DNA from: an uncultured Roseobacter sp.
Lineage (GTDB): Bacteria; Pseudomonadota; Alphaproteobacteria; Rhodobacterales; Rhodobacteraceae
NCBI RefSeq assembly: GCF_947495275.1
Contig: NZ_CANLYL010000006.1
Coordinates: 62,001 to 126,000, forward strand
Direction of reading: 5' to 3'
Length of the DNA stretch: 64,000 bases
The position numbers and the translations under genes are program-made. Numbering within the stretch: position 1 is the first letter of the stretch; every line of letters starts with the position of its first letter. The notes beneath the pieces were generated by a model, which searched no databases, had not been told where the DNA came from, and was given only the letters and a program-made list of their open reading frames with translations. Of this stretch, positions 1 to 64,000 are shown one piece after another.

Positions 1-757
1 CAGCACAGCCGCCAACGCTTGCATCGCGTACGAAATCAATGATGAACGCGCGGTGAATGCCCTGAGCTAGCCTGACACCGCAATAGTCATCGCTCTCGCG
101 GATGTACTCGCCTTCTGCGGTCAGTTCCGCTTTTTTGAAGCATGTGGTTGTCCATTCCCAGACATTGCCACCGATGTAGCCGATGCCAAGTGCATTTTCG
201 CCGTAAGCGCCAATGGCACGCAAGGAGGGATCCGCGTTTTCGCGCTGCTTTGTATTTGTGCGATATTCGTCAAGCCAACGTTGGGCCATGTCACCCGTAG
301 GGGCTTCATCAAGGGCATCATCGACGTAGCGTTCGGCCGCTGCATGAGCCCACTCGGCGCCTGTTGGCAGCCGCCATTTCTGACCCGTTCGCTTTGATTG
401 CCACTCGGCGAAGTCCAGAGCGTCGCGAAAATTGACCTGTGTTTGCGGCAGATCCGGAGCGTCCGATGAATGCGTCGATTTGCAAGCGCCATCCCGAACA
501 CAAGCCATATAGGCTTGCTGAGTCACAGGATACCGCATCATCTCCAGATTTCCGGGAATTTCCACCTTTTCAAGAGGTGCCGTCCGGACGCGGCCATCGG
601 TGCGAAATTCCCCGGTGGGGCGGTATTCGACTGTCCCGGCTGGCAGTGAGAGCATTTCAGGCAAATCATCCGGTAATGATTGCCGCATCATTTGTGAGAA
701 AACAACGTAAGCGCCTGCAAAGGCTACCAGCGCTACGCCAAGACCGAACCCTTTCAT
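1..757 (-). CDS. nirV: NirV-like formylglycine-generating-enzyme family protein (C-terminus outside window)
   Basis: The frame is open from an ATG at 757 to the window edge (about 252 codons), so the C-terminus is missing. The start is preceded by a GGGAGG ribosome binding site. An N-terminal hydrophobic segment (about residues 5-22) suggests export or a membrane anchor. The middle shows FGE-sulfatase (SUMF1-type) landmarks: WRLPTGAEWAHAA, then GGNVWEWT, then a segment ending in YCGVRLAQG. In denitrifiers a protein of this family, NirV, is typically encoded next to nirK, and here it lies directly downstream of nirK on the same strand. Its role in nitrite reduction is not established. The family call is firm; the NirV name rests on the neighbour. 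Confidence 0.85.
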   Translation of the reverse strand, partial: MKGFGLGVALVAFAGAYVVFSQMMRQSLPDDLPEMLSLPAGTVEYRPTGEFRTDGRVRTAPLEKVEIPGNLEMMRYPVTQQAYMACVRDGACKSTHSSDAPDLPQTQVNFRDALDFAEWQSKRTGQKWRLPTGAEWAHAAAERYVDDALDEAPTGDMAQRWLDEYRTNTKQRENADPSLRAIGAYGENALGIGYIGGNVWEWTTTCFKKAELTAEGEYIRESDDYCGVRLAQGIHRAFIIDFVRDASVGGCA

Positions 758-784
758 GAGAAACCTGCCCTCCCTGACGCGAAA

Positions 785-806
785 TTGGGCGCAGGAGTGC
801 GCCCAA
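785..806 (-). terminator. Hairpin between nirK and nirV
   Basis: There is a perfect 9-bp inverted repeat, TTGGGCGCA at 785-793 and TGCGCCCAA at 798-806, with a 4-nt loop. It lies just after the nirK stop and is followed on the minus strand by AATTTCGCG. It has no long U tract, so partial termination or mRNA stabilisation between nirK and nirV is more likely than a full stop. Confidence 0.55.
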
Positions 807-830
807 TGATGAGATTTGAGATACGAAACC

Positions 831-1979
831 CTATGGCAGCGCGGTTCGGCCTTCGTGCAGCACATCGTATTCAACGGGCGCGACCACCTGCGCCATCAGG
901 TCATTGTTCCAGTTGCCCTCAACCACTACGTGCGCTGTTGCGCCTAGGTTCACGGCTTCGATCAGGTTGTGGTTCACGTAGGCATAGACGCCAGGTTGAA
1001 GGAACTCATAAAGTGCTGCACCAGCGGATCCGCCACGGATGAACCATGTTTCCAGATCGCGGTCGGGGATATTGTTGAATTTCCCCGCCTCCCAGACGAG
1101 GTCGCCATGGCCACCGATGAGGTGAGGCCTGCTGTCGCGGTTGGCTTGTGAATGTACGAAAAGCACCTTCTCTCCCTGCGCCGCGGTGAGTGCATTGTCG
1201 CCTGTCAATGCGCCCACGCGCCCGTTGAAAGTGACATGGGTCGGGATCAGCCCGTTCATGACCTCCAACGTATCAGGGTAGCTTTCACCAACATCCTCGA
1301 AGCGCTTGTAGTTCCCATCTTCATCCTTGGGGATGTAGAAGTCGTTTTCGCCGATGTAGAAAATGCGGTCATAGCTGACCGGCGCACCATTGTGATCACT
1401 CAACCCATTTCGGGGCAGCACCATGATGGCTCCCGACATCCCCGAAACCACATGCCAGGGGATCATCGGACCACCGGGTGCACAGTGATAAACAAAGGTG
1501 CCAGGCCGCGTTGCCTTGAACCTCAGCACGGTTTTCTCACCTGGGTTTACAAGCGTTAACGACCCACCTCCCAAAGCTCCGGTTGCCGAGTGGAAGTCAA
1601 TGTTGTGCTGCATCAGGTTTTCGGGCGGATTGAAGAGCGTCAATTCGACGTAGTCACCTTCATGAACCACCATCAACGGTCCGGGTACGGAGCCATTGAA
1701 AGTCATCGCTTGCAGATAGGCATCATCATCGACCTGAATCTCTTTTTCGATGATCTTCATCTCGAATTCGCGGATCACCGGCGGCTCCGAAGTGGTTTGC
1801 TCATGGGCATGAACAAATGGCGGGGTGACCAGCTTGTGTTTCACACGCTTGAGGCCGGACAGATCAACAGGTTCGGCGCCTGAAGTGTCCATAATTTCCT
1901 CGGCACTCGCGGTTTTGATCAACCCCGGGGTCGAAGCAAGAAAGGCGGTCCCCAGAAGGGCGGTTCTTCGAGTCATCAT
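831..1979 (-). CDS. nirK: Copper-containing nitrite reductase (NO-forming), Tat-exported
   Basis: It reduces nitrite to nitric oxide in the periplasm during denitrification. The start at 1979 is chosen because GGAGG lies about 10 nt upstream and the protein then opens with a twin-arginine signal (MTRRTALLG, cleavage near TASAEE). The extended frame to 2033 would run nearly into the regulator box. Two cupredoxin domains carry the expected ligands: [10 protein letters not shown], then [16 protein letters not shown] (type 1 Cys/His and type 2 His), then [11 protein letters not shown] with the type 1 Met, and [14 protein letters not shown] in domain two, which supplies the type 2 His to the neighbouring subunit. 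About 382 aa, normal for the family. nirV follows in the same transcription unit. Confidence 0.97.
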
Positions 1980-2042
1980 CTGTGCAATCCTCCGTACTTC
2001 AGAATGTTGCGGAGGTTGTAATTCAGCCCTCATCGAGCAACG

Positions 2043-2056
2043 TTGCGTTAAAACAA
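2043..2056 (-). promoter_or_regulatory. FNR/NnrR-type box upstream of nirK
   Basis: The 14-mer TTGCGTTAAAACAA fits TTG-N8-CAA, the spacing of Crp/FNR-family sites including NnrR. Its centre is about 70 bp upstream of the nirK ATG at 1979. If it sits at -41.5 (class II), the transcript would begin near 2008, leaving a leader of about 30 nt, and the minus strand offers TTACAA as a possible -10. A perfect palindrome GCAACGTTGC overlaps it at 2037-2046. NnrR control of nirK by nitric oxide is known in this group; the site here is inferred. Confidence 0.55.
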
Positions 2057-2190
2057 CGTTTGTGCGTCGAACCGACGTCGGGATTTGTTGAGATTACGCT
2101 GTCAGGCGCAATGCCATGACCGCCAATCGTCACAAAAAGGCGTCGGGCGCAATGGCGGCAAGCTTGGTCCGTAAGTCGGCCCGAAGCTTT

Positions 2191-2955
2191 CTAGCGGAAC
2201 TGGGGGTCGCGTTTTTCGCGGAAGGCTGCCATGCCCTCCTTCTGCGCATACGACCCATAAAGCGCATGATACATCTGTCGTTCAAACCGCAGACCAGCTT
2301 CGAGCGTGGCCTCCTGGGAGTGACGAACACAGGCGCGGGCCATCATGGTGATGTCCTTTGGATATCCCGCAATCTGCCCGGCAATCTGCGTGGCCTCAGC
2401 CAAAAGATCTTCTGCTGGAAAAATGCGACTTACCAGCCCGTAGTGCAGTGCTTCTTCGGCAGTGATCATGCGCCCTGTAAGGATCATGTCCATCGCTCGG
2501 GCCACGCCGATCAATCGCGTAAGCCGCTGCGTGCCACCGATGCCTGGAATACAGCCGATCTTGACTTCAGGCTGCCCAAAGCGCGCAGTGTCAGAGGCGA
2601 TGATCAGGTCACACATCATGGCCAGTTCGCAGCCGCCGCCAAGTGCATATCCTGAAACCGCAGCCAGTTTTGGCGTTCGCAGGGCGGCGAAACGATCCCA
2701 CCCGGAAAAGAAATCGCTTTCATACATGCTGGCGTAATCCTGAACTTCAAGCTCAGCGATATCTGCCCCAGCCGCAAACGCCCGTTCGTTGCCTGTAACG
2801 AGGATGCAGCCGATGTCGGGGTCACGGTCATGTTCCGTCGCGCAGGCCAGCAGTTCCGACATAACCTGACTGTTGAGCGCATTCAGTGATTTGGGCCGAT
2901 CAATCGTGATTGTCAGGACGCGGTCGGCCGTGCTTGTTTGAATGGTGTCATACAT
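2191..2955 (-). CDS. Enoyl-CoA hydratase/isomerase family protein
   Basis: A 254-aa crotonase-fold protein, full length for the family. It has the N-terminal NALN motif after IDRPKSL, the oxyanion-hole segment GNERAFAAGADIAEL, and the second conserved block ALGGGCELAMMCDLIIA with PEVKIGCIPGIGGTQRL, which contains the two catalytic-type Glu positions of hydratases. It would hydrate a 2-enoyl-CoA in the cytoplasm. It starts 3 nt after the membrane flavoprotein gene ends, so it is the last gene of a three-gene operon whose first product activates carboxylic acids. That suggests it acts on a product of that pathway rather than in general beta-oxidation. Its true substrate is unknown. Confidence 0.88.
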   Translation of the reverse strand: MYDTIQTSTADRVLTITIDRPKSLNALNSQVMSELLACATEHDRDPDIGCILVTGNERAFAAGADIAELEVQDYASMYESDFFSGWDRFAALRTPKLAAVSGYALGGGCELAMMCDLIIASDTARFGQPEVKIGCIPGIGGTQRLTRLIGVARAMDMILTGRMITAEEALHYGLVSRIFPAEDLLAEATQIAGQIAGYPKDITMMARACVRHSQEATLEAGLRFERQMYHALYGSYAQKEGMAAFREKRDPQFR

Positions 2956-2958
2956 CGG

Positions 2959-4275
2959 TCAGCTGTCCCAGATTGCGCCAAAGGCAGGGATGCCTTCGCT
3001 CTCCATATCGTAGATCACCCGTTGCGTGAGTTTTTGGTTCGAGATGACGATCACCGCCTCCGCTCCAGTTTTTCTGACCGCTTCAAGAGCCAGTTGCGAC
3101 AAATCCGGTTTCCCGCGTGTGTCGGTATCCCAGATCAGCGGATCGTCGGTGTTTGCCTCGATCTCATCGACCAGCGCGTCTCCGTAGGTTGCGCGTGGTG
3201 ATCTTGTGGACCAGATCAGATAGTTGGGTACATCATGGGCCAGCAGATGCGGCAAGATGGGACCAATCCCGCTGCCGGTCCCGACGTAGACGACTTTCCT
3301 GAACAAGACTTCAACACGCGCAACGCCCGAGGTCGTAATCCCTTTGACCCAGACATGAGAGGGGGGATTGTCGATGAAGCGTCCTGTCCAATCTCCGGCA
3401 CGGCTGACCACAAGACGGTATCCACTTTCTCCTGGTGTCGGAATGTTTGCAAAAGAATGCCACTCCCGCAGGGGGTTGACGCTGATCGCATTGGACGAGC
3501 CGGGAAAAGGCGTGTCACCGTAGTCGAACCGGATCGACACCGCGTGGTTGCTGGGTTTGACGACCTCGATCGGCACTTTCTTGAGCGTGAGCCAGGGTGA
3601 GAGGATGGAAAGGGTCAGAAGACTGAGCATCCAGAACGAAAAGGAACCGACAAACGGATTGCCTGCGTCCAGATGAAGGGCTGCACTTTGCCCCCAGAAC
3701 AGCGCCAGAAGTGTCCAGCCCGCAAACCTGTGCACCAGCTCGAACCGGTTGTGAAATCTGGCGCGTAGCGGTCCGATGGCGGTGAGGGTCATGGCGACCA
3801 TCAAAGCGACCATCGCGCCGCTCAGGCCTATGGTTGTCAGCGAAGTATGGGGGTCACTCGCCCGCCAATTCGAGAGCATGGCGAAGACCAGAAAGATGAA
3901 CCAGATCGATCCCGCAACCGTTCCGCCGGAATGTAATCCGCCAAAGTGAAAAACCTTGCCCGCCAGCCAGCGCAGCTGCAAAGGCCAAGTGACCGGAACG
4001 CGCGTCGCTGCCCAAAAAAGCAAATTCACCACCCTTTGCTGACGGATCAGGATGCCAAGCGAAAAGTTCAGCAGCGCAATCTTCGCGATGGCAGCCAGAT
4101 CGAAAGCTGCAAAACTCCCCCACCATCCCTCGGCCACGCCTTGCACAAAAAGCCACAGGTTCGCAATCGCAACAATTGCGGCCAGACGCCTGTACTCAAT
4201 CAACGCGGGATGTCGTGTGAATCTGCGCAGGTTAAATCCCTGTCGAAATTCCCGGGTACTGATCTGGTCACTCAT
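2959..4275 (-). CDS. Membrane ferric-reductase-like flavoprotein (FNR-type C-terminal domain)
   Basis: 438 aa. About six hydrophobic helices (residues about 30-215) contain several histidines that could bind haem (HFGGLHSGG, FELVHRFAGW, AALHLDAG). A soluble half follows with a flavin-binding-type block (SVNPLREWHSFANIP), SRAGDWTGRF, a nucleotide-binding loop VVYVGTGSGIGP near residue 340, and a final segment containing VIVISNQKL and GIPAFGAIWDS. This is the layout of ferric reductase or NADPH-oxidase-type proteins, although the flavin motif is not canonical. Its start overlaps the upstream adenylation gene by 4 nt, indicating translational coupling. The electron acceptor is unknown; a link to an adenylated or acyl substrate is only inferred from the operon. 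Confidence 0.7.
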   Translation of the reverse strand: MSDQISTREFRQGFNLRRFTRHPALIEYRRLAAIVAIANLWLFVQGVAEGWWGSFAAFDLAAIAKIALLNFSLGILIRQQRVVNLLFWAATRVPVTWPLQLRWLAGKVFHFGGLHSGGTVAGSIWFIFLVFAMLSNWRASDPHTSLTTIGLSGAMVALMVAMTLTAIGPLRARFHNRFELVHRFAGWTLLALFWGQSAALHLDAGNPFVGSFSFWMLSLLTLSILSPWLTLKKVPIEVVKPSNHAVSIRFDYGDTPFPGSSNAISVNPLREWHSFANIPTPGESGYRLVVSRAGDWTGRFIDNPPSHVWVKGITTSGVARVEVLFRKVVYVGTGSGIGPILPHLLAHDVPNYLIWSTRSPRATYGDALVDEIEANTDDPLIWDTDTRGKPDLSQLALEAVRKTGAEAVIVISNQKLTQRVIYDMESEGIPAFGAIWDS

Positions 4276-5924
4276 TGCGCTGCTTCCGCCTTTGATGCCG
4301 CCAATTCGGTGCGCGCCATCTCAAGCAACAGGCGTTTATCCAGTTTGCCACGCGCAGTTTTTGGAAGATCGTCCAGCGGGATGACAAGCGCCGGCACGCA
4401 ATAGTAGGGCAACATGGTTGCCACGACCTCTGCGGCTTCATGCGGATTGGTGCAGATTGGGCTGACAAATGACACAAGCGTGCGGTCATCATATTTAAGC
4501 GTCACCGCTTGGGCGCAGTCAGGCGTCGCCTCCAACGCGCGGCTCACCCCGTCCAGTTCAACCCGGAAACCGCGGATTTTCACCAAATCATCAACCCGCC
4601 CGCAATGGCGTAATTCGCCTGTTTCTGTCCATCGCCCCAGATCACGGGTGCGAAACATTTTGTGGCCAGGGCGAAAAGGATCCGGGCGGTAGCGATCGGC
4701 GTTGAGTTCGGGATTGGCAATATAGCCCGCCGTGACACAATCACCCCCGGCCCACATCTCCCCCTTCTCGCCGAACGGTAGCGCCTTCAGCGCGTCATCG
4801 AGAATATAAACGGTGTTGTTGGGAGTTGGCTTGCCGATTGTCAGGTCGTGCTTTTCGGGACGGTGCCGGATGGCGGTGTTTATGATCGTTGTCTCGGTCG
4901 GACCGCAAGAATTGTAAAAGTGGCAGAATGATCCCCAGGTATCTGCCAGAGGGCGAGGGCATGGTTCTCCTGCAACGGCCACCCTCTTCACCTGTTGACA
5001 GCGTGAGGCGTCGATAGTTGCAAGGATGGAGGGCGTAGCAATCAGCACATCCACTTGCTCTGCGGTCGCCTGGATATCGCTGCCACGGATCACCAGTGTA
5101 CCGCCGTTGGCAAGGCATCCGAGAATCTCCCAGGCAGCCATATCGAAGGCGATGGAAAGGATTTGCCCAACGCTCTGGCCGGGCCCAATTCCCATGTCTC
5201 CGGGGCTGGTCAAAAGGATATTCGCCAGATTTCGATGGGTGATCTGCACGCCATTGGGCGTACCGGTTGTGCCAGAGGTGAACAGAACCATGCAGTTATC
5301 ATCTGGCGTTACCGGACTGATGACGGGTGCCTTAACCAGCCCGTTGTCTTCCATGGTCTCATCAATCGCGATCAAAATTTGACCGGCGGAGACAGGAACC
5401 TGATCCCGTAGTTCGCTCAGCGTCAAAATGACCGTGATGTTGGTGACTTTTGCAATATGCCGCAAGGCACTGTCGGTAGCGACCCCGATATGTTGCGGTG
5501 CGTAGGCCGCGCCAAGCTTCATCGCAGCAAGAATGCCGACCACCATCGGGATGGAACGTTTGAGGAAAATCCCAACCACATCGCCCCGCACCACCCCGTG
5601 GGAATGCAAATGGTGTGCCAGCTGGTCCGCAGCACGACCCAGCTGCGCATAAGTCAATTGCGCCCCGTTGGCTCTGACTGCGATCTGGTTCGGATAGAGA
5701 CGGATCATTCGTTCAATCGCGACCGCAATCGTGCTGTGCCGCGGTGGGGTATCTGGTCCCCAGCCAAATTCCGTAAACCAGTTTTCCGGAACGCCTCTGG
5801 GCAGAGAATTTTCGGGGCGAAAAGGGTCACAATCGGTCGTGTCGCGGGGGGCAATTCTCTGTGTCAGCATTGGGTACTCGTGTCCTGTTTTACGGCTGTA
5901 ATAATTTGTGGGAAAAATTCCCAT
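4272..5924 (-). CDS. Adenylate-forming enzyme (NRPS-like A domain / acyl-CoA ligase superfamily)
   Basis: Stand-alone ANL-superfamily enzyme. Core motifs are in order: FTSGTTGTPNGVQITH (A3), YNSCGPTETTI (A5), FRTRDLGRWTETGELRHCGR (A7-A8), IRGFRVEL, and the A10 lysine in PKTARGKLDKRLL. In A3 the usual Lys of PKG is Asn, which is unusual. No carrier-protein or condensation domain follows, so it probably activates a free acid and hands it to CoA or to a separate carrier. The start at 5924 lacks a clear ribosome binding site and lies on a palindrome; ATG 5870 (MLTQRIAPRD) is a plausible shorter start. It is the first gene of the operon with the membrane flavoprotein and enoyl-CoA hydratase. Confidence 0.82.
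   Translation of the reverse strand: MGIFPTNYYSRKTGHEYPMLTQRIAPRDTTDCDPFRPENSLPRGVPENWFTEFGWGPDTPPRHSTIAVAIERMIRLYPNQIAVRANGAQLTYAQLGRAADQLAHHLHSHGVVRGDVVGIFLKRSIPMVVGILAAMKLGAAYAPQHIGVATDSALRHIAKVTNITVILTLSELRDQVPVSAGQILIAIDETMEDNGLVKAPVISPVTPDDNCMVLFTSGTTGTPNGVQITHRNLANILLTSPGDMGIGPGQSVGQILSIAFDMAAWEILGCLANGGTLVIRGSDIQATAEQVDVLIATPSILATIDASRCQQVKRVAVAGEPCPRPLADTWGSFCHFYNSCGPTETTIINTAIRHRPEKHDLTIGKPTPNNTVYILDDALKALPFGEKGEMWAGGDCVTAGYIANPELNADRYRPDPFRPGHKMFRTRDLGRWTETGELRHCGRVDDLVKIRGFRVELDGVSRALEATPDCAQAVTLKYDDRTLVSFVSPICTNPHEAAEVVATMLPYYCVPALVIPLDDLPKTARGKLDKRLLLEMARTELAASKAEAAQ
5910..5922. promoter_or_regulatory. Palindrome in the divergent promoter region
   Basis: GGGAAAAATTCCC is a 5-bp inverted repeat with a 3-nt centre, flanked more loosely by TTTG and CAAA. 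It sits between the divergent adenylation operon and the DUF6502-like gene and touches the upstream start candidate of the former. It may be an operator; no specific regulator is identified. Confidence 0.35.
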
Positions 5925-5975
5925 TGCAAATCACACTGTGGTGAAAAACCTTAAAACGGGCTAGTTTTCGCCTAT

Positions 5976-6806
5976 GTGTGGAGCTTGTTAGAGGATGATA
6001 ATTTGTCGGAAGAACCGGCCAGACTTTTAAAGAAAACGCTGTCTGTACTGCTTCGCCCTGTCGCCAAGCTCATGATAAGTCATGGGTTTTCGATACAAGA
6101 CGCAGTCGAGCTGATGAAAGCCGCGATGGTTCAGGACGTTCTGAGTAATGGGGCGGCTACCGACAGCCATATTGCGCTCAAAACTGGGGTTCATCGGAAA
6201 GACGTACGCCGGTTGCGCGCCTCAAATCCCGAATCCGCAGGTAACATCGCCAGGGTCAGCCCTATTGCGATCGTACAAACACATTGGGCGTTTACCCCAC
6301 CGTTTGGCAGCGATACCGGTGTGCCTGGGCTGCTGACCCGACAGGGAGAGCAGGGGTTCGATGCATTGGTACGATCAAGCAAGGTTGACCTGCCCCCGGC
6401 AACTGTTTTGGCGGAAATGAAAACCCAACGTTTGGTGGAGGAAAAGCCCGACAGGAAGCTTGAGCTTTTGACCACCACATACGTTCCAAAATTCCAGACG
6501 CAGACCCTCGCAGCGCTGGAGGCGACACTCTCTGACCACCTCCGTGTGGCGGTGGAGAATGCAACCGATCGCCTGGAAAGCCGGCGACATTTCGACCAGG
6601 TACTGCGGTATTCTCACCTCTCCGATAAGTCGATAAACATCCTAGAAGACGCCGCCAGAAAGCGCGCACGCGAGTTTCTGGACGAACTCAATTCTCTTGC
6701 CCACGAGCTGCAGCAACAGGATGACAGAGCGGAAGAGCCCGCAAGAGGGCGATTTGTCACCGGAATATTCATCGCGCCCACCGCCGATCCGCCAAAAGAA
6801 GATTAA
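5976..6806 (+). CDS. DUF6502-like protein (putative HTH)
   Basis: 276 aa from GTG 5976; a TTG at 6003 with AGAGG 8 nt upstream is an alternative start giving 267 aa. The N-terminal third (LLRPVAKLMISHGFSI, then TDSHIALKTGVHRKDVRRL) resembles the DUF6502 family and has a helix-turn-helix look, which suggests DNA binding. The central part has a proline/tryptophan segment (THWAFTPPFGSD). The C-terminal part is helical and charged (KRAREFLDELNSLAHELQQQ). It has no signal peptide or membrane segment. It ends 5 nt before a DUF5666-like exported protein, a pairing also known elsewhere in proteobacteria. Function unknown. Confidence 0.65.
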   Translation: MWSLLEDDNLSEEPARLLKKTLSVLLRPVAKLMISHGFSIQDAVELMKAAMVQDVLSNGAATDSHIALKTGVHRKDVRRLRASNPESAGNIARVSPIAIVQTHWAFTPPFGSDTGVPGLLTRQGEQGFDALVRSSKVDLPPATVLAEMKTQRLVEEKPDRKLELLTTTYVPKFQTQTLAALEATLSDHLRVAVENATDRLESRRHFDQVLRYSHLSDKSINILEDAARKRAREFLDELNSLAHELQQQDDRAEEPARGRFVTGIFIAPTADPPKED

Positions 6807-6811
6807 CCAAT

Positions 6812-7705
6812 ATGACGTTTCAAACTCCCTCTATCATCCTGATCCTGACGGTTGCGATCAACCTCTTTGGAAGCTTGTCAAATGCCGAGGAGCCACGAGA
6901 AGGAGGCCTGACCGGCACCGGCCTTATTGGCGTTCTGAACGTGGCGCAGGAAATCGATGTTGCGGGACAGAACCTGACATTCCCACAAGATCTCGTCGTG
7001 CGCTCTCCATTGGGTCCGCTCCGCGCAACGGAGCTCTCTTCCGGCGATATCGTTGCCGTAGGTCTCGCAACGCGTGATACGGGCGTTCAGGTCGAAGATG
7101 CGCGACAGCTCTTTGCCATCATCGGGCCGGTGGCGACGGTCTCGGATAATAACCTCTCGATCATGGGAACTTCGATCAATGTCGCGGAACTCCCTCAGCT
7201 TGATCTGACATCCGGAGATTGGGTCGCTGTAAGTGGTTTCTGGCGAAAAGACGAGGTCTTCGCCACGGGTCTCAAAGCCATTCCGCCCCAGGCAGAGGCG
7301 CAGATTTTCGGTACGTTGGCCAACAAAACAGCCGACCGGATTGGCGGAACAAGTATTTCAAGCGTAGGCACCCAAACGTATTTGCAGTTCGATGCTGTTC
7401 AGGTTTTTGGGCAGCCTGTAGGAGAGCAATTGGTCGCCACCCGGATCGTTTCAGGTCTCTTTGATCGCCCGGTTCGGCGTATCTTGGCGCAAGGCTTTTT
7501 ATCGTCGCCAAATGATCTGGGCGACTACACGGTTCTTGGCACTGGGTTCAGGGCGCGAACGGACAGGCCCGAAATGATCGACAGTCATCAACTTCAACTG
7601 CATTGCTCGGAGAACGGCGCGTTGCTGGCCAAAGAAGCGATTGGCCTGACGGTTGATCAAGCTGTTTCCTTGCAGAATTGCTTGCATCGAAACCCACACA
7701 ATTGA
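6812..7705 (+). CDS. Exported DUF5666-like beta-domain protein
   Basis: 297 aa with a clear signal peptide (ILILTVAINLFGSLSNAEE, cleavage near residue 25). The mature part consists of beta-rich repeats of OB or DUF5666 character, with recurring segments of the type SGDIVAVGLA, SGDWVAVSGFW and GPVATVSDNNLSIMG. The C-terminal part contains HCSENGALLAKEA and two cysteines that could form a disulfide. It is coupled to the upstream DUF6502-like gene (5-nt gap). Envelope location is predicted; the biochemical role is unknown. Confidence 0.6.
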   Translation: MTFQTPSIILILTVAINLFGSLSNAEEPREGGLTGTGLIGVLNVAQEIDVAGQNLTFPQDLVVRSPLGPLRATELSSGDIVAVGLATRDTGVQVEDARQLFAIIGPVATVSDNNLSIMGTSINVAELPQLDLTSGDWVAVSGFWRKDEVFATGLKAIPPQAEAQIFGTLANKTADRIGGTSISSVGTQTYLQFDAVQVFGQPVGEQLVATRIVSGLFDRPVRRILAQGFLSSPNDLGDYTVLGTGFRARTDRPEMIDSHQLQLHCSENGALLAKEAIGLTVDQAVSLQNCLHRNPHN

Positions 7706-7860
7706 ACTTGTGAAACGCTGAAATTTGACACTTGCCACGGCGGTCACGTCTCGTGAATGCGCCGAGCGCTCGGGCGTTCCAGGATTCGACCTTCGCAGAA
7801 TCCATAATTTCTGTTAACCTATACGCGAACAATCGGCCCACTCTGACGAAGGAGAATGAT

Positions 7861-8304
7861 ATGGGCGTAGACGTTCCCGACGACTATACAATTGATCTGA
7901 CCTTGCGCGGTGGCACATCCATCGACGGCGATCTGTCGATGGATACTGATCTGAGAATTCGTGAAATACCGGAAATTTCGCTGCGGGTTCGCGAGTTGCC
8001 AGAAATCAAGCTTGGTATCACTGAATTGCCGAAAGTGCAGCTTGGCGTCGATCCGATCGACTTTTCGCTGCGGGTGAAAGAGATACCGGCGATCCGGGCG
8101 CATCTCCCGGCGAATTTCAAAGTGGGTCTGTCTCTTCTCGGTAATGAATTGCTGTCAATCAACCTTTGTGGCGAAGCGCAAGTCATAACGGAGGATTACA
8201 AGGCCAATCCCTGTGAGTTGTGCGGTCCTCAGAACAGTTTCAGCACCAACGATTCCATCCGGGGGAACATCAACCGCATTGAACTCGTAGAAGAAGATGG
8301 CTGA
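7861..8304 (+). CDS. Decapeptide-repeat protein, first gene of the isoprenoid/scaffold cluster
   Basis: 147 aa. The start at ATG 7861 is set by GAAGGAG about 9 nt upstream; a longer open frame back to 7732 has no such site. Residues 31-80 are built of units of about 10 residues: LRIREIPEIS, LRVRELPEIK, LGITELPKVQ, a shortened LGVDPIDFS, then LRVKEIPAIR. The alternating hydrophobic pattern with an E-(I/L)-P turn suggests a beta-solenoid or stacked strands. The tail carries INLCGEAQVI and NPCELCG, i.e. three cysteines. No signal peptide or membrane helix. It overlaps the next gene by 8 nt. I do not recognise a characterised family; a structural or scaffold role is inferred. Confidence 0.75.
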   Translation: MGVDVPDDYTIDLTLRGGTSIDGDLSMDTDLRIREIPEISLRVRELPEIKLGITELPKVQLGVDPIDFSLRVKEIPAIRAHLPANFKVGLSLLGNELLSINLCGEAQVITEDYKANPCELCGPQNSFSTNDSIRGNINRIELVEEDG

Positions 8305-9025
8305 TCTCAAAGAGAGCATCCACCTCGATCAAGGGCAAGGCATTGCTTCTTTCTCGGTCGAGCGAGCACAATCCGCTGTGTTGAAACTCAGTGGCGATAT
8401 GAAGAAAGCGGTGGGCGCGGAGGTGAAAGCACGCTTACTGCCGCGAAAAGGAAAAACGCGCATTTCGACCCGGATCGGGCTCGATGCCCCGCCGGGAACT
8501 CATAAGGCGGTGCTTGCAACGGAAGGCGGGGACATTCCGGTATCCATCGTGGTGGCACCCAAAAAGCGTCTGCGGTTGTTGCCCTCCTCGGTTGAGATCA
8601 CCGGCCGTCCGGGTGACAAGATCCGCGTTGATCTGAAAGTTGCGAACCTCGGAAATACGGATATGGCATTGCCAGCTGGGGGCATCGCCGGACTATTTGC
8701 TTCTGACGGGTTGGCAGGGGCGTTCTCAGCGGCCTATGGCTCGGCCACCGAAGCGCCGCTTGAGGTATTTGGCGAATTCATAGACGGGTTGCGCCGATCA
8801 CATCTTGGGCTTGTACGTTTGCGCCTGATCGACAAGGTGAAATCACCCCTGAAACCTGGTGATAAGCGCGATCTGATCGGGGAGTTTTCCCTGCCAGAAC
8901 CACAAAATGAGAAAACCCAAATCGGTGCAGGACGCCGGTTTCATGCAACCTTTGTTATGGACCGCCTGCGGCTCGTGATGCGCCTGACGCTCAGCGCTCC
9001 GATCAAGAAAGGGGAACAGCGATGA
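8297..9025 (+). CDS. Unknown two-domain beta-sandwich-like protein
   Basis: 242 aa. The N-terminal 90 residues and the next 140 both read as Ig-like beta domains (GTHKAVLATEGGDIPVSIVV; then SVEITGRPGDKIRVDLKVAN, followed by LGNTDMALP), a style seen in proteins built of repeated NEW3 or COG1470-type domains. A linker (LFASDGLAGAFSAAYGSA) leads into a helical segment FGEFIDGLRRSHLGLVRL that could be amphipathic. There is no signal peptide, so the protein should be cytoplasmic, which is unusual for such domains. It overlaps both neighbours (8 nt and 4 nt), so its synthesis is coupled to theirs. Function unknown. Confidence 0.65.
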   Translation: MADLKESIHLDQGQGIASFSVERAQSAVLKLSGDMKKAVGAEVKARLLPRKGKTRISTRIGLDAPPGTHKAVLATEGGDIPVSIVVAPKKRLRLLPSSVEITGRPGDKIRVDLKVANLGNTDMALPAGGIAGLFASDGLAGAFSAAYGSATEAPLEVFGEFIDGLRRSHLGLVRLRLIDKVKSPLKPGDKRDLIGEFSLPEPQNEKTQIGAGRRFHATFVMDRLRLVMRLTLSAPIKKGEQR

Positions 9026-9660
9026 CAAAACGCAAATCGGCTGCGACTGATGTGCGGCAAACTATGGACGCCATGTCAGACGTCCTGTCACGACAACTGG
9101 ATTTGAGCGGTGATATTGTAGACAGTCTTGCCGACAGTGCGCGCAGGTTTTTGTCTGGACTGTCACAAAATGTTGGTCCGGGCAGTTGCGAGATACCGGA
9201 ACCTTGCTGGATGCCTCATGATCTGGGTGAATATCATTGTGATCTCTGCAAAGGCAGTTCGGGCACGATGGAAATTCGGATCACCAACACCGATTACCGG
9301 GCGCGGAACTTCACGATCGTCGCTGCTGGCCCGGATGCTGGAAGAGTATCACTTACGCCCAACAGCTTCTCCCTGGGCCCTAAAGAACGCCGCACTGTGA
9401 CTGCACGTTTTGATGCCGCGCTTGATGATACGGTTCATTGCGCCGAGCTCGAAGCTCTGATCTGGGTGATGGGATGTAACAGCCATTTCCTGCGTTGGAC
9501 AATTGACGTGGGCAAATCGGAACGCGCTTGCTGTCATCATGTCGATGTATTTGACCAACCTGACTATGTGCATCACTGGTACGATCATTTTTACTGTGTA
9601 AGGCCCTGTTTCGGTAAAACAGCCCGACCGGTTCCCGGCGCGAAGGATACGGTTGGATAG
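9022..9660 (+). CDS. Unknown Cys/His-rich protein with amphipathic N-terminal helix and beta domain
   Basis: 212 aa. Residues about 10-50 form a helical stretch (MDAMSDVLSRQLDLSG, DIVDSLADSARRFLSGL) reminiscent of phasins. A cysteine pair HCDLCKGSSG follows, then an Ig/MSP-like beta domain (GTMEIRITNTDYRARNFTIV, then LGPKERRTVTARFDA). The C-terminus is rich in Cys, His and aromatic residues (ERACCHHVDVFD, YVHHWYDHFYCVRPCFG), suggesting metal binding. No signal peptide. It overlaps the preceding gene by 4 nt and is followed after 3 nt by the next. Not a family I recognise. Confidence 0.65.
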   Translation: MTKRKSAATDVRQTMDAMSDVLSRQLDLSGDIVDSLADSARRFLSGLSQNVGPGSCEIPEPCWMPHDLGEYHCDLCKGSSGTMEIRITNTDYRARNFTIVAAGPDAGRVSLTPNSFSLGPKERRTVTARFDAALDDTVHCAELEALIWVMGCNSHFLRWTIDVGKSERACCHHVDVFDQPDYVHHWYDHFYCVRPCFGKTARPVPGAKDTVG

Positions 9661-9663
9661 GAA

Positions 9664-10194
9664 ATGCTGAATTCACAATTCAAAGGATTAGCGCGTCAGG
9701 CCCTGCGCCTGAATATGCAGTATTATGGCGGATTGTTCGATGTGACGCGCGACTACCTCGTTGCCTTGCGCAAGCTGGCGGATGAGGGCTCAGCCCCGGA
9801 CGTACCCGTCAACAAACCCGCGCCCAAGGCCGCAGCCCCGGCTATTCCCCCTTTGGTTCTGGCCGCTCCTGCTGGTAAGCAGGCCTCCGCAAGCTTTGCT
9901 GTGACCAATACCACGGGTCAGGAGGTTGCAGCCGACCCTGAGGTATCTGAAAACCTGAAAAAGGCAGGCGTGATCGCAGAACCCGCCGGACGCATGGTGG
10001 CAGCGGGTCAAGATGCAATCTTTACGCTTAAGGCTAAACCGTCTGGCAAGATGCCGGTGGAAACCGATTTGCACGGAACAGTCAGCGTGCCGCACTTCGG
10101 CGATCGTGAGATACCCGTTGTGCTGCGCCGCCTGCCCCCGGACCCGGCCGTTTCCAAACCCAAGCGCAAATCAGCCGCCCGGAAAAACCCGTGA
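9664..10194 (+). CDS. Phasin-like helix + beta domain + lysine-rich tail protein
   Basis: 176 aa. An amphipathic N-terminal helix (FKGLARQALRLNMQYYGGLF, then DVTRDYLVALRKLADEG) is followed by a Pro/Ala linker, then a beta domain of about 90 residues with an Ig-like look (GKQASASFAVTNTTGQEV). The extreme C-terminus is basic (SKPKRKSAARKNP), like the histone-like tails of PhaF-type phasins. Domain order and tail match the gene at 12107, so the two may be paralogues. It overlaps the methyltransferase gene by 4 nt (GTGA). A role in coating a lipid body or nucleic acid is inferred from layout only. Confidence 0.62.
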   Translation: MLNSQFKGLARQALRLNMQYYGGLFDVTRDYLVALRKLADEGSAPDVPVNKPAPKAAAPAIPPLVLAAPAGKQASASFAVTNTTGQEVAADPEVSENLKKAGVIAEPAGRMVAAGQDAIFTLKAKPSGKMPVETDLHGTVSVPHFGDREIPVVLRRLPPDPAVSKPKRKSAARKNP

Positions 10195-11030
10195 GCGCGC
10201 CCGGCGGCATCATGGCCGAAGGTGTTCTGGTGCAAGCCATGCACCTTTACTCTGCCTTTGTAATGAAACCTTATGAGCAAGGGCGTCAGGCGGGGCTGAT
10301 TGAGCGCACGACCGAAGGAACCCTCCCGACCCCTCTCGAGCGCAATGGATTGGGTCAGCATTTTTGCAAGACATATCCACGCCCCGTGCTTTTGGGGCGT
10401 GCGACAGAAAATGACGCATTGGTTTCTGAATTTGATCGCATGGGGGAGATTTACGACGCCTATGTGCGGCCGTTTTCGACGCCGATCATGAACGCAGCGG
10501 TGCAGGAACTATCGGCCTATATCCGGCCGGATTTCCGTTTGCTGGACGCGGGATGCGGGGCGGGTCGCGAGCTTTGTCGACTGTCGCAACTGGTGCCGGA
10601 TGGCGAGGTGGTCGGAATTGACCTGGCGGCTGGCATGGTCAACGCCGGTCACAAATCGGCGCGCGCCAAGGCTTTCGATAATACGGCCTTTTTCCAATCC
10701 GATGTGGGGGATTTGCCAGAGGTTTTCACCGATCAGTTTGATTTGGTCTATTCCTGTCTGGCACATCATCACTATCCCGATCCCCCGGCGGCAACGCGGG
10801 AGATTTTTCGGTCCTTGCGGCCCGGTGGCTATTACACGGTAATCGATGCAGGGCCCGAATGGTTTGTGAAACGGTCCTCTTCGCTCGCGCTATGGGCCGA
10901 CCCCGGCTGGATCGGGTTTCACACACCAGAACAATTTATGGCGCTTTTTGAGGCTGCGGGTTTTACGAATACCGGCTGGATAGATTTGGTACCCGGGTTC
11001 GGCATTGCCTGTGCACAGAAGCCACTTTGA
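10191..11030 (+). CDS. Class I SAM-dependent methyltransferase
   Basis: 279 aa from GTG 10191, overlapping the upstream stop. The SAM-binding fold is clear from residue about 100: motif I LLDAGCGAGRELCRLS, acidic loop VVGIDLAAGMVNAG, DVGDLPEVF, then the motif IV region FDLVYSCLAHHHYPDP and RSLRPGGYYTVIDAG. The N-terminal 80 residues are extra and contain helical segments (MAEGVLVQAMHLYSAFVMKP). The substrate is unknown. Position directly before an isoprenyl diphosphate synthase suggests a prenyl chain or quinone-like substrate, by inference. It overlaps the next gene by 4 nt. Confidence 0.85.
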   Translation: MSAPGGIMAEGVLVQAMHLYSAFVMKPYEQGRQAGLIERTTEGTLPTPLERNGLGQHFCKTYPRPVLLGRATENDALVSEFDRMGEIYDAYVRPFSTPIMNAAVQELSAYIRPDFRLLDAGCGAGRELCRLSQLVPDGEVVGIDLAAGMVNAGHKSARAKAFDNTAFFQSDVGDLPEVFTDQFDLVYSCLAHHHYPDPPAATREIFRSLRPGGYYTVIDAGPEWFVKRSSSLALWADPGWIGFHTPEQFMALFEAAGFTNTGWIDLVPGFGIACAQKPL

Positions 11031-12094
11031 ACGGGTCTGATTACGACCGCAGCCTGATCGAAGAGGCATTGAAAACCGCCCGTAACAGGACCGAAGCCTC
11101 GATGACGCGATTTTTCAACGCTCGACGCGAAACGGGGATGGATGTGCTTTACGATCAGATTAGTGATTATCCATTCCGGGTCGGCAAGGGACTGCGCCCT
11201 GCCCTTGTTTATGCGGCTTGTCAGGGGATGGGCGGTACCGAAACGCAGGCTGAAAACACGGCGACCGCAATCGAATTGTTTCACAACGGTGCGCTTGTCC
11301 ACGATGACATTGAGGATAATTCGGACTTCCGACGCGGTGACGAGACCTTGTTTCGCCGCCACGGCGTTCCGATCGCCATCAATACCGGTGATGCCACATT
11401 TGTATTTTGTCTGTCTTTGCTGTTGGACAATGTCGAACGATTGGGTGTCCGCAAGGCGATGCGGATTCTCAAGGATTTTGAGCGGCTAAGCCGGGAATCC
11501 GTCGAGGGTCAGGCCATCGAGCTTGACTGGATACATAACGCACGTTTTGACCTCGACACCGACGACTACCTGCGCATGGCTTACAAAAAGACCTGCTGGT
11601 ACACAATGATCGCGCCTCTGCGGCTGGGTGTTGTGGCCGGGTCAGGGCCTTCGATGGTCGCACAGCTTGAAGAGGCGCTGATTGATGTGATGGAACTTGG
11701 ATATCTGGCAGGTATCGGGTTTCAGGTGCAGGACGATCTGCTGAACCTGACTGCGGACGAAGTCCTCTATGGCAAAGAGATCAGCGGCGATCTTTTCGAA
11801 GGCAAGCGCACCGTGATGTTGCTGCATTTCCTGCGCACCGCCCCGAAACGGCAACGCGCCCGCGCCATCAAGCTTCTGACCTTACCACGCGCCGAAAAAG
11901 AACCGGATGAAGTGCGTTGGTTATTGCAGGCCATGCACGAAGCAGGATCGATTGATCATGGGCGCACCATCGCGCAGAGCTTCATTTCCCGTGCGCTGGC
12001 ATTCGAAGCGGAAGGCTTGAGCTTCATGCCCGAAACCCGTCACCGCCGCTTCCTGCGCGAGGTGCTCAAATACGTCATTGCAAGATTGAAATGA
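11027..12094 (+). CDS. Polyprenyl (trans-isoprenyl) diphosphate synthase
   Basis: 355 aa, TTG start overlapping the methyltransferase stop (TTGA). It condenses isopentenyl diphosphate with an allylic diphosphate to give a prenyl diphosphate. The first Asp-rich motif is intact (LVHDDIEDNSDFRRG). The second is GFQVQDDLLNL, i.e. DDxxN rather than DDxxD, followed by a lysine segment ISGDLFEGKRTVM that binds pyrophosphate in the family. DDxxN occurs in eukaryote-type (type III) GGPP synthases. Also seen are KGLRPALVYAA at the N-terminus and RESVEGQAIELDW in the middle. Chain length cannot be read with confidence. It is the metabolic core of the cluster. Confidence 0.88.
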   Translation: MNGSDYDRSLIEEALKTARNRTEASMTRFFNARRETGMDVLYDQISDYPFRVGKGLRPALVYAACQGMGGTETQAENTATAIELFHNGALVHDDIEDNSDFRRGDETLFRRHGVPIAINTGDATFVFCLSLLLDNVERLGVRKAMRILKDFERLSRESVEGQAIELDWIHNARFDLDTDDYLRMAYKKTCWYTMIAPLRLGVVAGSGPSMVAQLEEALIDVMELGYLAGIGFQVQDDLLNLTADEVLYGKEISGDLFEGKRTVMLLHFLRTAPKRQRARAIKLLTLPRAEKEPDEVRWLLQAMHEAGSIDHGRTIAQSFISRALAFEAEGLSFMPETRHRRFLREVLKYVIARLK

Positions 12095-12106
12095 GGGGGA
12101 GATCAG

Positions 12107-12685
12107 ATGCCACATGACCATGACCACGGGAACATCCCGTCCAGTCCGTTTGAGGAGCTTGTCAAACTTCAAAGCTCTTTTCAGCAAAGCCTGAGTCAGG
12201 CGACGATGAACTATCTGCGGCAGTTGCAGGGTATCGTTGGTCCCGTGACGCCCGGCACTGTTGTGCAGCAGGTGGATGGCCACACTGTTGAACTCTCCAT
12301 GGCACCGGGAGGCAAATCTTCTGCCAAAATCAATGTCGAAAACCGACAGCGCGTACACTCGATGATCACCCCGATGATCACGCCGCTTGTATCTGATGTG
12401 GGCGCAACCTGGTTTGCCCAAACGGCATTCTCCCCGCCGACGGCGTTGCTTGCAACGGATGAAACACTCGATTTCACGTTGTCACTTTCAGCGCCAAAAG
12501 AGATGCCGCTTGGTGTATATCGCGGTGCTGTGCTGATCTACGGTTGTTCCGAGGGTGTCGTTCCTTTGGAAGTAACGGTCGCGGCACCGGCCGCACGCCG
12601 GACCAAGGTGAAAGCCACGGCCGCCAAAGCCTCTGCCCGAAAACAAACACGCCGCAAAACCGGTAAAACCCCCGCTGCATCCTGA
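12107..12685 (+). CDS. Phasin-like helix + beta domain + histone-like tail protein
   Basis: 192 aa, preceded by a GGGGGAGA ribosome binding site. It opens with His-rich MPHDHDHGN, then a helix rich in Ser, Gln and Leu (FEELVKLQSSFQQSLSQATM, then NYLRQLQGIVGP) that looks like a phasin core. A beta domain follows (DFTLSLSAPKEMPLGVYRG, then AVLIYGCSEG) and resembles an Ig-like fold. The last 30 residues are Lys/Arg/Ala-rich (RRTKVKATAAKASARKQTRR), the composition of PhaF or histone-like AAKP tails that bind DNA. Same architecture as the product at 9664. No signal peptide. Role unknown. Confidence 0.65.
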   Translation: MPHDHDHGNIPSSPFEELVKLQSSFQQSLSQATMNYLRQLQGIVGPVTPGTVVQQVDGHTVELSMAPGGKSSAKINVENRQRVHSMITPMITPLVSDVGATWFAQTAFSPPTALLATDETLDFTLSLSAPKEMPLGVYRGAVLIYGCSEGVVPLEVTVAAPAARRTKVKATAAKASARKQTRRKTGKTPAAS

Positions 12686-12695
12686 GGAAAAGATC

Positions 12696-13259
12696 ATGCC
12701 AGATACCGCAAGCATTCGATTAATCGATCCTCCCGAAGACGCCGGACGTACGACTGCCAGCCTGTTTGCCTCCCTCGCAAGCCGCTTGATTACCTTGCAT
12801 TATACTTCGGGTGTGAGTGTTATAGGCTCCACGCTTGCGGGGCTCGCCGAGGCGGGTCGCGAGATATCCAAGACCGCCGAAGGCGCCCGCATAAGACGCG
12901 CGCTGGAAGCAAGTGCCATCAAGGAAAACGGCGACCTGCTTTGGAATGCTTTGCGTGTCACGGGCTGGACCGAAGGCATGCCCGCAGCACCGGTTCTTGA
13001 CCACATTCGCAACGATCTGGCGTTGCTGTTGGCGGATGACCTGGCTGAAACCATTGAGAACGTCCCTGCCCCGCTCGAAAACAAGGTGCGCCAATCGGGC
13101 AATGTGCCTGCAAACATCAACTTCATCGATACTCTGATGGGCCTTTGGATACACTCTCGCGAGATTGTCCAATCGGTTGAGGCGATGGCGCGCTTGGCAC
13201 CGGATATCGACGCAGTCGAACCCGGTGACGCGGTTCACAGCGGACCCATTTTGCGGTGA
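12696..13259 (+). CDS. Unknown helical protein, possibly phasin-like
   Basis: 187 aa, preceded by GAGGA. It is almost entirely helical by composition: an alanine/serine-rich N-terminal region (TASLFASLASRLITLHYTSG, IGSTLAGLAEAGREISKTAE), a basic stretch ARIRRALEAS, and a C-terminal helical part containing DTLMGLWIHSREIVQSVEAM. It has no signal peptide or full membrane helix. It overlaps the CrtC-like gene by 4 nt. I do not recognise a family; amphipathic binding to a lipid surface is one reading. Confidence 0.55.
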   Translation: MPDTASIRLIDPPEDAGRTTASLFASLASRLITLHYTSGVSVIGSTLAGLAEAGREISKTAEGARIRRALEASAIKENGDLLWNALRVTGWTEGMPAAPVLDHIRNDLALLLADDLAETIENVPAPLENKVRQSGNVPANINFIDTLMGLWIHSREIVQSVEAMARLAPDIDAVEPGDAVHSGPILR

Positions 13260-14254
13260 CAGCTTTCGATGCGCTGCGCCCACCTGTGACCAGCGACCCC
13301 ACAGCAGAAGCCTACAAAGACTGGTTCCATCTGAACATTTTTGTGCCCGAGAGCGGTCATGTCGTTCTTATCAACCTATCGCTGCATGGCCCGCCCTGGG
13401 ACAGGCGGACACGTGTCGTCGGCACGGCGCTGGCCTGTGATGTTCAGGGAGTTTGGACAGGCGGAATTGAAATCACTTCGATGTCCGATAGCAGCGTCAG
13501 TCTTCAATCGGTTTTTTTGAAATCTATTTCCTTGGCGGTCTCCCGAGACGGCACCGCATTGCATACCCGGGTGCAGCGTCCCGATGATGGGTTCGAGGTC
13601 GAGATTGTTGCGCAGCCGTTGTTGCCCGCCGGAGCGCTTGATCTTACCGCCAAGTTCGGCAGCGGATGGATCGGCTGGAGCGCTGTTCCGGTGATGTCTG
13701 TCTCCGGTTACCTGCGTATCGACGGGCAAGAGCTGTCTTTGGACGGTGCGCGCGCCTACCATGATCACAACTGGGGGCGCTGGTTTTGGGGTGAAGATGT
13801 TGCCTGGGAATGGGGCGCATTTGCACTTGATCAGGACATCACGGTGGTTGTGGCGCGCGGTACCGACAAACAGCATTTCGTCAAACAACCCCCCCAAGTC
13901 TTTCTGGTATATGGCAAGCGGGTTATTGGATTTACTCCCGATCAGATCGAAATATCTCTGGAGATGGAACCAATTGTTGCAAGTCGCAGATTGCCGGGTG
14001 TGCTTGCAGCGATCCATCCGGATCGGCGACTGTCCGATCTTCCACGACAGCTGGTTTTAAGGGGAGATAATCCAAATGCGCGCTTTGAATTGGTGTTTGA
14101 GACGGATGGTGCGGCGCAGCTACTCCTGGCGGAGCCGATGCGCCCTGGCATGGGCTTCATCAACGAGGTTGCCGGTCGTTGCAAACTCTCCTGTGTGATC
14201 GACCAGAAATCGATTAAGACGACGGGTCTGGGGGTTTTCGAATATGTCACCTGA
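13256..14254 (+). CDS. CrtC/AttH-like lipocalin-fold protein (carotenoid 1,2-hydratase superfamily)
   Basis: 332 aa from GTG 13256. The central motif ARAYHDHNWGRWFWG is the signature (YHDHNWG) of the hydroxyneurosporene synthase / CrtC family and its AttH-like relatives, followed by VAWEWGAFALDQD. The N-terminus starts with WFHLNIFVPESGHVV, the typical first strands of the double-lipocalin fold. Known members hydrate isoprenoid double bonds (CrtC) or are pericyclases in fungal pathways. Next to a prenyl synthase and a methyltransferase, an isoprenoid substrate is likely. No other carotenoid gene (crtB, crtI) is present in the window. It overlaps both neighbours. Confidence 0.75.
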   Translation: MTAFDALRPPVTSDPTAEAYKDWFHLNIFVPESGHVVLINLSLHGPPWDRRTRVVGTALACDVQGVWTGGIEITSMSDSSVSLQSVFLKSISLAVSRDGTALHTRVQRPDDGFEVEIVAQPLLPAGALDLTAKFGSGWIGWSAVPVMSVSGYLRIDGQELSLDGARAYHDHNWGRWFWGEDVAWEWGAFALDQDITVVVARGTDKQHFVKQPPQVFLVYGKRVIGFTPDQIEISLEMEPIVASRRLPGVLAAIHPDRRLSDLPRQLVLRGDNPNARFELVFETDGAAQLLLAEPMRPGMGFINEVAGRCKLSCVIDQKSIKTTGLGVFEYVT

Positions 14255-14771
14255 GCCGCGCCATCTTCGCGATTGGATCGCGGCCCTATTTGCCGGGCTT
14301 GAGCGGGCGGAGCCGCATTCTGCATTGGGTGTTCAGAATCTGGCCGGTTCGGAAGTTTCCCGAATTATGTTGGATAATGAACGTGTCACTGTCCTATTTG
14401 GCCAAAAAGGCCTGCGTGTGACACGCCTCAAAACAGGCGCGAGGCTGACGCCGCCATATGGGGTAACTGATCGGAAGACTGTGGGCGCATTGCTGCTTGG
14501 TCACATGGAAATCTCGGAAGCAATCGCGCATAACCATATTCGCCTGCGCGGCACGGCGGATCAGGTCATGGCGATCTGCGCGATCATCGAAGTACTGGTC
14601 GACGCCAGTACCCGCATTCCGGCCCTTCAGGAACTGGCGGGTGATTTTCTTGCCTCAACAGAACTGACAGATCTGAGGGCGGAGCAGGCGCAAAGACACA
14701 GGCAGTCGGATGTATTGCGCTTGAAGGAATTGGCTCTTTTGCAGCGTGAAGGGCTTCTGAACGGCACGTGA
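14244..14771 (+). CDS. SCP2-like lipid-binding protein
   Basis: 175 aa; ATG 14244 overlaps the upstream stop by 11 nt. The middle reads like an SCP2 sterol-carrier domain: a beta stretch (RVTVLFGQKGLRVTRLKTGA) followed by GALLLGHMEISEAIAHNHIR and then LRGTADQVMAICAIIEVLVD, the usual hydrophobic tail helix. The C-terminal 40 residues are a charged helix. SCP2 domains bind acyl or isoprenoid lipids, which fits a cluster making an isoprenoid. Last gene of the ten-gene unit. The domain call is by eye and moderate. Confidence 0.6.
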   Translation: MSPEPRHLRDWIAALFAGLERAEPHSALGVQNLAGSEVSRIMLDNERVTVLFGQKGLRVTRLKTGARLTPPYGVTDRKTVGALLLGHMEISEAIAHNHIRLRGTADQVMAICAIIEVLVDASTRIPALQELAGDFLASTELTDLRAEQAQRHRQSDVLRLKELALLQREGLLNGT

Positions 14772-14815
14772 TGACGAACTTGTTTCGGGCGATGGAAATT
14801 GCCTTCTTGTAAAAA

Positions 14816-14850
14816 TTGGAACGATCCAATATTAATTTGGAACGGTCTAA
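14816..14850 (+). promoter_or_regulatory. Twin LacI-type operators of the catabolic operon
   Basis: Two related 14-mers, TTGGAACGATCCAA (14816-14829) and TTGGAACGGTCTAA (14837-14850), have centres 21 bp apart, i.e. two helical turns. Each is a near-palindrome around a central CG, the hallmark of LacI-family operators. They end 16 bp before the GTG of the first gene, where a bound repressor would block transcription. The LacI-family gene at 29347 at the end of the same gene run is the obvious candidate regulator. Confidence 0.7.
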
Positions 14851-14866
14851 TATCGGGGTTTGATTC

Positions 14867-15871
14867 GTGAACTGGATATTCGTTGGTGCCAGCACAATCG
14901 CTGCGCAATACATGTTATCGGCGGTCAGATCCCAAGCCGGTCACAAGGTTTCGTGGGTTGTGAGTGGGTCGATGGACCGTGGGGCGGCCTGGGCCAGAGA
15001 TCATGGCGTTCCATCTGTCACGACCGATCTCGCTGAGGCCCTTACGGATTCGGACGCCACAATCGCCTACATTTCCACGACCAACGAAAAGCATTTTGGC
15101 CAGGCCATGGCGTGCATTGCGGCGGGCAAACATGTGCTGTGCGAAAAACCGCTCGCGATCAATCTGGGCGAAGCTTGCAGGATGGTTGCGGCTGCGCGTG
15201 ATGCCGGTGTTGTCTTCGGCACCAATCATCATCTTCGGTGTTCCGGTGCTCACCGGGCGATAAAGGAAGTGATAGCAACAGGCCAAATTGGCAAAGTTCT
15301 GTCGTTGCGCATTCATCACGCGGTTTACCTGCCAAAAAACTTGCAGGGCTGGCGGATAAATGATGCTGCGGCTGGTGGCGGCGTGGTGCCAGATATAACG
15401 GTGCACGATGCAGACGTTGCGCGGTTCCTGCTGAAAGAGGACCCTCAATCTGTTGTGGCACAGGTGACATCCTCTGGCATGGGCGAGGGTGTCGAGGATT
15501 CGGCCATGTCGGTCTGGATGATGCCATCTGGCACTATGGTGATGTCCCATGAGAGCTTCACGCATGAATTTGCCGGCAATGGGCTGGAGGTTCACGGCGA
15601 AAGCGGGTCGGTTTTTGCAAACAACGTCATGACACAGGAACCAATTGGCACCGTAAAACTGGTCACGGGGTCAGGAAGGCAACAAATCCCCTATCCACAA
15701 CATTCGCTATACGAGCGGGGTGTTTCAGATTTCGTCACCGCCATCGAGGGGCGGGGTCGGGCTGCGGCTGATGGTGTGGATGGTGTCAAATCGCTGGCCG
15801 TTGCTTTGGCGGTTCGCGAAGCTGCTCAGAGCGGAAAGCGTATAACGGTCAATTACGGAGAGGTATCGTGA
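14867..15871 (+). CDS. Gfo/Idh/MocA family oxidoreductase
   Basis: 334 aa, GTG start. N-terminal NAD(P) Rossmann domain (NWIFVGASTIAAQYML) with the family's EKP motif in GKHVLCEKPLAINLGEAC. The C-terminal substrate domain contains GGGVVPDITVHDADVARFLL, with the His/Asp pair typical of the catalytic site. Members dehydrogenate sugars, cyclitols or their derivatives. It is the first gene after the LacI-type operators and overlaps the CoA-transferase gene by 4 nt, so it belongs to the sugar-import operon. Exact substrate unknown. Confidence 0.88.
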   Translation: MNWIFVGASTIAAQYMLSAVRSQAGHKVSWVVSGSMDRGAAWARDHGVPSVTTDLAEALTDSDATIAYISTTNEKHFGQAMACIAAGKHVLCEKPLAINLGEACRMVAAARDAGVVFGTNHHLRCSGAHRAIKEVIATGQIGKVLSLRIHHAVYLPKNLQGWRINDAAAGGGVVPDITVHDADVARFLLKEDPQSVVAQVTSSGMGEGVEDSAMSVWMMPSGTMVMSHESFTHEFAGNGLEVHGESGSVFANNVMTQEPIGTVKLVTGSGRQQIPYPQHSLYERGVSDFVTAIEGRGRAAADGVDGVKSLAVALAVREAAQSGKRITVNYGEVS

Positions 15872-17439
15872 GCAAGGTCGTATCTCCCGCCGAAGCGGCG
15901 AAGCGTGTCCCCGATGGGGCCGTTGTCACGGTGTCGTCGTCCTCGTCGTTGGGGTGCCCTGATCTCATGCTCAAAGCCATTGGTGAGCGGTTCGAGGCAG
16001 AAGGCCATCCGCGTGATATCACTTCCCTTCATCCAATTGCAGCAGGTGACATGTATGGCGTCAAGGGGATGGACCATCTCGCCAAGGATGGTCTGCTGAC
16101 ACGCGTTCTGGCGGGGTCATACCCTTCAGGCCCGTCCAATCTGGAAATGCCTGAAATCTGGAAAATGATCGTCGAGGATCGCGTCGCTGCATATAATGTG
16201 CCCTCTGGCATCATGTTCGATATGCACCGCGAAGCAGCGGCTCACCGCCCTGGTGTCCTTACCCAGATCGGGCTGGAGACTTTCGTTGACCCTGTCCGCG
16301 AAGGCTGTGCGATGAATGCCCGGGGTGCCGCACGCCCGATCGTATCACGTGTTGAATTCGCCGGAGACACGTGGCTGCATTTTCCAAATGTCGTTCCCGA
16401 TGTCTGCATTTTACGGGCGACCACAGCGGATTCGCACGGCAATCTCACCTACGAACATGAAGGCGCGTATCTGGGTGGCCTGGAGCAGGCGATTTGTGTT
16501 CGCAACAACGGCGGGCTGGTGATCGCACAGGTAGAACGGATCACCGCATTGGGCAGCTTGCGCCCTCATGATGTTCGCGTGCCGGGCCATTTGGTCGACC
16601 TTGTGATCATCGACCCGGATCAGAAACAGACCTGTGAGACGGCTTATGACCCTGCTATTTCCGGACAGGTCATGCGCCCCTGGGAGAGTTTTGCCCACGC
16701 CGAACACGGAGTTGAAAAAGTCATTGCCCGTCGGGCCGCGCAGCAACTTCGCGCCGGAATGACGGCGAACCTCGGTTTTGGCATCAGCGCCATGGTGCCT
16801 CGCATTCTGCTGGAAGAAGGTCATCCGCAAGCGGTGACCTGGGCCATCGAACAGGGGGCCGTCGGAGGGGTGCCGCTGACAGGTTTCGCCTTTGGTTGTG
16901 CCTCAAACGCAGATGCGTTTGTGCCATCGCCGCAGCAGTTCATTTATTTTCAGGGAGGTGGGTTCGATATGTCCTTTCTCTCCTTCATGGAGGTGGACAC
17001 GCATGGCAATGTCAATGTTTCGAAATTGGAGAAAAAACCTTACCTGACAGCGGGTTGTGGCGGGTTTGTGGACATTACGGCACGAGCGCGCAGCATTGTC
17101 TTCTCGGGATGGTTTGAAGCTGGCGCACAGATAGACCTCAGCGATGAAGGCATCAATGTCGCCAAGCCGGGCCGTTTTACCAAGATGGTGGAGAATGTCG
17201 AGCACGTCACTTTCTCGGGGGATCGCGCAAAATCGCTTGGGCAAGACGTGATTTACATTACCGAGCGGTGTGTCATTCGATTGACCGAAGACGGGTTGGT
17301 CGCGACCGAAATCATGCCGGGTATTGATCCGCAAACAGACATCGTTCGCGCCTCCGAACATCGGGTGAAGGTCGCTGAAAACGCCAAGTTGATGCCCAGA
17401 TCACTCCTTGCAAAGACACCGATGGGATTGGTCCTATGA
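15868..17439 (+). CDS. Family I CoA-transferase (propionate/acetoacetate type, single chain)
   Basis: 523 aa from GTG. The alpha-like half (VPDGAVVTVSSSSSLGCPDL) and beta-like half (RRAAQQLRAGMTANLGFGIS) are fused, as in YdiF or propionate CoA-transferases. The catalytic glutamate is probably in TWAIEQGAVGGVPLTG, followed by FIYFQGGGFDMSFLSF. It exchanges CoA between an acyl-CoA and a free acid, giving the operon a way to activate an acid made by the aldehyde dehydrogenase. It overlaps the upstream and downstream genes by 4 nt each. Confidence 0.85.
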   Translation: MSKVVSPAEAAKRVPDGAVVTVSSSSSLGCPDLMLKAIGERFEAEGHPRDITSLHPIAAGDMYGVKGMDHLAKDGLLTRVLAGSYPSGPSNLEMPEIWKMIVEDRVAAYNVPSGIMFDMHREAAAHRPGVLTQIGLETFVDPVREGCAMNARGAARPIVSRVEFAGDTWLHFPNVVPDVCILRATTADSHGNLTYEHEGAYLGGLEQAICVRNNGGLVIAQVERITALGSLRPHDVRVPGHLVDLVIIDPDQKQTCETAYDPAISGQVMRPWESFAHAEHGVEKVIARRAAQQLRAGMTANLGFGISAMVPRILLEEGHPQAVTWAIEQGAVGGVPLTGFAFGCASNADAFVPSPQQFIYFQGGGFDMSFLSFMEVDTHGNVNVSKLEKKPYLTAGCGGFVDITARARSIVFSGWFEAGAQIDLSDEGINVAKPGRFTKMVENVEHVTFSGDRAKSLGQDVIYITERCVIRLTEDGLVATEIMPGIDPQTDIVRASEHRVKVAENAKLMPRSLLAKTPMGLVL

Positions 17440-18203
17440 GCGACGTTATTCTGGAGATCAAGGGAGATATCGCCGTTCTGACATTGAAGAACCCCAGCAA
17501 GTTGAACGCGCTGACAATCCCGATGATCGAAGCGCTGGAATCCCATTTGATGCGGATTGACTCCGACAGCACAATCCGTTGCGTTATTCTGACGGGTTCC
17601 GGCGACAAGGCGTTTTGTTGCGGAGCGGACATTGCGGGTTGGGGGCATCTTACGCCGGCCGAATTTGCACGCCACTGGGTGCGCAACGGGCACCGCGTTT
17701 TCGACCGTTTCGCGCGTCTGCCCCAACCAACGATTGCGGCATTAAACGGTCACGCTTTTGGCGGCGGGCTGGAGTTGGCCAGCGCCTGTGACATCCGTGT
17801 GATTTCTCCCCGCGCCACGCTCGCCTTGCCCGAAGCCCGTGTTGGCATTGTACAGGGTTGGTCCGGCACCCAACGTATTCTTCGGCTGTTGCCCGAACCG
17901 GTGATCAAGGAAATGGCTTTGTTCGGACGTCGCATTTCTGCTGAGCGCGCAATGGCATTGGGCTTTGCTGCTGAACTGGCCGAGGACGCTCTTGTTACGG
18001 CAATGGAAATCGCAAACACGCTAAGCCAGATGTCGTCTCGCGCTACGGAAGTGTCAAAGAACATGATCCATGCGGCGGCGGGCGAAGACAGGGGGGCCAT
18101 GGTCGAGGCATTGGGGAGTGCCGCGGTGGCTGCCAGCGAAGACCGTGAGGAAGGTGTTGCGGCATTCCTTGAAAAGCGGCCACCAGCGTTCTCCGGGACA
18201 TGA
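17436..18203 (+). CDS. Enoyl-CoA hydratase/isomerase family protein
   Basis: 255 aa. Crotonase-fold markers: NPSKLNALTIPMIEAL, ILTGSGDKAFCCGADIAGW, then LNGHAFGGGLELASACDIRV and LPEARVGIVQGWSGTQRIL. The Glu in PEARVGI matches the second catalytic position; the first hydratase Glu is at GGGLELA. Members hydrate enoyl-CoA, but some cleave cyclic diketone CoA esters. Overlaps the CoA-transferase by 4 nt (ATGA). It probably follows CoA activation in the same pathway. Confidence 0.87.
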   Translation: MSDVILEIKGDIAVLTLKNPSKLNALTIPMIEALESHLMRIDSDSTIRCVILTGSGDKAFCCGADIAGWGHLTPAEFARHWVRNGHRVFDRFARLPQPTIAALNGHAFGGGLELASACDIRVISPRATLALPEARVGIVQGWSGTQRILRLLPEPVIKEMALFGRRISAERAMALGFAAELAEDALVTAMEIANTLSQMSSRATEVSKNMIHAAAGEDRGAMVEALGSAAVAASEDREEGVAAFLEKRPPAFSGT

Positions 18204-18207
18204 TGCG

Positions 18208-19761
18208 ATGAATGAACTCAACATCACCCCGTCAATTCCCTGCATCCTGCCAGAACCTTTCGAGGGAAGGCATCTCATTAACGGTGTCTGGCAAAGCAGC
18301 GCTGACGGGGCAACATTCGAACGCAGTTCCCCATCACACGGGGTGGCTGTCAGCAAATCTGCCAAGGGTGGGCACTCTGAAACGGAAGCTGCCATCAACG
18401 CCGCACGCGCTGCATTTGATTCGGGCATCTGGAGCCGTATTTCGGGCCGCGAACGGGCTGCTTACTTGCTAAAGGCTGCGGGTTTGATCGAAGCGAATGT
18501 CGATCGCATTGCAGTGCAAGAGACATTGGAAAGCGGCAAGCCGATCACTCAATCCAGGGCGGAGGTTTCAGGTGCTGCGGATTTATGGCGTTACGCAGCC
18601 TCTCTGGCCCGGTCACTGCACGGCGATAGTCATAACTCTCTGGGTCCCGACATGTTGGGTGTCGTGTTGAAAGAGCCCATCGGTGTCGTCTCCATCATCA
18701 CGCCCTGGAACTTCCCGTTCTGGATATTGAGCCAGAAGTTACCGTTTGCTCTGGCCGCAGGATGCACCGTCGTCGTGAAACCCTCGGAGGTCACGCCCTC
18801 AACGACGGTGATGATGGGCGAGTTGCTGGTAGAGGCCGGGCTTCCTGCCGGGGTCTGCAATATCGTGCTGGGTTACGGCGAACCGGTTGGGCGCCTGATG
18901 TCTACCCATAACAAAGTGGATATGGTGACATTTACTGGCTCTACTGCCGTCGGGAAAAAGATAACCGAAGCCGCAGGCGGCACATTGAAAAAAGTGGCGC
19001 TCGAACTGGGCGGAAAAAACGCCCAGATCGTCCTTCCGGACGCAAATCTGGACGACGCGGCGGACGCGGTCGTTTTTGGCGCTTACTTCAATGTGGGTCA
19101 GTGCTGTAACGCCTCCAGCCGATTGATCGTCCACGAGAATATCGCCGCCTCTTTCGTGGCCAAAGTCGTCGCGCTTTCGCGAGATGTGGCCTTTGGTGAT
19201 CCTCTTGATCCGCGCACACAGGTTGGCGCCATCGTGACAGCCGAACACAACGGCAATATCGGCGCCTATGTGGAAAACGCCGTCGCGGAGGGAGCAACAC
19301 TCGAATTGGGCGGCGGCTTTCTCGATGTGCCGGGGCTGGGTCAGCAGTTTTTCCAACCGACCATTATCAGTGGCGTGTCGGCCGAAATGGGAATTGCACG
19401 AGAGGAAGTTTTTGGCCCAGTGCTGAGTGTGCTGACTTTCAAGATCCTTGAAGAGGCAATTTCTCTGACCAATGACACATCTTACGGATTGTCAGCCGGT
19501 ATCTGGAGCGAGAATATCCACCATTGCCTTGAGTTTGCTCGGCGTGCTCAGGTTGGTACGGTATGGACCAACACGTGGATGGATGGCTATCCTGAACTGG
19601 CCTTTGGCGGGATGAAGCAATCCGGCCAGGGTCGGGAAATCGGCCACTATGGCTTTGAAGAATTCCTTGAGGTGAAATCTGTCGTGATGCGCGTTGGCCG
19701 CACACGCACCTCTTGGGTGAAAACGCGCGATCAAAAGCGTGAAGACCCGATTACGCAATAA
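18208..19761 (+). CDS. NAD(P)-dependent aldehyde dehydrogenase
   Basis: 517 aa from ATG 18208, 4 nt after the enoyl-CoA hydratase stop; the longer frame from 18070 lies inside that gene and is rejected. Motifs: [31 protein letters not shown], the catalytic Glu in [13 protein letters not shown], the nucleophilic Cys in [13 protein letters not shown], and [10 protein letters not shown]. Oxidises an aldehyde to the acid, presumably the product of the DUF993 aldolase-like enzyme, before CoA transfer. Cytoplasmic. Substrate inferred only. Confidence 0.92.
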
Positions 19762-19774
19762 GGGAGGAAACCAA

Positions 19775-21025
19775 ATGCGTGCAATTTTGAAATCCAAAGC
19801 CACAGTTGTGGCGGCGGTGATGGCGTCGACAACCATGGTTGCGGCTGAGGACGTTGAGGTTCTGCACTGGTGGACGTCAGGCGGCGAAGCCGCTGCTCTG
19901 AATGTCCTCAAGCAGGATCTTGAAGGACAGGGTATCGGCTGGACCGATATGCCGGTCGCTGGTGGCGGTGGGGAACAGGCGATGACTGTTCTGCGCGCGC
20001 GCGTGACGGGAGGTAATGCACCGACAGCTGTTCAGGGTCTGGGATTTGATATTCTGGATTGGGGCAATCAAGGCTCGCTGGCAAATCTAAACGACGTGGC
20101 TGCCAAGGAAGGCTGGGACGATGTCGTTCCGGACGCGCTCAAGGCGTTTGCGAAGGTGGACGGCAAATGGGTTTCGGCACCCGTGAACGTCCATTCGACC
20201 AATTGGGTCTGGGCCAACAAAGCGGTTCTGGATGCCAACGGGATCGCCGTGCCCACCACGTGGGACGAATTCACCGCAGCTCTGGACACGCTCAAGTCCG
20301 CTGGGGTGACACCCATCGCCCACGGGGGGCAGGCCTGGCAGGACGCGACCGTTTTCGATGCGGTTGCCATGTCGGTGCTGGGCCCGGACGGCTATAAGGC
20401 CGCTTTCATTGACCTGGATGAGGGCACACTTGGCTCCGAGGGCATGAAAGAAGCCTTTGACCGCATGGCAGTGATCCGCGCCAATGTTGATGACAATTTC
20501 TCGGGCCGCGACTGGAACCTTGCAACGGCGATGGTGATCAATGGCGAAGCGGGTTTTCAGATGATGGGTGACTGGGCCAAGGGGGAATTCCTGAACGCCG
20601 ATAAGGTCCCGGGCGAGGATTTCCTCTGCTTCCGGTTCCCCGGCACGGCAGAGCAGGTCACCTTCAATGCAGACCAGTTCATGATGTTCGATCAAGGCGG
20701 CGCGGTATCGGCTGAACAGGCGGCTCTGGCCTCGGCGATCCTGTCACCATCGTTCCAATCCGCATTCAACGTCGTCAAAGGATCGGTGCCAGCACGCACG
20801 GATGTCAGCGATGCCGATTTTGATGACTGCGGCAAGCAAGGCATGAAGGACCTCGCAGCGGCAGCGGCCTCTGGCAACCTCTTTGGGTCCATGGCCCATG
20901 GTCACGCGGCGCCAGCATCGGTCAAGAACGCGATCTATGACGTTGTTACAGCGCATTTCAACGGCGAATACGATAGCGAAACAGCGGTGGCGGAATTGGT
21001 AGACGCGGTCTCGATCGCCAAGTGA
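19775..21025 (+). CDS. Carbohydrate ABC transporter substrate-binding protein (CUT1)
   Basis: 416 aa; ATG 19775 has GGGAGGAAA upstream and gives a signal peptide ([17 protein letters not shown]). The mature start [16 protein letters not shown] is characteristic of glucose/mannose-type solute-binding proteins. [20 protein letters not shown] and [13 protein letters not shown] are further family blocks. It binds the substrate in the periplasm for the two permeases and ATPase downstream. A stem-loop follows the gene, consistent with higher expression of the binding protein than the permeases. Confidence 0.93.
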
Positions 21026-21032
21026 TCCTGCC

Positions 21033-21061
21033 GGTAGGGCGGCGGGATATGCCGCCCTACC
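21033..21061 (+). terminator. Intra-operon stem-loop after the binding-protein gene
   Basis: A perfect 11-bp stem (GGTAGGGCGGC, 21033-21043; GCCGCCCTACC, 21051-21061) with a 7-nt loop. It has no U tract, so it more likely protects the upstream message or attenuates than terminates. Such elements are common between periplasmic-binding-protein and permease genes. Confidence 0.6.
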
Positions 21062-21113
21062 CTCTCTTGCGCCCATCGCGCAAAACGTCAAAGACATACG
21101 CGGAGGGCGCATA

Positions 21114-22007
21114 GTGGCTCACACGGCCAACAGCGATTTCAAGACACGTCTTCAGAACTGGATCCCCAAGCTGGTGCTGTCGCCGTCGGTGGCGATGATG
21201 CTGGTCTTTGTCTACGGGTTCATTCTGTTTTCTGTCTACCTGTCCTTCACCGACAGCCGTTTGCTGCCGAGTTATGGCTGGGTTGGACTGGAGAATTATT
21301 CGAAACTCTGGCGTCTCAGCCATTGGGAAATCTCCCTGAAAAACATGGGAATTTTTGCAGCGCTTTACATCGCGATCTGCACCAGTATCGGGTTGGGGCT
21401 TGCCATTTTTCTGGATCAGAAAATCCGCGGAGAAGGGCTGTTGCGGCCCATATATCTTTACCCGATGGCGCTCAGTTTCATTGTTACCGGTACTGCTTGG
21501 AAGTGGTTTCTCGATCCCGGCATCGGCCTGGAAAACGTCATGCATACATGGGGATGGGAAAGCTTCGAGTTTCGCTGGATCAAGGATAGGAACTTCGCGA
21601 TCTACACGGTCGTTCTCGCCGCAGTCTGGCAAACCAGCGGTTTTGTCATGGCCATGTTTCTTGCGGGCCTACGCGGGATCGACAATGAAATCCTCAAAGC
21701 CGCACAGATGGATGGTGCCAGCAACTGGAACCTCTATCGCCGGATCATCATCCCACAACTGCGCCCCGCTTTCCTGTCGGCTTTCGTGATCCTGTCGCAT
21801 CTGGCAATCAAGACCTTCGATCTGGTGATCGCGTTGACGGGCGGCGGGCCGGGGCGGGCCACTGAATTACCTGCCACCTTCATGTATTCCTACACGTTCA
21901 CCCGGAACCAGATGGGTATTGGTGCTGCCTCTGCCACGATTATGCTGATGACCATCGCGGCGATCATGATCCCTTACCTCTATTCCGAACTGCGGGAGAA
22001 GCGCTGA
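21114..22007 (+). CDS. Sugar ABC transporter permease (MalF/UgpA type)
   Basis: 297 aa from GTG 21114, with GGAGG upstream. Six hydrophobic segments; the EAA loop that contacts the ATPase reads EILKAAQMDGASNWNLYRRI, followed by IIPQLRPAFLS. GGGPGRATELPATFMY is the typical C-terminal permease block. Forms the membrane channel with the next gene product. Overlaps that gene by one nucleotide. Confidence 0.93.
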   Translation: MAHTANSDFKTRLQNWIPKLVLSPSVAMMLVFVYGFILFSVYLSFTDSRLLPSYGWVGLENYSKLWRLSHWEISLKNMGIFAALYIAICTSIGLGLAIFLDQKIRGEGLLRPIYLYPMALSFIVTGTAWKWFLDPGIGLENVMHTWGWESFEFRWIKDRNFAIYTVVLAAVWQTSGFVMAMFLAGLRGIDNEILKAAQMDGASNWNLYRRIIIPQLRPAFLSAFVILSHLAIKTFDLVIALTGGGPGRATELPATFMYSYTFTRNQMGIGAASATIMLMTIAAIMIPYLYSELREKR

Positions 22008-22888
22008 TGTCTGTCGCCTCTCAAGATACCGCAATCCGCACCGGTCGGATCACGCGCACGCTGATCTATGTGGTGCTCATTCTCTTCGCGCTTTTCTACA
22101 TGCTACCGCTCTACGTGATGGTGGTGAATTCGGTGAAACCGCTCTCCGAGATCACCGGCGGCGGCATGATGAACCTGCCCCGGGAATTCACGCTGGACCC
22201 GTGGTTCAAGGCCTGGTCGTCAGCCCAGATCGGTGTAGAGCCAACAGGGCTGGCCCCCTATTTCTGGAACTCGATCAAGATGGTCGTGCCCGCCGTGGCA
22301 ATCTCCACCGTGCTGGGCGCGCTGAACGGCTATGTTTTGACCAAGTGGCGTTTCAAATACGACACGATCCTTTTTGGCCTGATGCTGTTTGCCTGTTTCA
22401 TTCCGTTTCAGATCGTCTTGATCCCAATGGCGCGCATGTTGGGCCTGATGGGACTGGCCGGAACCACCTGGGGCCTTGCTTTGGTTCATGTCGTTTACGG
22501 GATCGGATTCACCACACTCTACTTCCGTAACTATTACGCGGTCTTCCCGACAGAACTGATCCGTGCTGCCCAAATCGACGGCGCTGGTTTCTTCCAGATT
22601 TTCTGGCGCATCCTCTTGCCCTCCTCGGGGCCGATCGCCGTGGTATCGATCATCTGGCAATTCACCAACATCTGGAACGACTTCCTCTTTGGCGCGTCAT
22701 TTGCCGGAGCTGACAGCCAGCCGATGACGGTGGCACTTAACAATCTCGTGCAGGCGTCGCACGGCGTAAAAGAATATAACGTCCACTTCGCCGGTGCCAT
22801 CCTCGCCGCAATGCCAACTCTGCTCGTCTACATCGTTGCGGGCCGCTACTTTGTCCGCGGCCTGATGGCGGGCTCCGTGAAAGGATAG
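22007..22888 (+). CDS. Sugar ABC transporter permease (MalG/UgpE type)
   Basis: 293 aa, six membrane segments. The EAA loop is TELIRAAQIDGAGFFQIFWR with ILLPSSGPIAVVSII, then WNDFLFGASFAG. The C-terminus AGRYFVRGLMAGSVKG is standard for the MalG type. Partner of the permease immediately upstream (one-nucleotide overlap) and of the ATPase that starts 4 nt downstream. Confidence 0.93.
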   Translation: MSVASQDTAIRTGRITRTLIYVVLILFALFYMLPLYVMVVNSVKPLSEITGGGMMNLPREFTLDPWFKAWSSAQIGVEPTGLAPYFWNSIKMVVPAVAISTVLGALNGYVLTKWRFKYDTILFGLMLFACFIPFQIVLIPMARMLGLMGLAGTTWGLALVHVVYGIGFTTLYFRNYYAVFPTELIRAAQIDGAGFFQIFWRILLPSSGPIAVVSIIWQFTNIWNDFLFGASFAGADSQPMTVALNNLVQASHGVKEYNVHFAGAILAAMPTLLVYIVAGRYFVRGLMAGSVKG

Positions 22889-22892
22889 ACCC

Positions 22893-24005
22893 ATGGGCTT
22901 TCTTGATATTGACAATACAACAAAATCCTATGGGTCCGTCGAAGTCTTGCACAACGTCGATATATCCGTCGAGGAAGGCGAGTTTCTGGTGCTTGTAGGG
23001 CCGTCTGGTTGCGGCAAATCCACCCTGCTGAACATGATTGCGGGACTTGAGGAAATCACCAGTGGGGAAATCCGCATCAAGGATAGCGTGATGAACGGGG
23101 TTCACCCGTCCAAGCGAAACATCGCCATGGTTTTCCAAAGCTACGCGCTTTACCCGAATATGACGGTCGGTCAGAACATCACTTTCGGGCTGGAAATGCA
23201 TGGCACACCCAAGGCTGACCGCGAAATTGCCATGCGTGATGTGGCAAAGCTCCTGCAGATTGAACCGCTGCTCGACCGCAAACCCGGTCAGCTTTCCGGG
23301 GGGCAACGGCAGCGGGTCGCAATGGGGCGGGCGCTGGTACGCAACCCGGATGTGTTTTTGTTCGATGAACCGCTGTCCAATCTTGATGCAAAACTGCGTG
23401 TGGACATGCGCACAGAGATCAAGAAGCTGCATCAGAAACTCGGTACGACCATTGTTTATGTCACCCATGATCAGATCGAAGCGATGACCCTTTCGACACG
23501 GATTGCGGTGATGAACGGAGGCTATGTCCAGCAATTAGGCACACCGCAGGAAATCTATGACAGTCCGGCCAATATCTTTGTAGCCACCTTTATGGGATCG
23601 CCAGCGATGAACGTATTGCCCGCAAAAGTCCGCGTTGAAGACGGCCTGCCACATGCGGAGATCATTCTTCATGATGGAAGCGCCACGCTACTGCCCTTCA
23701 GCCAGGAAAATCTCGCCGCGTGGGAAGGAAAAGAAATCCTGCTCGGCATCCGGCCCGAAACCATTACCGACAGCGATGGCGCGGACCGAAAATCAAAAAA
23801 CATCGCACAGATGATCAATCGGATCGTGGTCACCGAACCCGCCGGGTCCGATACGTTCGTGTCGATGCAGTTGAGTGGCAAGGACGTGATCGCCCGGATG
23901 CGCTCCGATGCCGAGGTGCGCCCGGGGCAGGATTTCAACTTTGCCGTCAACATGGAGAAAGCCGTCGCGTTCGATCCGCAAACCGAAGCCCGTATTCAAC
24001 CCTGA
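22893..24005 (+). CDS. Sugar ABC transporter ATPase (MsmK/UgpC type)
   Basis: 370 aa. Walker A GPSGCGKSTLLNMIAG, Q-loop MVFQSYALYPNMTV, signature LSGGQRQRVAMGRAL, Walker B DVFLFDEPLSNLDAKLR, H-loop VTHDQIEAMTL, and a C-terminal TOBE-type regulatory domain (ILLGIRPETITDSDG). Energises the importer formed with the two permeases. Ends in TGATG, overlapping the start of the GMC gene by one nucleotide. Confidence 0.95.
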   Translation: MGFLDIDNTTKSYGSVEVLHNVDISVEEGEFLVLVGPSGCGKSTLLNMIAGLEEITSGEIRIKDSVMNGVHPSKRNIAMVFQSYALYPNMTVGQNITFGLEMHGTPKADREIAMRDVAKLLQIEPLLDRKPGQLSGGQRQRVAMGRALVRNPDVFLFDEPLSNLDAKLRVDMRTEIKKLHQKLGTTIVYVTHDQIEAMTLSTRIAVMNGGYVQQLGTPQEIYDSPANIFVATFMGSPAMNVLPAKVRVEDGLPHAEIILHDGSATLLPFSQENLAAWEGKEILLGIRPETITDSDGADRKSKNIAQMINRIVVTEPAGSDTFVSMQLSGKDVIARMRSDAEVRPGQDFNFAVNMEKAVAFDPQTEARIQP

Positions 24006-25501
24006 TGCAGCCGGATGTCGTCATCATCGGATCCGGTATGGGGGGCGCGACACTGGCCGCCGCTCTGGCACCCAGTGGCCGCCGCATATTGATCCTTGAG
24101 CGCGGCGAAGCTCTCAAACCGTCCCCTGCGGATCGTGATGCGAGGGCGATCTTTGCTGATGGGGTTTTCCGCCCGGACGAAATGTGGCTGGACGGCTCCG
24201 ACCAAGCCTTCAACCCCGGTAATTTCTATAATGTTGGTGGGAACTCCAAGTTTTATGGTGCCGTTCTGATCCGTTACCGGGAAGCGGATTTTTCACCGAT
24301 AGAACATCGCGGCGGGTCTACACCCGGTTGGCCAATTGCCTATGAAGAACTCGAGCCTGACTACCTCGCTGCCGAACACCTCTACGAGGTCCGTGGCACA
24401 ACGGGCGAAGATCCAACCGATCCGGCCCGTTCCGGCGCGTATCTGCATGCTCCGGTACGGGATGAGCCCGATATCGCGCAATTGAGACAGCGGCTAAAAG
24501 CCTCTGGTCTGAACCCCGCATCGCTTCCTCTGGGCGTCGATATTGACCGTTGGCTCGCGGCAGGCAGGCATCCTTGGGACGGGCATCCCGACACCTGCGG
24601 CGGCAAGATGGATGCGGAAACCATCGGCCTCAAGACCGCGCTGGAGCACCCAAATGTTGACCTCTGGACCGGATGTCAGGTTTCATCGCTGCAGGCAAAT
24701 GTTGACGGGCGGATTACTGGCGTGTCTTGCACCTTAGAGGGTGAAGAGCGCACCATTGATGCGGGCACCGTGGTTCTGTCGGCCGGGGCCGTTCAATCCG
24801 CGGCCCTGCTCCTAGCGTCGGCGAGTGAGCTTTATCCAAAGGGTCTGGCGAACCGGTCAGATCAAGTCGGGCGAAACTTCATGAACCATAACTGTTCCGC
24901 TGTTTTGGCCCTGCACCCGCTGAGGAAGAACCGGGCGATCTACCAGAAAACACTGATGATCAATGATTTTTACCTCTCGGACGGCAAAGGTGGCGCACCA
25001 TTGGGCAACATTCAGTTGCTCGGCAAGATATCGGCTCCGATTCTGGATGGCACAACGCCGCTGCCGCGCTGGCTGGCTGTGATGCTGGCTGCGCGCTCTT
25101 TCGATTTCTACGCCATGTCAGAAGATCTGCCGAACCCTGAAAGCCGCGTGACCCTCAAAAACGGCCAGATCAAACTGGACTGGCAAAGGTCCAACTGGGC
25201 CACCCATGAAGCGCTGGTTCAGCAGCTCAAAACCTGTTTGCGCAAGGCTGGATTCCCGATTGTGCTGTCCCGTGCGTTTGACCGCAGGACGCCATCCCAT
25301 CAGTGCGGAACAGCCCGGATGGGCCGTGACCCCGCTTTGAGTGTCGTCGATACCTACTGTCGCAGCCATGACCACCCCAATCTCTTCATTGTTGATGCGT
25401 CCGTGTTGCCCACATCGGCGGCGGTCAATCCGGCGCTGACGATTGCAGCTCTGGCCCTGCGCGCGGGACGCCACATCACAGATACGGAGTTCGCGGCATG
25501 A
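24005..25501 (+). CDS. GMC-family oxidoreductase (FAD)
   Basis: 498 aa from ATG 24005; the longer frame starting in the ATPase gene is rejected. FAD-binding VVIIGSGMGGATLAAALAPS, ILERGEAL, VGGNSKFYGAVLIRY, and the C-terminal HQCGTARMG with NLFIVDASVLPTSAAVNPAL containing the catalytic His/Asn-type region. Members oxidise sugars or alcohols, often at C3 of pyranosides. It lacks a signal peptide, so it is probably cytoplasmic. Overlaps the SDR gene by 4 nt. Confidence 0.87.
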   Translation: MQPDVVIIGSGMGGATLAAALAPSGRRILILERGEALKPSPADRDARAIFADGVFRPDEMWLDGSDQAFNPGNFYNVGGNSKFYGAVLIRYREADFSPIEHRGGSTPGWPIAYEELEPDYLAAEHLYEVRGTTGEDPTDPARSGAYLHAPVRDEPDIAQLRQRLKASGLNPASLPLGVDIDRWLAAGRHPWDGHPDTCGGKMDAETIGLKTALEHPNVDLWTGCQVSSLQANVDGRITGVSCTLEGEERTIDAGTVVLSAGAVQSAALLLASASELYPKGLANRSDQVGRNFMNHNCSAVLALHPLRKNRAIYQKTLMINDFYLSDGKGGAPLGNIQLLGKISAPILDGTTPLPRWLAVMLAARSFDFYAMSEDLPNPESRVTLKNGQIKLDWQRSNWATHEALVQQLKTCLRKAGFPIVLSRAFDRRTPSHQCGTARMGRDPALSVVDTYCRSHDHPNLFIVDASVLPTSAAVNPALTIAALALRAGRHITDTEFAA

Positions 25502-26256
25502 GCAGAACGGCATTGGTGACCGGCGGGCAACAGGGCATTGGTTTTGCCGCCGCCAAAGAATTGATCGGCGCGGGATTTCAGGTGGCTGTTGTTTCGCTGC
25601 CCCCGGACGATGATCCCAAAGTCCTCAGTGCCCTGAGCGCATTGGGTCCCAAAGCGCATTACTTTCAGCACGACATCGCGGATGTTGATCGCATTCCCGC
25701 GCTACTGGATCGGGTGGAGAAGGCATTGGGTCCGCTTACGACATTGGTGAGCAACGCCGGTGTCGGTGCGCCGGTGCGCGGCGACATGCTTGATCTTGTG
25801 CCGGAGAATTGGGACCATGTTCTGGGTGTCAATCTGCGTGGTGCCTTTTTTCTGGCTCAGGCAGTGGCTAAACGCATGGTGAAAAGCCCATCCGAACACT
25901 ACCGCTCGATCGCCTTCATCACTTCCGTCAGCGCAAAGATGGCCTCAACGACGCGCGCAGAGTACTGCATTTCAAAAGCTGGTGCGGGCATGATGTCAGA
26001 CCTCTTTGCCCTGCGTCTTGCCCCCCATGGGATCGGCGTTTTTGAATTGCGTCCAGGGATCATTGCCACCGATATGACAGCGGCCGTGCGTGACGAATAT
26101 ACACCGCGCATTGAAAATGGCCTCGTGCCTGCCGAGCGGTGGGGGGAACCGCAGGACATCGCCGAAATCGTTTTGGCCATTGCCAATGGGCAGATGCGAT
26201 TTGCCAATGGCGCTTGCATCCCGGTGGACGGCGGCCTGTCCATCCCGCGATTGTAG
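25498..26256 (+). CDS. Short-chain dehydrogenase/reductase (classical SDR)
   Basis: 252 aa. NAD(P) motif VTGGQQGIGFAAAKEL (a TGxxxGIG variant), VSNAGVGAP for the NAG motif, catalytic FITSVSA Ser and the YCISKAGAGMM YxxxK pair, and a C-terminal ACIPVDGGLSIPRL typical of FabG-like or sugar dehydrogenases. An additional oxidation step in the operon. ATGA overlap with the preceding GMC gene. Confidence 0.9.
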   Translation: MSRTALVTGGQQGIGFAAAKELIGAGFQVAVVSLPPDDDPKVLSALSALGPKAHYFQHDIADVDRIPALLDRVEKALGPLTTLVSNAGVGAPVRGDMLDLVPENWDHVLGVNLRGAFFLAQAVAKRMVKSPSEHYRSIAFITSVSAKMASTTRAEYCISKAGAGMMSDLFALRLAPHGIGVFELRPGIIATDMTAAVRDEYTPRIENGLVPAERWGEPQDIAEIVLAIANGQMRFANGACIPVDGGLSIPRL

Positions 26257-26265
26257 AGGCTACCG

Positions 26266-27858
26266 ATGACCAAGGGATTTGATTTCATCGTCGTCGGTGG
26301 GGGCTCGGCTGGGTCGGTGGTCGCGGCCCGCCTGAGTGAGGACCCGAAGGTGAGGGTTTTGCTGCTCGAAGCCGGAGGGTCTGATCGCCATCCGTTTTTC
26401 CATTTGCCAGCCGGTTTCGCCAAAATGACCAAGGGCATTGGCAGTTGGGGGTGGTCGACGATTCCGCAGAAACACATGAAAAACCGGGTCTTTAACTATA
26501 CGCAGGCCAAAGTCATTGGTGGTGGGTCTGCGATCAATGCCCAGATATACACGCGAGGCGCAGCGCGGGACTATGACGAATGGAGCCAGCTCGGTTGCGA
26601 AGGCTGGAGCTTTGCGGATGTCCTGCCCTACTTCAAGAAATCCGAAGACAACGACACGCACGATGACGCATTTCACGGGCAGGGAGGCCCTTTGGGCGTC
26701 AGCCAGCCCGCCGCCCCGTTACCCATTTGTGACGCCTACATCGAGGCGGCCGGTCAATTGGGTATCCCCCGGAACACGGATGTAAACGGGCAGAAACAGG
26801 ACGGAGCGGCCTATTATCAGCTGACCCAAAGGAAGGCACGCAGATCCTCAGCCGCAATGGCCTTTTTGGCCCCGAACAAGGGCCGTCAAAATCTGACCGT
26901 GAAAACAAACGCCCAGGTTCGCCGCATCATGGTCAAAGCCGGGCGAGCGACCGGTATCGAGATGGCCGACGGTACCGAGATCACAGCCCGCAACGAGGTT
27001 ATTCTGTCATCGGGTGCGATTGGCTCGCCACGTCTGCTGCAGCTATCCGGGATTGGCCCTGCAGCCGCGCTGAGACAAATCGGTATCGACGTTGTACTGG
27101 ATCAACCGAACGTAGGTGCCAACTTGCAGGATCATCTTGATCTCTATGCGATTTGCGAAGTCACCGGCCCCCACACCTACGACCGATATGCCAAGCTGCA
27201 TTTATCTGCCTTGGCCGGCTTGCAATACCTGCTCACCCGCAAAGGTCCGGTCGCTTCCAGCCTCTTTGAAACAGGCGGTTTCTGGTATGCGGATCCCGAC
27301 GCCCGATCGCCGGACATCCAGATGCATCTGGGCTTGGGCACCGGCATTGAGGCGGGTGTCGAGGCGATGCCTAACGGGGGTGTTACGCTCAATGCCTGTT
27401 TCCTGCGGCCACGGTCTCGCGGGAGTGTGCGTCTGCGTTCCGACAACCCTGCGGACATGCCCTGCATAGACCCCAACTATCTGGCCGATCCTTACGACCG
27501 CGAAATGTCGATCAGAGGTCTCAAGCTGGTTCAGTCCATTCTGGCTCAGGATGCTCTGAAACCTTACATCATGGCTGAACGGTTGCCCGGACCGGGCGTT
27601 CGGACCGATACAGAGTATTTCGACTTCATCTGCACCCATTCAAAAACCTCACACCATTGTGCCGGAACCTGCCGCATGGGCGTGGACGACGGCGCTGTTG
27701 TTGACCCACGCCTCCGCTTCAATGGCATTGAAGGCCTGCGCGTGGTCGATGCCTCGATCATGCCACGTGTCAATTCTTCCAATACCAATGCCCCCACCAT
27801 CATGATCGGTGAAAAGGCCGCCGATATGATCAAAGAAGACCAAGGAATTGCCCTATGA
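26266..27858 (+). CDS. GMC-family oxidoreductase (choline-dehydrogenase type)
   Basis: 530 aa. Dinucleotide-binding FIVVGGGSAGSVVAARLSE, LLLEAGGSDRHPFFHLPAGF, the family block GGGSAINAQIYTRGAARDYD, SSGAIGSPRLLQLSGIGPA, and C-terminal HHCAGTCRMG with LRVVDASIMPRVNSSNTNAP (catalytic His and Asn). It oxidises an alcohol or polyol. A second GMC enzyme in one operon implies two different hydroxyl oxidations. Preceded by AGAGG; overlaps the Dabb gene by 4 nt. Confidence 0.9.
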   Translation: MTKGFDFIVVGGGSAGSVVAARLSEDPKVRVLLLEAGGSDRHPFFHLPAGFAKMTKGIGSWGWSTIPQKHMKNRVFNYTQAKVIGGGSAINAQIYTRGAARDYDEWSQLGCEGWSFADVLPYFKKSEDNDTHDDAFHGQGGPLGVSQPAAPLPICDAYIEAAGQLGIPRNTDVNGQKQDGAAYYQLTQRKARRSSAAMAFLAPNKGRQNLTVKTNAQVRRIMVKAGRATGIEMADGTEITARNEVILSSGAIGSPRLLQLSGIGPAAALRQIGIDVVLDQPNVGANLQDHLDLYAICEVTGPHTYDRYAKLHLSALAGLQYLLTRKGPVASSLFETGGFWYADPDARSPDIQMHLGLGTGIEAGVEAMPNGGVTLNACFLRPRSRGSVRLRSDNPADMPCIDPNYLADPYDREMSIRGLKLVQSILAQDALKPYIMAERLPGPGVRTDTEYFDFICTHSKTSHHCAGTCRMGVDDGAVVDPRLRFNGIEGLRVVDASIMPRVNSSNTNAPTIMIGEKAADMIKEDQGIAL

Positions 27859-28163
27859 TCCGCCACATGGTTTTGACCAAGTTCACCTCTGAGACACCCG
27901 AGAGCACGATCCTTGATATCTATGCCGGTTTGCGGCGCTTGACAGAGATGATGCCGGGTGCGCGCAATTTCGGCGGTGGCAGATCGCAAAGTCCGGAAAA
28001 GATTGAGCGTGGCTACATGCACGGGTTTTCAATTGATTTCGACAGTTGGAGTGATCTGCAGGCGTATTCAGAGAACGAGGATCACAAGGCTCTGGGCGGC
28101 CAGATTGTTGCAAATGCCGAAGGCGGGCTGGAAGGTGTGCTCGTCCTGGACATCGAAGTGTGA
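27855..28163 (+). CDS. Dabb-family (stress-responsive A/B barrel) protein
   Basis: 102 aa: MIRHMVLTKFTSETP opens the dimeric alpha+beta barrel, with GARNFGGGRSQSPEK and YMHGFSIDFDSWSDLQAYSE in the middle. Family members are small dimers that act as cyclases, isomerases or unknown auxiliary enzymes in catabolic operons. It lies between the second GMC enzyme and the DUF993 gene, with a 4-nt overlap upstream. Specific role unknown. Confidence 0.85.
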   Translation: MIRHMVLTKFTSETPESTILDIYAGLRRLTEMMPGARNFGGGRSQSPEKIERGYMHGFSIDFDSWSDLQAYSENEDHKALGGQIVANAEGGLEGVLVLDIEV

Positions 28164-28172
28164 GGACAGGAG

Positions 28173-29333
28173 ATGTTGACGCTGCCCACTCCGGATGGAA
28201 ATCTTGAAACCTACGATCTTGTAGGCGATCCGCTCAACCCGCGCGCGCCGCGCGTACCTTTTACCCGGACGGCATTTGCCGCCGCGCACGTCATCTCCGA
28301 TCCCTTGCGTGAACGAAACCCCTGGGACACCCGGCCCGCCGTGGATTGGGACGCGACATTGCGATTTCGCCACAGTCTTTGGGATCAGGGATTGGGTTTG
28401 GCTGAAGCCATGGATACTGCCCAACGCGGTATGGGCGTTGACTGGCAGACGGCGCGCACGCTGATCGAGCGCACGATGATCGAAGCCAAGGTGCACCCGC
28501 TCAAACCACGCGTGGCTTGTGGTGCAGGGACCGACCATATCCCGTTTGAAGACCTCACGACCAGCGCGAAGATACAGGCCGCTTACACCGAACAGGCCGA
28601 GGTTATCGAGGCGGCAGGCGGGCAGTTGATCCTGATGGCCTCGCGCGCCTTTACCGCCATGAACGCAGACTGTGGCGCCTATCGACGGGTTTATCGGGCC
28701 CTGATTGATGGTGCTGCGCAACCGGTCATTCTTCATTGGTTGGGTGACATGTTTGACCCGGCTTTAGTCGGCTACTGGGGGTATGGCGATGTCGGTTTGG
28801 CCAGCGATTTCGTACTGAGCTTGATCGCCGAGAACCCGGCCAAGGTGGATGGCATCAAGATTTCCCTGTTGGATCAGTCGCACGAGGAGAGCTTTCGCGC
28901 GCGTTTGCCGGAGGGCGTGCGCCTATATACCGGAGATGATTTCAACTATGCGGATCTCATCGCCGGGGACGGCACCCGGTACTCGCACGCGCTGCTGGGT
29001 ATTTTTGCAGCTATCGCCCCCGCGGCGGCGCAGGCTCTGGAGGCGCTGGCCGAAGAGGATTTGAGCAGATTTCACGATCTGCTCGCCCCAACCGTTCCCC
29101 TCAGCCACGAGATTTTCAAATCCCCCACCCGTTTCTACAAGGCAGGCATTGCGTTTTTGTCCTGGCTCAACGGGCAACAGGAGCACTTCATCATGCCGGC
29201 CGGGTTCCAGTCCAGCCGTGACATAACCCACTATGCATGTGTTTTCCGTCTTGCCGATCAGGCCCGGCTTCTGGCCCAACCGGAACTCGCAGAGCGTCGA
29301 ATGAAAACCCTGCTATCCCTGCACGGCATCTGA
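28173..29333 (+). CDS. DUF993 family (dihydrodipicolinate-synthase-like) protein
   Basis: 386 aa with GAGGACAGGAG upstream. The sequence (PRVPFTRTAFAAAHVISDPL, LWDQGLGLAEAMDTAQRGMG, VACGAGTDHIPFEDLTTSAK) matches what I know of DUF993, a TIM-barrel family related to DapA/NanA aldolases. KVDGIKISLLDQSHEESFRA carries a candidate Schiff-base lysine (GIK). It may perform a retro-aldol or hydrolytic cleavage of an oxidised sugar acid, feeding the ALDH. Reaction inferred, not established. Confidence 0.8.
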   Translation: MLTLPTPDGNLETYDLVGDPLNPRAPRVPFTRTAFAAAHVISDPLRERNPWDTRPAVDWDATLRFRHSLWDQGLGLAEAMDTAQRGMGVDWQTARTLIERTMIEAKVHPLKPRVACGAGTDHIPFEDLTTSAKIQAAYTEQAEVIEAAGGQLILMASRAFTAMNADCGAYRRVYRALIDGAAQPVILHWLGDMFDPALVGYWGYGDVGLASDFVLSLIAENPAKVDGIKISLLDQSHEESFRARLPEGVRLYTGDDFNYADLIAGDGTRYSHALLGIFAAIAPAAAQALEALAEEDLSRFHDLLAPTVPLSHEIFKSPTRFYKAGIAFLSWLNGQQEHFIMPAGFQSSRDITHYACVFRLADQARLLAQPELAERRMKTLLSLHGI

Positions 29334-29346
29334 TACCAACAACGGT

Positions 29347-30345
29347 ATGGAGCGTAGACCCACAATCAAAGATGTTGCCCGGGAAGCAGGCGTCTCAAAG
29401 TCCACTGTCAGCCTTGTCTTGCAAAAGAGCCCCCTGGTCAAAGAGGACACACGTATCCATGTGCGCGAAACCATGGCCCGCATCGGTTATGTCTATAACC
29501 GCTCCGCCGCCAATCTGCGTTCTTCGTCCACCGGGCTGATCGGACTGGTGATCAACGATCTGCGTAACCCCTTTTTCACCGAATTTGCGGCGTCGCTCCA
29601 ACAGGCATTGTCCGAGCAGGGCTATGCCGTAGTCCTTGCGAACGTCAGCGAAGATGCTGAACTACAGGCGAAGATGATTGACGCGCTGATCGAACACGGC
29701 GTCTCGGCGTTCATCGTGTCGCCCGCCTACGGGGTAAATGACAGACCCCTTGAGGCGATTGCACGCGCCGGGTTGCCAGCGATACAGGTCTTTCGAAAGG
29801 TCGACGAACGCGAAGGGCTGTTTCCCTTCCTTGCTCCGGATTACCAAGCGGGTGGCCGGCTGGCGACTTTGCACCTTTGCGACCGCGGGTGCCGACGTGT
29901 TGCCTTTGTCGGCGGTCTGGCAGGGCGTGCGGTGACACAGGAGAGAATGTCAGGATACCTCGAAGTCGTGGCGCAACGAGGCCAAGAACCCGTTGTCGTT
30001 ACCGGCGCTGCAAGCCACGATTTCGGAGTGTCGGGGGTCAAACAACTGATGAACGAACATCCGGATGTAGACGGCGTCTTGTGTTTCAATGATTTGGTCG
30101 CCCTGGGTTTATTGTCCGGCGGTCAAAGTCTCGGGCGCAAGATCGGCGAGGATTTGCGGATTGTCGGCTTCGACAACATAGAGGGTTGCGAGCAGAGCCA
30201 GCCGCAACTTACATCGGTGAGCTGTGGCATCCCACAATTTGCACAAGAGGTTTCCCGGCGCATACTGGTTTGGTTGAATGAGGGATCTGCACCTGAAACC
30301 GGCAGTCGAATGTCCGTTGAACTTGTCGTCCGAAAGTCGAGCTAA
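29347..30345 (+). CDS. LacI-family transcriptional regulator
   Basis: 332 aa. HTH TIKDVAREAGVSKSTVSLVL at the N-terminus and hinge YNRSAANLRSSSTGLIGLVI, then a periplasmic-binding-like effector domain (GRLATLHLCDRGCRRVAFVG; VDGVLCFNDLVALGLLSGG; DLRIVGFDNIEGCEQSQPQL). No strong ribosome binding site; it starts 13 nt after the DUF993 stop, so it is co-transcribed. Likely binds the two CG-centred operators at 14816-14850 and is released by the imported sugar or an intermediate. Confidence 0.93.
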   Translation: MERRPTIKDVAREAGVSKSTVSLVLQKSPLVKEDTRIHVRETMARIGYVYNRSAANLRSSSTGLIGLVINDLRNPFFTEFAASLQQALSEQGYAVVLANVSEDAELQAKMIDALIEHGVSAFIVSPAYGVNDRPLEAIARAGLPAIQVFRKVDEREGLFPFLAPDYQAGGRLATLHLCDRGCRRVAFVGGLAGRAVTQERMSGYLEVVAQRGQEPVVVTGAASHDFGVSGVKQLMNEHPDVDGVLCFNDLVALGLLSGGQSLGRKIGEDLRIVGFDNIEGCEQSQPQLTSVSCGIPQFAQEVSRRILVWLNEGSAPETGSRMSVELVVRKSS

Positions 30346-30383
30346 GGGGTGACGCCCAGCCAATTTGAATGCTGGCACCCCTT
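30344..30383. terminator. Terminator between convergent lacI-type and XRE-cupin genes
   Basis: A two-step stem: AAGGGGTG (30344-30351) with CACCCCTT (30376-30383) outside, and CCAGC (30356-30360) with GCTGG (30371-30375) inside. It sits at the stop of the LacI gene and before the end of the opposing gene, so it can serve both directions. No strong U tract is seen. Confidence 0.65.
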
Positions 30384-30424
30384 GATCTCTGAAGGTGCCA
30401 GTCGCCCATGGGTGGTTGCGCAGG

Positions 30425-31030
30425 TCAGACTTCGAGTGAAACCCACAAAACAACCGCATCTTCCTTACTTGTCGAGATGCATCCATGCCCCATGCCGCTG
30501 TCATAATAAAGTGAATCCCCGGCCTTGAGGTCCAAGGGGCGGTAATGTTCCGAAATGAAAGTCAGTTCTCCACTTATGACATACATGAATTCTTCTCCGG
30601 CGTGCCGGATCCAGGTTTCATAAGCCGATACATCGCGCGCCTTTATTGTCGCGATATAGGGCACCATATGCTTGCTCGTGAGCTCATTGCAGAGCAGCTC
30701 GTGGGTGTAGGTCGCCGTTTCGCGCATCTCTCCCTGACCACGCAAGGTATAGTCGCGGCGCCCTGAAATGCCGTTATGCCCACTTTGCATAAAGAGTTGC
30801 GGCGGGTTCATGTCGAGCACATGGGTCAGCCGCCGCACAATTTCAAAGCTGGGGCGCGTCTGGTTATTTTCGATCTTCGACAAGGTTGACCGGCCGATTC
30901 CAGCGACCTTCCCGGTTTCCTCCAACGTCCAACCCTTAGCTTGACGCGCATCGCGGATGGATTTGGCCAGCTCTCGGCCATCTTCCGCCTCCGGGCGATT
31001 TTCAGCCGGAATTTCAGTGTCTTCTGTCAT
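30425..31030 (-). CDS. XRE-family regulator with C-terminal cupin domain
   Basis: 201 aa. HTH ARQAKGWTLEETGKVAGIGR followed by STLSKIENNQTRPSFEIVRR (residues about 28-70). The cupin sensor at the C-terminus reads HAGEEFMYVISGELTFISEH, LDLKAGDSLYYDSGMGHGC. Such proteins often control neighbouring amino-acid or polyamine catabolism genes. It is divergent from the glycine-catabolic operon starting at 31172, so it is the obvious candidate regulator of glyA-gcvP. Effector unknown. Confidence 0.9.
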   Translation of the reverse strand: MTEDTEIPAENRPEAEDGRELAKSIRDARQAKGWTLEETGKVAGIGRSTLSKIENNQTRPSFEIVRRLTHVLDMNPPQLFMQSGHNGISGRRDYTLRGQGEMRETATYTHELLCNELTSKHMVPYIATIKARDVSAYETWIRHAGEEFMYVISGELTFISEHYRPLDLKAGDSLYYDSGMGHGCISTSKEDAVVLWVSLEV

Positions 31031-31171
31031 TCTTCCTCGCTGTTTCCGTCAATGTAGAGTGTTCACGATGATCTCACAATTAGGAATATTCGAGAATTTA
31101 TATTGATTAAGAGAATTTCTCCACTATAGGAAACAAATGTTTCGAATGAGAGATTCGTTCAGGAGGGGCCA
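31031..31171. promoter_or_regulatory. Divergent promoter region with palindrome
   Basis: The 141-bp gap is AT-rich compared with its surroundings. It contains GAGAATTTCTC (31111-31121), a 5-bp inverted repeat around one base, and a nearby related half-site (TTCGAGAATT, 31090-31099). These are candidate operators for the XRE-cupin protein. AGGAGGGG just before 31172 is the glyA ribosome binding site. Confidence 0.45.
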
Positions 31172-32425
31172 ATGTTCAAGACATCGCTAGATACAGCGGA
31201 TACCGTGATCGCCGCAGCCATTGCACGAGAAGCAAAGAGACAGGCAAACCAAATCGAGCTGATTGCTTCGGAGAACATCACCTCCAAAGCAGTCATCGAC
31301 GCGCAAGGGTCGGTTCTGACCAACAAATACGCCGAAGGATATCCGGGCCGCCGCTACTATGGCGGATGCGAATTTGTGGACGAAGTGGAAGCTGTTGCCA
31401 TCGACCGGCTGAAATCCCTCTTCGGGGCCGAATATGCCAACGTTCAATCACACTCCGGTGCACAGGCCAATGGTGCTGTCAAACTGGCGCTGCTCAAACC
31501 GGGCGACAAGATTCTAGGCATGTCTCTGGATGCCGGCGGGCACCTGACCCACGGCGCCAAGCCCGCCCTTTCGGGCAAATGGTTTCAGCCAATTCAATAC
31601 GGGCTGACCGAGGCCGGAACCATTGACTACGACCAGCTCGCTGATCTTGCGCGCAAGGAAAAACCACAACTGATCATCGCGGGCGCATCCGCCTATTCAC
31701 GCACGATAGACTTTGCGAAGTTTCGCAAAATCGCCGACGAAGTGGGCGCTTGGCTGCTCGTGGATATGGCGCATATTGCCGGACTCGTTGCCACCGGACT
31801 GCACCCGTCGCCGATGCCGCATGCGCATGTTGTGACCTCGACGACCCACAAAACACTGCGGGGGCCACGTGGTGGCATCATCCTGACCAACGACGAGGCT
31901 GTCGCCAAAAAGATCAATTCGGCGGTCTTCCCCGGTTTGCAGGGCGGTCCGTTGATGCACGTGATCGCGGCGAAGGCCGTGGCCTTCGGCGAAGCTCTGA
32001 AGCCAGAGTTCAAGACCTACATGCAGTCTGTTGTCGATAGCGCCAAGGCCCTGTCGGACGTGATGATGGAAAGAGGCTGCGATATCGTTTCCGGCGGGAC
32101 CGACAATCATTTGATGCTGGTCGATCTGCGCCCAAAAGGCGTCAAGGGCAACGCCGCAGAAGCCGCGCTCGAACGCGCAGGCATGACCTGCAATAAAAAT
32201 GGCGTGCCCGGGGACCCGGAGAAACCAACCATTACAAGCGGCATCCGCCTCGGCACCGCCGCTGGCTGTAGCCGTGGTTTCGGTCCTGAGGAGTTCCGGC
32301 AGATCGGCCATCTGATCAGTGATGTGCTGGATGCGCTCGCCGCATCTCCGGACGGCAGCCCGGAAATTGAGAGCCGCACGCGGGAAGCGGTCAGCCATCT
32401 CTGCGCGTCCCATCCAATTTACTGA
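31172..32425 (+). CDS. glyA: Serine hydroxymethyltransferase
   Basis: 417 aa. It interconverts serine and glycine with tetrahydrofolate. Seen: [20 protein letters not shown], the PLP-lysine block [20 protein letters not shown], and [15 protein letters not shown]. It starts the glycine-catabolic operon after a strong AGGAGGGG site. With the glycine cleavage system downstream it consumes two glycines to make one serine. It lies next to other glycine genes, so it is likely a substrate-induced copy; another housekeeping glyA may exist elsewhere. Confidence 0.96.
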
Positions 32426-32446
32426 ACCTGAAGGCGGACCCAGGAA

Positions 32447-33835
32447 ATGACCTACGATCTGATTGTCATTGGCGCAGGCCCGGGCGGATATGTCGCCGCC
32501 ATCCGTGCAGCACAGCTTGGGCTGTCCGTCGCCTGTGTCGAAGGTCGCGGCAGCCTTGGCGGCACCTGTCTGAATGTCGGGTGCATTCCTTCCAAGGCCT
32601 TGCTGACCTCCTCGGGTAAGTTTGCCGAGCTATCGGGCCTTGCTGCGCATGGAATCGCGGTTGAAGGGGCCGCGCTTGACCTCGGCGCGATGATGGCGCG
32701 CAAAGATAAGATCGTTGGCGATCTAACCAAAGGCATTGCGTTTCTTTTGAAGAAGAATGGGGTTGAACAGATCAACGGCTGGGCCTCGATTCCGACCCCC
32801 GGACGCGTCGATATCCGCCAGGGCCAGGACACGGTCAGTCTCAAGGCAAAAAACATATTAATTGCAACCGGCTCCGAACCTACACCGCTTGACGGGATCG
32901 AGATTGACGAAATCAACGTGCTGAGCTCCACCGGCGCTCTGACACTGGACGCGGTACCTGATCATCTCGTGGTGGTCGGTGCCGGTGTCATTGGCGTGGA
33001 ATTGGGACAGGTCTGGTCCAGACTGGGCGCGAAGGTGACGATTGTGGAATATCTTGACCGGATTTTGCCCGGGATTGACGGAGAGACCGCCAAGCTGGCG
33101 CAGCGCGCTCTTTCCAAGCGTGGCCTCAAATTCCAACTGGGCAGGGCGTTGACCGGGATCACCCAAACAGATGACGGCCTGCGCCTGACCCTGGACCGCG
33201 TGGGACGGGACACGCAGGAAACGCTGGATGCCGACAAAGTGCTTATCGCGATTGGCCGTCGCCCGGTCACACGCGGGTTGGGTCTGGAAGCGCTCGGCGT
33301 TACCTGCGAACGCGGCTTCATTGTCGTGGATGATCACTTTCAGACGTCAGTCCCTGGCATCTATGCCATTGGTGACTGCGTTCCCGGCCCGATGCTGGCC
33401 CACAAGGCTGAAGAGGATGGCGTCGCATGCGTGGAAACGCTGGCGGGACTTAATGGCTATGTCGATTATGCAACCGTACCCGGAGTCGTCTACACCGACC
33501 CCGAAGTGGCATCCGTTGGCCTCACCGAAGAGGCCCTGAAAGAGGCGGGCACCGACTACAGCGTTGGAAAATTCTCCCTGATGGCGAACTCGCGCGCGCG
33601 CGCATCAGGACAAACCGATGGCGCGGTGAAAGTGCTCTGCGACCCCGATGGCAATATTCTCGGTGCCCATATCTGTAGCGCACATGCCGGTGATTTGATT
33701 GCCGAACTGGTTTTGGCAATGGCAAACGGGGCAACCGTCGGCGATGTTGCCCGAACCTGCCATGCCCATCCGGCGCTGGGTGAAGCCGTCAAGGAAGCCT
33801 GTCTTGATGCGCTCGGCCGCGCGGTCCACGCATAG
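32447..33835 (+). CDS. lpdA: Dihydrolipoamide dehydrogenase (glycine cleavage L-protein)
   Basis: 462 aa flavoprotein disulfide reductase. FAD motif LIVIGAGPGGYVAAIRAAQL, redox-active disulfide GGTCLNVGCIPSKALL, NAD motif VVGAGVIGVELGQVWSRLG, YAIGDCVPGPMLAHKAEEDG, and the C-terminal His-Glu pair in CHAHPALGEAVKEA. It reoxidises the lipoyl arm of GcvH. Its place between glyA and lipA suggests a dedicated copy for glycine oxidation. Confidence 0.95.
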   Translation: MTYDLIVIGAGPGGYVAAIRAAQLGLSVACVEGRGSLGGTCLNVGCIPSKALLTSSGKFAELSGLAAHGIAVEGAALDLGAMMARKDKIVGDLTKGIAFLLKKNGVEQINGWASIPTPGRVDIRQGQDTVSLKAKNILIATGSEPTPLDGIEIDEINVLSSTGALTLDAVPDHLVVVGAGVIGVELGQVWSRLGAKVTIVEYLDRILPGIDGETAKLAQRALSKRGLKFQLGRALTGITQTDDGLRLTLDRVGRDTQETLDADKVLIAIGRRPVTRGLGLEALGVTCERGFIVVDDHFQTSVPGIYAIGDCVPGPMLAHKAEEDGVACVETLAGLNGYVDYATVPGVVYTDPEVASVGLTEEALKEAGTDYSVGKFSLMANSRARASGQTDGAVKVLCDPDGNILGAHICSAHAGDLIAELVLAMANGATVGDVARTCHAHPALGEAVKEACLDALGRAVHA

Positions 33836-33838
33836 GGG

Positions 33839-34798
33839 ATGGTGAAAATGACGGTTCAAATACGTCACCGCCATCCGGAGAAGGCGCACAAGACCAGCAC
33901 AAGCATCCCTCGCAAGCCCAAGTGGATCAGAAAGAAGCCTGCAAACTCAAAGGCCTATTTCGAGACCCGAAAGCTTATGCGGGACCACGCGCTGACAACG
34001 GTCTGCGAAGAGGCTGCCTGTCCCAATATCGGTGAGTGCTGGTCTCAGAAACATGCCACCATGATGATCATGGGCGAGGTTTGCACGCGCGGATGCTCCT
34101 TTTGCAATGTCTCTACCGGGCGTCCCGAGGTGTTGGATGCGTTTGAACCCGCGCGCGTTGCAGCGGCGGTCAAAAAACTCGGTCTGAAGCACGTGGTGAT
34201 TACCAGCGTGGATCGCGACGACCTCCCAGATGGAGGTGCCGCGCATATCGCCCAAACCATCCGCGCCGTTCGGCATCATGCCCCCACCACGAGCATCGAG
34301 GTTTTAACACCTGACTTTTTAGCTAAAGGCAATGCGGAGCAGGCGATTTTTGACGCGGCACCGGATGTCTTTAACCACAATCTCGAAACTGTTCCACGGC
34401 TTTATCCGACCGTCCGACCCGGGGCGCGATATTACCGATCGCTACGGCTTTTGGATGACGCCAAACGGGCCAATCGCGAGGTTTTCACGAAGTCGGGATT
34501 GATGGTCGGATTGGGTGAAGGCTTTGACGAAATCCGACAGGTCATGGACGACCTGCGAGCGGCCAATGTGGATTTCCTGACGATCGGGCAATACCTGCAA
34601 CCGACCCCGAAACACCACGCGATAGACAGGTTCTGGACCCCGGATGAGTTTCAGAAACTGGAACGTATGGCCCGCGCCAAGGGGTTCCTTGGGGTGTCGG
34701 CAACACCACTCACACGATCTTCGTTTCATGCAGACGCAGATTTCGCAACTCTTCAGCAAGCGCGCAAAGCTGCTCTCTTGGCTGAAGGCACTCACTAA
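33839..34798 (+). CDS. lipA: Lipoyl synthase
   Basis: 319 aa radical-SAM enzyme that inserts two sulfurs into octanoyl-lipoyl domains. Auxiliary cluster motif [13 protein letters not shown], radical [33 protein letters not shown] and [19 protein letters not shown]. It starts 3 nt after lpdA; ATG 33848 is an alternative start. A lipA inside a gcv operon is uncommon and suggests dedicated lipoylation of GcvH. No lipB or lplA is in the window, so the octanoyl group must come from elsewhere. Confidence 0.95.
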
Positions 34799-34819
34799 AC
34801 GCAAAAGGGAGGGAATTTC

Positions 34820-36193
34820 ATGGAAGCGTTAAATTCAATCGTAGGAGCCATCAATGGCGTTGTCTGGGGGCCGCTGATGCTGGTTCTCATTCTGGGCGTT
34901 GGTTTCTTTCTGCAGGTCGGGCTGAAATTCATGCCGATCCTGAAACTGGGCACGGGTTTTGGCCTGCTGTTCAAGGGTCGGGAAGGTCAGGGTGAAGGAC
35001 AGATCAGCCCCTTCAACGCTCTGATGACATCGCTGTCAGCGACCATCGGCACCGGTAATATCGCCGGTGTGGCCACTGCTGTCTTCTTGGGCGGTCCGGG
35101 CGCACTTTTCTGGATGTGGATGACCGCTCTGGTCGGTATGGCCACTAAATATGCCGAGGCCGTCCTTGCGGTGAAATACCGCGAAAAAGACGAGTTGGGC
35201 AATTTTGTCGGCGGCCCGATGTACTACATCAAGAACGGTCTGGGCGCGAAATGGGCCTGGCTCGGGTTTGCCTTTGCCCTCTTCGGTGCGATCGCGGCAT
35301 TTGGCATCGGTAACGGCGTTCAGGCCAATGGTGTTGCACAGGTTCTTGAGGCCAACTTTGGACTGAACACATCCGTCACGGGCGTGGTTCTTATGATCCT
35401 CACGGCGGCTGTCATTCTGGGTGGGATCACACGCATCGGTGCCGTTGCCGGTAAGCTCGTGCCTTTCATGGCCGTCAGCTACATCGTCGCTGGCCTGCTG
35501 GTTCTGCTGATCAACATCGGCGGCATCGGTGATGCGCTCTCCCTTGTCTTCACACATGCCTTCACGCCATCTGCGGCCGAAGGTGGCTTTGCGGGTGCGG
35601 CGGTTTGGGCGGCGATCCGGTTTGGGGTGGCGCGGGGCGTCTTCTCCAACGAAGCAGGTCTTGGCTCAGCCCCTATCGCCCACGCGGCGGCCTCCACCAA
35701 AGGACCGGTCAACCAGGGGCTGGTCGCAATGCTGGGGACTTTCATCGACACCATTATCGTTTGCTCGATCACTGGCCTCGCAATCATTGCTTCGGGTGCA
35801 TGGACAAGCGGCGAAAGCGGTGCGGCCCTCACTTCTCTGGCATTCGAGACCAGCTTGCCGGGCCTCGGTGGCTACCTGATCGCCATTGCCTTGTCGATCT
35901 TTGCCTTCACCACCATTCTGGGATGGTCCTTTTATGGCGAGAAGTGCGTTGGCTATCTGCTGGGTCATAAAGTTCTGATCGTCTACCGCATTGCGTGGAT
36001 CGTGATGATTTACTTCGGTGCGACCGCGGATCTGGGCTTCATCTGGCTCTTGGCGGACACGCTGAACGCGATGATGGCAATCCCCAACCTGATCGCTCTG
36101 GCTCTGCTTAGCCCGATCGTCTTCAAGCTGACGAAAGAGTTCTTCGCCTCAGGGGGTGCCAGCGAAGAAGGCGGCACCACACCAGCCGAGTAA
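34820..36193 (+). CDS. Alanine/glycine:cation symporter (AGCS family)
   Basis: 457 aa with about ten membrane helices, strong GGGAGGG upstream. Family blocks: LMTSLSATIGTGNIAGVATA, GGPGALFWMWMTALVGMATK, NGVQANGVAQ, RFGVARGVFSNEAGLGSAP, and SFYGEKCVGYLLG. Imports glycine or alanine with sodium. Located within the glycine catabolic operon it is most likely the glycine uptake system. A strong hairpin follows. Confidence 0.93.
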   Translation: MEALNSIVGAINGVVWGPLMLVLILGVGFFLQVGLKFMPILKLGTGFGLLFKGREGQGEGQISPFNALMTSLSATIGTGNIAGVATAVFLGGPGALFWMWMTALVGMATKYAEAVLAVKYREKDELGNFVGGPMYYIKNGLGAKWAWLGFAFALFGAIAAFGIGNGVQANGVAQVLEANFGLNTSVTGVVLMILTAAVILGGITRIGAVAGKLVPFMAVSYIVAGLLVLLINIGGIGDALSLVFTHAFTPSAAEGGFAGAAVWAAIRFGVARGVFSNEAGLGSAPIAHAAASTKGPVNQGLVAMLGTFIDTIIVCSITGLAIIASGAWTSGESGAALTSLAFETSLPGLGGYLIAIALSIFAFTTILGWSFYGEKCVGYLLGHKVLIVYRIAWIVMIYFGATADLGFIWLLADTLNAMMAIPNLIALALLSPIVFKLTKEFFASGGASEEGGTTPAE

Positions 36194-36202
36194 CACCCTA
36201 TG

Positions 36203-36228
36203 GAGGAGGGCCGAAACCGGCCCTCCTC
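36203..36228 (+). terminator. Strong stem-loop after the AGCS symporter gene
   Basis: A perfect 11-bp stem (GAGGAGGGCCG at 36203-36213; CGGCCCTCCTC at 36218-36228) with AAAC loop. It has no U tract, so it may partly terminate, or shield the transporter message, inside the operon. Confidence 0.65.
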
Positions 36229-36260
36229 ATTCGAGAAACACATTTTCGAGGAGATGGCAC

Positions 36261-36674
36261 ATGGCCACTAAAATTCTTCTGCCCATCGACCACACCGATA
36301 GCCGCTCCTGGAAAGCGGCGCTGCCTTTTGCTCTGGAACAGGCAAAATTCTATGGTGCCGAGCTACAGGCGGTAACGGTCATTCCGGATATTATCCAATT
36401 GCCAAACCTGCCGGCCAACTACGGTGCCGGTGCCAAAGATCACGTGAGCGGCAAACTCCGGGCCATCCTGACCGAAGGCGGTGCCCAAGACATCCCGGTG
36501 CATGTGGCCCAAGGCAGCGTGTACCGTGAAATTCTCAGATTGGCCCATCTAGAGGGCTTTGACTTGATTGTCATGGCATCCGCGCGGGGCGATTTCCCCA
36601 ATTATGAAATTGGACCAAACCTTGCCCGCGTGGTGAGAAACGCACATTGTAGCGTTGTTGTCGTCCGCGATTGA
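36261..36674 (+). CDS. Universal stress protein (UspA family)
   Basis: 137 aa from ATG 36261, preceded by GAGGAG. It reads MATKILLPIDHTDSRSWKAA at the start and EGFDLIVMASARGDFPNYEI near the end, then NAHCSVVVVRD, the usual USP fold. The ATP-binding G-2x-G-9x-G(S/T) motif is incomplete. Lies between the symporter and gcvT; probably co-regulated with glycine catabolism. Confidence 0.88.
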   Translation: MATKILLPIDHTDSRSWKAALPFALEQAKFYGAELQAVTVIPDIIQLPNLPANYGAGAKDHVSGKLRAILTEGGAQDIPVHVAQGSVYREILRLAHLEGFDLIVMASARGDFPNYEIGPNLARVVRNAHCSVVVVRD

Positions 36675-36704
36675 CCCTGAACCAACGAATTGGAGGACTT
36701 TGCC

Positions 36705-37802
36705 ATGAGTGATGCACCTAAACGGACCCCGCTTTATGATCTGCACGTCGAACTTGGCGGCAAGATGGTTGATTTTGCGGGCTGGGAAATGCCGGTCCAG
36801 TTCCCTCTGGGCATAATGGGTGAACACAAACACTGCCGCGAAAAAGCGGCTTTGTTCGACGTAAGCCATATGGGTCAGGTCATCTTGCGGGGCGAGAATG
36901 TCGGGGGAAAACTCGAAAGCATTTGCCCGCAGGCCTATGCAAGTCTGAAAGAAGGCAAGGCGCGTTATGGCTTCTTCACCAATTCAGACGGCGGGATCAT
37001 GGATGACCTGATCGTCTCCAACGCAGGCGATCATTTCTTTGTGGTCGTGAACGCATCGATGCGACATCAGGACATCCCGCATATGGCGGCGCATCTTGAG
37101 GGCGTTGAAGTGACCGAAATTTTTGACCGCGCACTGGTGGCGGTTCAGGGACCCAAAGCAGAAGACGTCGTGGGGGCACTTTGCCCTGCGGTCCGAGAGC
37201 TCACCTTCATGGAAACCACGCTGGCTCAGATCGAAGGGTTCGAATGCCGTATTTCCCGGCTTGGGTACACGGGCGAAGACGGTTACGAAATCTCGATCCC
37301 GGAAGACGGTGCTTTGAAGGTCGCCCGCGCATTTCTCGCCCATGACGATTGCGAGGCGGCGGGTCTTGGCGCGCGCGACAGTCTGCGCCTTGAAGCCGGT
37401 CTTTGTCTCTACGGCAATGATATCGACCAGACGACCTCCCCGATTGAGGCGAGCCTCGCTTGGGCCATTCAGAAACGGCGCAAGGAGGAAGGTGGCTTTC
37501 CCGGTGCAGAGCGCGTTCAGAGGGAATTAGCCGAAGGCGCAGACAAAAAGCTGGTAGGCATCAAACCAGAAGGGCGTGCGCCTGCGCGTCAGGGTGTTGA
37601 AATCCAATCGGCGGCAGGCAATACAATTGGTCAGATTACCTCGGGCGGTTTCGGCCCTACGGTGGGTGGACCCGTTGCCATGGGATATGTTTCAAAGGGG
37701 CATGGCACAGCCGGGGAAAAGATCAACCTGATCATTCGTGGCAAGGCGCAGCCTGCCGAAATCGTTTCACTGCCATTCGTGCAACAAAACTATAAACGCT
37801 AA
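36705..37802 (+). CDS. gcvT: Glycine cleavage T-protein (aminomethyltransferase)
   Basis: 365 aa from ATG 36705 with GGAGGA upstream; the in-frame ATG 36690 overlaps that site. Transfers the aminomethyl carbon from GcvH to tetrahydrofolate. Motifs: KMVDFAGWEMPVQFPLGIMG, CREKAALFDVSHMGQV, ISRLGYTGEDGYEIS, RDSLRLEAGLCLYGNDID. Followed by gcvH. Full length for the family. Confidence 0.96.
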   Translation: MSDAPKRTPLYDLHVELGGKMVDFAGWEMPVQFPLGIMGEHKHCREKAALFDVSHMGQVILRGENVGGKLESICPQAYASLKEGKARYGFFTNSDGGIMDDLIVSNAGDHFFVVVNASMRHQDIPHMAAHLEGVEVTEIFDRALVAVQGPKAEDVVGALCPAVRELTFMETTLAQIEGFECRISRLGYTGEDGYEISIPEDGALKVARAFLAHDDCEAAGLGARDSLRLEAGLCLYGNDIDQTTSPIEASLAWAIQKRRKEEGGFPGAERVQRELAEGADKKLVGIKPEGRAPARQGVEIQSAAGNTIGQITSGGFGPTVGGPVAMGYVSKGHGTAGEKINLIIRGKAQPAEIVSLPFVQQNYKR

Positions 37803-37821
37803 AACCAGGGAGCACTCTCAC

Positions 37822-38187
37822 ATGTCCACATATTACTCAGAAGAACACGAATGGGTCCTCGTCGAGGGCGATACAGCCACCTTCGGGATCACAAAACACG
37901 CCGCCGACCAGCTTGGCGAGATTGTCTTTGTCGAACAAAAAGAAGTCGGTGACAGTTTCGAGAAAGGGGATGAGATCGGCGTGATTGAATCCGTAAAAGC
38001 CGCCTCCGAAATCTATGCGCCGGTCGATGGTGAAGTGGTTGAGGTCAATGGCGATCTGGAAGATAGCCCGGCCAATCTGAATGAAAGCCCTGAGGGCGAC
38101 GCATGGATCTACAAGATCAAGCTGTCGGATGCCGGTCAGCTCGAAGACCTGATGGATCTTGACGGCTACAAGGCCTTTATCAGCTAA
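37822..38187 (+). CDS. gcvH: Glycine cleavage H-protein (lipoyl carrier)
   Basis: 121 aa from ATG 37822 (the longer frame overlaps gcvT). Lipoyl-domain protein: YYSEEHEWVLVEGDTATFGI, and the lipoyl lysine in GVIESVKAASEIYAP. It shuttles the aminomethyl group among P, T and L proteins. The lipA gene in the same operon probably supplies its cofactor. Confidence 0.97.
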   Translation: MSTYYSEEHEWVLVEGDTATFGITKHAADQLGEIVFVEQKEVGDSFEKGDEIGVIESVKAASEIYAPVDGEVVEVNGDLEDSPANLNESPEGDAWIYKIKLSDAGQLEDLMDLDGYKAFIS

Positions 38188-38208
38188 CCCCATTCATCCT
38201 ACATCCAG

Positions 38209-38236
38209 CCGCCGAAGCCTTTTGTGCTTTCGGCGG
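38209..38236 (+). terminator. Hairpin between gcvH and gcvP
   Basis: CCGCCGAAGC (38209-38218) pairs with GCTTTCGGCGG (38226-38236) with one bulged base and a 7-nt loop. It may tune expression of gcvP relative to the much smaller and more abundant GcvH. Confidence 0.45.
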
Positions 38237-38262
38237 TGTAATCCACGCTCAGGAGCATTGAG

Positions 38263-41118
38263 ATGGCATTTGAACTGACCACTTACCAAGCTTATGACTT
38301 TGCAAATCGTCGCCATATAGGCCCCTCGCCTACGGAGATGGACGAGATGCTTAAGGCGATTGGTTTCGACAGCCTTGATGGGTTGATCGACGCCACGGTT
38401 CCTCCTGCCATCCGCCAAAAAGAACCCCTTGATTGGGGCCCGGCGATGAGCGAACGCGACGCGCTCTTCCATATGAAAAACATCGCGGGCAAGAATACAG
38501 TTCTCACGTCGTTGATAGGCCAGGGGTACTATGGCACAACGACGCCCGCCCCTATCCTGCGTAATATTCTTGAAAACCCGGCCTGGTACACGGCCTACAC
38601 GCCCTACCAGCCCGAGATTTCTCAAGGACGCCTTGAAGCCTTGCTGAATTTCCAGACCATGGTTTCCGATCTCACCGGGCTGGATGTGGCGAACGCATCG
38701 CTTCTGGATGAGGCAACCGCCGCCGCCGAAGCCATGACCATGGCCCATCGGGGTTCGCGTACCAAAGCGAACAACGCGGCCTTCTTTGTGGACAAGAACT
38801 GCCACCCGCAGACGGTTGCCGTCATCAAGACGCGTGCCGAACCCCTTGGGATCGATGTCGTCGTGGCGGACCCGAACGAACTAGATGCAGGCGCGGTCTT
38901 CGGAGCGATTTTTCAGTACCCGGGCACCTACGGGCATGTGCGCGATTTCACTGATCAGATCGCCGCATTGCATGAAAACAAGGGGGTAGCAGTTGTTGCC
39001 GCAGATATTCTTGCGCTGGCCCTGCTAAAATCGCCCGGTGAGATGGGCGCGGATATTGCCGTGGGCTCCACTCAGCGCTTCGGCGTCCCAATGGGATACG
39101 GCGGGCCGCACGCGGCCTATATGGCCACCACCGACAAACTCAAACGCGCCATGCCGGGCCGCATCATCGGGGTTTCCATCGATGCGCGCGGCAACAAGGC
39201 CTACCGGCTGTCGCTACAGACGCGCGAACAGCACATCCGCCGTGAAAAGGCCAATTCGAATGTTTGTACTGCCCAGGCCCTGCTTGCGGTCATCGCGTCA
39301 ATGTACGCGGTCTATCACGGCCCCGACGGGATCAAGGCCATTGCGCAATCGGTGCACCGCAAGACATCGCGTATGGCGGATGTGTTGGAGGAACATGGCT
39401 TCAAGGTGCAGCCCGATGTCTTCTTTGACACGATCACTGTCGAAGTAGGCCCACTGCAGAAAACCGTTATGGAGGCTGCCGTAGCACGCGGCATCAACCT
39501 GCGCAAAGTGGGTGAAGCCCATGTTGGTATCTCGTTGGACGAGCAAACGCGGCCCGAAACCATTGAAGCCGTGTGGGGTGCATTTGGGATCGATCAGGCG
39601 GATGACAGCTCGAAAAAGCACTACCGTTTGCCGGATTACGCCCTGCGCGACAGCCCCTATCTGACCCACCCGATTTTCCACAAGAACCGGGCGGAAGCGG
39701 AAGTGACCCGCTATATGCGCCGGTTGGCCGACCGTGATCTGGCGCTCGACCGGGCGATGATCCCCTTGGGCTCCTGCACAATGAAACTGAATGCCACGAT
39801 CGAAATGATACCGGTTACCTGGCCGGAGTTTGGCAATCTGCACCCATTCGTGCCAGCGGATCAGGCCGCAGGGTATTACGAGATGATCGACGATCTGAAT
39901 GACAAGCTCTGCCAGATCACCGGCTATGATGCGATTTCCCAGCAACCGAACTCCGGTGCGCAGGGTGAATACGCCGGGTTGCTGACAATCCGGAACTATC
40001 ACGCGGCAAACGGTCAGCAGCAGCGCAACGTCTGTCTGATCCCCACGTCTGCCCACGGTACAAACCCGGCATCCGCCCAGATGGTCGGATGGAAGGTTGT
40101 TCCGATCAAAGCGGACGACAAAGGCAATATCGACCTGAACGATTTCCGCGAGAAGGCCGAAATCCATTCAGATCACCTTGCCGCCTGCATGATTACCTAC
40201 CCCTCGACCCACGGCGTGTTCGAGACGACCGTGCAGGAGGTTTGCCAGATCACCCATGACCACGGCGGGCAGGTCTATATCGATGGTGCGAATATGAATG
40301 CAATGGTCGGCCTGTCGCGCCCCGGTGACATTGGAGGCGATGTCAGCCACCTGAACCTGCACAAAACGTTCTGCATTCCACATGGCGGCGGCGGCCCGGG
40401 TATGGGTCCGATTGGCGTCAAAGCGCATCTTGAGGAGCATCTGCCGGGGCACCCTGAATATGGCACCGCGGTCGGCCCGGTATCGGCAGCGCCCTTTGGG
40501 TCTCCTTCGATCCTGCCGGTCAGTTGGGCCTATGTGCTTTTGATGGGTGGCGCCGGTTTGACGCAGGCGACCAAGGTTGCGATCCTGAATGCCAACTACA
40601 TCGCCGCACGGCTCAAGGATGCCTACAAGATCCTCTACACGTCGGAAACAGGACGCGTCGCGCATGAATGTATCCTTGATACACGCCCTCTGAACGATGA
40701 TGGGGGCGTTACCGTGGATGATGTCGCCAAGCGTTTGATCGACAGCGGCTTTCACGCGCCAACCATGTCGTGGCCGGTGGCAGGAACCTTGATGGTGGAA
40801 CCAACGGAATCCGAGCCCAAGGACGAGCTTGACCGTTTCGTCGACGCGATGCTGTCCATCCGGGCGGAAGCTCAGGAGATCATTGACGGCAAGATCGACC
40901 CTGAAAACAACCCGCTGAAACACGCGCCCCACACGGTGCGTGACCTCGTGGGAGACTGGGATCGACCCTATAGCCGCGAACAGGCATGTTTCCCGCCCGG
41001 CAATCTGGGCGTTGATAAGTATTGGCCGGCGGTCAACCGGGTCGACAACGCCTACGGCGACAGAAACCTGATCTGCACATGTCCGCCGATGGAAGACTAC
41101 GCCGAAGCGGCCGAATAA
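38263..41118 (+). CDS. gcvP: Glycine dehydrogenase (decarboxylating), P-protein
   Basis: 951 aa, single-chain type. PLP-dependent decarboxylation of glycine onto the H-protein lipoyl arm. Seen: FANRRIHRRHIGPS-like start ([19 protein letters not shown]), [40 protein letters not shown], the C-terminal half [20 protein letters not shown], and the PLP lysine in [18 protein letters not shown]. Preceded by CAGGAGC. Last gene of the operon, followed by a terminator. Confidence 0.97.
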
Positions 41119-41132
41119 TTCCAAGGCACAAT

Positions 41133-41155
41133 GCGGTGCCCGTTGTGGGCACCGC
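41133..41155 (+). terminator. Terminator of the glycine operon
   Basis: GCGGTGCCC (41133-41141) and GGGCACCGC (41147-41155) form a 9-bp stem with a 5-nt loop, followed by TTCTC. It lies 14 nt after the gcvP stop and before the end of the opposing gene. Confidence 0.7.
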
Positions 41156-41193
41156 TTCTCAGGGCAATTGCGCCAAGGCTACATGTCCGGTGA

Positions 41194-41820
41194 TCAGTTT
41201 GTCAAAAGCCCGTAGCGCCGAATTTCATCTTCGGTCATGATGTGGATGTCCTCTGCGGATGCTGCGTAAATGGTGAACCAATAGAAGGTATCATCGCCAA
41301 GCATCCGTTCGATATAACGACGGTTCTGTTGGTGCTCTGGCGCGCTTTTTGGATAGTCCTGCGCATCTTTGATCCCGTCTGACCAGGAGTGAACCCCAAG
41401 CGTTGCCCCTGGCTCCATCGTTCGCTTAACGCCAGCCAGAAACAAATCCACCCCACCTGAATAGACTTCACTACGCGCTGTCAGATGCGTGTTCAGACCC
41501 AGTTCCCGAACCCGGTAACCGAATGCAACCAAAACATCATCGTCAATGGAGCCGGGCACATCCAGTTGAACCAGGGTGTCGATATCAGGGTTTTCTGCAT
41601 AGACCTCTTCGAATTGCCCAAGCGATCTGGAGTTGATTTCGCCGCGCATCAGGAGCTTTGTGCCCACGACCTGAAATTCTGTTGTCACCATCTGGTTCAT
41701 GGTGAGAACCGCGACCTGTTGACAGCCCACCAGCAGCAGCGACGCAACTACTATGATCGCGACTGCGACCAAACCCTGCGCCTCTTTCAACGGATTGATC
41801 ACCGTTCTAACCAACGACAT
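41194..41820 (-). CDS. Membrane-anchored ClpP-like (COG3904-type) protein
   Basis: 208 aa from ATG 41820 (AGGGGG upstream); a longer frame reaches 41883. A hydrophobic segment ends in a possible lipobox ASLLLVGCQQ. The rest resembles periplasmic ClpP-fold proteases: ELGLNTHLTARSEVYSGGVD, LFLAGVKRTMEPGATLGVHS. The Ser in YSGG and the His in GVHSW are candidate catalytic residues; the third acid is not clear, so it may be a degenerate hydrolase. It follows the glycine-zipper lipoprotein with a 14-nt overlap, suggesting joint envelope function. Confidence 0.6.
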   Translation of the reverse strand: MSLVRTVINPLKEAQGLVAVAIIVVASLLLVGCQQVAVLTMNQMVTTEFQVVGTKLLMRGEINSRSLGQFEEVYAENPDIDTLVQLDVPGSIDDDVLVAFGYRVRELGLNTHLTARSEVYSGGVDLFLAGVKRTMEPGATLGVHSWSDGIKDAQDYPKSAPEHQQNRRYIERMLGDDTFYWFTIYAASAEDIHIMTEDEIRRYGLLTN

Positions 41821-42175
41821 TATGCCCCCTACTGCGCATGCAATTAAAAACGATACGGTCTCTGGCGTCCTCGACTTTTGCACCTTCTTCCGCCGATCCG
41901 ATCAGACCGCCGACAACCGCCCCGGCGACCATTCCGCCCAATTCGTCACCATCATCTGCTTCTACGCCACCGATCAATCCCCCGACAATGGCGCCGCCGG
42001 TAGCCCCGTCATTTGTCTTGTCCTGCTGTAGTGAGAGTTGACGGCAAGCGGTCAGGTCATTTTCATAAGACGCATTCTTTTGGCCATCGACAATGGGATC
42101 GTAAGGCGCGTCCGAGCATGCAGCCAGAAGCAATCCGAAGGCGGTCAAGCCCGCAATCTTTAAAATTTCATTCAT
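41807..42175 (-). CDS. Glycine-zipper outer-membrane-type lipoprotein
   Basis: 122 aa. Signal with lipobox (GLLLAACSDAP). The middle has a glycine-zipper pattern (ATGGAIVGGLIGGVEADDGD, LGGMVAGAVVGGLIGSAEEG) of the kind found in YMGG/Gly-zipper envelope proteins. The C-terminus has a single Cys (VFNCMRSRGHNVVG). Its start is 165 nt from the divergent DUF2975-like gene. Cell-envelope role likely, details unknown. Confidence 0.72.
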   Translation of the reverse strand: MNEILKIAGLTAFGLLLAACSDAPYDPIVDGQKNASYENDLTACRQLSLQQDKTNDGATGGAIVGGLIGGVEADDGDELGGMVAGAVVGGLIGSAEEGAKVEDARDRIVFNCMRSRGHNVVG

Positions 42176-42256
42176 ATGTCACCCTTGATTCTTAGGTTTG
42201 GTCATCGTTATGGCGGCGATTTAGAAGGGTAGCGACAGTAATTCAACAACTATTTT

Positions 42257-42288
42257 ATGTTTTACATAAATTATATGATGTAATACAT
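42257..42288. promoter_or_regulatory. Twin ATGT-N3-ACAT sites in the divergent region
   Basis: ATGTTTTACAT (42257-42267) and ATGTAATACAT (42278-42288) have centres 21 bp apart. They lie 52 bp upstream of the membrane protein gene whose partner gene encodes a YozG-type HTH regulator, so autoregulation is likely. The surrounding stretch is AT-rich. Confidence 0.55.
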
Positions 42289-42340
42289 TTAGTTATTGCC
42301 GTTTAACTATATGCCCGTTCTCAAGTAAGGAGACCCGAAA

Positions 42341-42850
42341 ATGACGTATTTTGCCAAAACCGCAATGATATTAAGCATCTGTTACTATTGCATAATACTT
42401 GGAATATTGTGGATCGGCCAAATTCTGGGGGTTCATAACGGCATCTGGGAAGCATTCGATTTTCCACAGCAAGACACCTCACCGCCTGTTTGGACGCTGA
42501 TCATCGGCCTGATCATGACCGGAACGGCACTTTGTTATCTCGCAAGCGCCTATCGCGCGGCCTGGACGATTCTCGGAGGTGGGCCAAAGCAAGACTTCAG
42601 AGACCTTGGACAAAACCTCAAACGTATGGCTTGGGGGCTTATCGGGTTCTGGGTCGGCTACAATCTTGTTTCAGGCGTGATGCAGTATCTGATCATCATC
42701 GGGTTGCCATCGACGGATGGGTTTGAATTTGGATGGGACCCTCTGGACCTCGACATTATATTCGCGATTGTCGGCGTCGTGCTGCTGGCGATATCACAGA
42801 CGCTCGAACGCGCGTGGCTTGCCGAAGACGAAAACAGCCAATTTCTTTGA
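42341..42850 (+). CDS. DUF2975-like membrane protein
   Basis: 169 aa with four hydrophobic helices (residues about 7-27, 46-69, 88-115, 130-150). The arrangement, with a YozG-like HTH gene directly downstream, matches the DUF2975/YozG pair found in many bacteria, where the membrane protein seems to sense an unknown signal. Preceded by AAGGAG. Function unknown. Confidence 0.68.
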   Translation: MTYFAKTAMILSICYYCIILGILWIGQILGVHNGIWEAFDFPQQDTSPPVWTLIIGLIMTGTALCYLASAYRAAWTILGGGPKQDFRDLGQNLKRMAWGLIGFWVGYNLVSGVMQYLIIIGLPSTDGFEFGWDPLDLDIIFAIVGVVLLAISQTLERAWLAEDENSQFL

Positions 42851-42860
42851 GGAACACATC

Positions 42861-43067
42861 ATGGCCATCCAAGTGAACCTCGACCTCATGTTGGTAAGAC
42901 GCAAGACATCCTCACGCGAACTTGCAGCCGCGATCGGATTGTCGGAAACCAACCTGTCGCTGATCAAGTCAGGTAAAATCAAAGGCGTTCGGTTTTCCAC
43001 CTTGAATGCGATCTGCGCCTATCTCGAATGCCAACCGGGGGATATCCTGACCTTCGAACCGGACTGA
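42861..43067 (+). CDS. YozG-type XRE transcriptional regulator
   Basis: 68 aa from ATG 42861, 10 nt after the membrane gene. A compact Cro/C1-type HTH (KTSSRELAAAIGLSETNLSL, then IKSGKIKGVRFSTLNAICAY) and the family's closing ECQPGDILTFEPD. Likely binds the two ATGT-N3-ACAT sites upstream. Probably forms a sensing unit with the DUF2975-like protein. Confidence 0.85.
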   Translation: MAIQVNLDLMLVRRKTSSRELAAAIGLSETNLSLIKSGKIKGVRFSTLNAICAYLECQPGDILTFEPD

Positions 43068-43148
43068 TCCGGCCAAAGTTACCACGCGACACGCAGGGTT
43101 CCGCACCCAAGCGCACCTGCCGGTTCAAAGGTCTCACAAGCGGCCTTG

Positions 43149-44147
43149 TCAGCTGGAATCCCCTATTGGCTGCACCTGAAGCTTGGGGCGTTTGAGCCGC
43201 TTTGCCTGAGCCTTAGCGAAACGTGTTTGGGTGAGGACGGACTGCAACATCGGCACACCATCCTTTCCGACACGCCCAACAACCGACGTGGGTGGATGAA
43301 AGGAATCCACGGCGGCTTCAAGCGCAAACGTCACGGCATCCGTTTCTTGCGTACCGATCCCCGAAAGCATCAACCTGCCAGAAGGGCGGATCACGGAAAT
43401 ACGAATTCTACCGCGTCCAACCGGGTCCGTAAGGATATAATACATCGGCTCATAAAGACCGGTTTCGATATTCTCCTCGGTCACGACAACAGGTATCGCT
43501 TGCTGGTGCGTCAACTCAGTCTGCAAATTGACCCCCTTGACCGAAAAGAGCGCATAGCGATGAGATCCGCAGATCAATTCTGTCGGAGCCTGCGCTGCCA
43601 GTTTGAGCCCCGGCACCCGGACCAATTTGAACAGCCTTGCCGCAACCTCAGAGCTGGCGGGCCGTATGGTGGCAAGCTGGGTTGTCGCGCTAGACGCTGG
43701 CAATGTGCTGGTCTGGGCATCAAGCCGAAACGCCCCAAGCCCGTGCTTATAGGACAAGAACACCTGGGCGGATCGAATGGTTTTACGTGTTGCGGGATCA
43801 TCGCTCTTCAACGATTTCAAGAGCTTGAGATCCGCAGCTGTGCCCACCTTGCCGATCCGCTCAATGGCGCGCCTTTTCAGCATTGGATGTTTCAGTTTCA
43901 GCGAGGACCGTAAAACCTCGAGGGCCGCAGGCGTGGCGCGCTCACCGATGGCACCGATGGCCTTGCTTCGCAACCCAATGTCGGTCTCTTTGTCCAATGC
44001 AATGTTCTTGAGAAATCCCGTCAGGTTACGGGGTGCAGCTTCCACGAGCTCGGCAAAGGCCAAGGCACGTCCGGCTGTCCCGGCGGGCGATCGCGCCAGA
44101 GACATCAGTTTTTTGGTATCGGCGCTTACAGGTTTGGTTCCGGCCAT
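43149..44147 (-). CDS. HEAT-repeat protein of unknown function
   Basis: 332 aa. Residues about 15-130 look like HEAT/armadillo helices (DIGLRSKAIGAIGERATPAA, LEVLRSSLKLKHPMLKRRAI). The C-terminal part is beta-rich (ETGLYEPMYYILTDPVGRGR, then IRISVIRPSGRLMLSG) and contains CGSHRYALFSV. It has no signal peptide. It starts one nucleotide after the metalloprotease gene ends, so it is co-transcribed. Possible binding or adaptor protein for the protease or the repeat protein; unknown. Confidence 0.55.
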   Translation of the reverse strand: MAGTKPVSADTKKLMSLARSPAGTAGRALAFAELVEAAPRNLTGFLKNIALDKETDIGLRSKAIGAIGERATPAALEVLRSSLKLKHPMLKRRAIERIGKVGTAADLKLLKSLKSDDPATRKTIRSAQVFLSYKHGLGAFRLDAQTSTLPASSATTQLATIRPASSEVAARLFKLVRVPGLKLAAQAPTELICGSHRYALFSVKGVNLQTELTHQQAIPVVVTEENIETGLYEPMYYILTDPVGRGRIRISVIRPSGRLMLSGIGTQETDAVTFALEAAVDSFHPPTSVVGRVGKDGVPMLQSVLTQTRFAKAQAKRLKRPKLQVQPIGDSS

Positions 44148-44148
44148 C

Positions 44149-44931
44149 TCAACATCCCTCCCTTACAGCACAGTGTTCACGCATGTCGCTACCCTGATCA
44201 CTATCGAGATTGACGGCTGTGCGGGTGTCGCGGGTCGAAGTACCGGCGATAAAGGGCACGCAGCCGGTCTGAGCCATCAGGTTAAACCGGTCATTCCCGG
44301 TCGGACAGGGCCCATCTGGCAAAGCATCATGATTATGTGGCAGACCGAGGAAATGCCCGATTTCATGGGCGAATGTTCGGGACAAACCCTCATCGTTGCT
44401 GTCGATACCTCCGGCAAGACACCCATCATCCTTGGACCCCTTGTCGCAATCGCCCGGCCTCGGTGAGAGGCCAAGCAAGGTGCCAGAAATATTGCGAACC
44501 ACAAAGGCATCGATCCCATTGTTCTGAACCGAGAAGGATTCCCAGAGATCACGGGCTTCCCCCGTGCCACCGATGTCATCCATACCGTCTGCATCTGCGC
44601 TGTCGACAAACCAGTGCAATACGCGCCCGACGCCCAGATTGCGCGGACGGTAGATATTGCGGATGCGGTAAACCGAGTAGTCAAGTTCGATCAGCGCATC
44701 GGCCAATGCCGTTGTCCCAAGCGCGTCAAACCCAACGCGGATGACATTGATGTTGATGTGTTGCCCGCCGATATCGTTGGCAAGCTGGCGGAGCGACACG
44801 CTTGCAACAACCCCGGCCGGATCAGGTGGAACCCTGCTGCGTATAAACCCAAAGAGCCTGAATAATACAGATTGATCTTGATTGAGGTCGGCATCGACGC
44901 AATCGAGCATCTCTCGGACACTGATATCCAT
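44149..44931 (-). CDS. Metzincin-type metalloprotease
   Basis: 260 aa. Zinc site HEIGHFLGLPHNHD (HExxHxxxxxH) and a Met-turn-like DRFNLMAQTGCVPF place it in the metzincin clan (pappalysin or related). Four or more cysteines near the C-terminus suggest disulfides (CDKGSKDDGC, CPTGND). It has no obvious signal peptide, so export would need another route, or the N-terminal 100 residues form a propeptide-like domain (ISVREMLDCVDADLNQDQSV). Middle gene of a three-gene unit with the 31-residue-repeat protein and the HEAT protein. Confidence 0.8.
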   Translation of the reverse strand: MDISVREMLDCVDADLNQDQSVLFRLFGFIRSRVPPDPAGVVASVSLRQLANDIGGQHININVIRVGFDALGTTALADALIELDYSVYRIRNIYRPRNLGVGRVLHWFVDSADADGMDDIGGTGEARDLWESFSVQNNGIDAFVVRNISGTLLGLSPRPGDCDKGSKDDGCLAGGIDSNDEGLSRTFAHEIGHFLGLPHNHDALPDGPCPTGNDRFNLMAQTGCVPFIAGTSTRDTRTAVNLDSDQGSDMREHCAVREGC

Positions 44932-44940
44932 GGTAACCTC

Positions 44941-46920
44941 CTATTGCAGGGTGATCAGCATGTCGATCATGCCGCAACCGTCTTCAAGAGAGGTCAGCGC
45001 TTTCCCGAGGATCGCACCCGCAGCGTCATTGCCTGCGCATTCAGCGTGACCGGTTCGGTCAGAGGTCGTGAGCAGGTCGCCAGCCCTGATCGGCATTTTG
45101 GTGGCATCCGCCAGAACCGAAACCTTCCCCATAATTGACACTGGTGCTACGGGGTGGTCCCGCTCAGGATTGCGATCAAGGACAATACCGGGTCGGTAAT
45201 TCCCCGCGCCCGCCACAACGCCCACCACCCGGCGATCGGCAACCCGGGAACAGGGCCTGAGCGCGCCGTCCTCGCCGATCACCATCACGGAGCCCGGTAT
45301 CGCATCCGAAGCACAGGCGACTTTGAAATCTTCCGCGGCATCACCGTTGCGCAGAATGATATCCCCGGTTCGACCGTTCATGTGGATGGTTTCGTTCCCT
45401 GCATCGTTGCGGATCCGTACATCGCCTTCATTGTCTTGTGCGCCGATGAAAAGCTCGGCTGTCGCGCCGTTGAAATGCATGGCTTCACGACCATTGTTAT
45501 CAAAAACCCGCAGATCGCCTTCGTTGTCCTGGGTACCCACAAACACCTCTGCGGTGCCCCCGTTCAGATGAATCGCCTGTCGCCCTTCGTTGTCGTATAC
45601 GCGCACATCACCTTCATTGTTGTCCGTGCCCACGAAAATCTCGGCGTGCTCGCCATTCATTCGGATGGCATCGTTCCCGCGATTGTCGCGAATAAAGATA
45701 TCGCCTTCATTCTCTTCCGCGCCCAGAAAAAGCGCTGCCGTATCGCCATTCATGTGCATGACCCGGCGACCACGGCCATCCTGTACTTCGATATCGCCTT
45801 CATTCCCGCTTGCGCCGACGCGCAGCCAGGCATTGTTGCCATCCATATGGAAAACCTCGCGGTTCGATCCATCGTGAACTGCAATGTCGCCTTCATTACC
45901 CGAGGCCCCCACCCGCAGGAAAGCGGTTGCGCCATTCATGTGCATGACACGACGCCCGGCCCCATCCTGAACTTCAATGTCACCTTCGTTCCCGTTTGTG
46001 CCCACACGCAGCCACGCGGTGTTTCCATCGATATGGAAAACTTCGCGGTTCGACCCATCACGGACGGCGATATCGCCCTCATTTCCGGAAGCACCTACGC
46101 GCAGGAAAGCAGTTGCACCATCGAAATGCAGAACACGCCGGTCACTGCCATCCTGAATAGCGAGGTCCCCCTCATTGCCAGAACCGCCGATTTCCAACCA
46201 GGCAGTTGATCCGTTGAAATCAAACACCGTGGTCCCGCTGTTATCGCGAATTCTCAGATCCCCCTCGTTACCAGCGCGGCCCAGGATAAGCTGCGCGGTC
46301 TCACCATCGAGAAATGCAGACTGCTCACCGGAGGCATCCCGAGCGGCGAGCGCGCCCGCATTGCCCTCGGACCCCAGGACGATGGTGCCTGCAGAACCGT
46401 TGATGTGGCAGGTGTCACGGCCCTGGCCGTCTCGTACCAGAACATCGCCTTCATTCCCTTCGGTCCCAAAAAAACCCGCCGCCGTGTCCCCTTCGAGATG
46501 GATGGCAAGCCGCGCTTGGGCATCACGTATCTGGACCTCTCCCTCATTGCCCTGCCCTCCAACGATCAACTCGCCGGTCGCCGCAAGATAACTGAGTGTT
46601 GTGGTCCCGCTGGTGTCTCTGATTGCCAAGTCACCATGCGACCCCACGTTGCCCAGTGTCAGCCCGCCGCTGGCACCGGTCAGAGAAACGGTGGTGGTCC
46701 CTGAACTATCCCGAAGCGCAATTGCACCCGATGACGCATCGCCCCCGATGCGAAGCAGCCGATTTGAAGGATCGAAATGAAGAATATCCTCCGCCGGACC
46801 GCCTGTAACACTTCGAACTGTGATTGAGCCGTCTTGAGCGACCTGAACGATATGTTCATCGCGCGTTTGAAGAATGAGATCGGATTCAATGATGATCACG
46901 TCGCTGTCGAAATTTGGCAT
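44941..46920 (-). CDS. 31-residue tandem-repeat protein with fiber-type C-terminal domain
   Basis: 659 aa from ATG 46920 (AAGGA upstream). Residues about 62-526 consist of some 15 tandem units of 31 residues with consensus GNEGDIAVRDGSNREVFHID, then GNTAWLRVGAS, resembling a beta-helix shaft. The last 130 residues carry GSVMVIGEDGALRPCSRVAD, VVGVVAGAGNYRPGIVLD and GDLLTTSDRTGHAECAG, a C-terminal domain common in phage-tail- or collagen-like fibre proteins. No signal peptide. First gene of the operon with the metalloprotease. Probable fibre or surface structure; export unknown. Confidence 0.7.
   Translation of the reverse strand: MPNFDSDVIIIESDLILQTRDEHIVQVAQDGSITVRSVTGGPAEDILHFDPSNRLLRIGGDASSGAIALRDSSGTTTVSLTGASGGLTLGNVGSHGDLAIRDTSGTTTLSYLAATGELIVGGQGNEGEVQIRDAQARLAIHLEGDTAAGFFGTEGNEGDVLVRDGQGRDTCHINGSAGTIVLGSEGNAGALAARDASGEQSAFLDGETAQLILGRAGNEGDLRIRDNSGTTVFDFNGSTAWLEIGGSGNEGDLAIQDGSDRRVLHFDGATAFLRVGASGNEGDIAVRDGSNREVFHIDGNTAWLRVGTNGNEGDIEVQDGAGRRVMHMNGATAFLRVGASGNEGDIAVHDGSNREVFHMDGNNAWLRVGASGNEGDIEVQDGRGRRVMHMNGDTAALFLGAEENEGDIFIRDNRGNDAIRMNGEHAEIFVGTDNNEGDVRVYDNEGRQAIHLNGGTAEVFVGTQDNEGDLRVFDNNGREAMHFNGATAELFIGAQDNEGDVRIRNDAGNETIHMNGRTGDIILRNGDAAEDFKVACASDAIPGSVMVIGEDGALRPCSRVADRRVVGVVAGAGNYRPGIVLDRNPERDHPVAPVSIMGKVSVLADATKMPIRAGDLLTTSDRTGHAECAGNDAAGAILGKALTSLEDGCGMIDMLITLQ
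45343..46737 (-). repeat. About 15 in-frame 93-bp coding repeats
   Basis: Each repeat encodes 31 residues with conserved positions (G-x-E-G-D, acidic residue, H-x-x-G, I/V-G). The period is exact in most units; the ends are degenerate (units 1-2 lack the EGD motif). Fine-scale DNA identity between adjacent units is moderate to high in the middle, as expected of duplication followed by drift. Confidence 0.8.
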
Positions 46921-47125
46921 GGAGAAATCCTTTGATCTAAAAAACAAGAACAGGCAGACATACTGCTGATGCAGTTTCGCGCTCTGCTAACGCGGATGAA
47001 TTCACTGTGGGCGGCCAGAGGGCCGATAGAAAAATGTCTTGATAAAATGGTAAATAGCAGTTTCAGGCTAACATATTTGGGCTTACGGCACAATCACGGC
47101 GTGTATCGCCCTGATCAACACCCAA

Positions 47126-48370
47126 TCAATTGGTCTCGCGAAGAGAGCGCCAGGTGAAAGGCGCTCGCAACCCGTCAAACTGCGGTCGGCTGTAAGTAAC
47201 CCCTTCGGCCTCTGCAAATTCAACCAGCCTGTTTGATCGGTGAAGCGTCGATATCGCGGTATCGAGAACCTGTTTGAGATCGTTGTCCGCTTCCAAAACA
47301 GCGATTCCAATATCCATGCCCACCCGGTGGCGCCATTTGGCAAGTCGCAACCGTGATACGCTGTTGTGATGTCTATGAGCATCAAAGGCCGCCACATCGA
47401 CAATCGCCACATCCGCAGCCCCGCTCTCCAATTGCCACAAGAAGCGGGGCCCTGGATTGAACGATTTTGCATTGCTTGCCTGCGTCGGCGCGTCGAGTTC
47501 CAATAATGCGCCCGACAACGTGCCCTGTTGATACGCCAGTCGACGCGGCAACACATCTGCCAGGTCTTTGGGTTCCGTCGTGGTTTCAACGTAGGCGAGG
47601 CCAATCTCGGCCCGCATATAAGGTTTGGTGACGGCAATTGGTTCGAGATCGACATAGGGTGGAGGTGCGTTGATGCGTCGCTGAGTTTCAGCGTCTATCA
47701 CCTCAGGCATCCCCAACCACCGGGGAAGAGCGGCCTTGTCAGTCGGCGGCACCCCAACCGCACGCGAATAGAGTGGATGGGACGGCACCATATCGCACAG
47801 ACCATAGGCCAGCATGGCATAGGTTTCATGGACCGGATCGCTCTCCTCGCCAGGCTCACTTTCAACCCAGACAACATCCAGATCTAACCCCAGAGACTGC
47901 GCCAAGGCTTCGCCGACACGGAAGTCAAAGCCAGATCCCCCCGCCGCGCGTCGACCAGACAACACGCCCGCATTGCGCGACAGACATGCGGTAAGGTATC
48001 CTGCCCTGACAAGTGAGACTGGATTTGCGGGCTTGGCGGAGTGTTCCTCATCGGGGAAGGGTTCGGTCCCCCCGCGCGTTGCCACATAGACCCAAAGCGC
48101 ATCAAGCTCCTCGGGGTAAATTACATCTCCCCAGGCGGGCATGTCGCCCTTACCTTTCCGAACGGAACTGTAAAAACGATCCTTCTGGTCGCGTGGAAAT
48201 TTCCGCAGGTCATAGGAGGACACGCCAGGGTTCACCATGTCCTTGCCGTGACATTTCGAGCAGAAGAACTCATAGGCTTCAAGACCGGCTGCAAACTGCG
48301 GGTGCGAGTCCTGAGCGGCAACCGGCCCTCCGAAGAGGGCCAGCACCAAAAACACAAAGAGTTTGCGCAT
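47126..48370 (-). CDS. Cytochrome c / MoxJ-like periplasmic-binding fusion
   Basis: 414 aa from ATG 48370 with a signal peptide (LFVFLVLALFGGPVAAQ). Residues about 25-110 are a class I cytochrome c (YEFFCSKCHGKDMVNPGVSS, with a Met ligand in KGKGDMPAWGD). The remainder resembles the solute-binding fold of MoxJ/XoxJ proteins (AYMLAYGLCDMVPSHPLYS, PYVDLEPIAVTKPYMRAEIG). It lies 13 nt downstream of the PQQ dehydrogenase gene. It probably accepts electrons from, or helps mature, that enzyme. A fusion of both functions is uncommon; usually they are separate genes. Confidence 0.75.
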   Translation of the reverse strand: MRKLFVFLVLALFGGPVAAQDSHPQFAAGLEAYEFFCSKCHGKDMVNPGVSSYDLRKFPRDQKDRFYSSVRKGKGDMPAWGDVIYPEELDALWVYVATRGGTEPFPDEEHSAKPANPVSLVRAGYLTACLSRNAGVLSGRRAAGGSGFDFRVGEALAQSLGLDLDVVWVESEPGEESDPVHETYAMLAYGLCDMVPSHPLYSRAVGVPPTDKAALPRWLGMPEVIDAETQRRINAPPPYVDLEPIAVTKPYMRAEIGLAYVETTTEPKDLADVLPRRLAYQQGTLSGALLELDAPTQASNAKSFNPGPRFLWQLESGAADVAIVDVAAFDAHRHHNSVSRLRLAKWRHRVGMDIGIAVLEADNDLKQVLDTAISTLHRSNRLVEFAEAEGVTYSRPQFDGLRAPFTWRSLRETN

Positions 48371-48383
48371 CGTTTCGGACACC

Positions 48384-50033
48384 CTATGGCAATGCGAAGG
48401 TCCAGACCGACCCGCCGGGCGGTGTCTCAGCCAGCCGTTCGTCACCGGAGAAAAGCGCGTAGACGCCACCCGACCCGTTCAGGACGGTGACATACTGTTT
48501 GCCCGCCATCTCCCAGGTGACCGGTTGGCCGATGACACCCGAGCCGGTGTTGAATGACCAGAGTTTATCGCCTGTTTCCGCATGGAAAGCTTCAAACTCA
48601 CCAGTTTGCGCGCCGGTGAAGACCAGATTGCCAGCTGTTGAAAGCACGCCTCCCAAACGGGGAATATCCGCAGGCTGCGACCACTTCACATCGCCCGTCA
48701 TCGGATCGATAGCGCGTAACTCTCCGCGATGTCCTTCCGGCCAGTCCCATGAGAATTCAGCCCCGAAGTAGAAAACACCTGCGCGGTATTTTGGCTCAAC
48801 CGCTTTGTAGTTCATACCGATCCGCAGAGTGTTCACAAAGACAGTACCGCTGTCGGGATTGTAGGACATGGGCGACCAGTTCTTGCCGCCAAAAGCCGAA
48901 GGCCAATAGGTTACGGGCTCGCCCGCGACAGCTTTTTCATACACATCCGTGTGTTCCGGCCGACCCGTCGTCAGATCAACACCGTCTGCCCAGGTCACAT
49001 CATCCACGAATGTGTTGGCCGCAACCAATGCACCGTTTGTGCGGTCAATAACGTAGAGAAATCCGTTACGGTTCGCCTGCATCAACACCTTGCGCCCATC
49101 AATCTCGGCCAGCACCAATTCGTTGGTCCCATCGTAATCAAAGGGGTCATTCGGAGAAAACTGATAGTGCCACTGGATTGCACCTGTCTTGGGATCGAGG
49201 GCCAATGCGGAACTGGTGTAGAGATTGTCCCCGGGCCGCGATCCCGCGTTCCAGGAGGCCGCGTTGCCCACGCCCCAATAGACCAGATTGAGCTCCGGAT
49301 CATAGGTCCCGGTCAGCCAGCCGGGCCCGCCGCCCCGCTTCCAGGCATCCCCCTCAGGCCAGGTCTCGCTGCCGGGCTCGCCAGGCGCAGGAATTGTATA
49401 GGTACGCCAGAGCCTTTCGCCGTTCGCTGGATCATAGCCCTCGATATAGCCGCGAATGCCGTATTCACCGCCTGAAATCCCCACGATTACAACGCCATCG
49501 GCAATGAGAGGGGTTACGGTGAAGGAATATCCCTGTTTGTAGTCGATCGACTGCGTGCGCCACTTCTCTTCACCGGTGGCCGCGTCAATGGCGATGACAT
49601 GTGCATCCAGCGTTGTGCGGTAGAGGGTGCCGTCCAGGATCGCCACACCTCGGTTCACGATACCGCAACATGCGACGCGCGGCGTCTCGGCGGGATATTC
49701 AACCGAGGATTTCCACAACTGTTTGCCGCTCGCGAGATCAAGCGCGATCGTCGCGGAATGTGTCGTGACGTACATCTTGCCATCGTGAATGATCGGGAAG
49801 CTTTCCTGCCCGCGTGTATCGGCAAGTGAATAGGCCCAGACCGGTGTAAGGCTTGATACATTATCTGTTGAAATCTGATCGAGAGAAGAAAACCGTTTTT
49901 GGTCGTACCCCATGCCGTAAACCAGAACGTCCTGCGGTGTCTGAGCATCTGCCTGCAAATCTGCTGCGGATTGAGCAAAGCTGCCCGTTGCCATCCCGAG
50001 TGACATGGCAAGCGATAAAGCGACTGTTTTCAT
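48384..50033 (-). CDS. PQQ-dependent alcohol dehydrogenase, probably lanthanide type
   Basis: 549 aa from ATG 50033 (GGGAGGA upstream), with a signal peptide ending ATGSFAQ. Eight-bladed propeller with the vicinal disulfide PRVACCGIVNRG and tryptophan-docking repeats (DPKTGAIQWHYQFSPNDPFD, DPMTGDVKWSQP). The catalytic Asp in NDPFDYDGTNEL is followed at +2 by Asp, which marks the lanthanide-dependent XoxF/PedH type in place of Ala/Ser in calcium enzymes. Acts in the periplasm on an alcohol or aldehyde, with electrons to the adjacent cytochrome fusion. Substrate not deducible. Confidence 0.9.
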   Translation of the reverse strand: MKTVALSLAMSLGMATGSFAQSAADLQADAQTPQDVLVYGMGYDQKRFSSLDQISTDNVSSLTPVWAYSLADTRGQESFPIIHDGKMYVTTHSATIALDLASGKQLWKSSVEYPAETPRVACCGIVNRGVAILDGTLYRTTLDAHVIAIDAATGEEKWRTQSIDYKQGYSFTVTPLIADGVVIVGISGGEYGIRGYIEGYDPANGERLWRTYTIPAPGEPGSETWPEGDAWKRGGGPGWLTGTYDPELNLVYWGVGNAASWNAGSRPGDNLYTSSALALDPKTGAIQWHYQFSPNDPFDYDGTNELVLAEIDGRKVLMQANRNGFLYVIDRTNGALVAANTFVDDVTWADGVDLTTGRPEHTDVYEKAVAGEPVTYWPSAFGGKNWSPMSYNPDSGTVFVNTLRIGMNYKAVEPKYRAGVFYFGAEFSWDWPEGHRGELRAIDPMTGDVKWSQPADIPRLGGVLSTAGNLVFTGAQTGEFEAFHAETGDKLWSFNTGSGVIGQPVTWEMAGKQYVTVLNGSGGVYALFSGDERLAETPPGGSVWTFALP

Positions 50034-50045
50034 GAAATCCTCCCA

Positions 50046-50064
50046 TATGCGTCCTACACGCATA
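50046..50064 (-). promoter_or_regulatory. Inverted repeat in the leader of the PQQ dehydrogenase gene
   Basis: TATGCGT (50046-50052) and ACGCATA (50058-50064) with a 5-nt spacer lie directly upstream of the ribosome binding site. It could be an operator or an mRNA hairpin; no regulator is identified. Confidence 0.35.
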
Positions 50065-50384
50065 ACACGATTCGAGAGGGCGGGTTCAAAAAGTAACAGC
50101 TAAGGTGTGATCCCCGACGTAGTCTTAAGAGACGGCGCGAGGAAGAAATCAGGCTCAAGACAAGGTTTATGGATCGACGCGCAATTCCCTTCCTACTGGC
50201 TTCGCTTTTCAGCAACCCGGTCTTTGACCCCGGCCTATTCTGATTGCTTCATCGAAAACTGCGTGGCAGTCTTCAATCCATCACTTGGTCTTTTGTGAAA
50301 ATGATAGCGGTAGCTGTCGAAACTCGCCTCGCTAAGGGCCGCTCCTTCGATTTTTGACGTCATAACCAGCCGTTCCCTCGACCG
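50065..50384. other. Intergenic region without a convincing gene
   Basis: About 320 bp between the divergent PQQ dehydrogenase and the 589-aa gene. Short frames in both directions lack ribosome binding sites and recognisable motifs. It must hold the two promoters; I see no clear regulator site in it. Confidence 0.6.
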
Positions 50385-52154
50385 ATGCGACAGGTACCTG
50401 AAATGTTGAGATCAACTTCGCCGCAAACCAGCGACCGGACCTCTGCCAAGGGCGACACTCCGCAGAAGGTCAATCGCGGATCGTCAAAAACACTGGGCGC
50501 GTCTTCCATACCGCAGCTGCAAAGAGCGGCCGATGGCAGCAATGTTGTCCGGCAACTGCAAGCGGTGGGAGCAACGCAGAATGCACCACAACCTGTGCCT
50601 TCGGGCGCTGCCGCATCGGAAACCATCCAGATGGCTGGCGGTGACAATATGGGCCATGACCGGGGGCTTGGGGGTGATCTGTTATACCGATACAACATGC
50701 GCTTGCCTCCAGGTGATATCGCTTTGCTGCAAACGTTTGGACTTACGAGTTCGCAAGCGGGCGCGTTGATGGCTTATGGTTTTTCCATCAGCGATCTTTT
50801 GGGATATGCGCGCGCTGGTCAGCCGACAGATATTGCCGATCTCTACCGTTACCGCGTCCCTCAAGCACCGACGGCAAGTGATGTCAAATTGCTGATCGGC
50901 CTCAATCGGAGCGGTACTGACATTGCCACGCTGGCGAACCTTGGCACCGCCGGGTTGGCCGCGCCACCAAGTTTTGCAATGCTGCAGGTCCTCGCCCGAT
51001 TGCCCAAAACCGTGCCAGAGATTGTCGCCCTCGCAGGAGAACAGAACGTCACATCTGCCGCGCAGCTGATCAACCTGTCAAATTCCGTGACCGATGAGGC
51101 CTCCATGGGGTCGGAGTGGGAGCTTGTCGAGGACGATTTTCAAATGTTGATCAGAGAATGGCCCCACTGGTCCATCAGTGCGTTGACCGACAAGATCCAG
51201 CTCGACTGGGCCGCCCAATCGCAGGTCGTGCGAACATCGCACCGGGCAGGCCAGGCGACACCCGCCGATATTCAGACCTTTACGATCGACAAGAACAGGA
51301 TGACGCTCAAGACCGCCGCGATCCGCGCTCTGATCCCAGCTCTTACAGATGGACAACGGGTTCTGGATCAGGCGGGCACGCTCAAGACGCAGGTGGCCGC
51401 AACCGAAGCCAATATCGCGAAATTGCTGATCTATCATAATGCCGCGTCGACCGACCGAACGACGATTACAACCGAACAAGCCAAACTGGCGACCGAGAAG
51501 CTGCGCATTACCTCGGCGTCGGATGACACCACTGCTGACAAGACAACATTCAGCACAATGCAGGCCCTGACCCCTGCCCAGGCGCAAGTCTATGCGCAAT
51601 CCGCCGACACCCGTAAAACAACCGCAGCGGACGTCGCGAGCAAACTTGATGCCATTGATCTCGCTCTTGATCCGTTGAGCACAGATGCAGCGTTTGTCGC
51701 CGCTTCAAGGCATGGCAATCTGAAACTGACACGAACAGCTGCCGCCCACGCTTTCTGGGCGTCGCTGACCGTGCCACAGCAGCGGAACCTTAACACCAAA
51801 CTCGCCGGATACACACCCTCGGCCTGGACAGTCGCAGGCTATCCCGGCACGCGTGCCAAGCAGAACGGCTACGCCGGTGCACAGATATTGATCCCGACGA
51901 TAGCAGGTTTTCCCCTCACCATTGGCGGCGAGATCGTACATGACTGGATTTTCAATACCCCCGATCACGGGCATCCAGCCAGCAAGCTGCTCAGAGACGC
52001 GGATTGGGCTATCAACCGTCAGAAATACAAAGCAGGACCACATTTTGCATTCGATCCAGATCCGCCCAATAATGGTTTATATACCTGGAGCAACATGAGG
52101 ATAAACATAATTATCAGGGGCGGCACTCTGATCACCTACTACAATCCGAACTAA
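50385..52154 (+). CDS. Large protein with eCIS/polymorphic-toxin-type N-terminus
   Basis: 589 aa; ATG 50403 is an alternative start. The first about 85 residues are low-complexity and contain SSIPQLQRAADGSNVVRQLQ followed by AVGATQNA and SETIQMAGG, the kind of leader seen in eCIS-associated or polymorphic-toxin cargo proteins (DUF4157-type neighbours). The middle is helical with Ala/Thr-rich coiled stretches (LKTQVAATEANIAKLLIYHN; TTEQAKLATEKLRI). The C-terminal 110 residues (GEIVHDWIFNTPDHGHPASK, KAGPHFAFDPDPPNNGLYTW) form a separate domain with His and Asp residues, conceivably an enzymatic toxin. No signal peptide. No eCIS structural genes are in the window. Confidence 0.55.
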   Translation: MRQVPEMLRSTSPQTSDRTSAKGDTPQKVNRGSSKTLGASSIPQLQRAADGSNVVRQLQAVGATQNAPQPVPSGAAASETIQMAGGDNMGHDRGLGGDLLYRYNMRLPPGDIALLQTFGLTSSQAGALMAYGFSISDLLGYARAGQPTDIADLYRYRVPQAPTASDVKLLIGLNRSGTDIATLANLGTAGLAAPPSFAMLQVLARLPKTVPEIVALAGEQNVTSAAQLINLSNSVTDEASMGSEWELVEDDFQMLIREWPHWSISALTDKIQLDWAAQSQVVRTSHRAGQATPADIQTFTIDKNRMTLKTAAIRALIPALTDGQRVLDQAGTLKTQVAATEANIAKLLIYHNAASTDRTTITTEQAKLATEKLRITSASDDTTADKTTFSTMQALTPAQAQVYAQSADTRKTTAADVASKLDAIDLALDPLSTDAAFVAASRHGNLKLTRTAAAHAFWASLTVPQQRNLNTKLAGYTPSAWTVAGYPGTRAKQNGYAGAQILIPTIAGFPLTIGGEIVHDWIFNTPDHGHPASKLLRDADWAINRQKYKAGPHFAFDPDPPNNGLYTWSNMRINIIIRGGTLITYYNPN

Positions 52155-52351
52155 GTGTTTTTGTGCGGTTGTTGCCAGACGCCGTTCCCCTGTCATCGTA
52201 GGTTGGATTTTCTGACGATGACCACTTGCGACATCGAATATTCCTCAAAATGAAACACTGCATGCGCGGAAGACCGCGCCCCAAATGTGCAAGATGTTGC
52301 GCAATGTGTTATGATTCAACTTTAGGTTAAAAAATTTGTCAGGGGGGTCCA
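52155..52351. other. Intergenic region upstream of the copper oxidase gene
   Basis: About 200 bp with no convincing gene. It includes an AT-rich stretch before 52352 and an RBS-like AGGGGGG preceding the start. No operator recognised. Confidence 0.5.
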
Positions 52352-55300
52352 ATGTCTTGGGATCAAGTTCTCGAGTCCGAAATCGTGGCGATTCATGCGG
52401 CTCTTGTGCCGGGACGCCCTGAGGGCGAAATCATTTATTTCGAAGGGTTTTTCGGCAACGAAGCAGGGCGGTCTTACCTCTACGATTGCGGCAACCCGGG
52501 CGTCACGGAGCAGAGCTTTCAATCCACTGATAATCTGCCCGTTGGTGACCGAAACCTGTTTTGTGCAGGGCATGCACAGCTACATGACGGACGGGTTCTG
52601 GTGGCCGGGGGCTGGGCAGTCCCGACCAGCGACATTGTTGCGGAACATGACCACAACCACGGTGGGACCGGTATTCGCGATAGTTTCACCTATATGCCGC
52701 GCGCGGGTGAATGGCGGCGAGCAGCCTTTATGCATCCGCAACCCGGCAGCGACCTGCGCGGTGGCGGGCGCTGGTATCCGACGCTGGTCACACTGGGCAA
52801 TGGCGAAGTTCTGGCCGTGGGGGGCCACCCGCTGGCGGGACCTGCCGATTTGGCGGACAACTATCCGACCCCGGGTGACCGGCGTCATAGCAACAACATT
52901 CCGGAACGCTATTCACCGGGGGGCGACAACTGGACTGAACTCCTCGCAGAGCGGACGGCACCTGACCAGGTTCTAGACGAATACGACAGGTTACATCTGG
53001 CCCCGACAGGTCATGTCTTTTTCAGCACCCTGGCGAAGGCGCATGGCGACACGCGACTGTTTGATCCCTACAGCGGAGAGTTTGCCAGTTCCGGCTACGG
53101 CAGCCACCTGGACAACGCCTACGACGACGCCAATTGCTCCGCCCGCACAACCTCAATCATTCTGCCGATCCTGCATGGCGACGCCAACAATTTCTGGATC
53201 ATGGTCTGCGGTGATGTGCAGCCTGAAAGGCTTAATCTGCGCGCTTCCGATGGCCCCGAGTGGCTGACGGCGGGTGCCCGGCAGGCTTTCAACTCCGACC
53301 CGACACCACCAATTCGCGAACACTTGCTGGGCATCCTGCTGCCGACAGGTCAGGTCTTTGTCAGCAACGGCATGCGGCCCGACAACACCGGTGTGCAGTC
53401 TCCGGAAATCTACACGCCCGCGATTGACTGGAATACCGGGCAATACACGGATGGCGAGGGCACTTGGCAAACCCTGAATGGCAATGCCGATCAGGCCACT
53501 GTGCCAAGGGGCTATCATTCAACGGCGCTGTTGCAGCCGGATGGCAGTGTCTGGACAGCCGGTTCCACCCATACCGGTGCTGATTTGACCGATCCGGACG
53601 GTGCCACGCGCGAAACCCGGATCGAGGTTTTTCGTCCCAGCTATGGGGGCAACCGACCAACGATTGATGCAGCCCCAGACACCATCACCTATAATGAGCA
53701 ATTCACCATTCGCATGGCAACCGGCGCCAACATGCAACGTGTGGTGTTGATGCGCTGTGGCAGCTTTACGCATGCTTTCGATGGCGATCAGCGGTACCTG
53801 ACCTTAAGCTTCGTGCAAAATGGCGACACGCTGACCGCGCGCGCCCCGAGTTCCTCCAATCTGGCCCCTCCGGGGAACTACATGCTCTTCGTTCTGCGCA
53901 ACGGCAATACGCCCTGTCGGCAGGCTCAGTTCATTCGCCTGTCGCATCAGGAAGCCTATGCGGTCTTGCAGATCAGTACCTATTCGCAATTGGCGGTCAA
54001 AGCCCTGCGCCCGCCCTACTCTGACACCGACGAGGCGGTTTTCGCTGAAGGAATTGATTTCATCTATCAGGGTTTCCTGCCCCATGAACTGAATGTGCCC
54101 GCCGAAGAGCCTGATGTCAGTTGGCAGTTTTCCGGCGGAGGAAATGTGCCCGGCATGCGCATTGAACTGAATCGTGCCGAATTCGAGATTGATCCCCTAT
54201 CCAACCCTGACTTCGCGCAACGATATCGCTACGTCTATGACGTCATTTTTGACAACGAAAATGCCTATGACACCTTTGGGGACGACGAAACTCGCAACGT
54301 GCAGGTCACCGCACGGCTGAATGGACGGCGGATTGATGTTCAACTCACGCTGATGAAACGGGCCAATCCTTTCATGAAGGATGGGGACCCGGCATGGCTG
54401 AGCACGGATTTGCGTATCCACAAGGCCAGGGTCGGTGATGTGAATGGTGCGGGCGGTCCTGAAGCCTACGTCCAGGGCTTGCTGCAAGCTTTTGAAGACT
54501 CGGGGCAATCCGATGATACCGACAATCATCCCTTTGATCAGTTGGATCCTTCCCAAGACGCAAATCCTGTTGTGATGACTGTGCCGCAGAATGAGGACGG
54601 CACCTACAATTTCGCAATCGCCCGCGTGCGGTTCCTATCCATTCCCGGCGAGGATGCGGATGATGTGAAGGTGTTCTTTCGGTTGTTCAATACCGTCGGT
54701 ACAGCCCTTGAGTACAATACCAGCGGCACCTATCGCACCTTGCAGGGACCCGCAGGTCGCATTCCCGGTCTGGGCAAGCAGGGCTTGCCAATCACATCCA
54801 TTCCCTTCTTTGCAGCGCCCCGCGTCACGCCCGGCGAAGAGATGTCCGAGCAGGACGACAATGCGGTGAACCGCCAGACGCTGCCGGGTGAAGGGCCTAA
54901 CATGGTGTTTCGCTATTATGGCTGTTGGCTGGATGTGAACACGGTCAATGCGCATTTCCCGCGGTACCCCAAGGACGACGGCCCGTTTGACGACTTCAAC
55001 ATTTTCGACATGGTCCTCGAAGGCGGCCCTGCGCGGCCGATGATCCAGCATATTGCCGGGTACCATCAATGCCTGGTCGCTGAAATCCAATATGGTGATG
55101 ACCCAATTCAACCGGGGCAGTCGCCCTTTACGAGCGATAACCTGGCACAACGCAATCTGGCGACTGTGCCTGCCGCCAATCCGGGGCTCGATGAAATCAC
55201 CCGAACCGCCCAAACCAGCATTGACGTCAAACCTTCAGACGTGCCGACGGAACTGGCGCTTGATCCACAGCCGCAGGTTGCGTCGTCAGCCTATGTCAGG

Positions 55301-56884
55301 CGCCGCCCGGACGAACTGGTGTTCTCACGCAACAATTTGCCCATAGGCAGCAAGGCAGAACTTTACCTGCCGGATGTGGATATTGATGACGTGATCGCTT
55401 TGACGGCACGCAGACAGGGGCCAGCACAGCTGGAACGCGTTGATGATCACACAATCCGCTTTGAACTTGGTGAGGCCAGCTACGTCGCCTTACCCGGTGG
55501 GCGAGACCTGAACATTGCAGGTCTTTTAAGCGTGACGCTGCCCCTCGGGATCACTGACGGTGATCTCTATCGGCTGTCGGTAAAGCAGTATTCTGGCCGA
55601 ACACTGAGATGGGTTGGCGCTTTCGATCTGACCATCCCGGTGGGCAAAGGACCGGACTTGCTGGACGGAGAGGCCGAAAAACTGTCGGTCCTCAAATATG
55701 TCTTTGACGGGATGCCGGAAAAGGACCGCTGGTACCCGGTGTTCAAGCGCTATCTCTTCGAGATCGGGGAACGGGTCCGTGGCTTTGGGGGCGATCCAGA
55801 AAGCGTGCATCCATCTCCGCACGGCACCGGCGACCCCTATGACCCGGATGGTAACCCGCATGAAGATGATGACGAGAAAGGGATTGATATGGAGTGTGCC
55901 TGCGGAAAGATCTGTAAGGTCGAATACGATTGTTTTGGCGATTTCGAAGCTTTCGTCGTGATCGATTGCCAAGGCAAACACTGTCGTATCTGTGCGAAAA
56001 AGGATGCCGAAAACATGGTGCGGGAAGCCTGGCGGGACCGGACGACCGTTACCGCGCATTACAGGGTATCAAAAGACCACAAAGCCTGTGTAAATGAAAC
56101 CTGTCCCTGGTCGGGAAAACCCGTTTCCGACGCGGCTACCACAACGTTCGAAGGTCATAAGGTCGGGTTTTGCTCCACCCGGCATCGCGACAAGTTCACG
56201 AAGGCCGTTGCAGCGGCCCGGGATCGCGGATCATCTGCCCAAGTTCAACTTAACACCGAATGTCCGATTTCAGGCCAGCGCGTCCAGCGCGACGCTGTTG
56301 TGTCCCTGTCAAAGGGTTCGGTGGGGTTCTGTTCGCGTGCACATGCAGAAAAGATGCAGCGTGCTGTAGATTACTTCAAGGAGGTGGCCCGCTATCTCGG
56401 AACCGATACTGGGGAACGGCCGGTACAAAGCGGTGCAGGCCATGGACAACATGGCGAGACGGATGGAGACGGGCATGACCATGGTGCCGCGCCACACCGT
56501 CAGACGGCAAGCAAGCAAAAAGAACCACCGAGTATCAATCGTGCGGATCCATGGAGCGGCAAACCCGTCTCCATTGATGCGTTAACCCGCTTTGAAGGGC
56601 ATATTGTTGGATTTGAACGCGCCGAGGACCGTGATCTCTTTGATCGCGTAGTGACCCTTGCCGCGCGCAACGCCGAAGCGCGGCGCAACCCCAATGCCAA
56701 GTGTCCATGGTCGGACCACCCCGCCTCCACGGCGCACAGCGCGCAGCTGCAAAATGGCACCGTGGCCTTCTGCAGCGACGCCCACCGAGCCGAATTTCAA
56801 TCCGCCGTGGACAGTTTGCGACACGCTGGCAAGAACCAGTCCAAGGCTCACAAATACCTTGTCCGTTTAGCGCTGCACTGCTGA
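52352..56884 (+). CDS. Galactose/glyoxal-oxidase-type radical copper oxidase with YHS/TRASH-like repeats
   Basis: 1510 aa. Residues about 1-520 form a kelch propeller plus Ig-like (DUF1929-type) domain. The copper-radical residues of galactose oxidase all have counterparts: Cys71 (NLFCAGHAQL), Tyr142 (GGRWYPTLVT), Tyr388-His389 (RGYHSTALLQ) and His474 (FTHAFDGDQ). It would oxidise a primary alcohol or aldehyde with release of hydrogen peroxide. Residues about 520-1150 are additional beta domains of unknown family. A Cys cluster at 1182-1215 (MECACGKICKVEYDC) and four YHS-like units from about 1251, 1304, 1399 and 1451 (CPWSGKPVSDA, GFCSTRHRDKF) follow; the third has lost its cysteines. No signal peptide is seen. 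This domain order is not one I know. Confidence 0.82.
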   Translation: MSWDQVLESEIVAIHAALVPGRPEGEIIYFEGFFGNEAGRSYLYDCGNPGVTEQSFQSTDNLPVGDRNLFCAGHAQLHDGRVLVAGGWAVPTSDIVAEHDHNHGGTGIRDSFTYMPRAGEWRRAAFMHPQPGSDLRGGGRWYPTLVTLGNGEVLAVGGHPLAGPADLADNYPTPGDRRHSNNIPERYSPGGDNWTELLAERTAPDQVLDEYDRLHLAPTGHVFFSTLAKAHGDTRLFDPYSGEFASSGYGSHLDNAYDDANCSARTTSIILPILHGDANNFWIMVCGDVQPERLNLRASDGPEWLTAGARQAFNSDPTPPIREHLLGILLPTGQVFVSNGMRPDNTGVQSPEIYTPAIDWNTGQYTDGEGTWQTLNGNADQATVPRGYHSTALLQPDGSVWTAGSTHTGADLTDPDGATRETRIEVFRPSYGGNRPTIDAAPDTITYNEQFTIRMATGANMQRVVLMRCGSFTHAFDGDQRYLTLSFVQNGDTLTARAPSSSNLAPPGNYMLFVLRNGNTPCRQAQFIRLSHQEAYAVLQISTYSQLAVKALRPPYSDTDEAVFAEGIDFIYQGFLPHELNVPAEEPDVSWQFSGGGNVPGMRIELNRAEFEIDPLSNPDFAQRYRYVYDVIFDNENAYDTFGDDETRNVQVTARLNGRRIDVQLTLMKRANPFMKDGDPAWLSTDLRIHKARVGDVNGAGGPEAYVQGLLQAFEDSGQSDDTDNHPFDQLDPSQDANPVVMTVPQNEDGTYNFAIARVRFLSIPGEDADDVKVFFRLFNTVGTALEYNTSGTYRTLQGPAGRIPGLGKQGLPITSIPFFAAPRVTPGEEMSEQDDNAVNRQTLPGEGPNMVFRYYGCWLDVNTVNAHFPRYPKDDGPFDDFNIFDMVLEGGPARPMIQHIAGYHQCLVAEIQYGDDPIQPGQSPFTSDNLAQRNLATVPAANPGLDEITRTAQTSIDVKPSDVPTELALDPQPQVASSAYVRRRPDELVFSRNNLPIGSKAELYLPDVDIDDVIALTARRQGPAQLERVDDHTIRFELGEASYVALPGGRDLNIAGLLSVTLPLGITDGDLYRLSVKQYSGRTLRWVGAFDLTIPVGKGPDLLDGEAEKLSVLKYVFDGMPEKDRWYPVFKRYLFEIGERVRGFGGDPESVHPSPHGTGDPYDPDGNPHEDDDEKGIDMECACGKICKVEYDCFGDFEAFVVIDCQGKHCRICAKKDAENMVREAWRDRTTVTAHYRVSKDHKACVNETCPWSGKPVSDAATTTFEGHKVGFCSTRHRDKFTKAVAAARDRGSSAQVQLNTECPISGQRVQRDAVVSLSKGSVGFCSRAHAEKMQRAVDYFKEVARYLGTDTGERPVQSGAGHGQHGETDGDGHDHGAAPHRQTASKQKEPPSINRADPWSGKPVSIDALTRFEGHIVGFERAEDRDLFDRVVTLAARNAEARRNPNAKCPWSDHPASTAHSAQLQNGTVAFCSDAHRAEFQSAVDSLRHAGKNQSKAHKYLVRLALHC

Positions 56885-56905
56885 CCGCTGTCAGCGGGCA
56901 ACAAA

Positions 56906-56930
56906 GGGGCCGCCCCCAAGGAACGGCCCC
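56906..56930. terminator. Terminator between convergent genes
   Basis: GGGGCCG (56906-56912) and CGGCCCC (56924-56930) with an 11-nt loop, between the stop of the copper oxidase gene and the end of the opposing CTERM gene. Confidence 0.65.
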
Positions 56931-56949
56931 ATTCGCCCGTAAGATTTGC

Positions 56950-57855
56950 CTAGATCATCCGGCGACGTCGGCGCGCGAATGCAGCGCCACCAATCAGCGC
57001 AGACCCAAGCAGCAACACACTGGAAGGCACCGGCACAGGCGCGACGGTGGGCTCACCAAAGATGAAGTCATCCATGGCGACGACGTGAGCTCCTTTTGCG
57101 GCCTCGTCAAAGGGGATCAGACCTGCCTGAACCGTGGCGCCTGCGAGGATCGGATCATCAAAGAGCACCCCAAGAAAGGACAGTCCACCCGGGCCACTTG
57201 CCTCCGCATTCAGCGAAAACGCGGGGTGATCGGATGTAACATCTTGATCGTTAAGAAAGAAATCCACCTTTGCATTGGTGGTTTTCTTCTGCGTTTCGTA
57301 ATCCAAAATTTCGTTCACATTGGTGAAAACGATGCCCAACCCGCGGGTAGCACCCGGTGTGGTCTGATCCGCAGGATCAAAGAACAGAACGTCAAAAATG
57401 GTTCCGCCTGTGGGCGCAAACAGGCGTTCAGGGCTAAAGACACTCAGATCGTCCTCAAAGCCAAACCGAACCGGCTCGCCCGAGGCTTCGGTGCTGCTGA
57501 GTTGGAAACCCTTGGCAATTTGATCCGGCGATCCTGCTTTTGGGTTTTCACTGGGTCGGAACTCGATGCCACGGGCACGGGGCGCGGCGTTGAAGTTGAA
57601 AAAGTCACCCGGGAACGGGTTCGGATCTGAAACGGCATCAGGAGCCGCATCCCAATTGATCTGCCTCCGGCCGCCTTCAAAGTTGACGGGCTCATTCTGA
57701 TTGAGGCTTCCCAGGGCGTTGCGAAAGGCGTCTACTTCAGCCTGAATGCTGGCCTTATCGGGACCGGCAGCCGAAAAAACCACCGGAGCGGCGGTGGCGG
57801 TAAGGGGCGCTAAAATGAGCGCGCCCAGAAGGGCAGAAATGCGAATTGAAAACAT
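56950..57855 (-). CDS. Exported protein with CTERM-like sorting tail
   Basis: 301 aa. Signal peptide (SALLGALILAPLTATAAP) and a C-terminal tripartite tail: VPVPSS, a hydrophobic helix (VLLLGSALIGGAAFA) and RRRRRMI. This is the PEP-CTERM/VPLPA-CTERM layout used for exosortase-type sorting in alphaproteobacteria. The mature middle is low in cysteine and beta-rich, with no known domain (DDLSVFSPERLFAPTGGTIF; FDEAAKGAHVVAMDDFIFG). It is preceded by a long structured leader. Surface or matrix role inferred. Confidence 0.8.
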   Translation of the reverse strand: MFSIRISALLGALILAPLTATAAPVVFSAAGPDKASIQAEVDAFRNALGSLNQNEPVNFEGGRRQINWDAAPDAVSDPNPFPGDFFNFNAAPRARGIEFRPSENPKAGSPDQIAKGFQLSSTEASGEPVRFGFEDDLSVFSPERLFAPTGGTIFDVLFFDPADQTTPGATRGLGIVFTNVNEILDYETQKKTTNAKVDFFLNDQDVTSDHPAFSLNAEASGPGGLSFLGVLFDDPILAGATVQAGLIPFDEAAKGAHVVAMDDFIFGEPTVAPVPVPSSVLLLGSALIGGAAFARRRRRMI

Positions 57856-57941
57856 GATATCTCCTAAACATTAACCATTGCGTCAGTTGGGCTGCGCCAA
57901 GGCGCCCAGCGGGCGGGCAATGTCGAAAACAGGCAGAAGCA

Positions 57942-58043
57942 CTGGTCTCAATTTATCTGAAACAAACAATTAAACAGGTCTTGCGACCTACCCGTGTCCT
58001 AAAAAAACAATGGGGACATGCAGATAATCAATGTTGAGACCAG
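57942..58043 (-). ncRNA. Structured leader or small RNA upstream of the CTERM gene
   Basis: A nested set of complementary arms within about 100 nt: outer CTGGTCTCAA/TTGAGACCAG (57942-57951 with 58034-58043), inner TTATCTG/CAGATAA (57953-57959 with 58021-58027), then two hairpins, AGGTC/GACCT (57976-57980 with 57985-57989) and TGTCC/GGACA (57995-57999 with 58014-58018). Read on the minus strand the small hairpin has a GCAA (GNRA) tetraloop, which favours an RNA on that strand, ending 86 nt before the start of the CTERM gene. This resembles a riboswitch-like multi-branch fold. The rest of the 313-bp gap (57856-58168) holds no gene. No Rfam class is recognised. Confidence 0.5.
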
Positions 58044-58168
58044 GCTCCTACCAATTTTGAAAAGCAGACAGTTTTCCGCTCGCATAAGTGTTACGCGCGA
58101 GCGCTGCGGATTATTCTCGGTATCCGGGAAAAATTTTTGCAGTTATAAATTACAGGGCTCTTGAACCA

Positions 58169-58942
58169 TCAAACCTGAGAGGCCGCCGTGCGTGCGATAT
58201 CGACCAGATCACCTCGATCATCATCGCCGACAACCACAAAATTCGACGTTTCGCCACCCCAGGAAACCAGGTCAAAATCACCTATGGTCTGGTCGGCGAA
58301 ACCGTCACGTGGCGATGCCGATTGTATCTGGCAAAGGGCTATGACACGTTGATCCGCATCGAGGTACATCAATTGCGCGACAGGTTTTCCAGCGGCCACA
58401 AGCAGGCGGGCACCCTGAAATTCCAATCCATTCTCCGACAAGTCAGGCACACGCACGTCCGTTCCCAAGGTCGTCGACAGCCAAACCTGAATGTGGTCTC
58501 GCTCTGACGCAGCGACTTCAACCAAATGGCGTTTTTGGTCCGCGTAAACCTCATGGTAGTCAGCGATGTCCTGCAACCATCCGGGAGCCGCAACCTGTTG
58601 CTCAGTCTGAGAGCTTCCGGTCAGAAATCCGCCCACGCCGCCGATGGCAAGAGCGACCGAAGCCGCCATTGCCGTGAGCCAATTGGCGCGCCGGGTTGGC
58701 GCTGCCGGGCTGTTCGCCACCGGATTTTCGGGCGCGTTTTGAATGGATTTCACCAGATCACGCGGCAAAGGCTCATCAACAAGGGCCGCAAATTCCTCCT
58801 TTGCAAGTTGATCCGCCTCGATCAAAGAGGCCAACTCGGCTTGCAGCCGGGTGTCAGTTTCCAGTGCGCTTTCGATCTTTCGCGTATCAGTTTCCGACAG
58901 CTCTCCATCCAGAAAGGCGCTCAGATTTTCCTGGTACTGCAT
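58169..58942 (-). CDS. Anti-sigma factor (membrane-anchored)
   Basis: 257 aa. An N-terminal anti-sigma helical domain (YQENLSAFLDGELSETDTRK), one membrane helix (NWLTAMAASVALAIGGVGGF) and a periplasmic part of about 150 residues. The HxxxCxxC zinc motif of ZAS anti-sigmas is absent. It starts one nucleotide into the upstream ECF sigma gene's stop, so the pair is coupled. Presumably binds that sigma factor until a signal is sensed outside. Confidence 0.87.
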   Translation of the reverse strand: MQYQENLSAFLDGELSETDTRKIESALETDTRLQAELASLIEADQLAKEEFAALVDEPLPRDLVKSIQNAPENPVANSPAAPTRRANWLTAMAASVALAIGGVGGFLTGSSQTEQQVAAPGWLQDIADYHEVYADQKRHLVEVAASERDHIQVWLSTTLGTDVRVPDLSENGLEFQGARLLVAAGKPVAQLMYLDADQRVIALCQIQSASPRDGFADQTIGDFDLVSWGGETSNFVVVGDDDRGDLVDIARTAASQV

Positions 58943-59445
58943 TACAGGACACCTCCCTCTGGTTCGGCGATCTTCTGGGCAAGCGTTTTGCGCGCTCGGT
59001 GAATGCGGCTCATGACGGTGCCTATTGGAATATCCAAAAGTTCAGCGGCTTCTGCGTAGCTGTAACCTTCCACGGAAACGACCAACAAAACCGTTGTAAG
59101 TTCACTTGGCAATGTCGCGATACGGCCTTGAAGCTGCGAAAAGGCCACACGGGATTCACCCGTTTCCATGGTAACCAACTCCGCGCTTTCCTCTGCCGGA
59201 ATATGGCCTTCCCCAAGCCTAACCTTATTTTTACGAAGCTCGCTGATCCACAGGTTTCGGGTGATCCGGAACAACCAGCGATCAAAAGGTTGGCCCTGAT
59301 CCCAAAGATGCGCCCGGCTCAGCGCCCGCAAACAGGCTTCCTGCACCAGATCGTCGGCTTCGGGAACGGACCGCGTCAATGTCTGCGCAAAACGTCGCAG
59401 ACGCGGCAGGACGGCAATCATATCGCTCTTGAAGTCAGTCAACAT
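58942..59445 (-). CDS. ECF-family RNA polymerase sigma factor
   Basis: 167 aa from ATG 59445 (GGGGAG upstream); a longer frame to 59592 has no such site. Region 2 (DDLVQEACLRALSRAHLWDQ, FDRWLFRITRNLWISELRK) and region 4 (LPSELTTVLLVVSVEGYSYA, EAAELLDIPIGTVMSRIHRA) are complete. It directs RNA polymerase to a stress or envelope regulon. Paired with the anti-sigma gene downstream. Its target promoters are unknown. Confidence 0.92.
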   Translation of the reverse strand: MLTDFKSDMIAVLPRLRRFAQTLTRSVPEADDLVQEACLRALSRAHLWDQGQPFDRWLFRITRNLWISELRKNKVRLGEGHIPAEESAELVTMETGESRVAFSQLQGRIATLPSELTTVLLVVSVEGYSYAEAAELLDIPIGTVMSRIHRARKTLAQKIAEPEGGVL

Positions 59446-59618
59446 GCACTCCCCGCATGTAACATCGTTGATGGTCAGGGCACCCAAGTGGATTATTGGC
59501 GTGATCTTCAGCAATGCGCAACGTAGTTTCGGATTTATCTCGTCCTTCAGATTTCGAGGACGAAAAACCTGACCATTGGGAGCCCATGCCAAGGCCCTGA
59601 ACGCATGAAGAGCTTTGT

Positions 59619-60215
59619 CTAGTCAGATTGCGTTTGTTCCTTACCAAAACCCGCATCATCCAATTGCTCTTTGTCTGGCAGATCTCGCAGGCTTTCCAAT
59701 CCAAAAGCAGCGAGGAACTGATCCGTGGTTACGAAGGTATAGGGCGCCCCTCTGCGGGGGCTACGCGGACCTGTGGTTATCAGATTGCGCGCGTGTAGCC
59801 GCCCGATCAAGTCCCGGCTGATTTCTTTGCCGAATATGTTTTTAAGCCCTTCTCGCGTGATCGGCTGCTGGTAGGCGATGGCGGCTAGCACGGCTACGTC
59901 AAACTCTCGCAGATCGAGGATCTGATCCGCGACATCCGCCGCTGCCCGGATCACCGCCGAATAGGCAGAGCGCGTGCGTAGCATCCACCCACCTGCCACT
60001 TGAGCGATCTCAAACGGATGGTCGGACAATTCAACGGCAAGGTCAGCGATCAGCAAGTCCACCGACGCAGACGGTCCTATTACCCGGGTCAAGGCCTCCG
60101 ACGAAACCGGAGAGGCGGAGGCAAACAACACCGCTTCGATCCGGCGCATCCATTCGCGCCAACGCAATTCCGGTGGAAGATCTTCCAGAGCGCGGTCAAG
60201 TTCCTGCTCGGCCAT
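59619..60215 (-). CDS. SMC-Scp complex subunit ScpB-like protein
   Basis: 198 aa from ATG 60215 (ATG 60227 also possible). Winged-helix pair typical of ScpB: WREWMRRIEAVLFASASPVS, FEIAQVAGGWMLRTRSAYSA, FDVAVLAAIAYQQPITREGL and HARNLITTGPRSPRRGAPYT. In cells ScpB works with ScpA and SMC in chromosome condensation. No scpA is adjacent; instead a DUF1403 gene precedes it by one nucleotide. The tail after residue 175 is acidic and variable. Confidence 0.88.
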   Translation of the reverse strand: MAEQELDRALEDLPPELRWREWMRRIEAVLFASASPVSSEALTRVIGPSASVDLLIADLAVELSDHPFEIAQVAGGWMLRTRSAYSAVIRAAADVADQILDLREFDVAVLAAIAYQQPITREGLKNIFGKEISRDLIGRLHARNLITTGPRSPRRGAPYTFVTTDQFLAAFGLESLRDLPDKEQLDDAGFGKEQTQSD

Positions 60216-60216
60216 G

Positions 60217-61107
60217 TCAGACCCCATAGATTCTGAAAGTGTCGCGTCCGGTCAGTTCTCGCACAACGCCCAGATCAACAAGCCGTTGACAAAAGCGCCG
60301 CGCGGCTCGGCCAGACATCGCATCATTGAGCGCCATCGGGGCGAGAGCGTCGCGACTGAGAAACAAGGCCACCGCTTTTTCTGCTCCCTTCGCGCGCAGC
60401 TTCGCGCGGGCGGCCTCAAGTCGTGCGGACCGCTGAGCAAGATCACGCGCCATGGTCACCGCTTCAGTCGCGGCCTCGATTGTTGCTTTGCCAATGGCGG
60501 TATGCAGATCACTTCCCGTGCACCGCAGATCGCGGGACCGCAGGCCAAGTGCCAGCAAAGGGACCAGATGTTTCCATCCGCAAGCGCGCGAAAGCGCTGC
60601 GTCAGCAAGTATCAACGCAACCGTTTCGTCAGATTTGTTCTCCGCCAAAACCGTCGCAAAAACTGCTGTTGCCTGTCTGATGGGTGATCCTCGCGCCATA
60701 TCGAGCCAAGTCGCCATATCCTGCGCGGGCAGGTCCGGCAGCGCCTTCGATAGCGCGCCCAAGGAGATCTGCCGCGAGATGACCCTGCGCCATTGCATGT
60801 AAATCGCGCCGGCAGGTCCGGGCGTATCCCCCGGCCGCAATAGATGCACTTCATCCCGCAGTTCGCCGATCCTCTCAAAACGCCCTGACATCCGCACGTT
60901 GGCCTCAGCCGCGCGCAAGGCGAGGCGTTCGCGCAACAAAGCCTGCGGAACCTCTGCGCAGGCAAGAACGGTGTGGAGCAAAGCCAGCGCAGCCCCAGAC
61001 TGGAAGGCAATCTCGTCCTCTGATTTGGCACGGGTGCTGGTTGCCCATGATGGGATCCGGGGCAAGGCACCCAACGTATCAGACGGGCTTATGTTGACTT
61101 GGCTCAT
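60217..61107 (-). CDS. DUF1403 family protein
   Basis: 296 aa, Ala/Leu/Arg-rich and helical, with segments characteristic of DUF1403 (FQSGAALALLHTVLACAEVP, QALLRERLALRAAEANVRMS, GRFERIGELRDEVHLLRPGD). The C-terminal part resembles a winged helix (LSRDALAPMALNDAMSGRAA, RRFCQRLVDLGVVRELTGRD). Function unknown. The pairing with a scpB-like gene recurs in alphaproteobacteria as far as I know, and may concern plasmid or chromosome maintenance. Confidence 0.8.
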   Translation of the reverse strand: MSQVNISPSDTLGALPRIPSWATSTRAKSEDEIAFQSGAALALLHTVLACAEVPQALLRERLALRAAEANVRMSGRFERIGELRDEVHLLRPGDTPGPAGAIYMQWRRVISRQISLGALSKALPDLPAQDMATWLDMARGSPIRQATAVFATVLAENKSDETVALILADAALSRACGWKHLVPLLALGLRSRDLRCTGSDLHTAIGKATIEAATEAVTMARDLAQRSARLEAARAKLRAKGAEKAVALFLSRDALAPMALNDAMSGRAARRFCQRLVDLGVVRELTGRDTFRIYGV

Positions 61108-61384
61108 GTCGGGACGCTAGTCGATTGCGGCGCTTTTGACCATGATATATCGTGCAAACCGCCGCATCTGGTAAGACACTGATTTAGCTCTTGAATAGCC
61201 CAAGTCGCTGCCTTGCCAGACGGGCCAGTGCCGGCCATCAAATTCAAACCATACCTGACCAAAACCGGACTGGGGTGACGCATTTATCATACGCCCGATA
61301 CCAAATGTGCGCATTACGTGTGTTGCGCGTTTTCGAAAAGCCAAATTGATGTTAGGTCAGGGATTAGCAAATCAGGAATTAGCC

Positions 61385-63670
61385 ATGCAAATTCGGTTCT
61401 TACCCGCATTTTTCGCGTTTTTGATCACCCTTACTCTTCCGGTAATTTTGACCGCACAGGTATCGGGTGTGTCGAACCCCTCCGAGACGACGCAAATTGC
61501 AGCGCCGGAGCTTCCTGATCCGATATCACCCGAAGCCGTCCGCGAAATGGTCGCTCGCATGTCCGACGATCAGGTGCGCGCCATGCTGCTGGACAGGTTG
61601 GACGCGGTTGCGCAGGCAGAGGCCAGCGTCACTCAATCGTCGGCATCCTTGACGGATGTGATCACTCAGACCTGGACGGCATTCTACACGCCCATCGTCG
61701 AAGCATTTCTCCGGCTGCCAATCCTTTTTTCAAAACAGATTGAAGCCTTCTCCATTTTCGGCGCAACCTTCGGAGCCAGCGGTCTTCTTGTTTTGTCCGG
61801 ATTGCTGATTGTCGTGCTTGGGATCGGTTACGCCGCAGAGGTGCTCGTTACCAAAACTCTCGAACGCCGCAGCAAATCTGCACCTAACGCGGAAGGGAGT
61901 AATCTGGCCGAAACCTTAGGGTTTCTCGCACGTCGATTGGGTCGTGAACTTCTTGGACTTGTTGTATTTTATGTGGTTATACGGATCGTTGGCGCGTCGT
62001 TTCTTGATGCCGAACAAGTTGCTGTCCTCGCCCCCGCGGTCCGGTTGCTGATCCTGATCCCGCGGCTGATCGCGGCCTTGTCACGCTTTGCGCTTGCGCC
62101 GCACCGGCCCGAGCTGCGACTGCTCAGCGTAAGTGATCACTGGGCAAATTACCTTCACCGCAACATGATCGGCCTGGGCCTGTTGGGTGGTTTCACCCTC
62201 TTTATCGTGGAGTTCAATGCGCGCTTCGGCGTGCCGGTCGGGGAAACAAGATTGGGCTTCTGGCTCAATCTCGCGCTTCACGCCTACATCGTCATCATTG
62301 CATGGACAGCCCGCGAAGGCTTGACCGATATGATGCGTGGCAAGGATCCGGATCGCACCCGTTACGACGAGCAAGTGGCGCGTTTCTATCCCTACTTCGG
62401 AATGATGGTTTCCGTGCTGACCTGGGCATTGGTGACCATCGTATCCGGTTACGGGAATTTTGCCCTGCTTTTCAAAGCCCCCCACTATACCACCATGTTC
62501 TGGTTGCTGATGGCCCCGCTCATTGACACCGCAATCCGCGGTCTTGTCAGGCATCTTCAACCACCAATGATCGGCGAAGGACCTGTTGCCGAGCAGGCCT
62601 ACAGATCGAACAAGCGCAGCCTCATTCGCATTGGCCGGGTTCTGGCTTTCGGACTGATCGTATTGATCATCGCCGGTGCCTGGGACATTGATCTCGCCAA
62701 CGTCGCTTCGGCGGGTGCGGGAGAACAATTTGCCGGTAACCTGATCGAATTCCTGGTGATCTGTGCAATCGGATACATCGTTTACGAGCTGGTATCGCTC
62801 TGGATCAACCGACGGCTTGCGCAGGAACGCTCGGCCAGCATGACAACCGATCAGGAAGCAGGCGAAGGCGGCGGGGCCGGAGGATCGCGACTTGCGACGG
62901 TGTTACCTCTTGTCCTGATGACCGCCCAGATCACCATCGGCACGATCTTTGGCTTGCTGGCCATCGGGTCGCTCGGCGTCGATATCACGCCGCTATTGGC
63001 AGGCGCTGGTATACTTGGTCTGGCCATCGGGTTCGGGGCCCAGAAACTTGTCACAGACATCGTGTCGGGCGTGTTCTTCCTGATCGATGATGCATTTCGC
63101 GTCGGTGAATATGTGGACGTCGGGGGCACCATGGGGACCGTTGAAAAAATCTCGATCCGGTCCATGCAGCTGCGTCATCATCGCGGCAATGTGCACACCA
63201 TTCCCTACGGGGGTGTCGAAAAGGTCACCAACTTCAGCCGTGATTGGGTGATCATGAAGCTGATGTTCACGGTGCCCTTCGACACAGATCCCAACAAGGT
63301 GAAGAAGATATTCAAGAAGATCGGCGCGGAAATGTTGGAGGATCCTCTTTTCAAGGACGATTTCCTTGAACCCTTCAAAAGCCAAGGCGTGTTCCAGTTT
63401 GACGATGTGGGCATTGTCATGCGCGGCAAATTCATGGCCAAGCCAGGCACGCAATTCACCATTCGCAAGGAAATCTACAATCGTGTGCGCAATGCATTCA
63501 AGGAAAACGACATTGAGTTCGCCCGGCGCGAGGTCCGTGTTGCCATACCTGGTATGGAAGATCACGACGACCTGAATGTCGAGCAGCAAACCGCCATAGG
63601 CGCGGCTGCAGGTGGTGCCGTCCAGGCGCAGGTCGAACAGGAAGCCGCTGCCGACGCGAAGAAGAAGTAA
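61385..63670 (+). CDS. Large MscS-family mechanosensitive channel
   Basis: 761 aa from ATG 61385 (AGGAA upstream); a signal peptide is likely (FLPAFFAFLITLTLPVILTA). A periplasmic N-terminal part is followed by about eight membrane segments. The pore helix and MscS core lie near residues 535-600: LLAGAGILGLAIGFGAQKLV, SGVFFLIDDAFRVGEYVDVG, VHTIPYGGVEKVTNFSRDW. The C-terminus is charged and Ala/Lys-rich. It opens on membrane tension, protecting against osmotic downshock. Upstream region 61108-61384 has no other gene. Confidence 0.92.
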   Translation: MQIRFLPAFFAFLITLTLPVILTAQVSGVSNPSETTQIAAPELPDPISPEAVREMVARMSDDQVRAMLLDRLDAVAQAEASVTQSSASLTDVITQTWTAFYTPIVEAFLRLPILFSKQIEAFSIFGATFGASGLLVLSGLLIVVLGIGYAAEVLVTKTLERRSKSAPNAEGSNLAETLGFLARRLGRELLGLVVFYVVIRIVGASFLDAEQVAVLAPAVRLLILIPRLIAALSRFALAPHRPELRLLSVSDHWANYLHRNMIGLGLLGGFTLFIVEFNARFGVPVGETRLGFWLNLALHAYIVIIAWTAREGLTDMMRGKDPDRTRYDEQVARFYPYFGMMVSVLTWALVTIVSGYGNFALLFKAPHYTTMFWLLMAPLIDTAIRGLVRHLQPPMIGEGPVAEQAYRSNKRSLIRIGRVLAFGLIVLIIAGAWDIDLANVASAGAGEQFAGNLIEFLVICAIGYIVYELVSLWINRRLAQERSASMTTDQEAGEGGGAGGSRLATVLPLVLMTAQITIGTIFGLLAIGSLGVDITPLLAGAGILGLAIGFGAQKLVTDIVSGVFFLIDDAFRVGEYVDVGGTMGTVEKISIRSMQLRHHRGNVHTIPYGGVEKVTNFSRDWVIMKLMFTVPFDTDPNKVKKIFKKIGAEMLEDPLFKDDFLEPFKSQGVFQFDDVGIVMRGKFMAKPGTQFTIRKEIYNRVRNAFKENDIEFARREVRVAIPGMEDHDDLNVEQQTAIGAAAGGAVQAQVEQEAAADAKKK

Positions 63671-63698
63671 GGCCTATGACCCAATAGCGCGGGTTGGG

Positions 63699-64000
63699 TT
63701 AGTTCCCGGCGTCGAAGATCGTCAGGGTGGCTTGCAGCGGGGCCTGATCATTGAGCAGGAACCCGTGTCGAGGATCGTCCAGATCTGCGATGAGGGTCAT
63801 CACTGCGGCAAAGGCGAATGTGAGCGCAGGCAACATATCTGATCGTTTGTTCGCGCTCTGCGAAATACGGTATGCCGCAGAGGCAATCCCGACACAGGAT
63901 ACCGCATAGAGACCCAGCCAGATGGCCATTGGAATGCGGTTATGAACACCGTGTGTGATACGCTTGCTATGCAGGTCGATGACATCATTTACGGCAGAGA
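63699..64000 (-). CDS. C-terminal part of a DUF4239-like membrane protein (N-terminus outside window)
   Basis: The frame is open through the right edge; about 100 residues are seen. It has two hydrophobic helices (WLGLYAVSCVGIASAAYRIS, ALTFAFAAVMTLIADL) followed by LDDPRHGFLLNDQAPLQATL, the typical ending of DUF4239/bestrophin-like proteins (helix, then D-x-D-x-P-x-x-G). Full length and start cannot be seen. The downstream end lies 28 nt after the converging MscS gene. Confidence 0.62.
   Translation of the reverse strand, partial: SAVNDVIDLHSKRITHGVHNRIPMAIWLGLYAVSCVGIASAAYRISQSANKRSDMLPALTFAFAAVMTLIADLDDPRHGFLLNDQAPLQATLTIFDAGN

Follow-up and report, generated by a model that had tools for sequence, protein, structure and literature searches.

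Several described systems come close to the locus presented here. Plastoglobules and cyanoglobules are protein-coated lipid droplets on which prenyl-lipid enzymes, including tocopherol cyclase, are gathered, and AttH, kievitone hydratase, CrtC and CghA belong to one superfamily. Family 2 encapsulin operons include a polyprenyl transferase or a terpene cyclase as cargo (PMC8346489), and the phasin PhaF is described as an amphipathic PHA-binding helix plus a basic DNA-binding tail (PMC5658603, PMC3574117). In the literature searched, no description was found of the ten-gene system considered below, which lies in the window (the whole stretch of 64,000 nucleotides analysed, from an uncultured Roseobacter sp.), where ten plus-strand ORFs, g1 to g10, fill the interval 7861..14771 exactly.

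The locus resembles each of these systems in part. It recalls PHA granules (carbonosomes) in that relatives of g1-g4 adjoin a PHA synthase at one locus elsewhere (L085), but there is no PHA gene among the ten, and the core would be isoprenoid. The g4 and g7 proteins share with PhaF (PMC5658603, PMC3574117) a helix at the N-terminus and, in several lineages, a Lys/Ala-rich tail; unlike in phasins, the two are separated by an Ig-like domain, and a phasin system was rejected because no phasin Pfam family is reached over the cut-off. As in the family 2 encapsulins, a prenyl diphosphate synthase is tied to structural proteins, and g6 scores 152 bits with the encapsulin-cargo model NF041169; however, this is far under the cut-off of 450 bits, g6 does better with IdsA (169 bits, cut-off 468), and an encapsulin compartment was discarded on the family test, in which none of the ten proteins gave an encapsulin or HK97-type match in Pfam or NCBIfam. 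With the AttH/kievitone hydratase/CrtC/CghA superfamily, g9 has only 9-15% identity; it forms a subfamily of its own, with the motif DHNWGRWxWG(D/E/Q)(D/N)xxWxW. The likeness to plastoglobules and cyanoglobules lies in the proposed grouping of prenyl-lipid enzymes with a coat; the difference is that this is a bacterial operon whose coat candidates belong to no known family and among which no fibrillin-type protein was identified.

The Ten Genes and Their Products

The genes run head to tail, as the first-pass annotation had described, with gaps along g1 to g10, computed from the ORF coordinates, of -8, -4, +3, -4, -4, +12, +10, -4 and -11 nt. Two of the products, g5 and g6, exceed a Pfam cut-off, and the other eight (g1-g4, g7-g10) reach no Pfam family over it. 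The first of these, g5 (10191..11030, 279 aa, with a GTG start or an ATG at 10212), is a SAM-dependent methyltransferase (PF13847, 2.7e-22) that has a conserved N-terminal extension and the glycine-rich SAM motif DAGCG(A/P/C)GRE in 13 of 13 alignment rows. The other, g6 (11027..12094, 355 aa, TTG start), opens what we call module B and is an isoprenyl diphosphate synthase of the polyprenyl synthetase family (PF00348, 1.2e-51, 175.8 bits against a cut-off of 27), resembling GGPP synthase (1wmw, 9.7e-56); counting it, the genome has four PF00348 genes. Its Asp-rich motifs, DDIED and DDLLN in the window, recur as DD(I/V/F)(E/Q)D in all 17 rows that reach the first position (L016 is cut) and as DD(L/V)LN in 18 of 18. 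The same annotation had named both enzymes correctly.

The product of g9 (13256..14254, 332 aa) is predicted to take up, across its full length, the two-barrel fold of AttH, kievitone hydratase and CghA, which agrees with the CrtC/AttH-like hydratase fold proposed for it earlier. Its invariant stretch, D170-H-N-W-G and then W184-x-W186, holds D170 and W184 in 36 of 36 members and W186 in 35; matched by spacing only, these residues are placed similarly to D268, W283 and W285 of CrtC, that is, the catalytic Asp and the Trp-x-Trp. Pfam CrtC (PF07143) is matched by none of the 36 members at E <= 0.05, and by this Pfam test g9 is not the carotenoid 1,2-hydratase CrtC proper; one archaeal relative matches it at 0.034. 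Matches below the cut-off were found to Tocopherol_cycl (1/36) and DUF2804 (4/36), the relative in L022 giving Tocopherol_cycl at 0.0083 and that in L023 DUF2804 at 1.1e-4. For g10 (14244..14771, 175 aa), a putative lipid carrier, the SCP2-like character first attributed to it is found below the Pfam cut-off in five of 15 members at E <= 0.1 (best 6.2e-4); the g10 of the window has no SCP2 match.

Between these enzymes lies g8 (12696..13259, 187 aa), whose predicted model is all-helical (pLDDT 80) and which has neither a sequence-family nor a fold match. In L007-L012 it is 87-90% identical to the window protein, compared with 89-92% for g5, 91-92% for g6 and 56-67% for g9, g10 and g2; among the Roseobacter-type loci it is conserved to the same degree as the enzymes g5 and g6.

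The remaining products are the candidates for a coat. The first gene of module A, g1 (7861..8304, 147 aa), is of no known family and encodes variable repeats of the LPxI type and, after them, a conserved block of the type LPANFKVGLSLLGNELLxINLCGEAQVITEDYxPNPCExCG. The g2 protein (8297..9025, 242 aa) is probably beta-rich and Ig-like, three of 14 relatives matching NPCBM_assoc/NEW3 (best 3.9e-5), and g3 (9022..9660, 212 aa) is Cys/His-rich with an Ig-like middle, its PCWMP and HWYDHF being invariant in the 36 closer relatives and looser in distant ones. The paralogues g4 (9664..10194, 176 aa) and g7 (12107..12685, 192 aa) each combine an N-terminal helix, an Ig-like domain and a basic tail. Profile-profile comparison of the cleaned sets links g4-g7 (98.7%), g2-g7 (95.0%), g2-g4 (91.6%) and g3-g7 (89.7%), and more weakly g2-g3 (47%) and g3-g4 (19%), in agreement with weak matches to several Ig-type families; no link was obtained for those pairings of g1 and g8 that were compared.

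Some features that had been assigned to these proteins proved weaker or less constant. The number without a family is six (g1, g2, g3, g4, g7, g8) and not five. The phasin-like label retains a similarity to Phasin_2 in five of 23 g4/g7 proteins at E <= 0.1 (best 0.0068), the window's g7 reaching 15.7 bits over residues 15-44 against a cut-off of 24.9, but the cut-off is never passed. In the window, g4 and g7 both end in a basic tail, but such tails vary between loci and are nearly absent in the g7 of Cellulomonas, where K+R make up 3 and 4 of the 40 C-terminal residues. As for amphipathic helices, the best helix in g3, g4 and g7 of the window gave p of 0.05, 0.28 and 0.41 against shuffles; p<0.05 is attained by g7 in five of nine loci, by g4 in one of seven and by g3 in one of six, those of the window's g4 and g7 not being among them. 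No transmembrane-like stretch appears in the seven window proteins other than g5, g6 and g9, and on the same scale some relatives reach 2.3 (g10 of L020). Matches to well-known unrelated families would have counted against the original idea, and none above the cut-off was obtained for g1-g4, g7 or g8.

Distribution of the Cassette

A search of species genomes with a g9 profile built from 36 relatives gave 21 loci: 17 bacterial, each also with g6, g8 and g10, and four archaeal, holding just a distant g9 relative. All ten families are co-located in 11 of the 17, namely six titled Roseobacter or Ruegeria (L007-L012), Lysobacterales L013, Dormiibacter L015, and Cellulomonas L017, L020 and L021, among which L017 and L021, both counted, are highly alike. 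With the window and the actinobacterial L064 the complete loci amount to 13, and the conserved neighbourhood that the first-pass annotation had suggested looking for is thus beyond chance.

The incomplete loci differ in what they keep. In L014 (Deltaproteobacteria) g4, which is cut, to g10 stand at a contig start and g1-g3 on another contig of the same genome; L016 has nine of the ten families, g5 not being found and g6 being cut by the contig end; L023 is without g5 and has a single gene of g4/g7 type. The g3 of L016 and of L023 was assigned by position and alignment, and both form part of the g3 profile used for the genome searches. In the metagenome-assembled L018 and L019 there are g6-g10 alone, and the profile search found no g3 in their genomes, so that module B may not need g1-g4, unless these bins are incomplete; in L022 the profiles find g6, g8, g9 and g10. 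Thus g5, not found in L016, L018, L019, L022 and L023, is less universal than g6-g10, and because five module B loci have no g5 nearby, methylation may not be central. The Roseobacter-type order is g1-g10, in Dormiibacter, Cellulomonas and L064 g6-g10 come before g1-g5, and in Lysobacterales the two groups face each other tail to tail; since the orders differ in this way among lineages, the cassette consists of two modules.

The cassette is rare in the samples of the genus, family, class and phylum. Within the genus, g9 is present in five of 18 other genomes; g3 occurs in the window's own genome only, both among 295 genomes of the family (nearly one per genus) and among 385 of the class, and, across the phylum, in two genomes of 299, one of them the window's own. 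Comparison of 30 kb of the window with L007-L012 (blastn, 1e-10) found no in-register shared flank, only L007 and L008 having about 0.5 kb in common with the window beyond the cluster. Horizontal transfer is the natural reading of this spread.

Relatives of g1-g4 Outside the Cassette

The searches returned 276 homologues for g3, compared with 92 and 103 for g9 and g8, and g3 may therefore be used more widely. Relatives of g1-g4 occur in four gammaproteobacteria, L085, L086, L087 and (g1-g3) L030, and the roughly 19 kb read in each contain no relative of g5 or g7-g10, setting aside the weak cross-matches that the g7 profile gives to their g2-g4 proteins; in the genome of L030, the one of the four so searched, g9 was not found genome-wide. 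In L085 the order g1-g2-g3-g4 is followed, about 83 bp downstream on the same strand, by a PHA synthase (PF07167, 3.9e-55). In L086, g1-g4 are accompanied by a small ORF that has a Lys/Ala tail and matches no phasin, by a polyprenyl synthase (5.2e-27) and by an FAD enzyme resembling geranylgeranyl reductase. The neighbour in L087 is an M61 peptidase, and in L030 there are an abhydrolase and a GMC oxidoreductase, together with a protein weakly resembling DyP. In a g3 tree of 137 sequences, made up of the locus proteins and 120 of the 276 homologues, the L085 protein belongs to a clade of 25 (support 0.94) that includes one Paracoccus and one Woeseiaceae protein but none from a ten-gene locus; that of L086 is placed in a clade of eight (support 0.97).

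Because these four genomes carry such relatives without g7-g10 in the stretch read, g1-g4 are not dedicated to the isoprenoid pathway, and the occurrence of the proteins apart from isoprenoid genes, which had been named in advance as a reason to doubt the original idea, is in part observed. The PhaC beside g1-g4 refutes an exclusive tie to that pathway, though it favours an inclusion, and the idea of a coated body gains from this neighbour in L085 and from the polyprenyl synthase and reductase in L086.

A Proposed Coated Inclusion and Its Alternatives

The explanation we put forward, to which we give an even chance of being right, is a horizontally spread modular cassette consisting of a coat on a hydrophobic inclusion and of enzymes that load it. 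In it g1-g4, with g7 as the g4 paralogue of module B, would coat the inclusion in the cytoplasm or serve as a scaffold bound to it; g6 would make a prenyl diphosphate, perhaps of C20 or longer; g5 could methylate the chain or a derivative; g9, going by its fold and residues, might protonate an isoprene double bond, with water addition or ring closure to follow; g10 might carry lipid; and g8 would be a further component, strongly conserved and helical. From the conserved, modular set of families and folds we infer the coat, the inclusion, the product and the order of steps. A role of g1-g4 in coating or organising hydrophobic material is the simplest reading, as it covers the PhaC and the prenyl-synthase neighbours alike. 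Since relatives elsewhere adjoin either a PHA synthase or a polyprenyl synthase with a reductase, the coat would be of general use, and the core would differ from case to case. More tentatively, and as a possibility that we think somewhat doubtful, g1-g4 might be a previously undescribed reusable coat, with a polyester core beside PhaC and a reduced or modified polyisoprenoid beside a prenyl synthase, the ten-gene cassette being its isoprenoid version, an analogue of the plastoglobule spread as a unit between phyla. The conserved unit envisaged in the first reading stands, and its enzyme set fits a modified prenyl compound, while phasin-likeness and basic tails turned out weaker or less conserved. 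Against a coat count the Phasin_2 matches that stay below the cut-off, the helices of the window's g4 and g7 whose amphipathicity is not significant, the inconstant basic tails, the single locus, L085, from which the link to PHA synthase comes, and the neighbours in L030 and L087, whose tie to a lipid core is uncertain; against the explanation as a whole count L018 and L019, with g6-g10 and no g3 found, the five module B loci with no g5 nearby, and that Pfam and NCBIfam recognised no diphosphate-removing or -transferring enzyme among the ten.

There could instead be no stored body, but a soluble multi-enzyme complex in which g1-g4 and g7, through Ig docking modules, form a scaffold that channels a water-insoluble prenyl intermediate among g6, g5, g9 and g10. 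Ig-like domains often mediate protein contacts, and such modules, the tight translational coupling, the SCP2-like carrier g10 and the lack of membrane segments in the seven window proteins tested would all suit it; it explains poorly, however, why g1-g4 stand just upstream of a PHA synthase, the maker of an insoluble polymer, and we consider it unlikely. The same PhaC, together with that lack of transmembrane-like stretches, argues against proteins on the inner face of the cytoplasmic membrane that make a methylated and hydrated or cyclised membrane isoprenoid in place of a hopanoid, carotenoid or chromanol. Prenyl products do mostly partition into membranes, an accessory cassette is what a niche membrane lipid would predict, and g9 has its sub-cut-off Tocopherol_cycl and DUF2804 matches, but Pfam recognised no squalene synthase, hopene cyclase or prenyltransferase among the ten, and we regard such a membrane-lipid pathway as improbable.

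An ordinary carotenoid-type pathway of CrtE, CrtC and a methyltransferase, in which the accessory proteins would play no particular part, has in its favour the GGPP synthase-like g6 and the fold that g9 has in common with kievitone hydratase. We regard it as very improbable, given the Pfam CrtC result for g9, that phytoene synthase, desaturase and carotenoid cyclase were not recognised by Pfam among the ten, that the order and coupling of the unknown proteins are conserved, and that g8 is conserved as the enzymes are. As to g8 itself, the heteromeric heptaprenyl and hexaprenyl diphosphate synthases have a small helical partner subunit, and g8, predicted to be all-helical, conserved like g6 among Roseobacter-type loci and present in 17 of the 17 bacterial g6-carrying loci of the g9-profile set, might be such a partner of g6 rather than a coat protein; there is no sequence or fold match to those subunits, although the absence of a match shows little, and we think this role rather improbable.

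Implications

Six unannotated protein families are tied to an isoprenoid pathway by a conserved, translationally coupled gene order across several phyla. Even without any body, the ten genes point to a prenyl product not yet described, and the enzymes that make it are directly testable. If the coat is real, there would be a further bacterial inclusion coat, based on Ig domains and swappable between polyester and isoprenoid cores, which would bear on the storage of prenyl lipids and on the engineering of terpenoid-filled bodies.

Genes surrounding the cluster and its relatives

Immediately 5′ of g1, the first of the ten genes, a DUF6502 gene and, after 5 nt, a DUF5666-like gene (the match being sub-threshold) occupy window 5976-7705 (+). 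The cluster is also adjoined by a tightly packed reverse-strand run, at window 2191-5924 (-), which encodes an enoyl-CoA hydratase, a 438-aa protein and an AMP-binding enzyme; for the 438-aa protein, the Pfam search gave no match, and no relative of solved structure was found at 0.01. Downstream, an oxidoreductase (GFO/IDH/MocA), a CoA-transferase and an enoyl-CoA hydratase, joined by 4-nt overlaps at window 14867-18203 (+), look like a catabolic operon separate from the ten-gene cluster. The cluster's flanks are not common to the other Roseobacter-type loci.

In the bacterial locus L022, two overlapping frames between g6 (isoprenyl diphosphate synthase) and g8 (predicted all-helical) at 8144-9254 read like a single Cys-rich Ig-like protein, split perhaps by a frameshift in the bin. 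Distant relatives of g9, the predicted hydratase-fold enzyme, are encoded on archaeal contigs (L024-L027, titled methanogen or ANME), and that of L025 adjoins, as judged by eye, a large ORF as well as a gene whose product is ATP-binding-cassette-like.

As regards the gammaproteobacterial loci, the g1-g4 relatives of L087 adjoin genes (11604-15707) for a DUF362 protein of 836 aa, whose N-terminus is very basic, for an epimerase/3beta-HSD-like product and for a small protein whose matches, of lipid-transport type, are weak. In L030 (3615-11898), the g1-g3 relatives are accompanied by five further proteins, namely an abhydrolase, a GMC oxidoreductase, a DyP-like protein (weak), a 192-aa protein, Lys-rich at its start, and a 502-aa protein of no family; this is another uncharacterised gene set.
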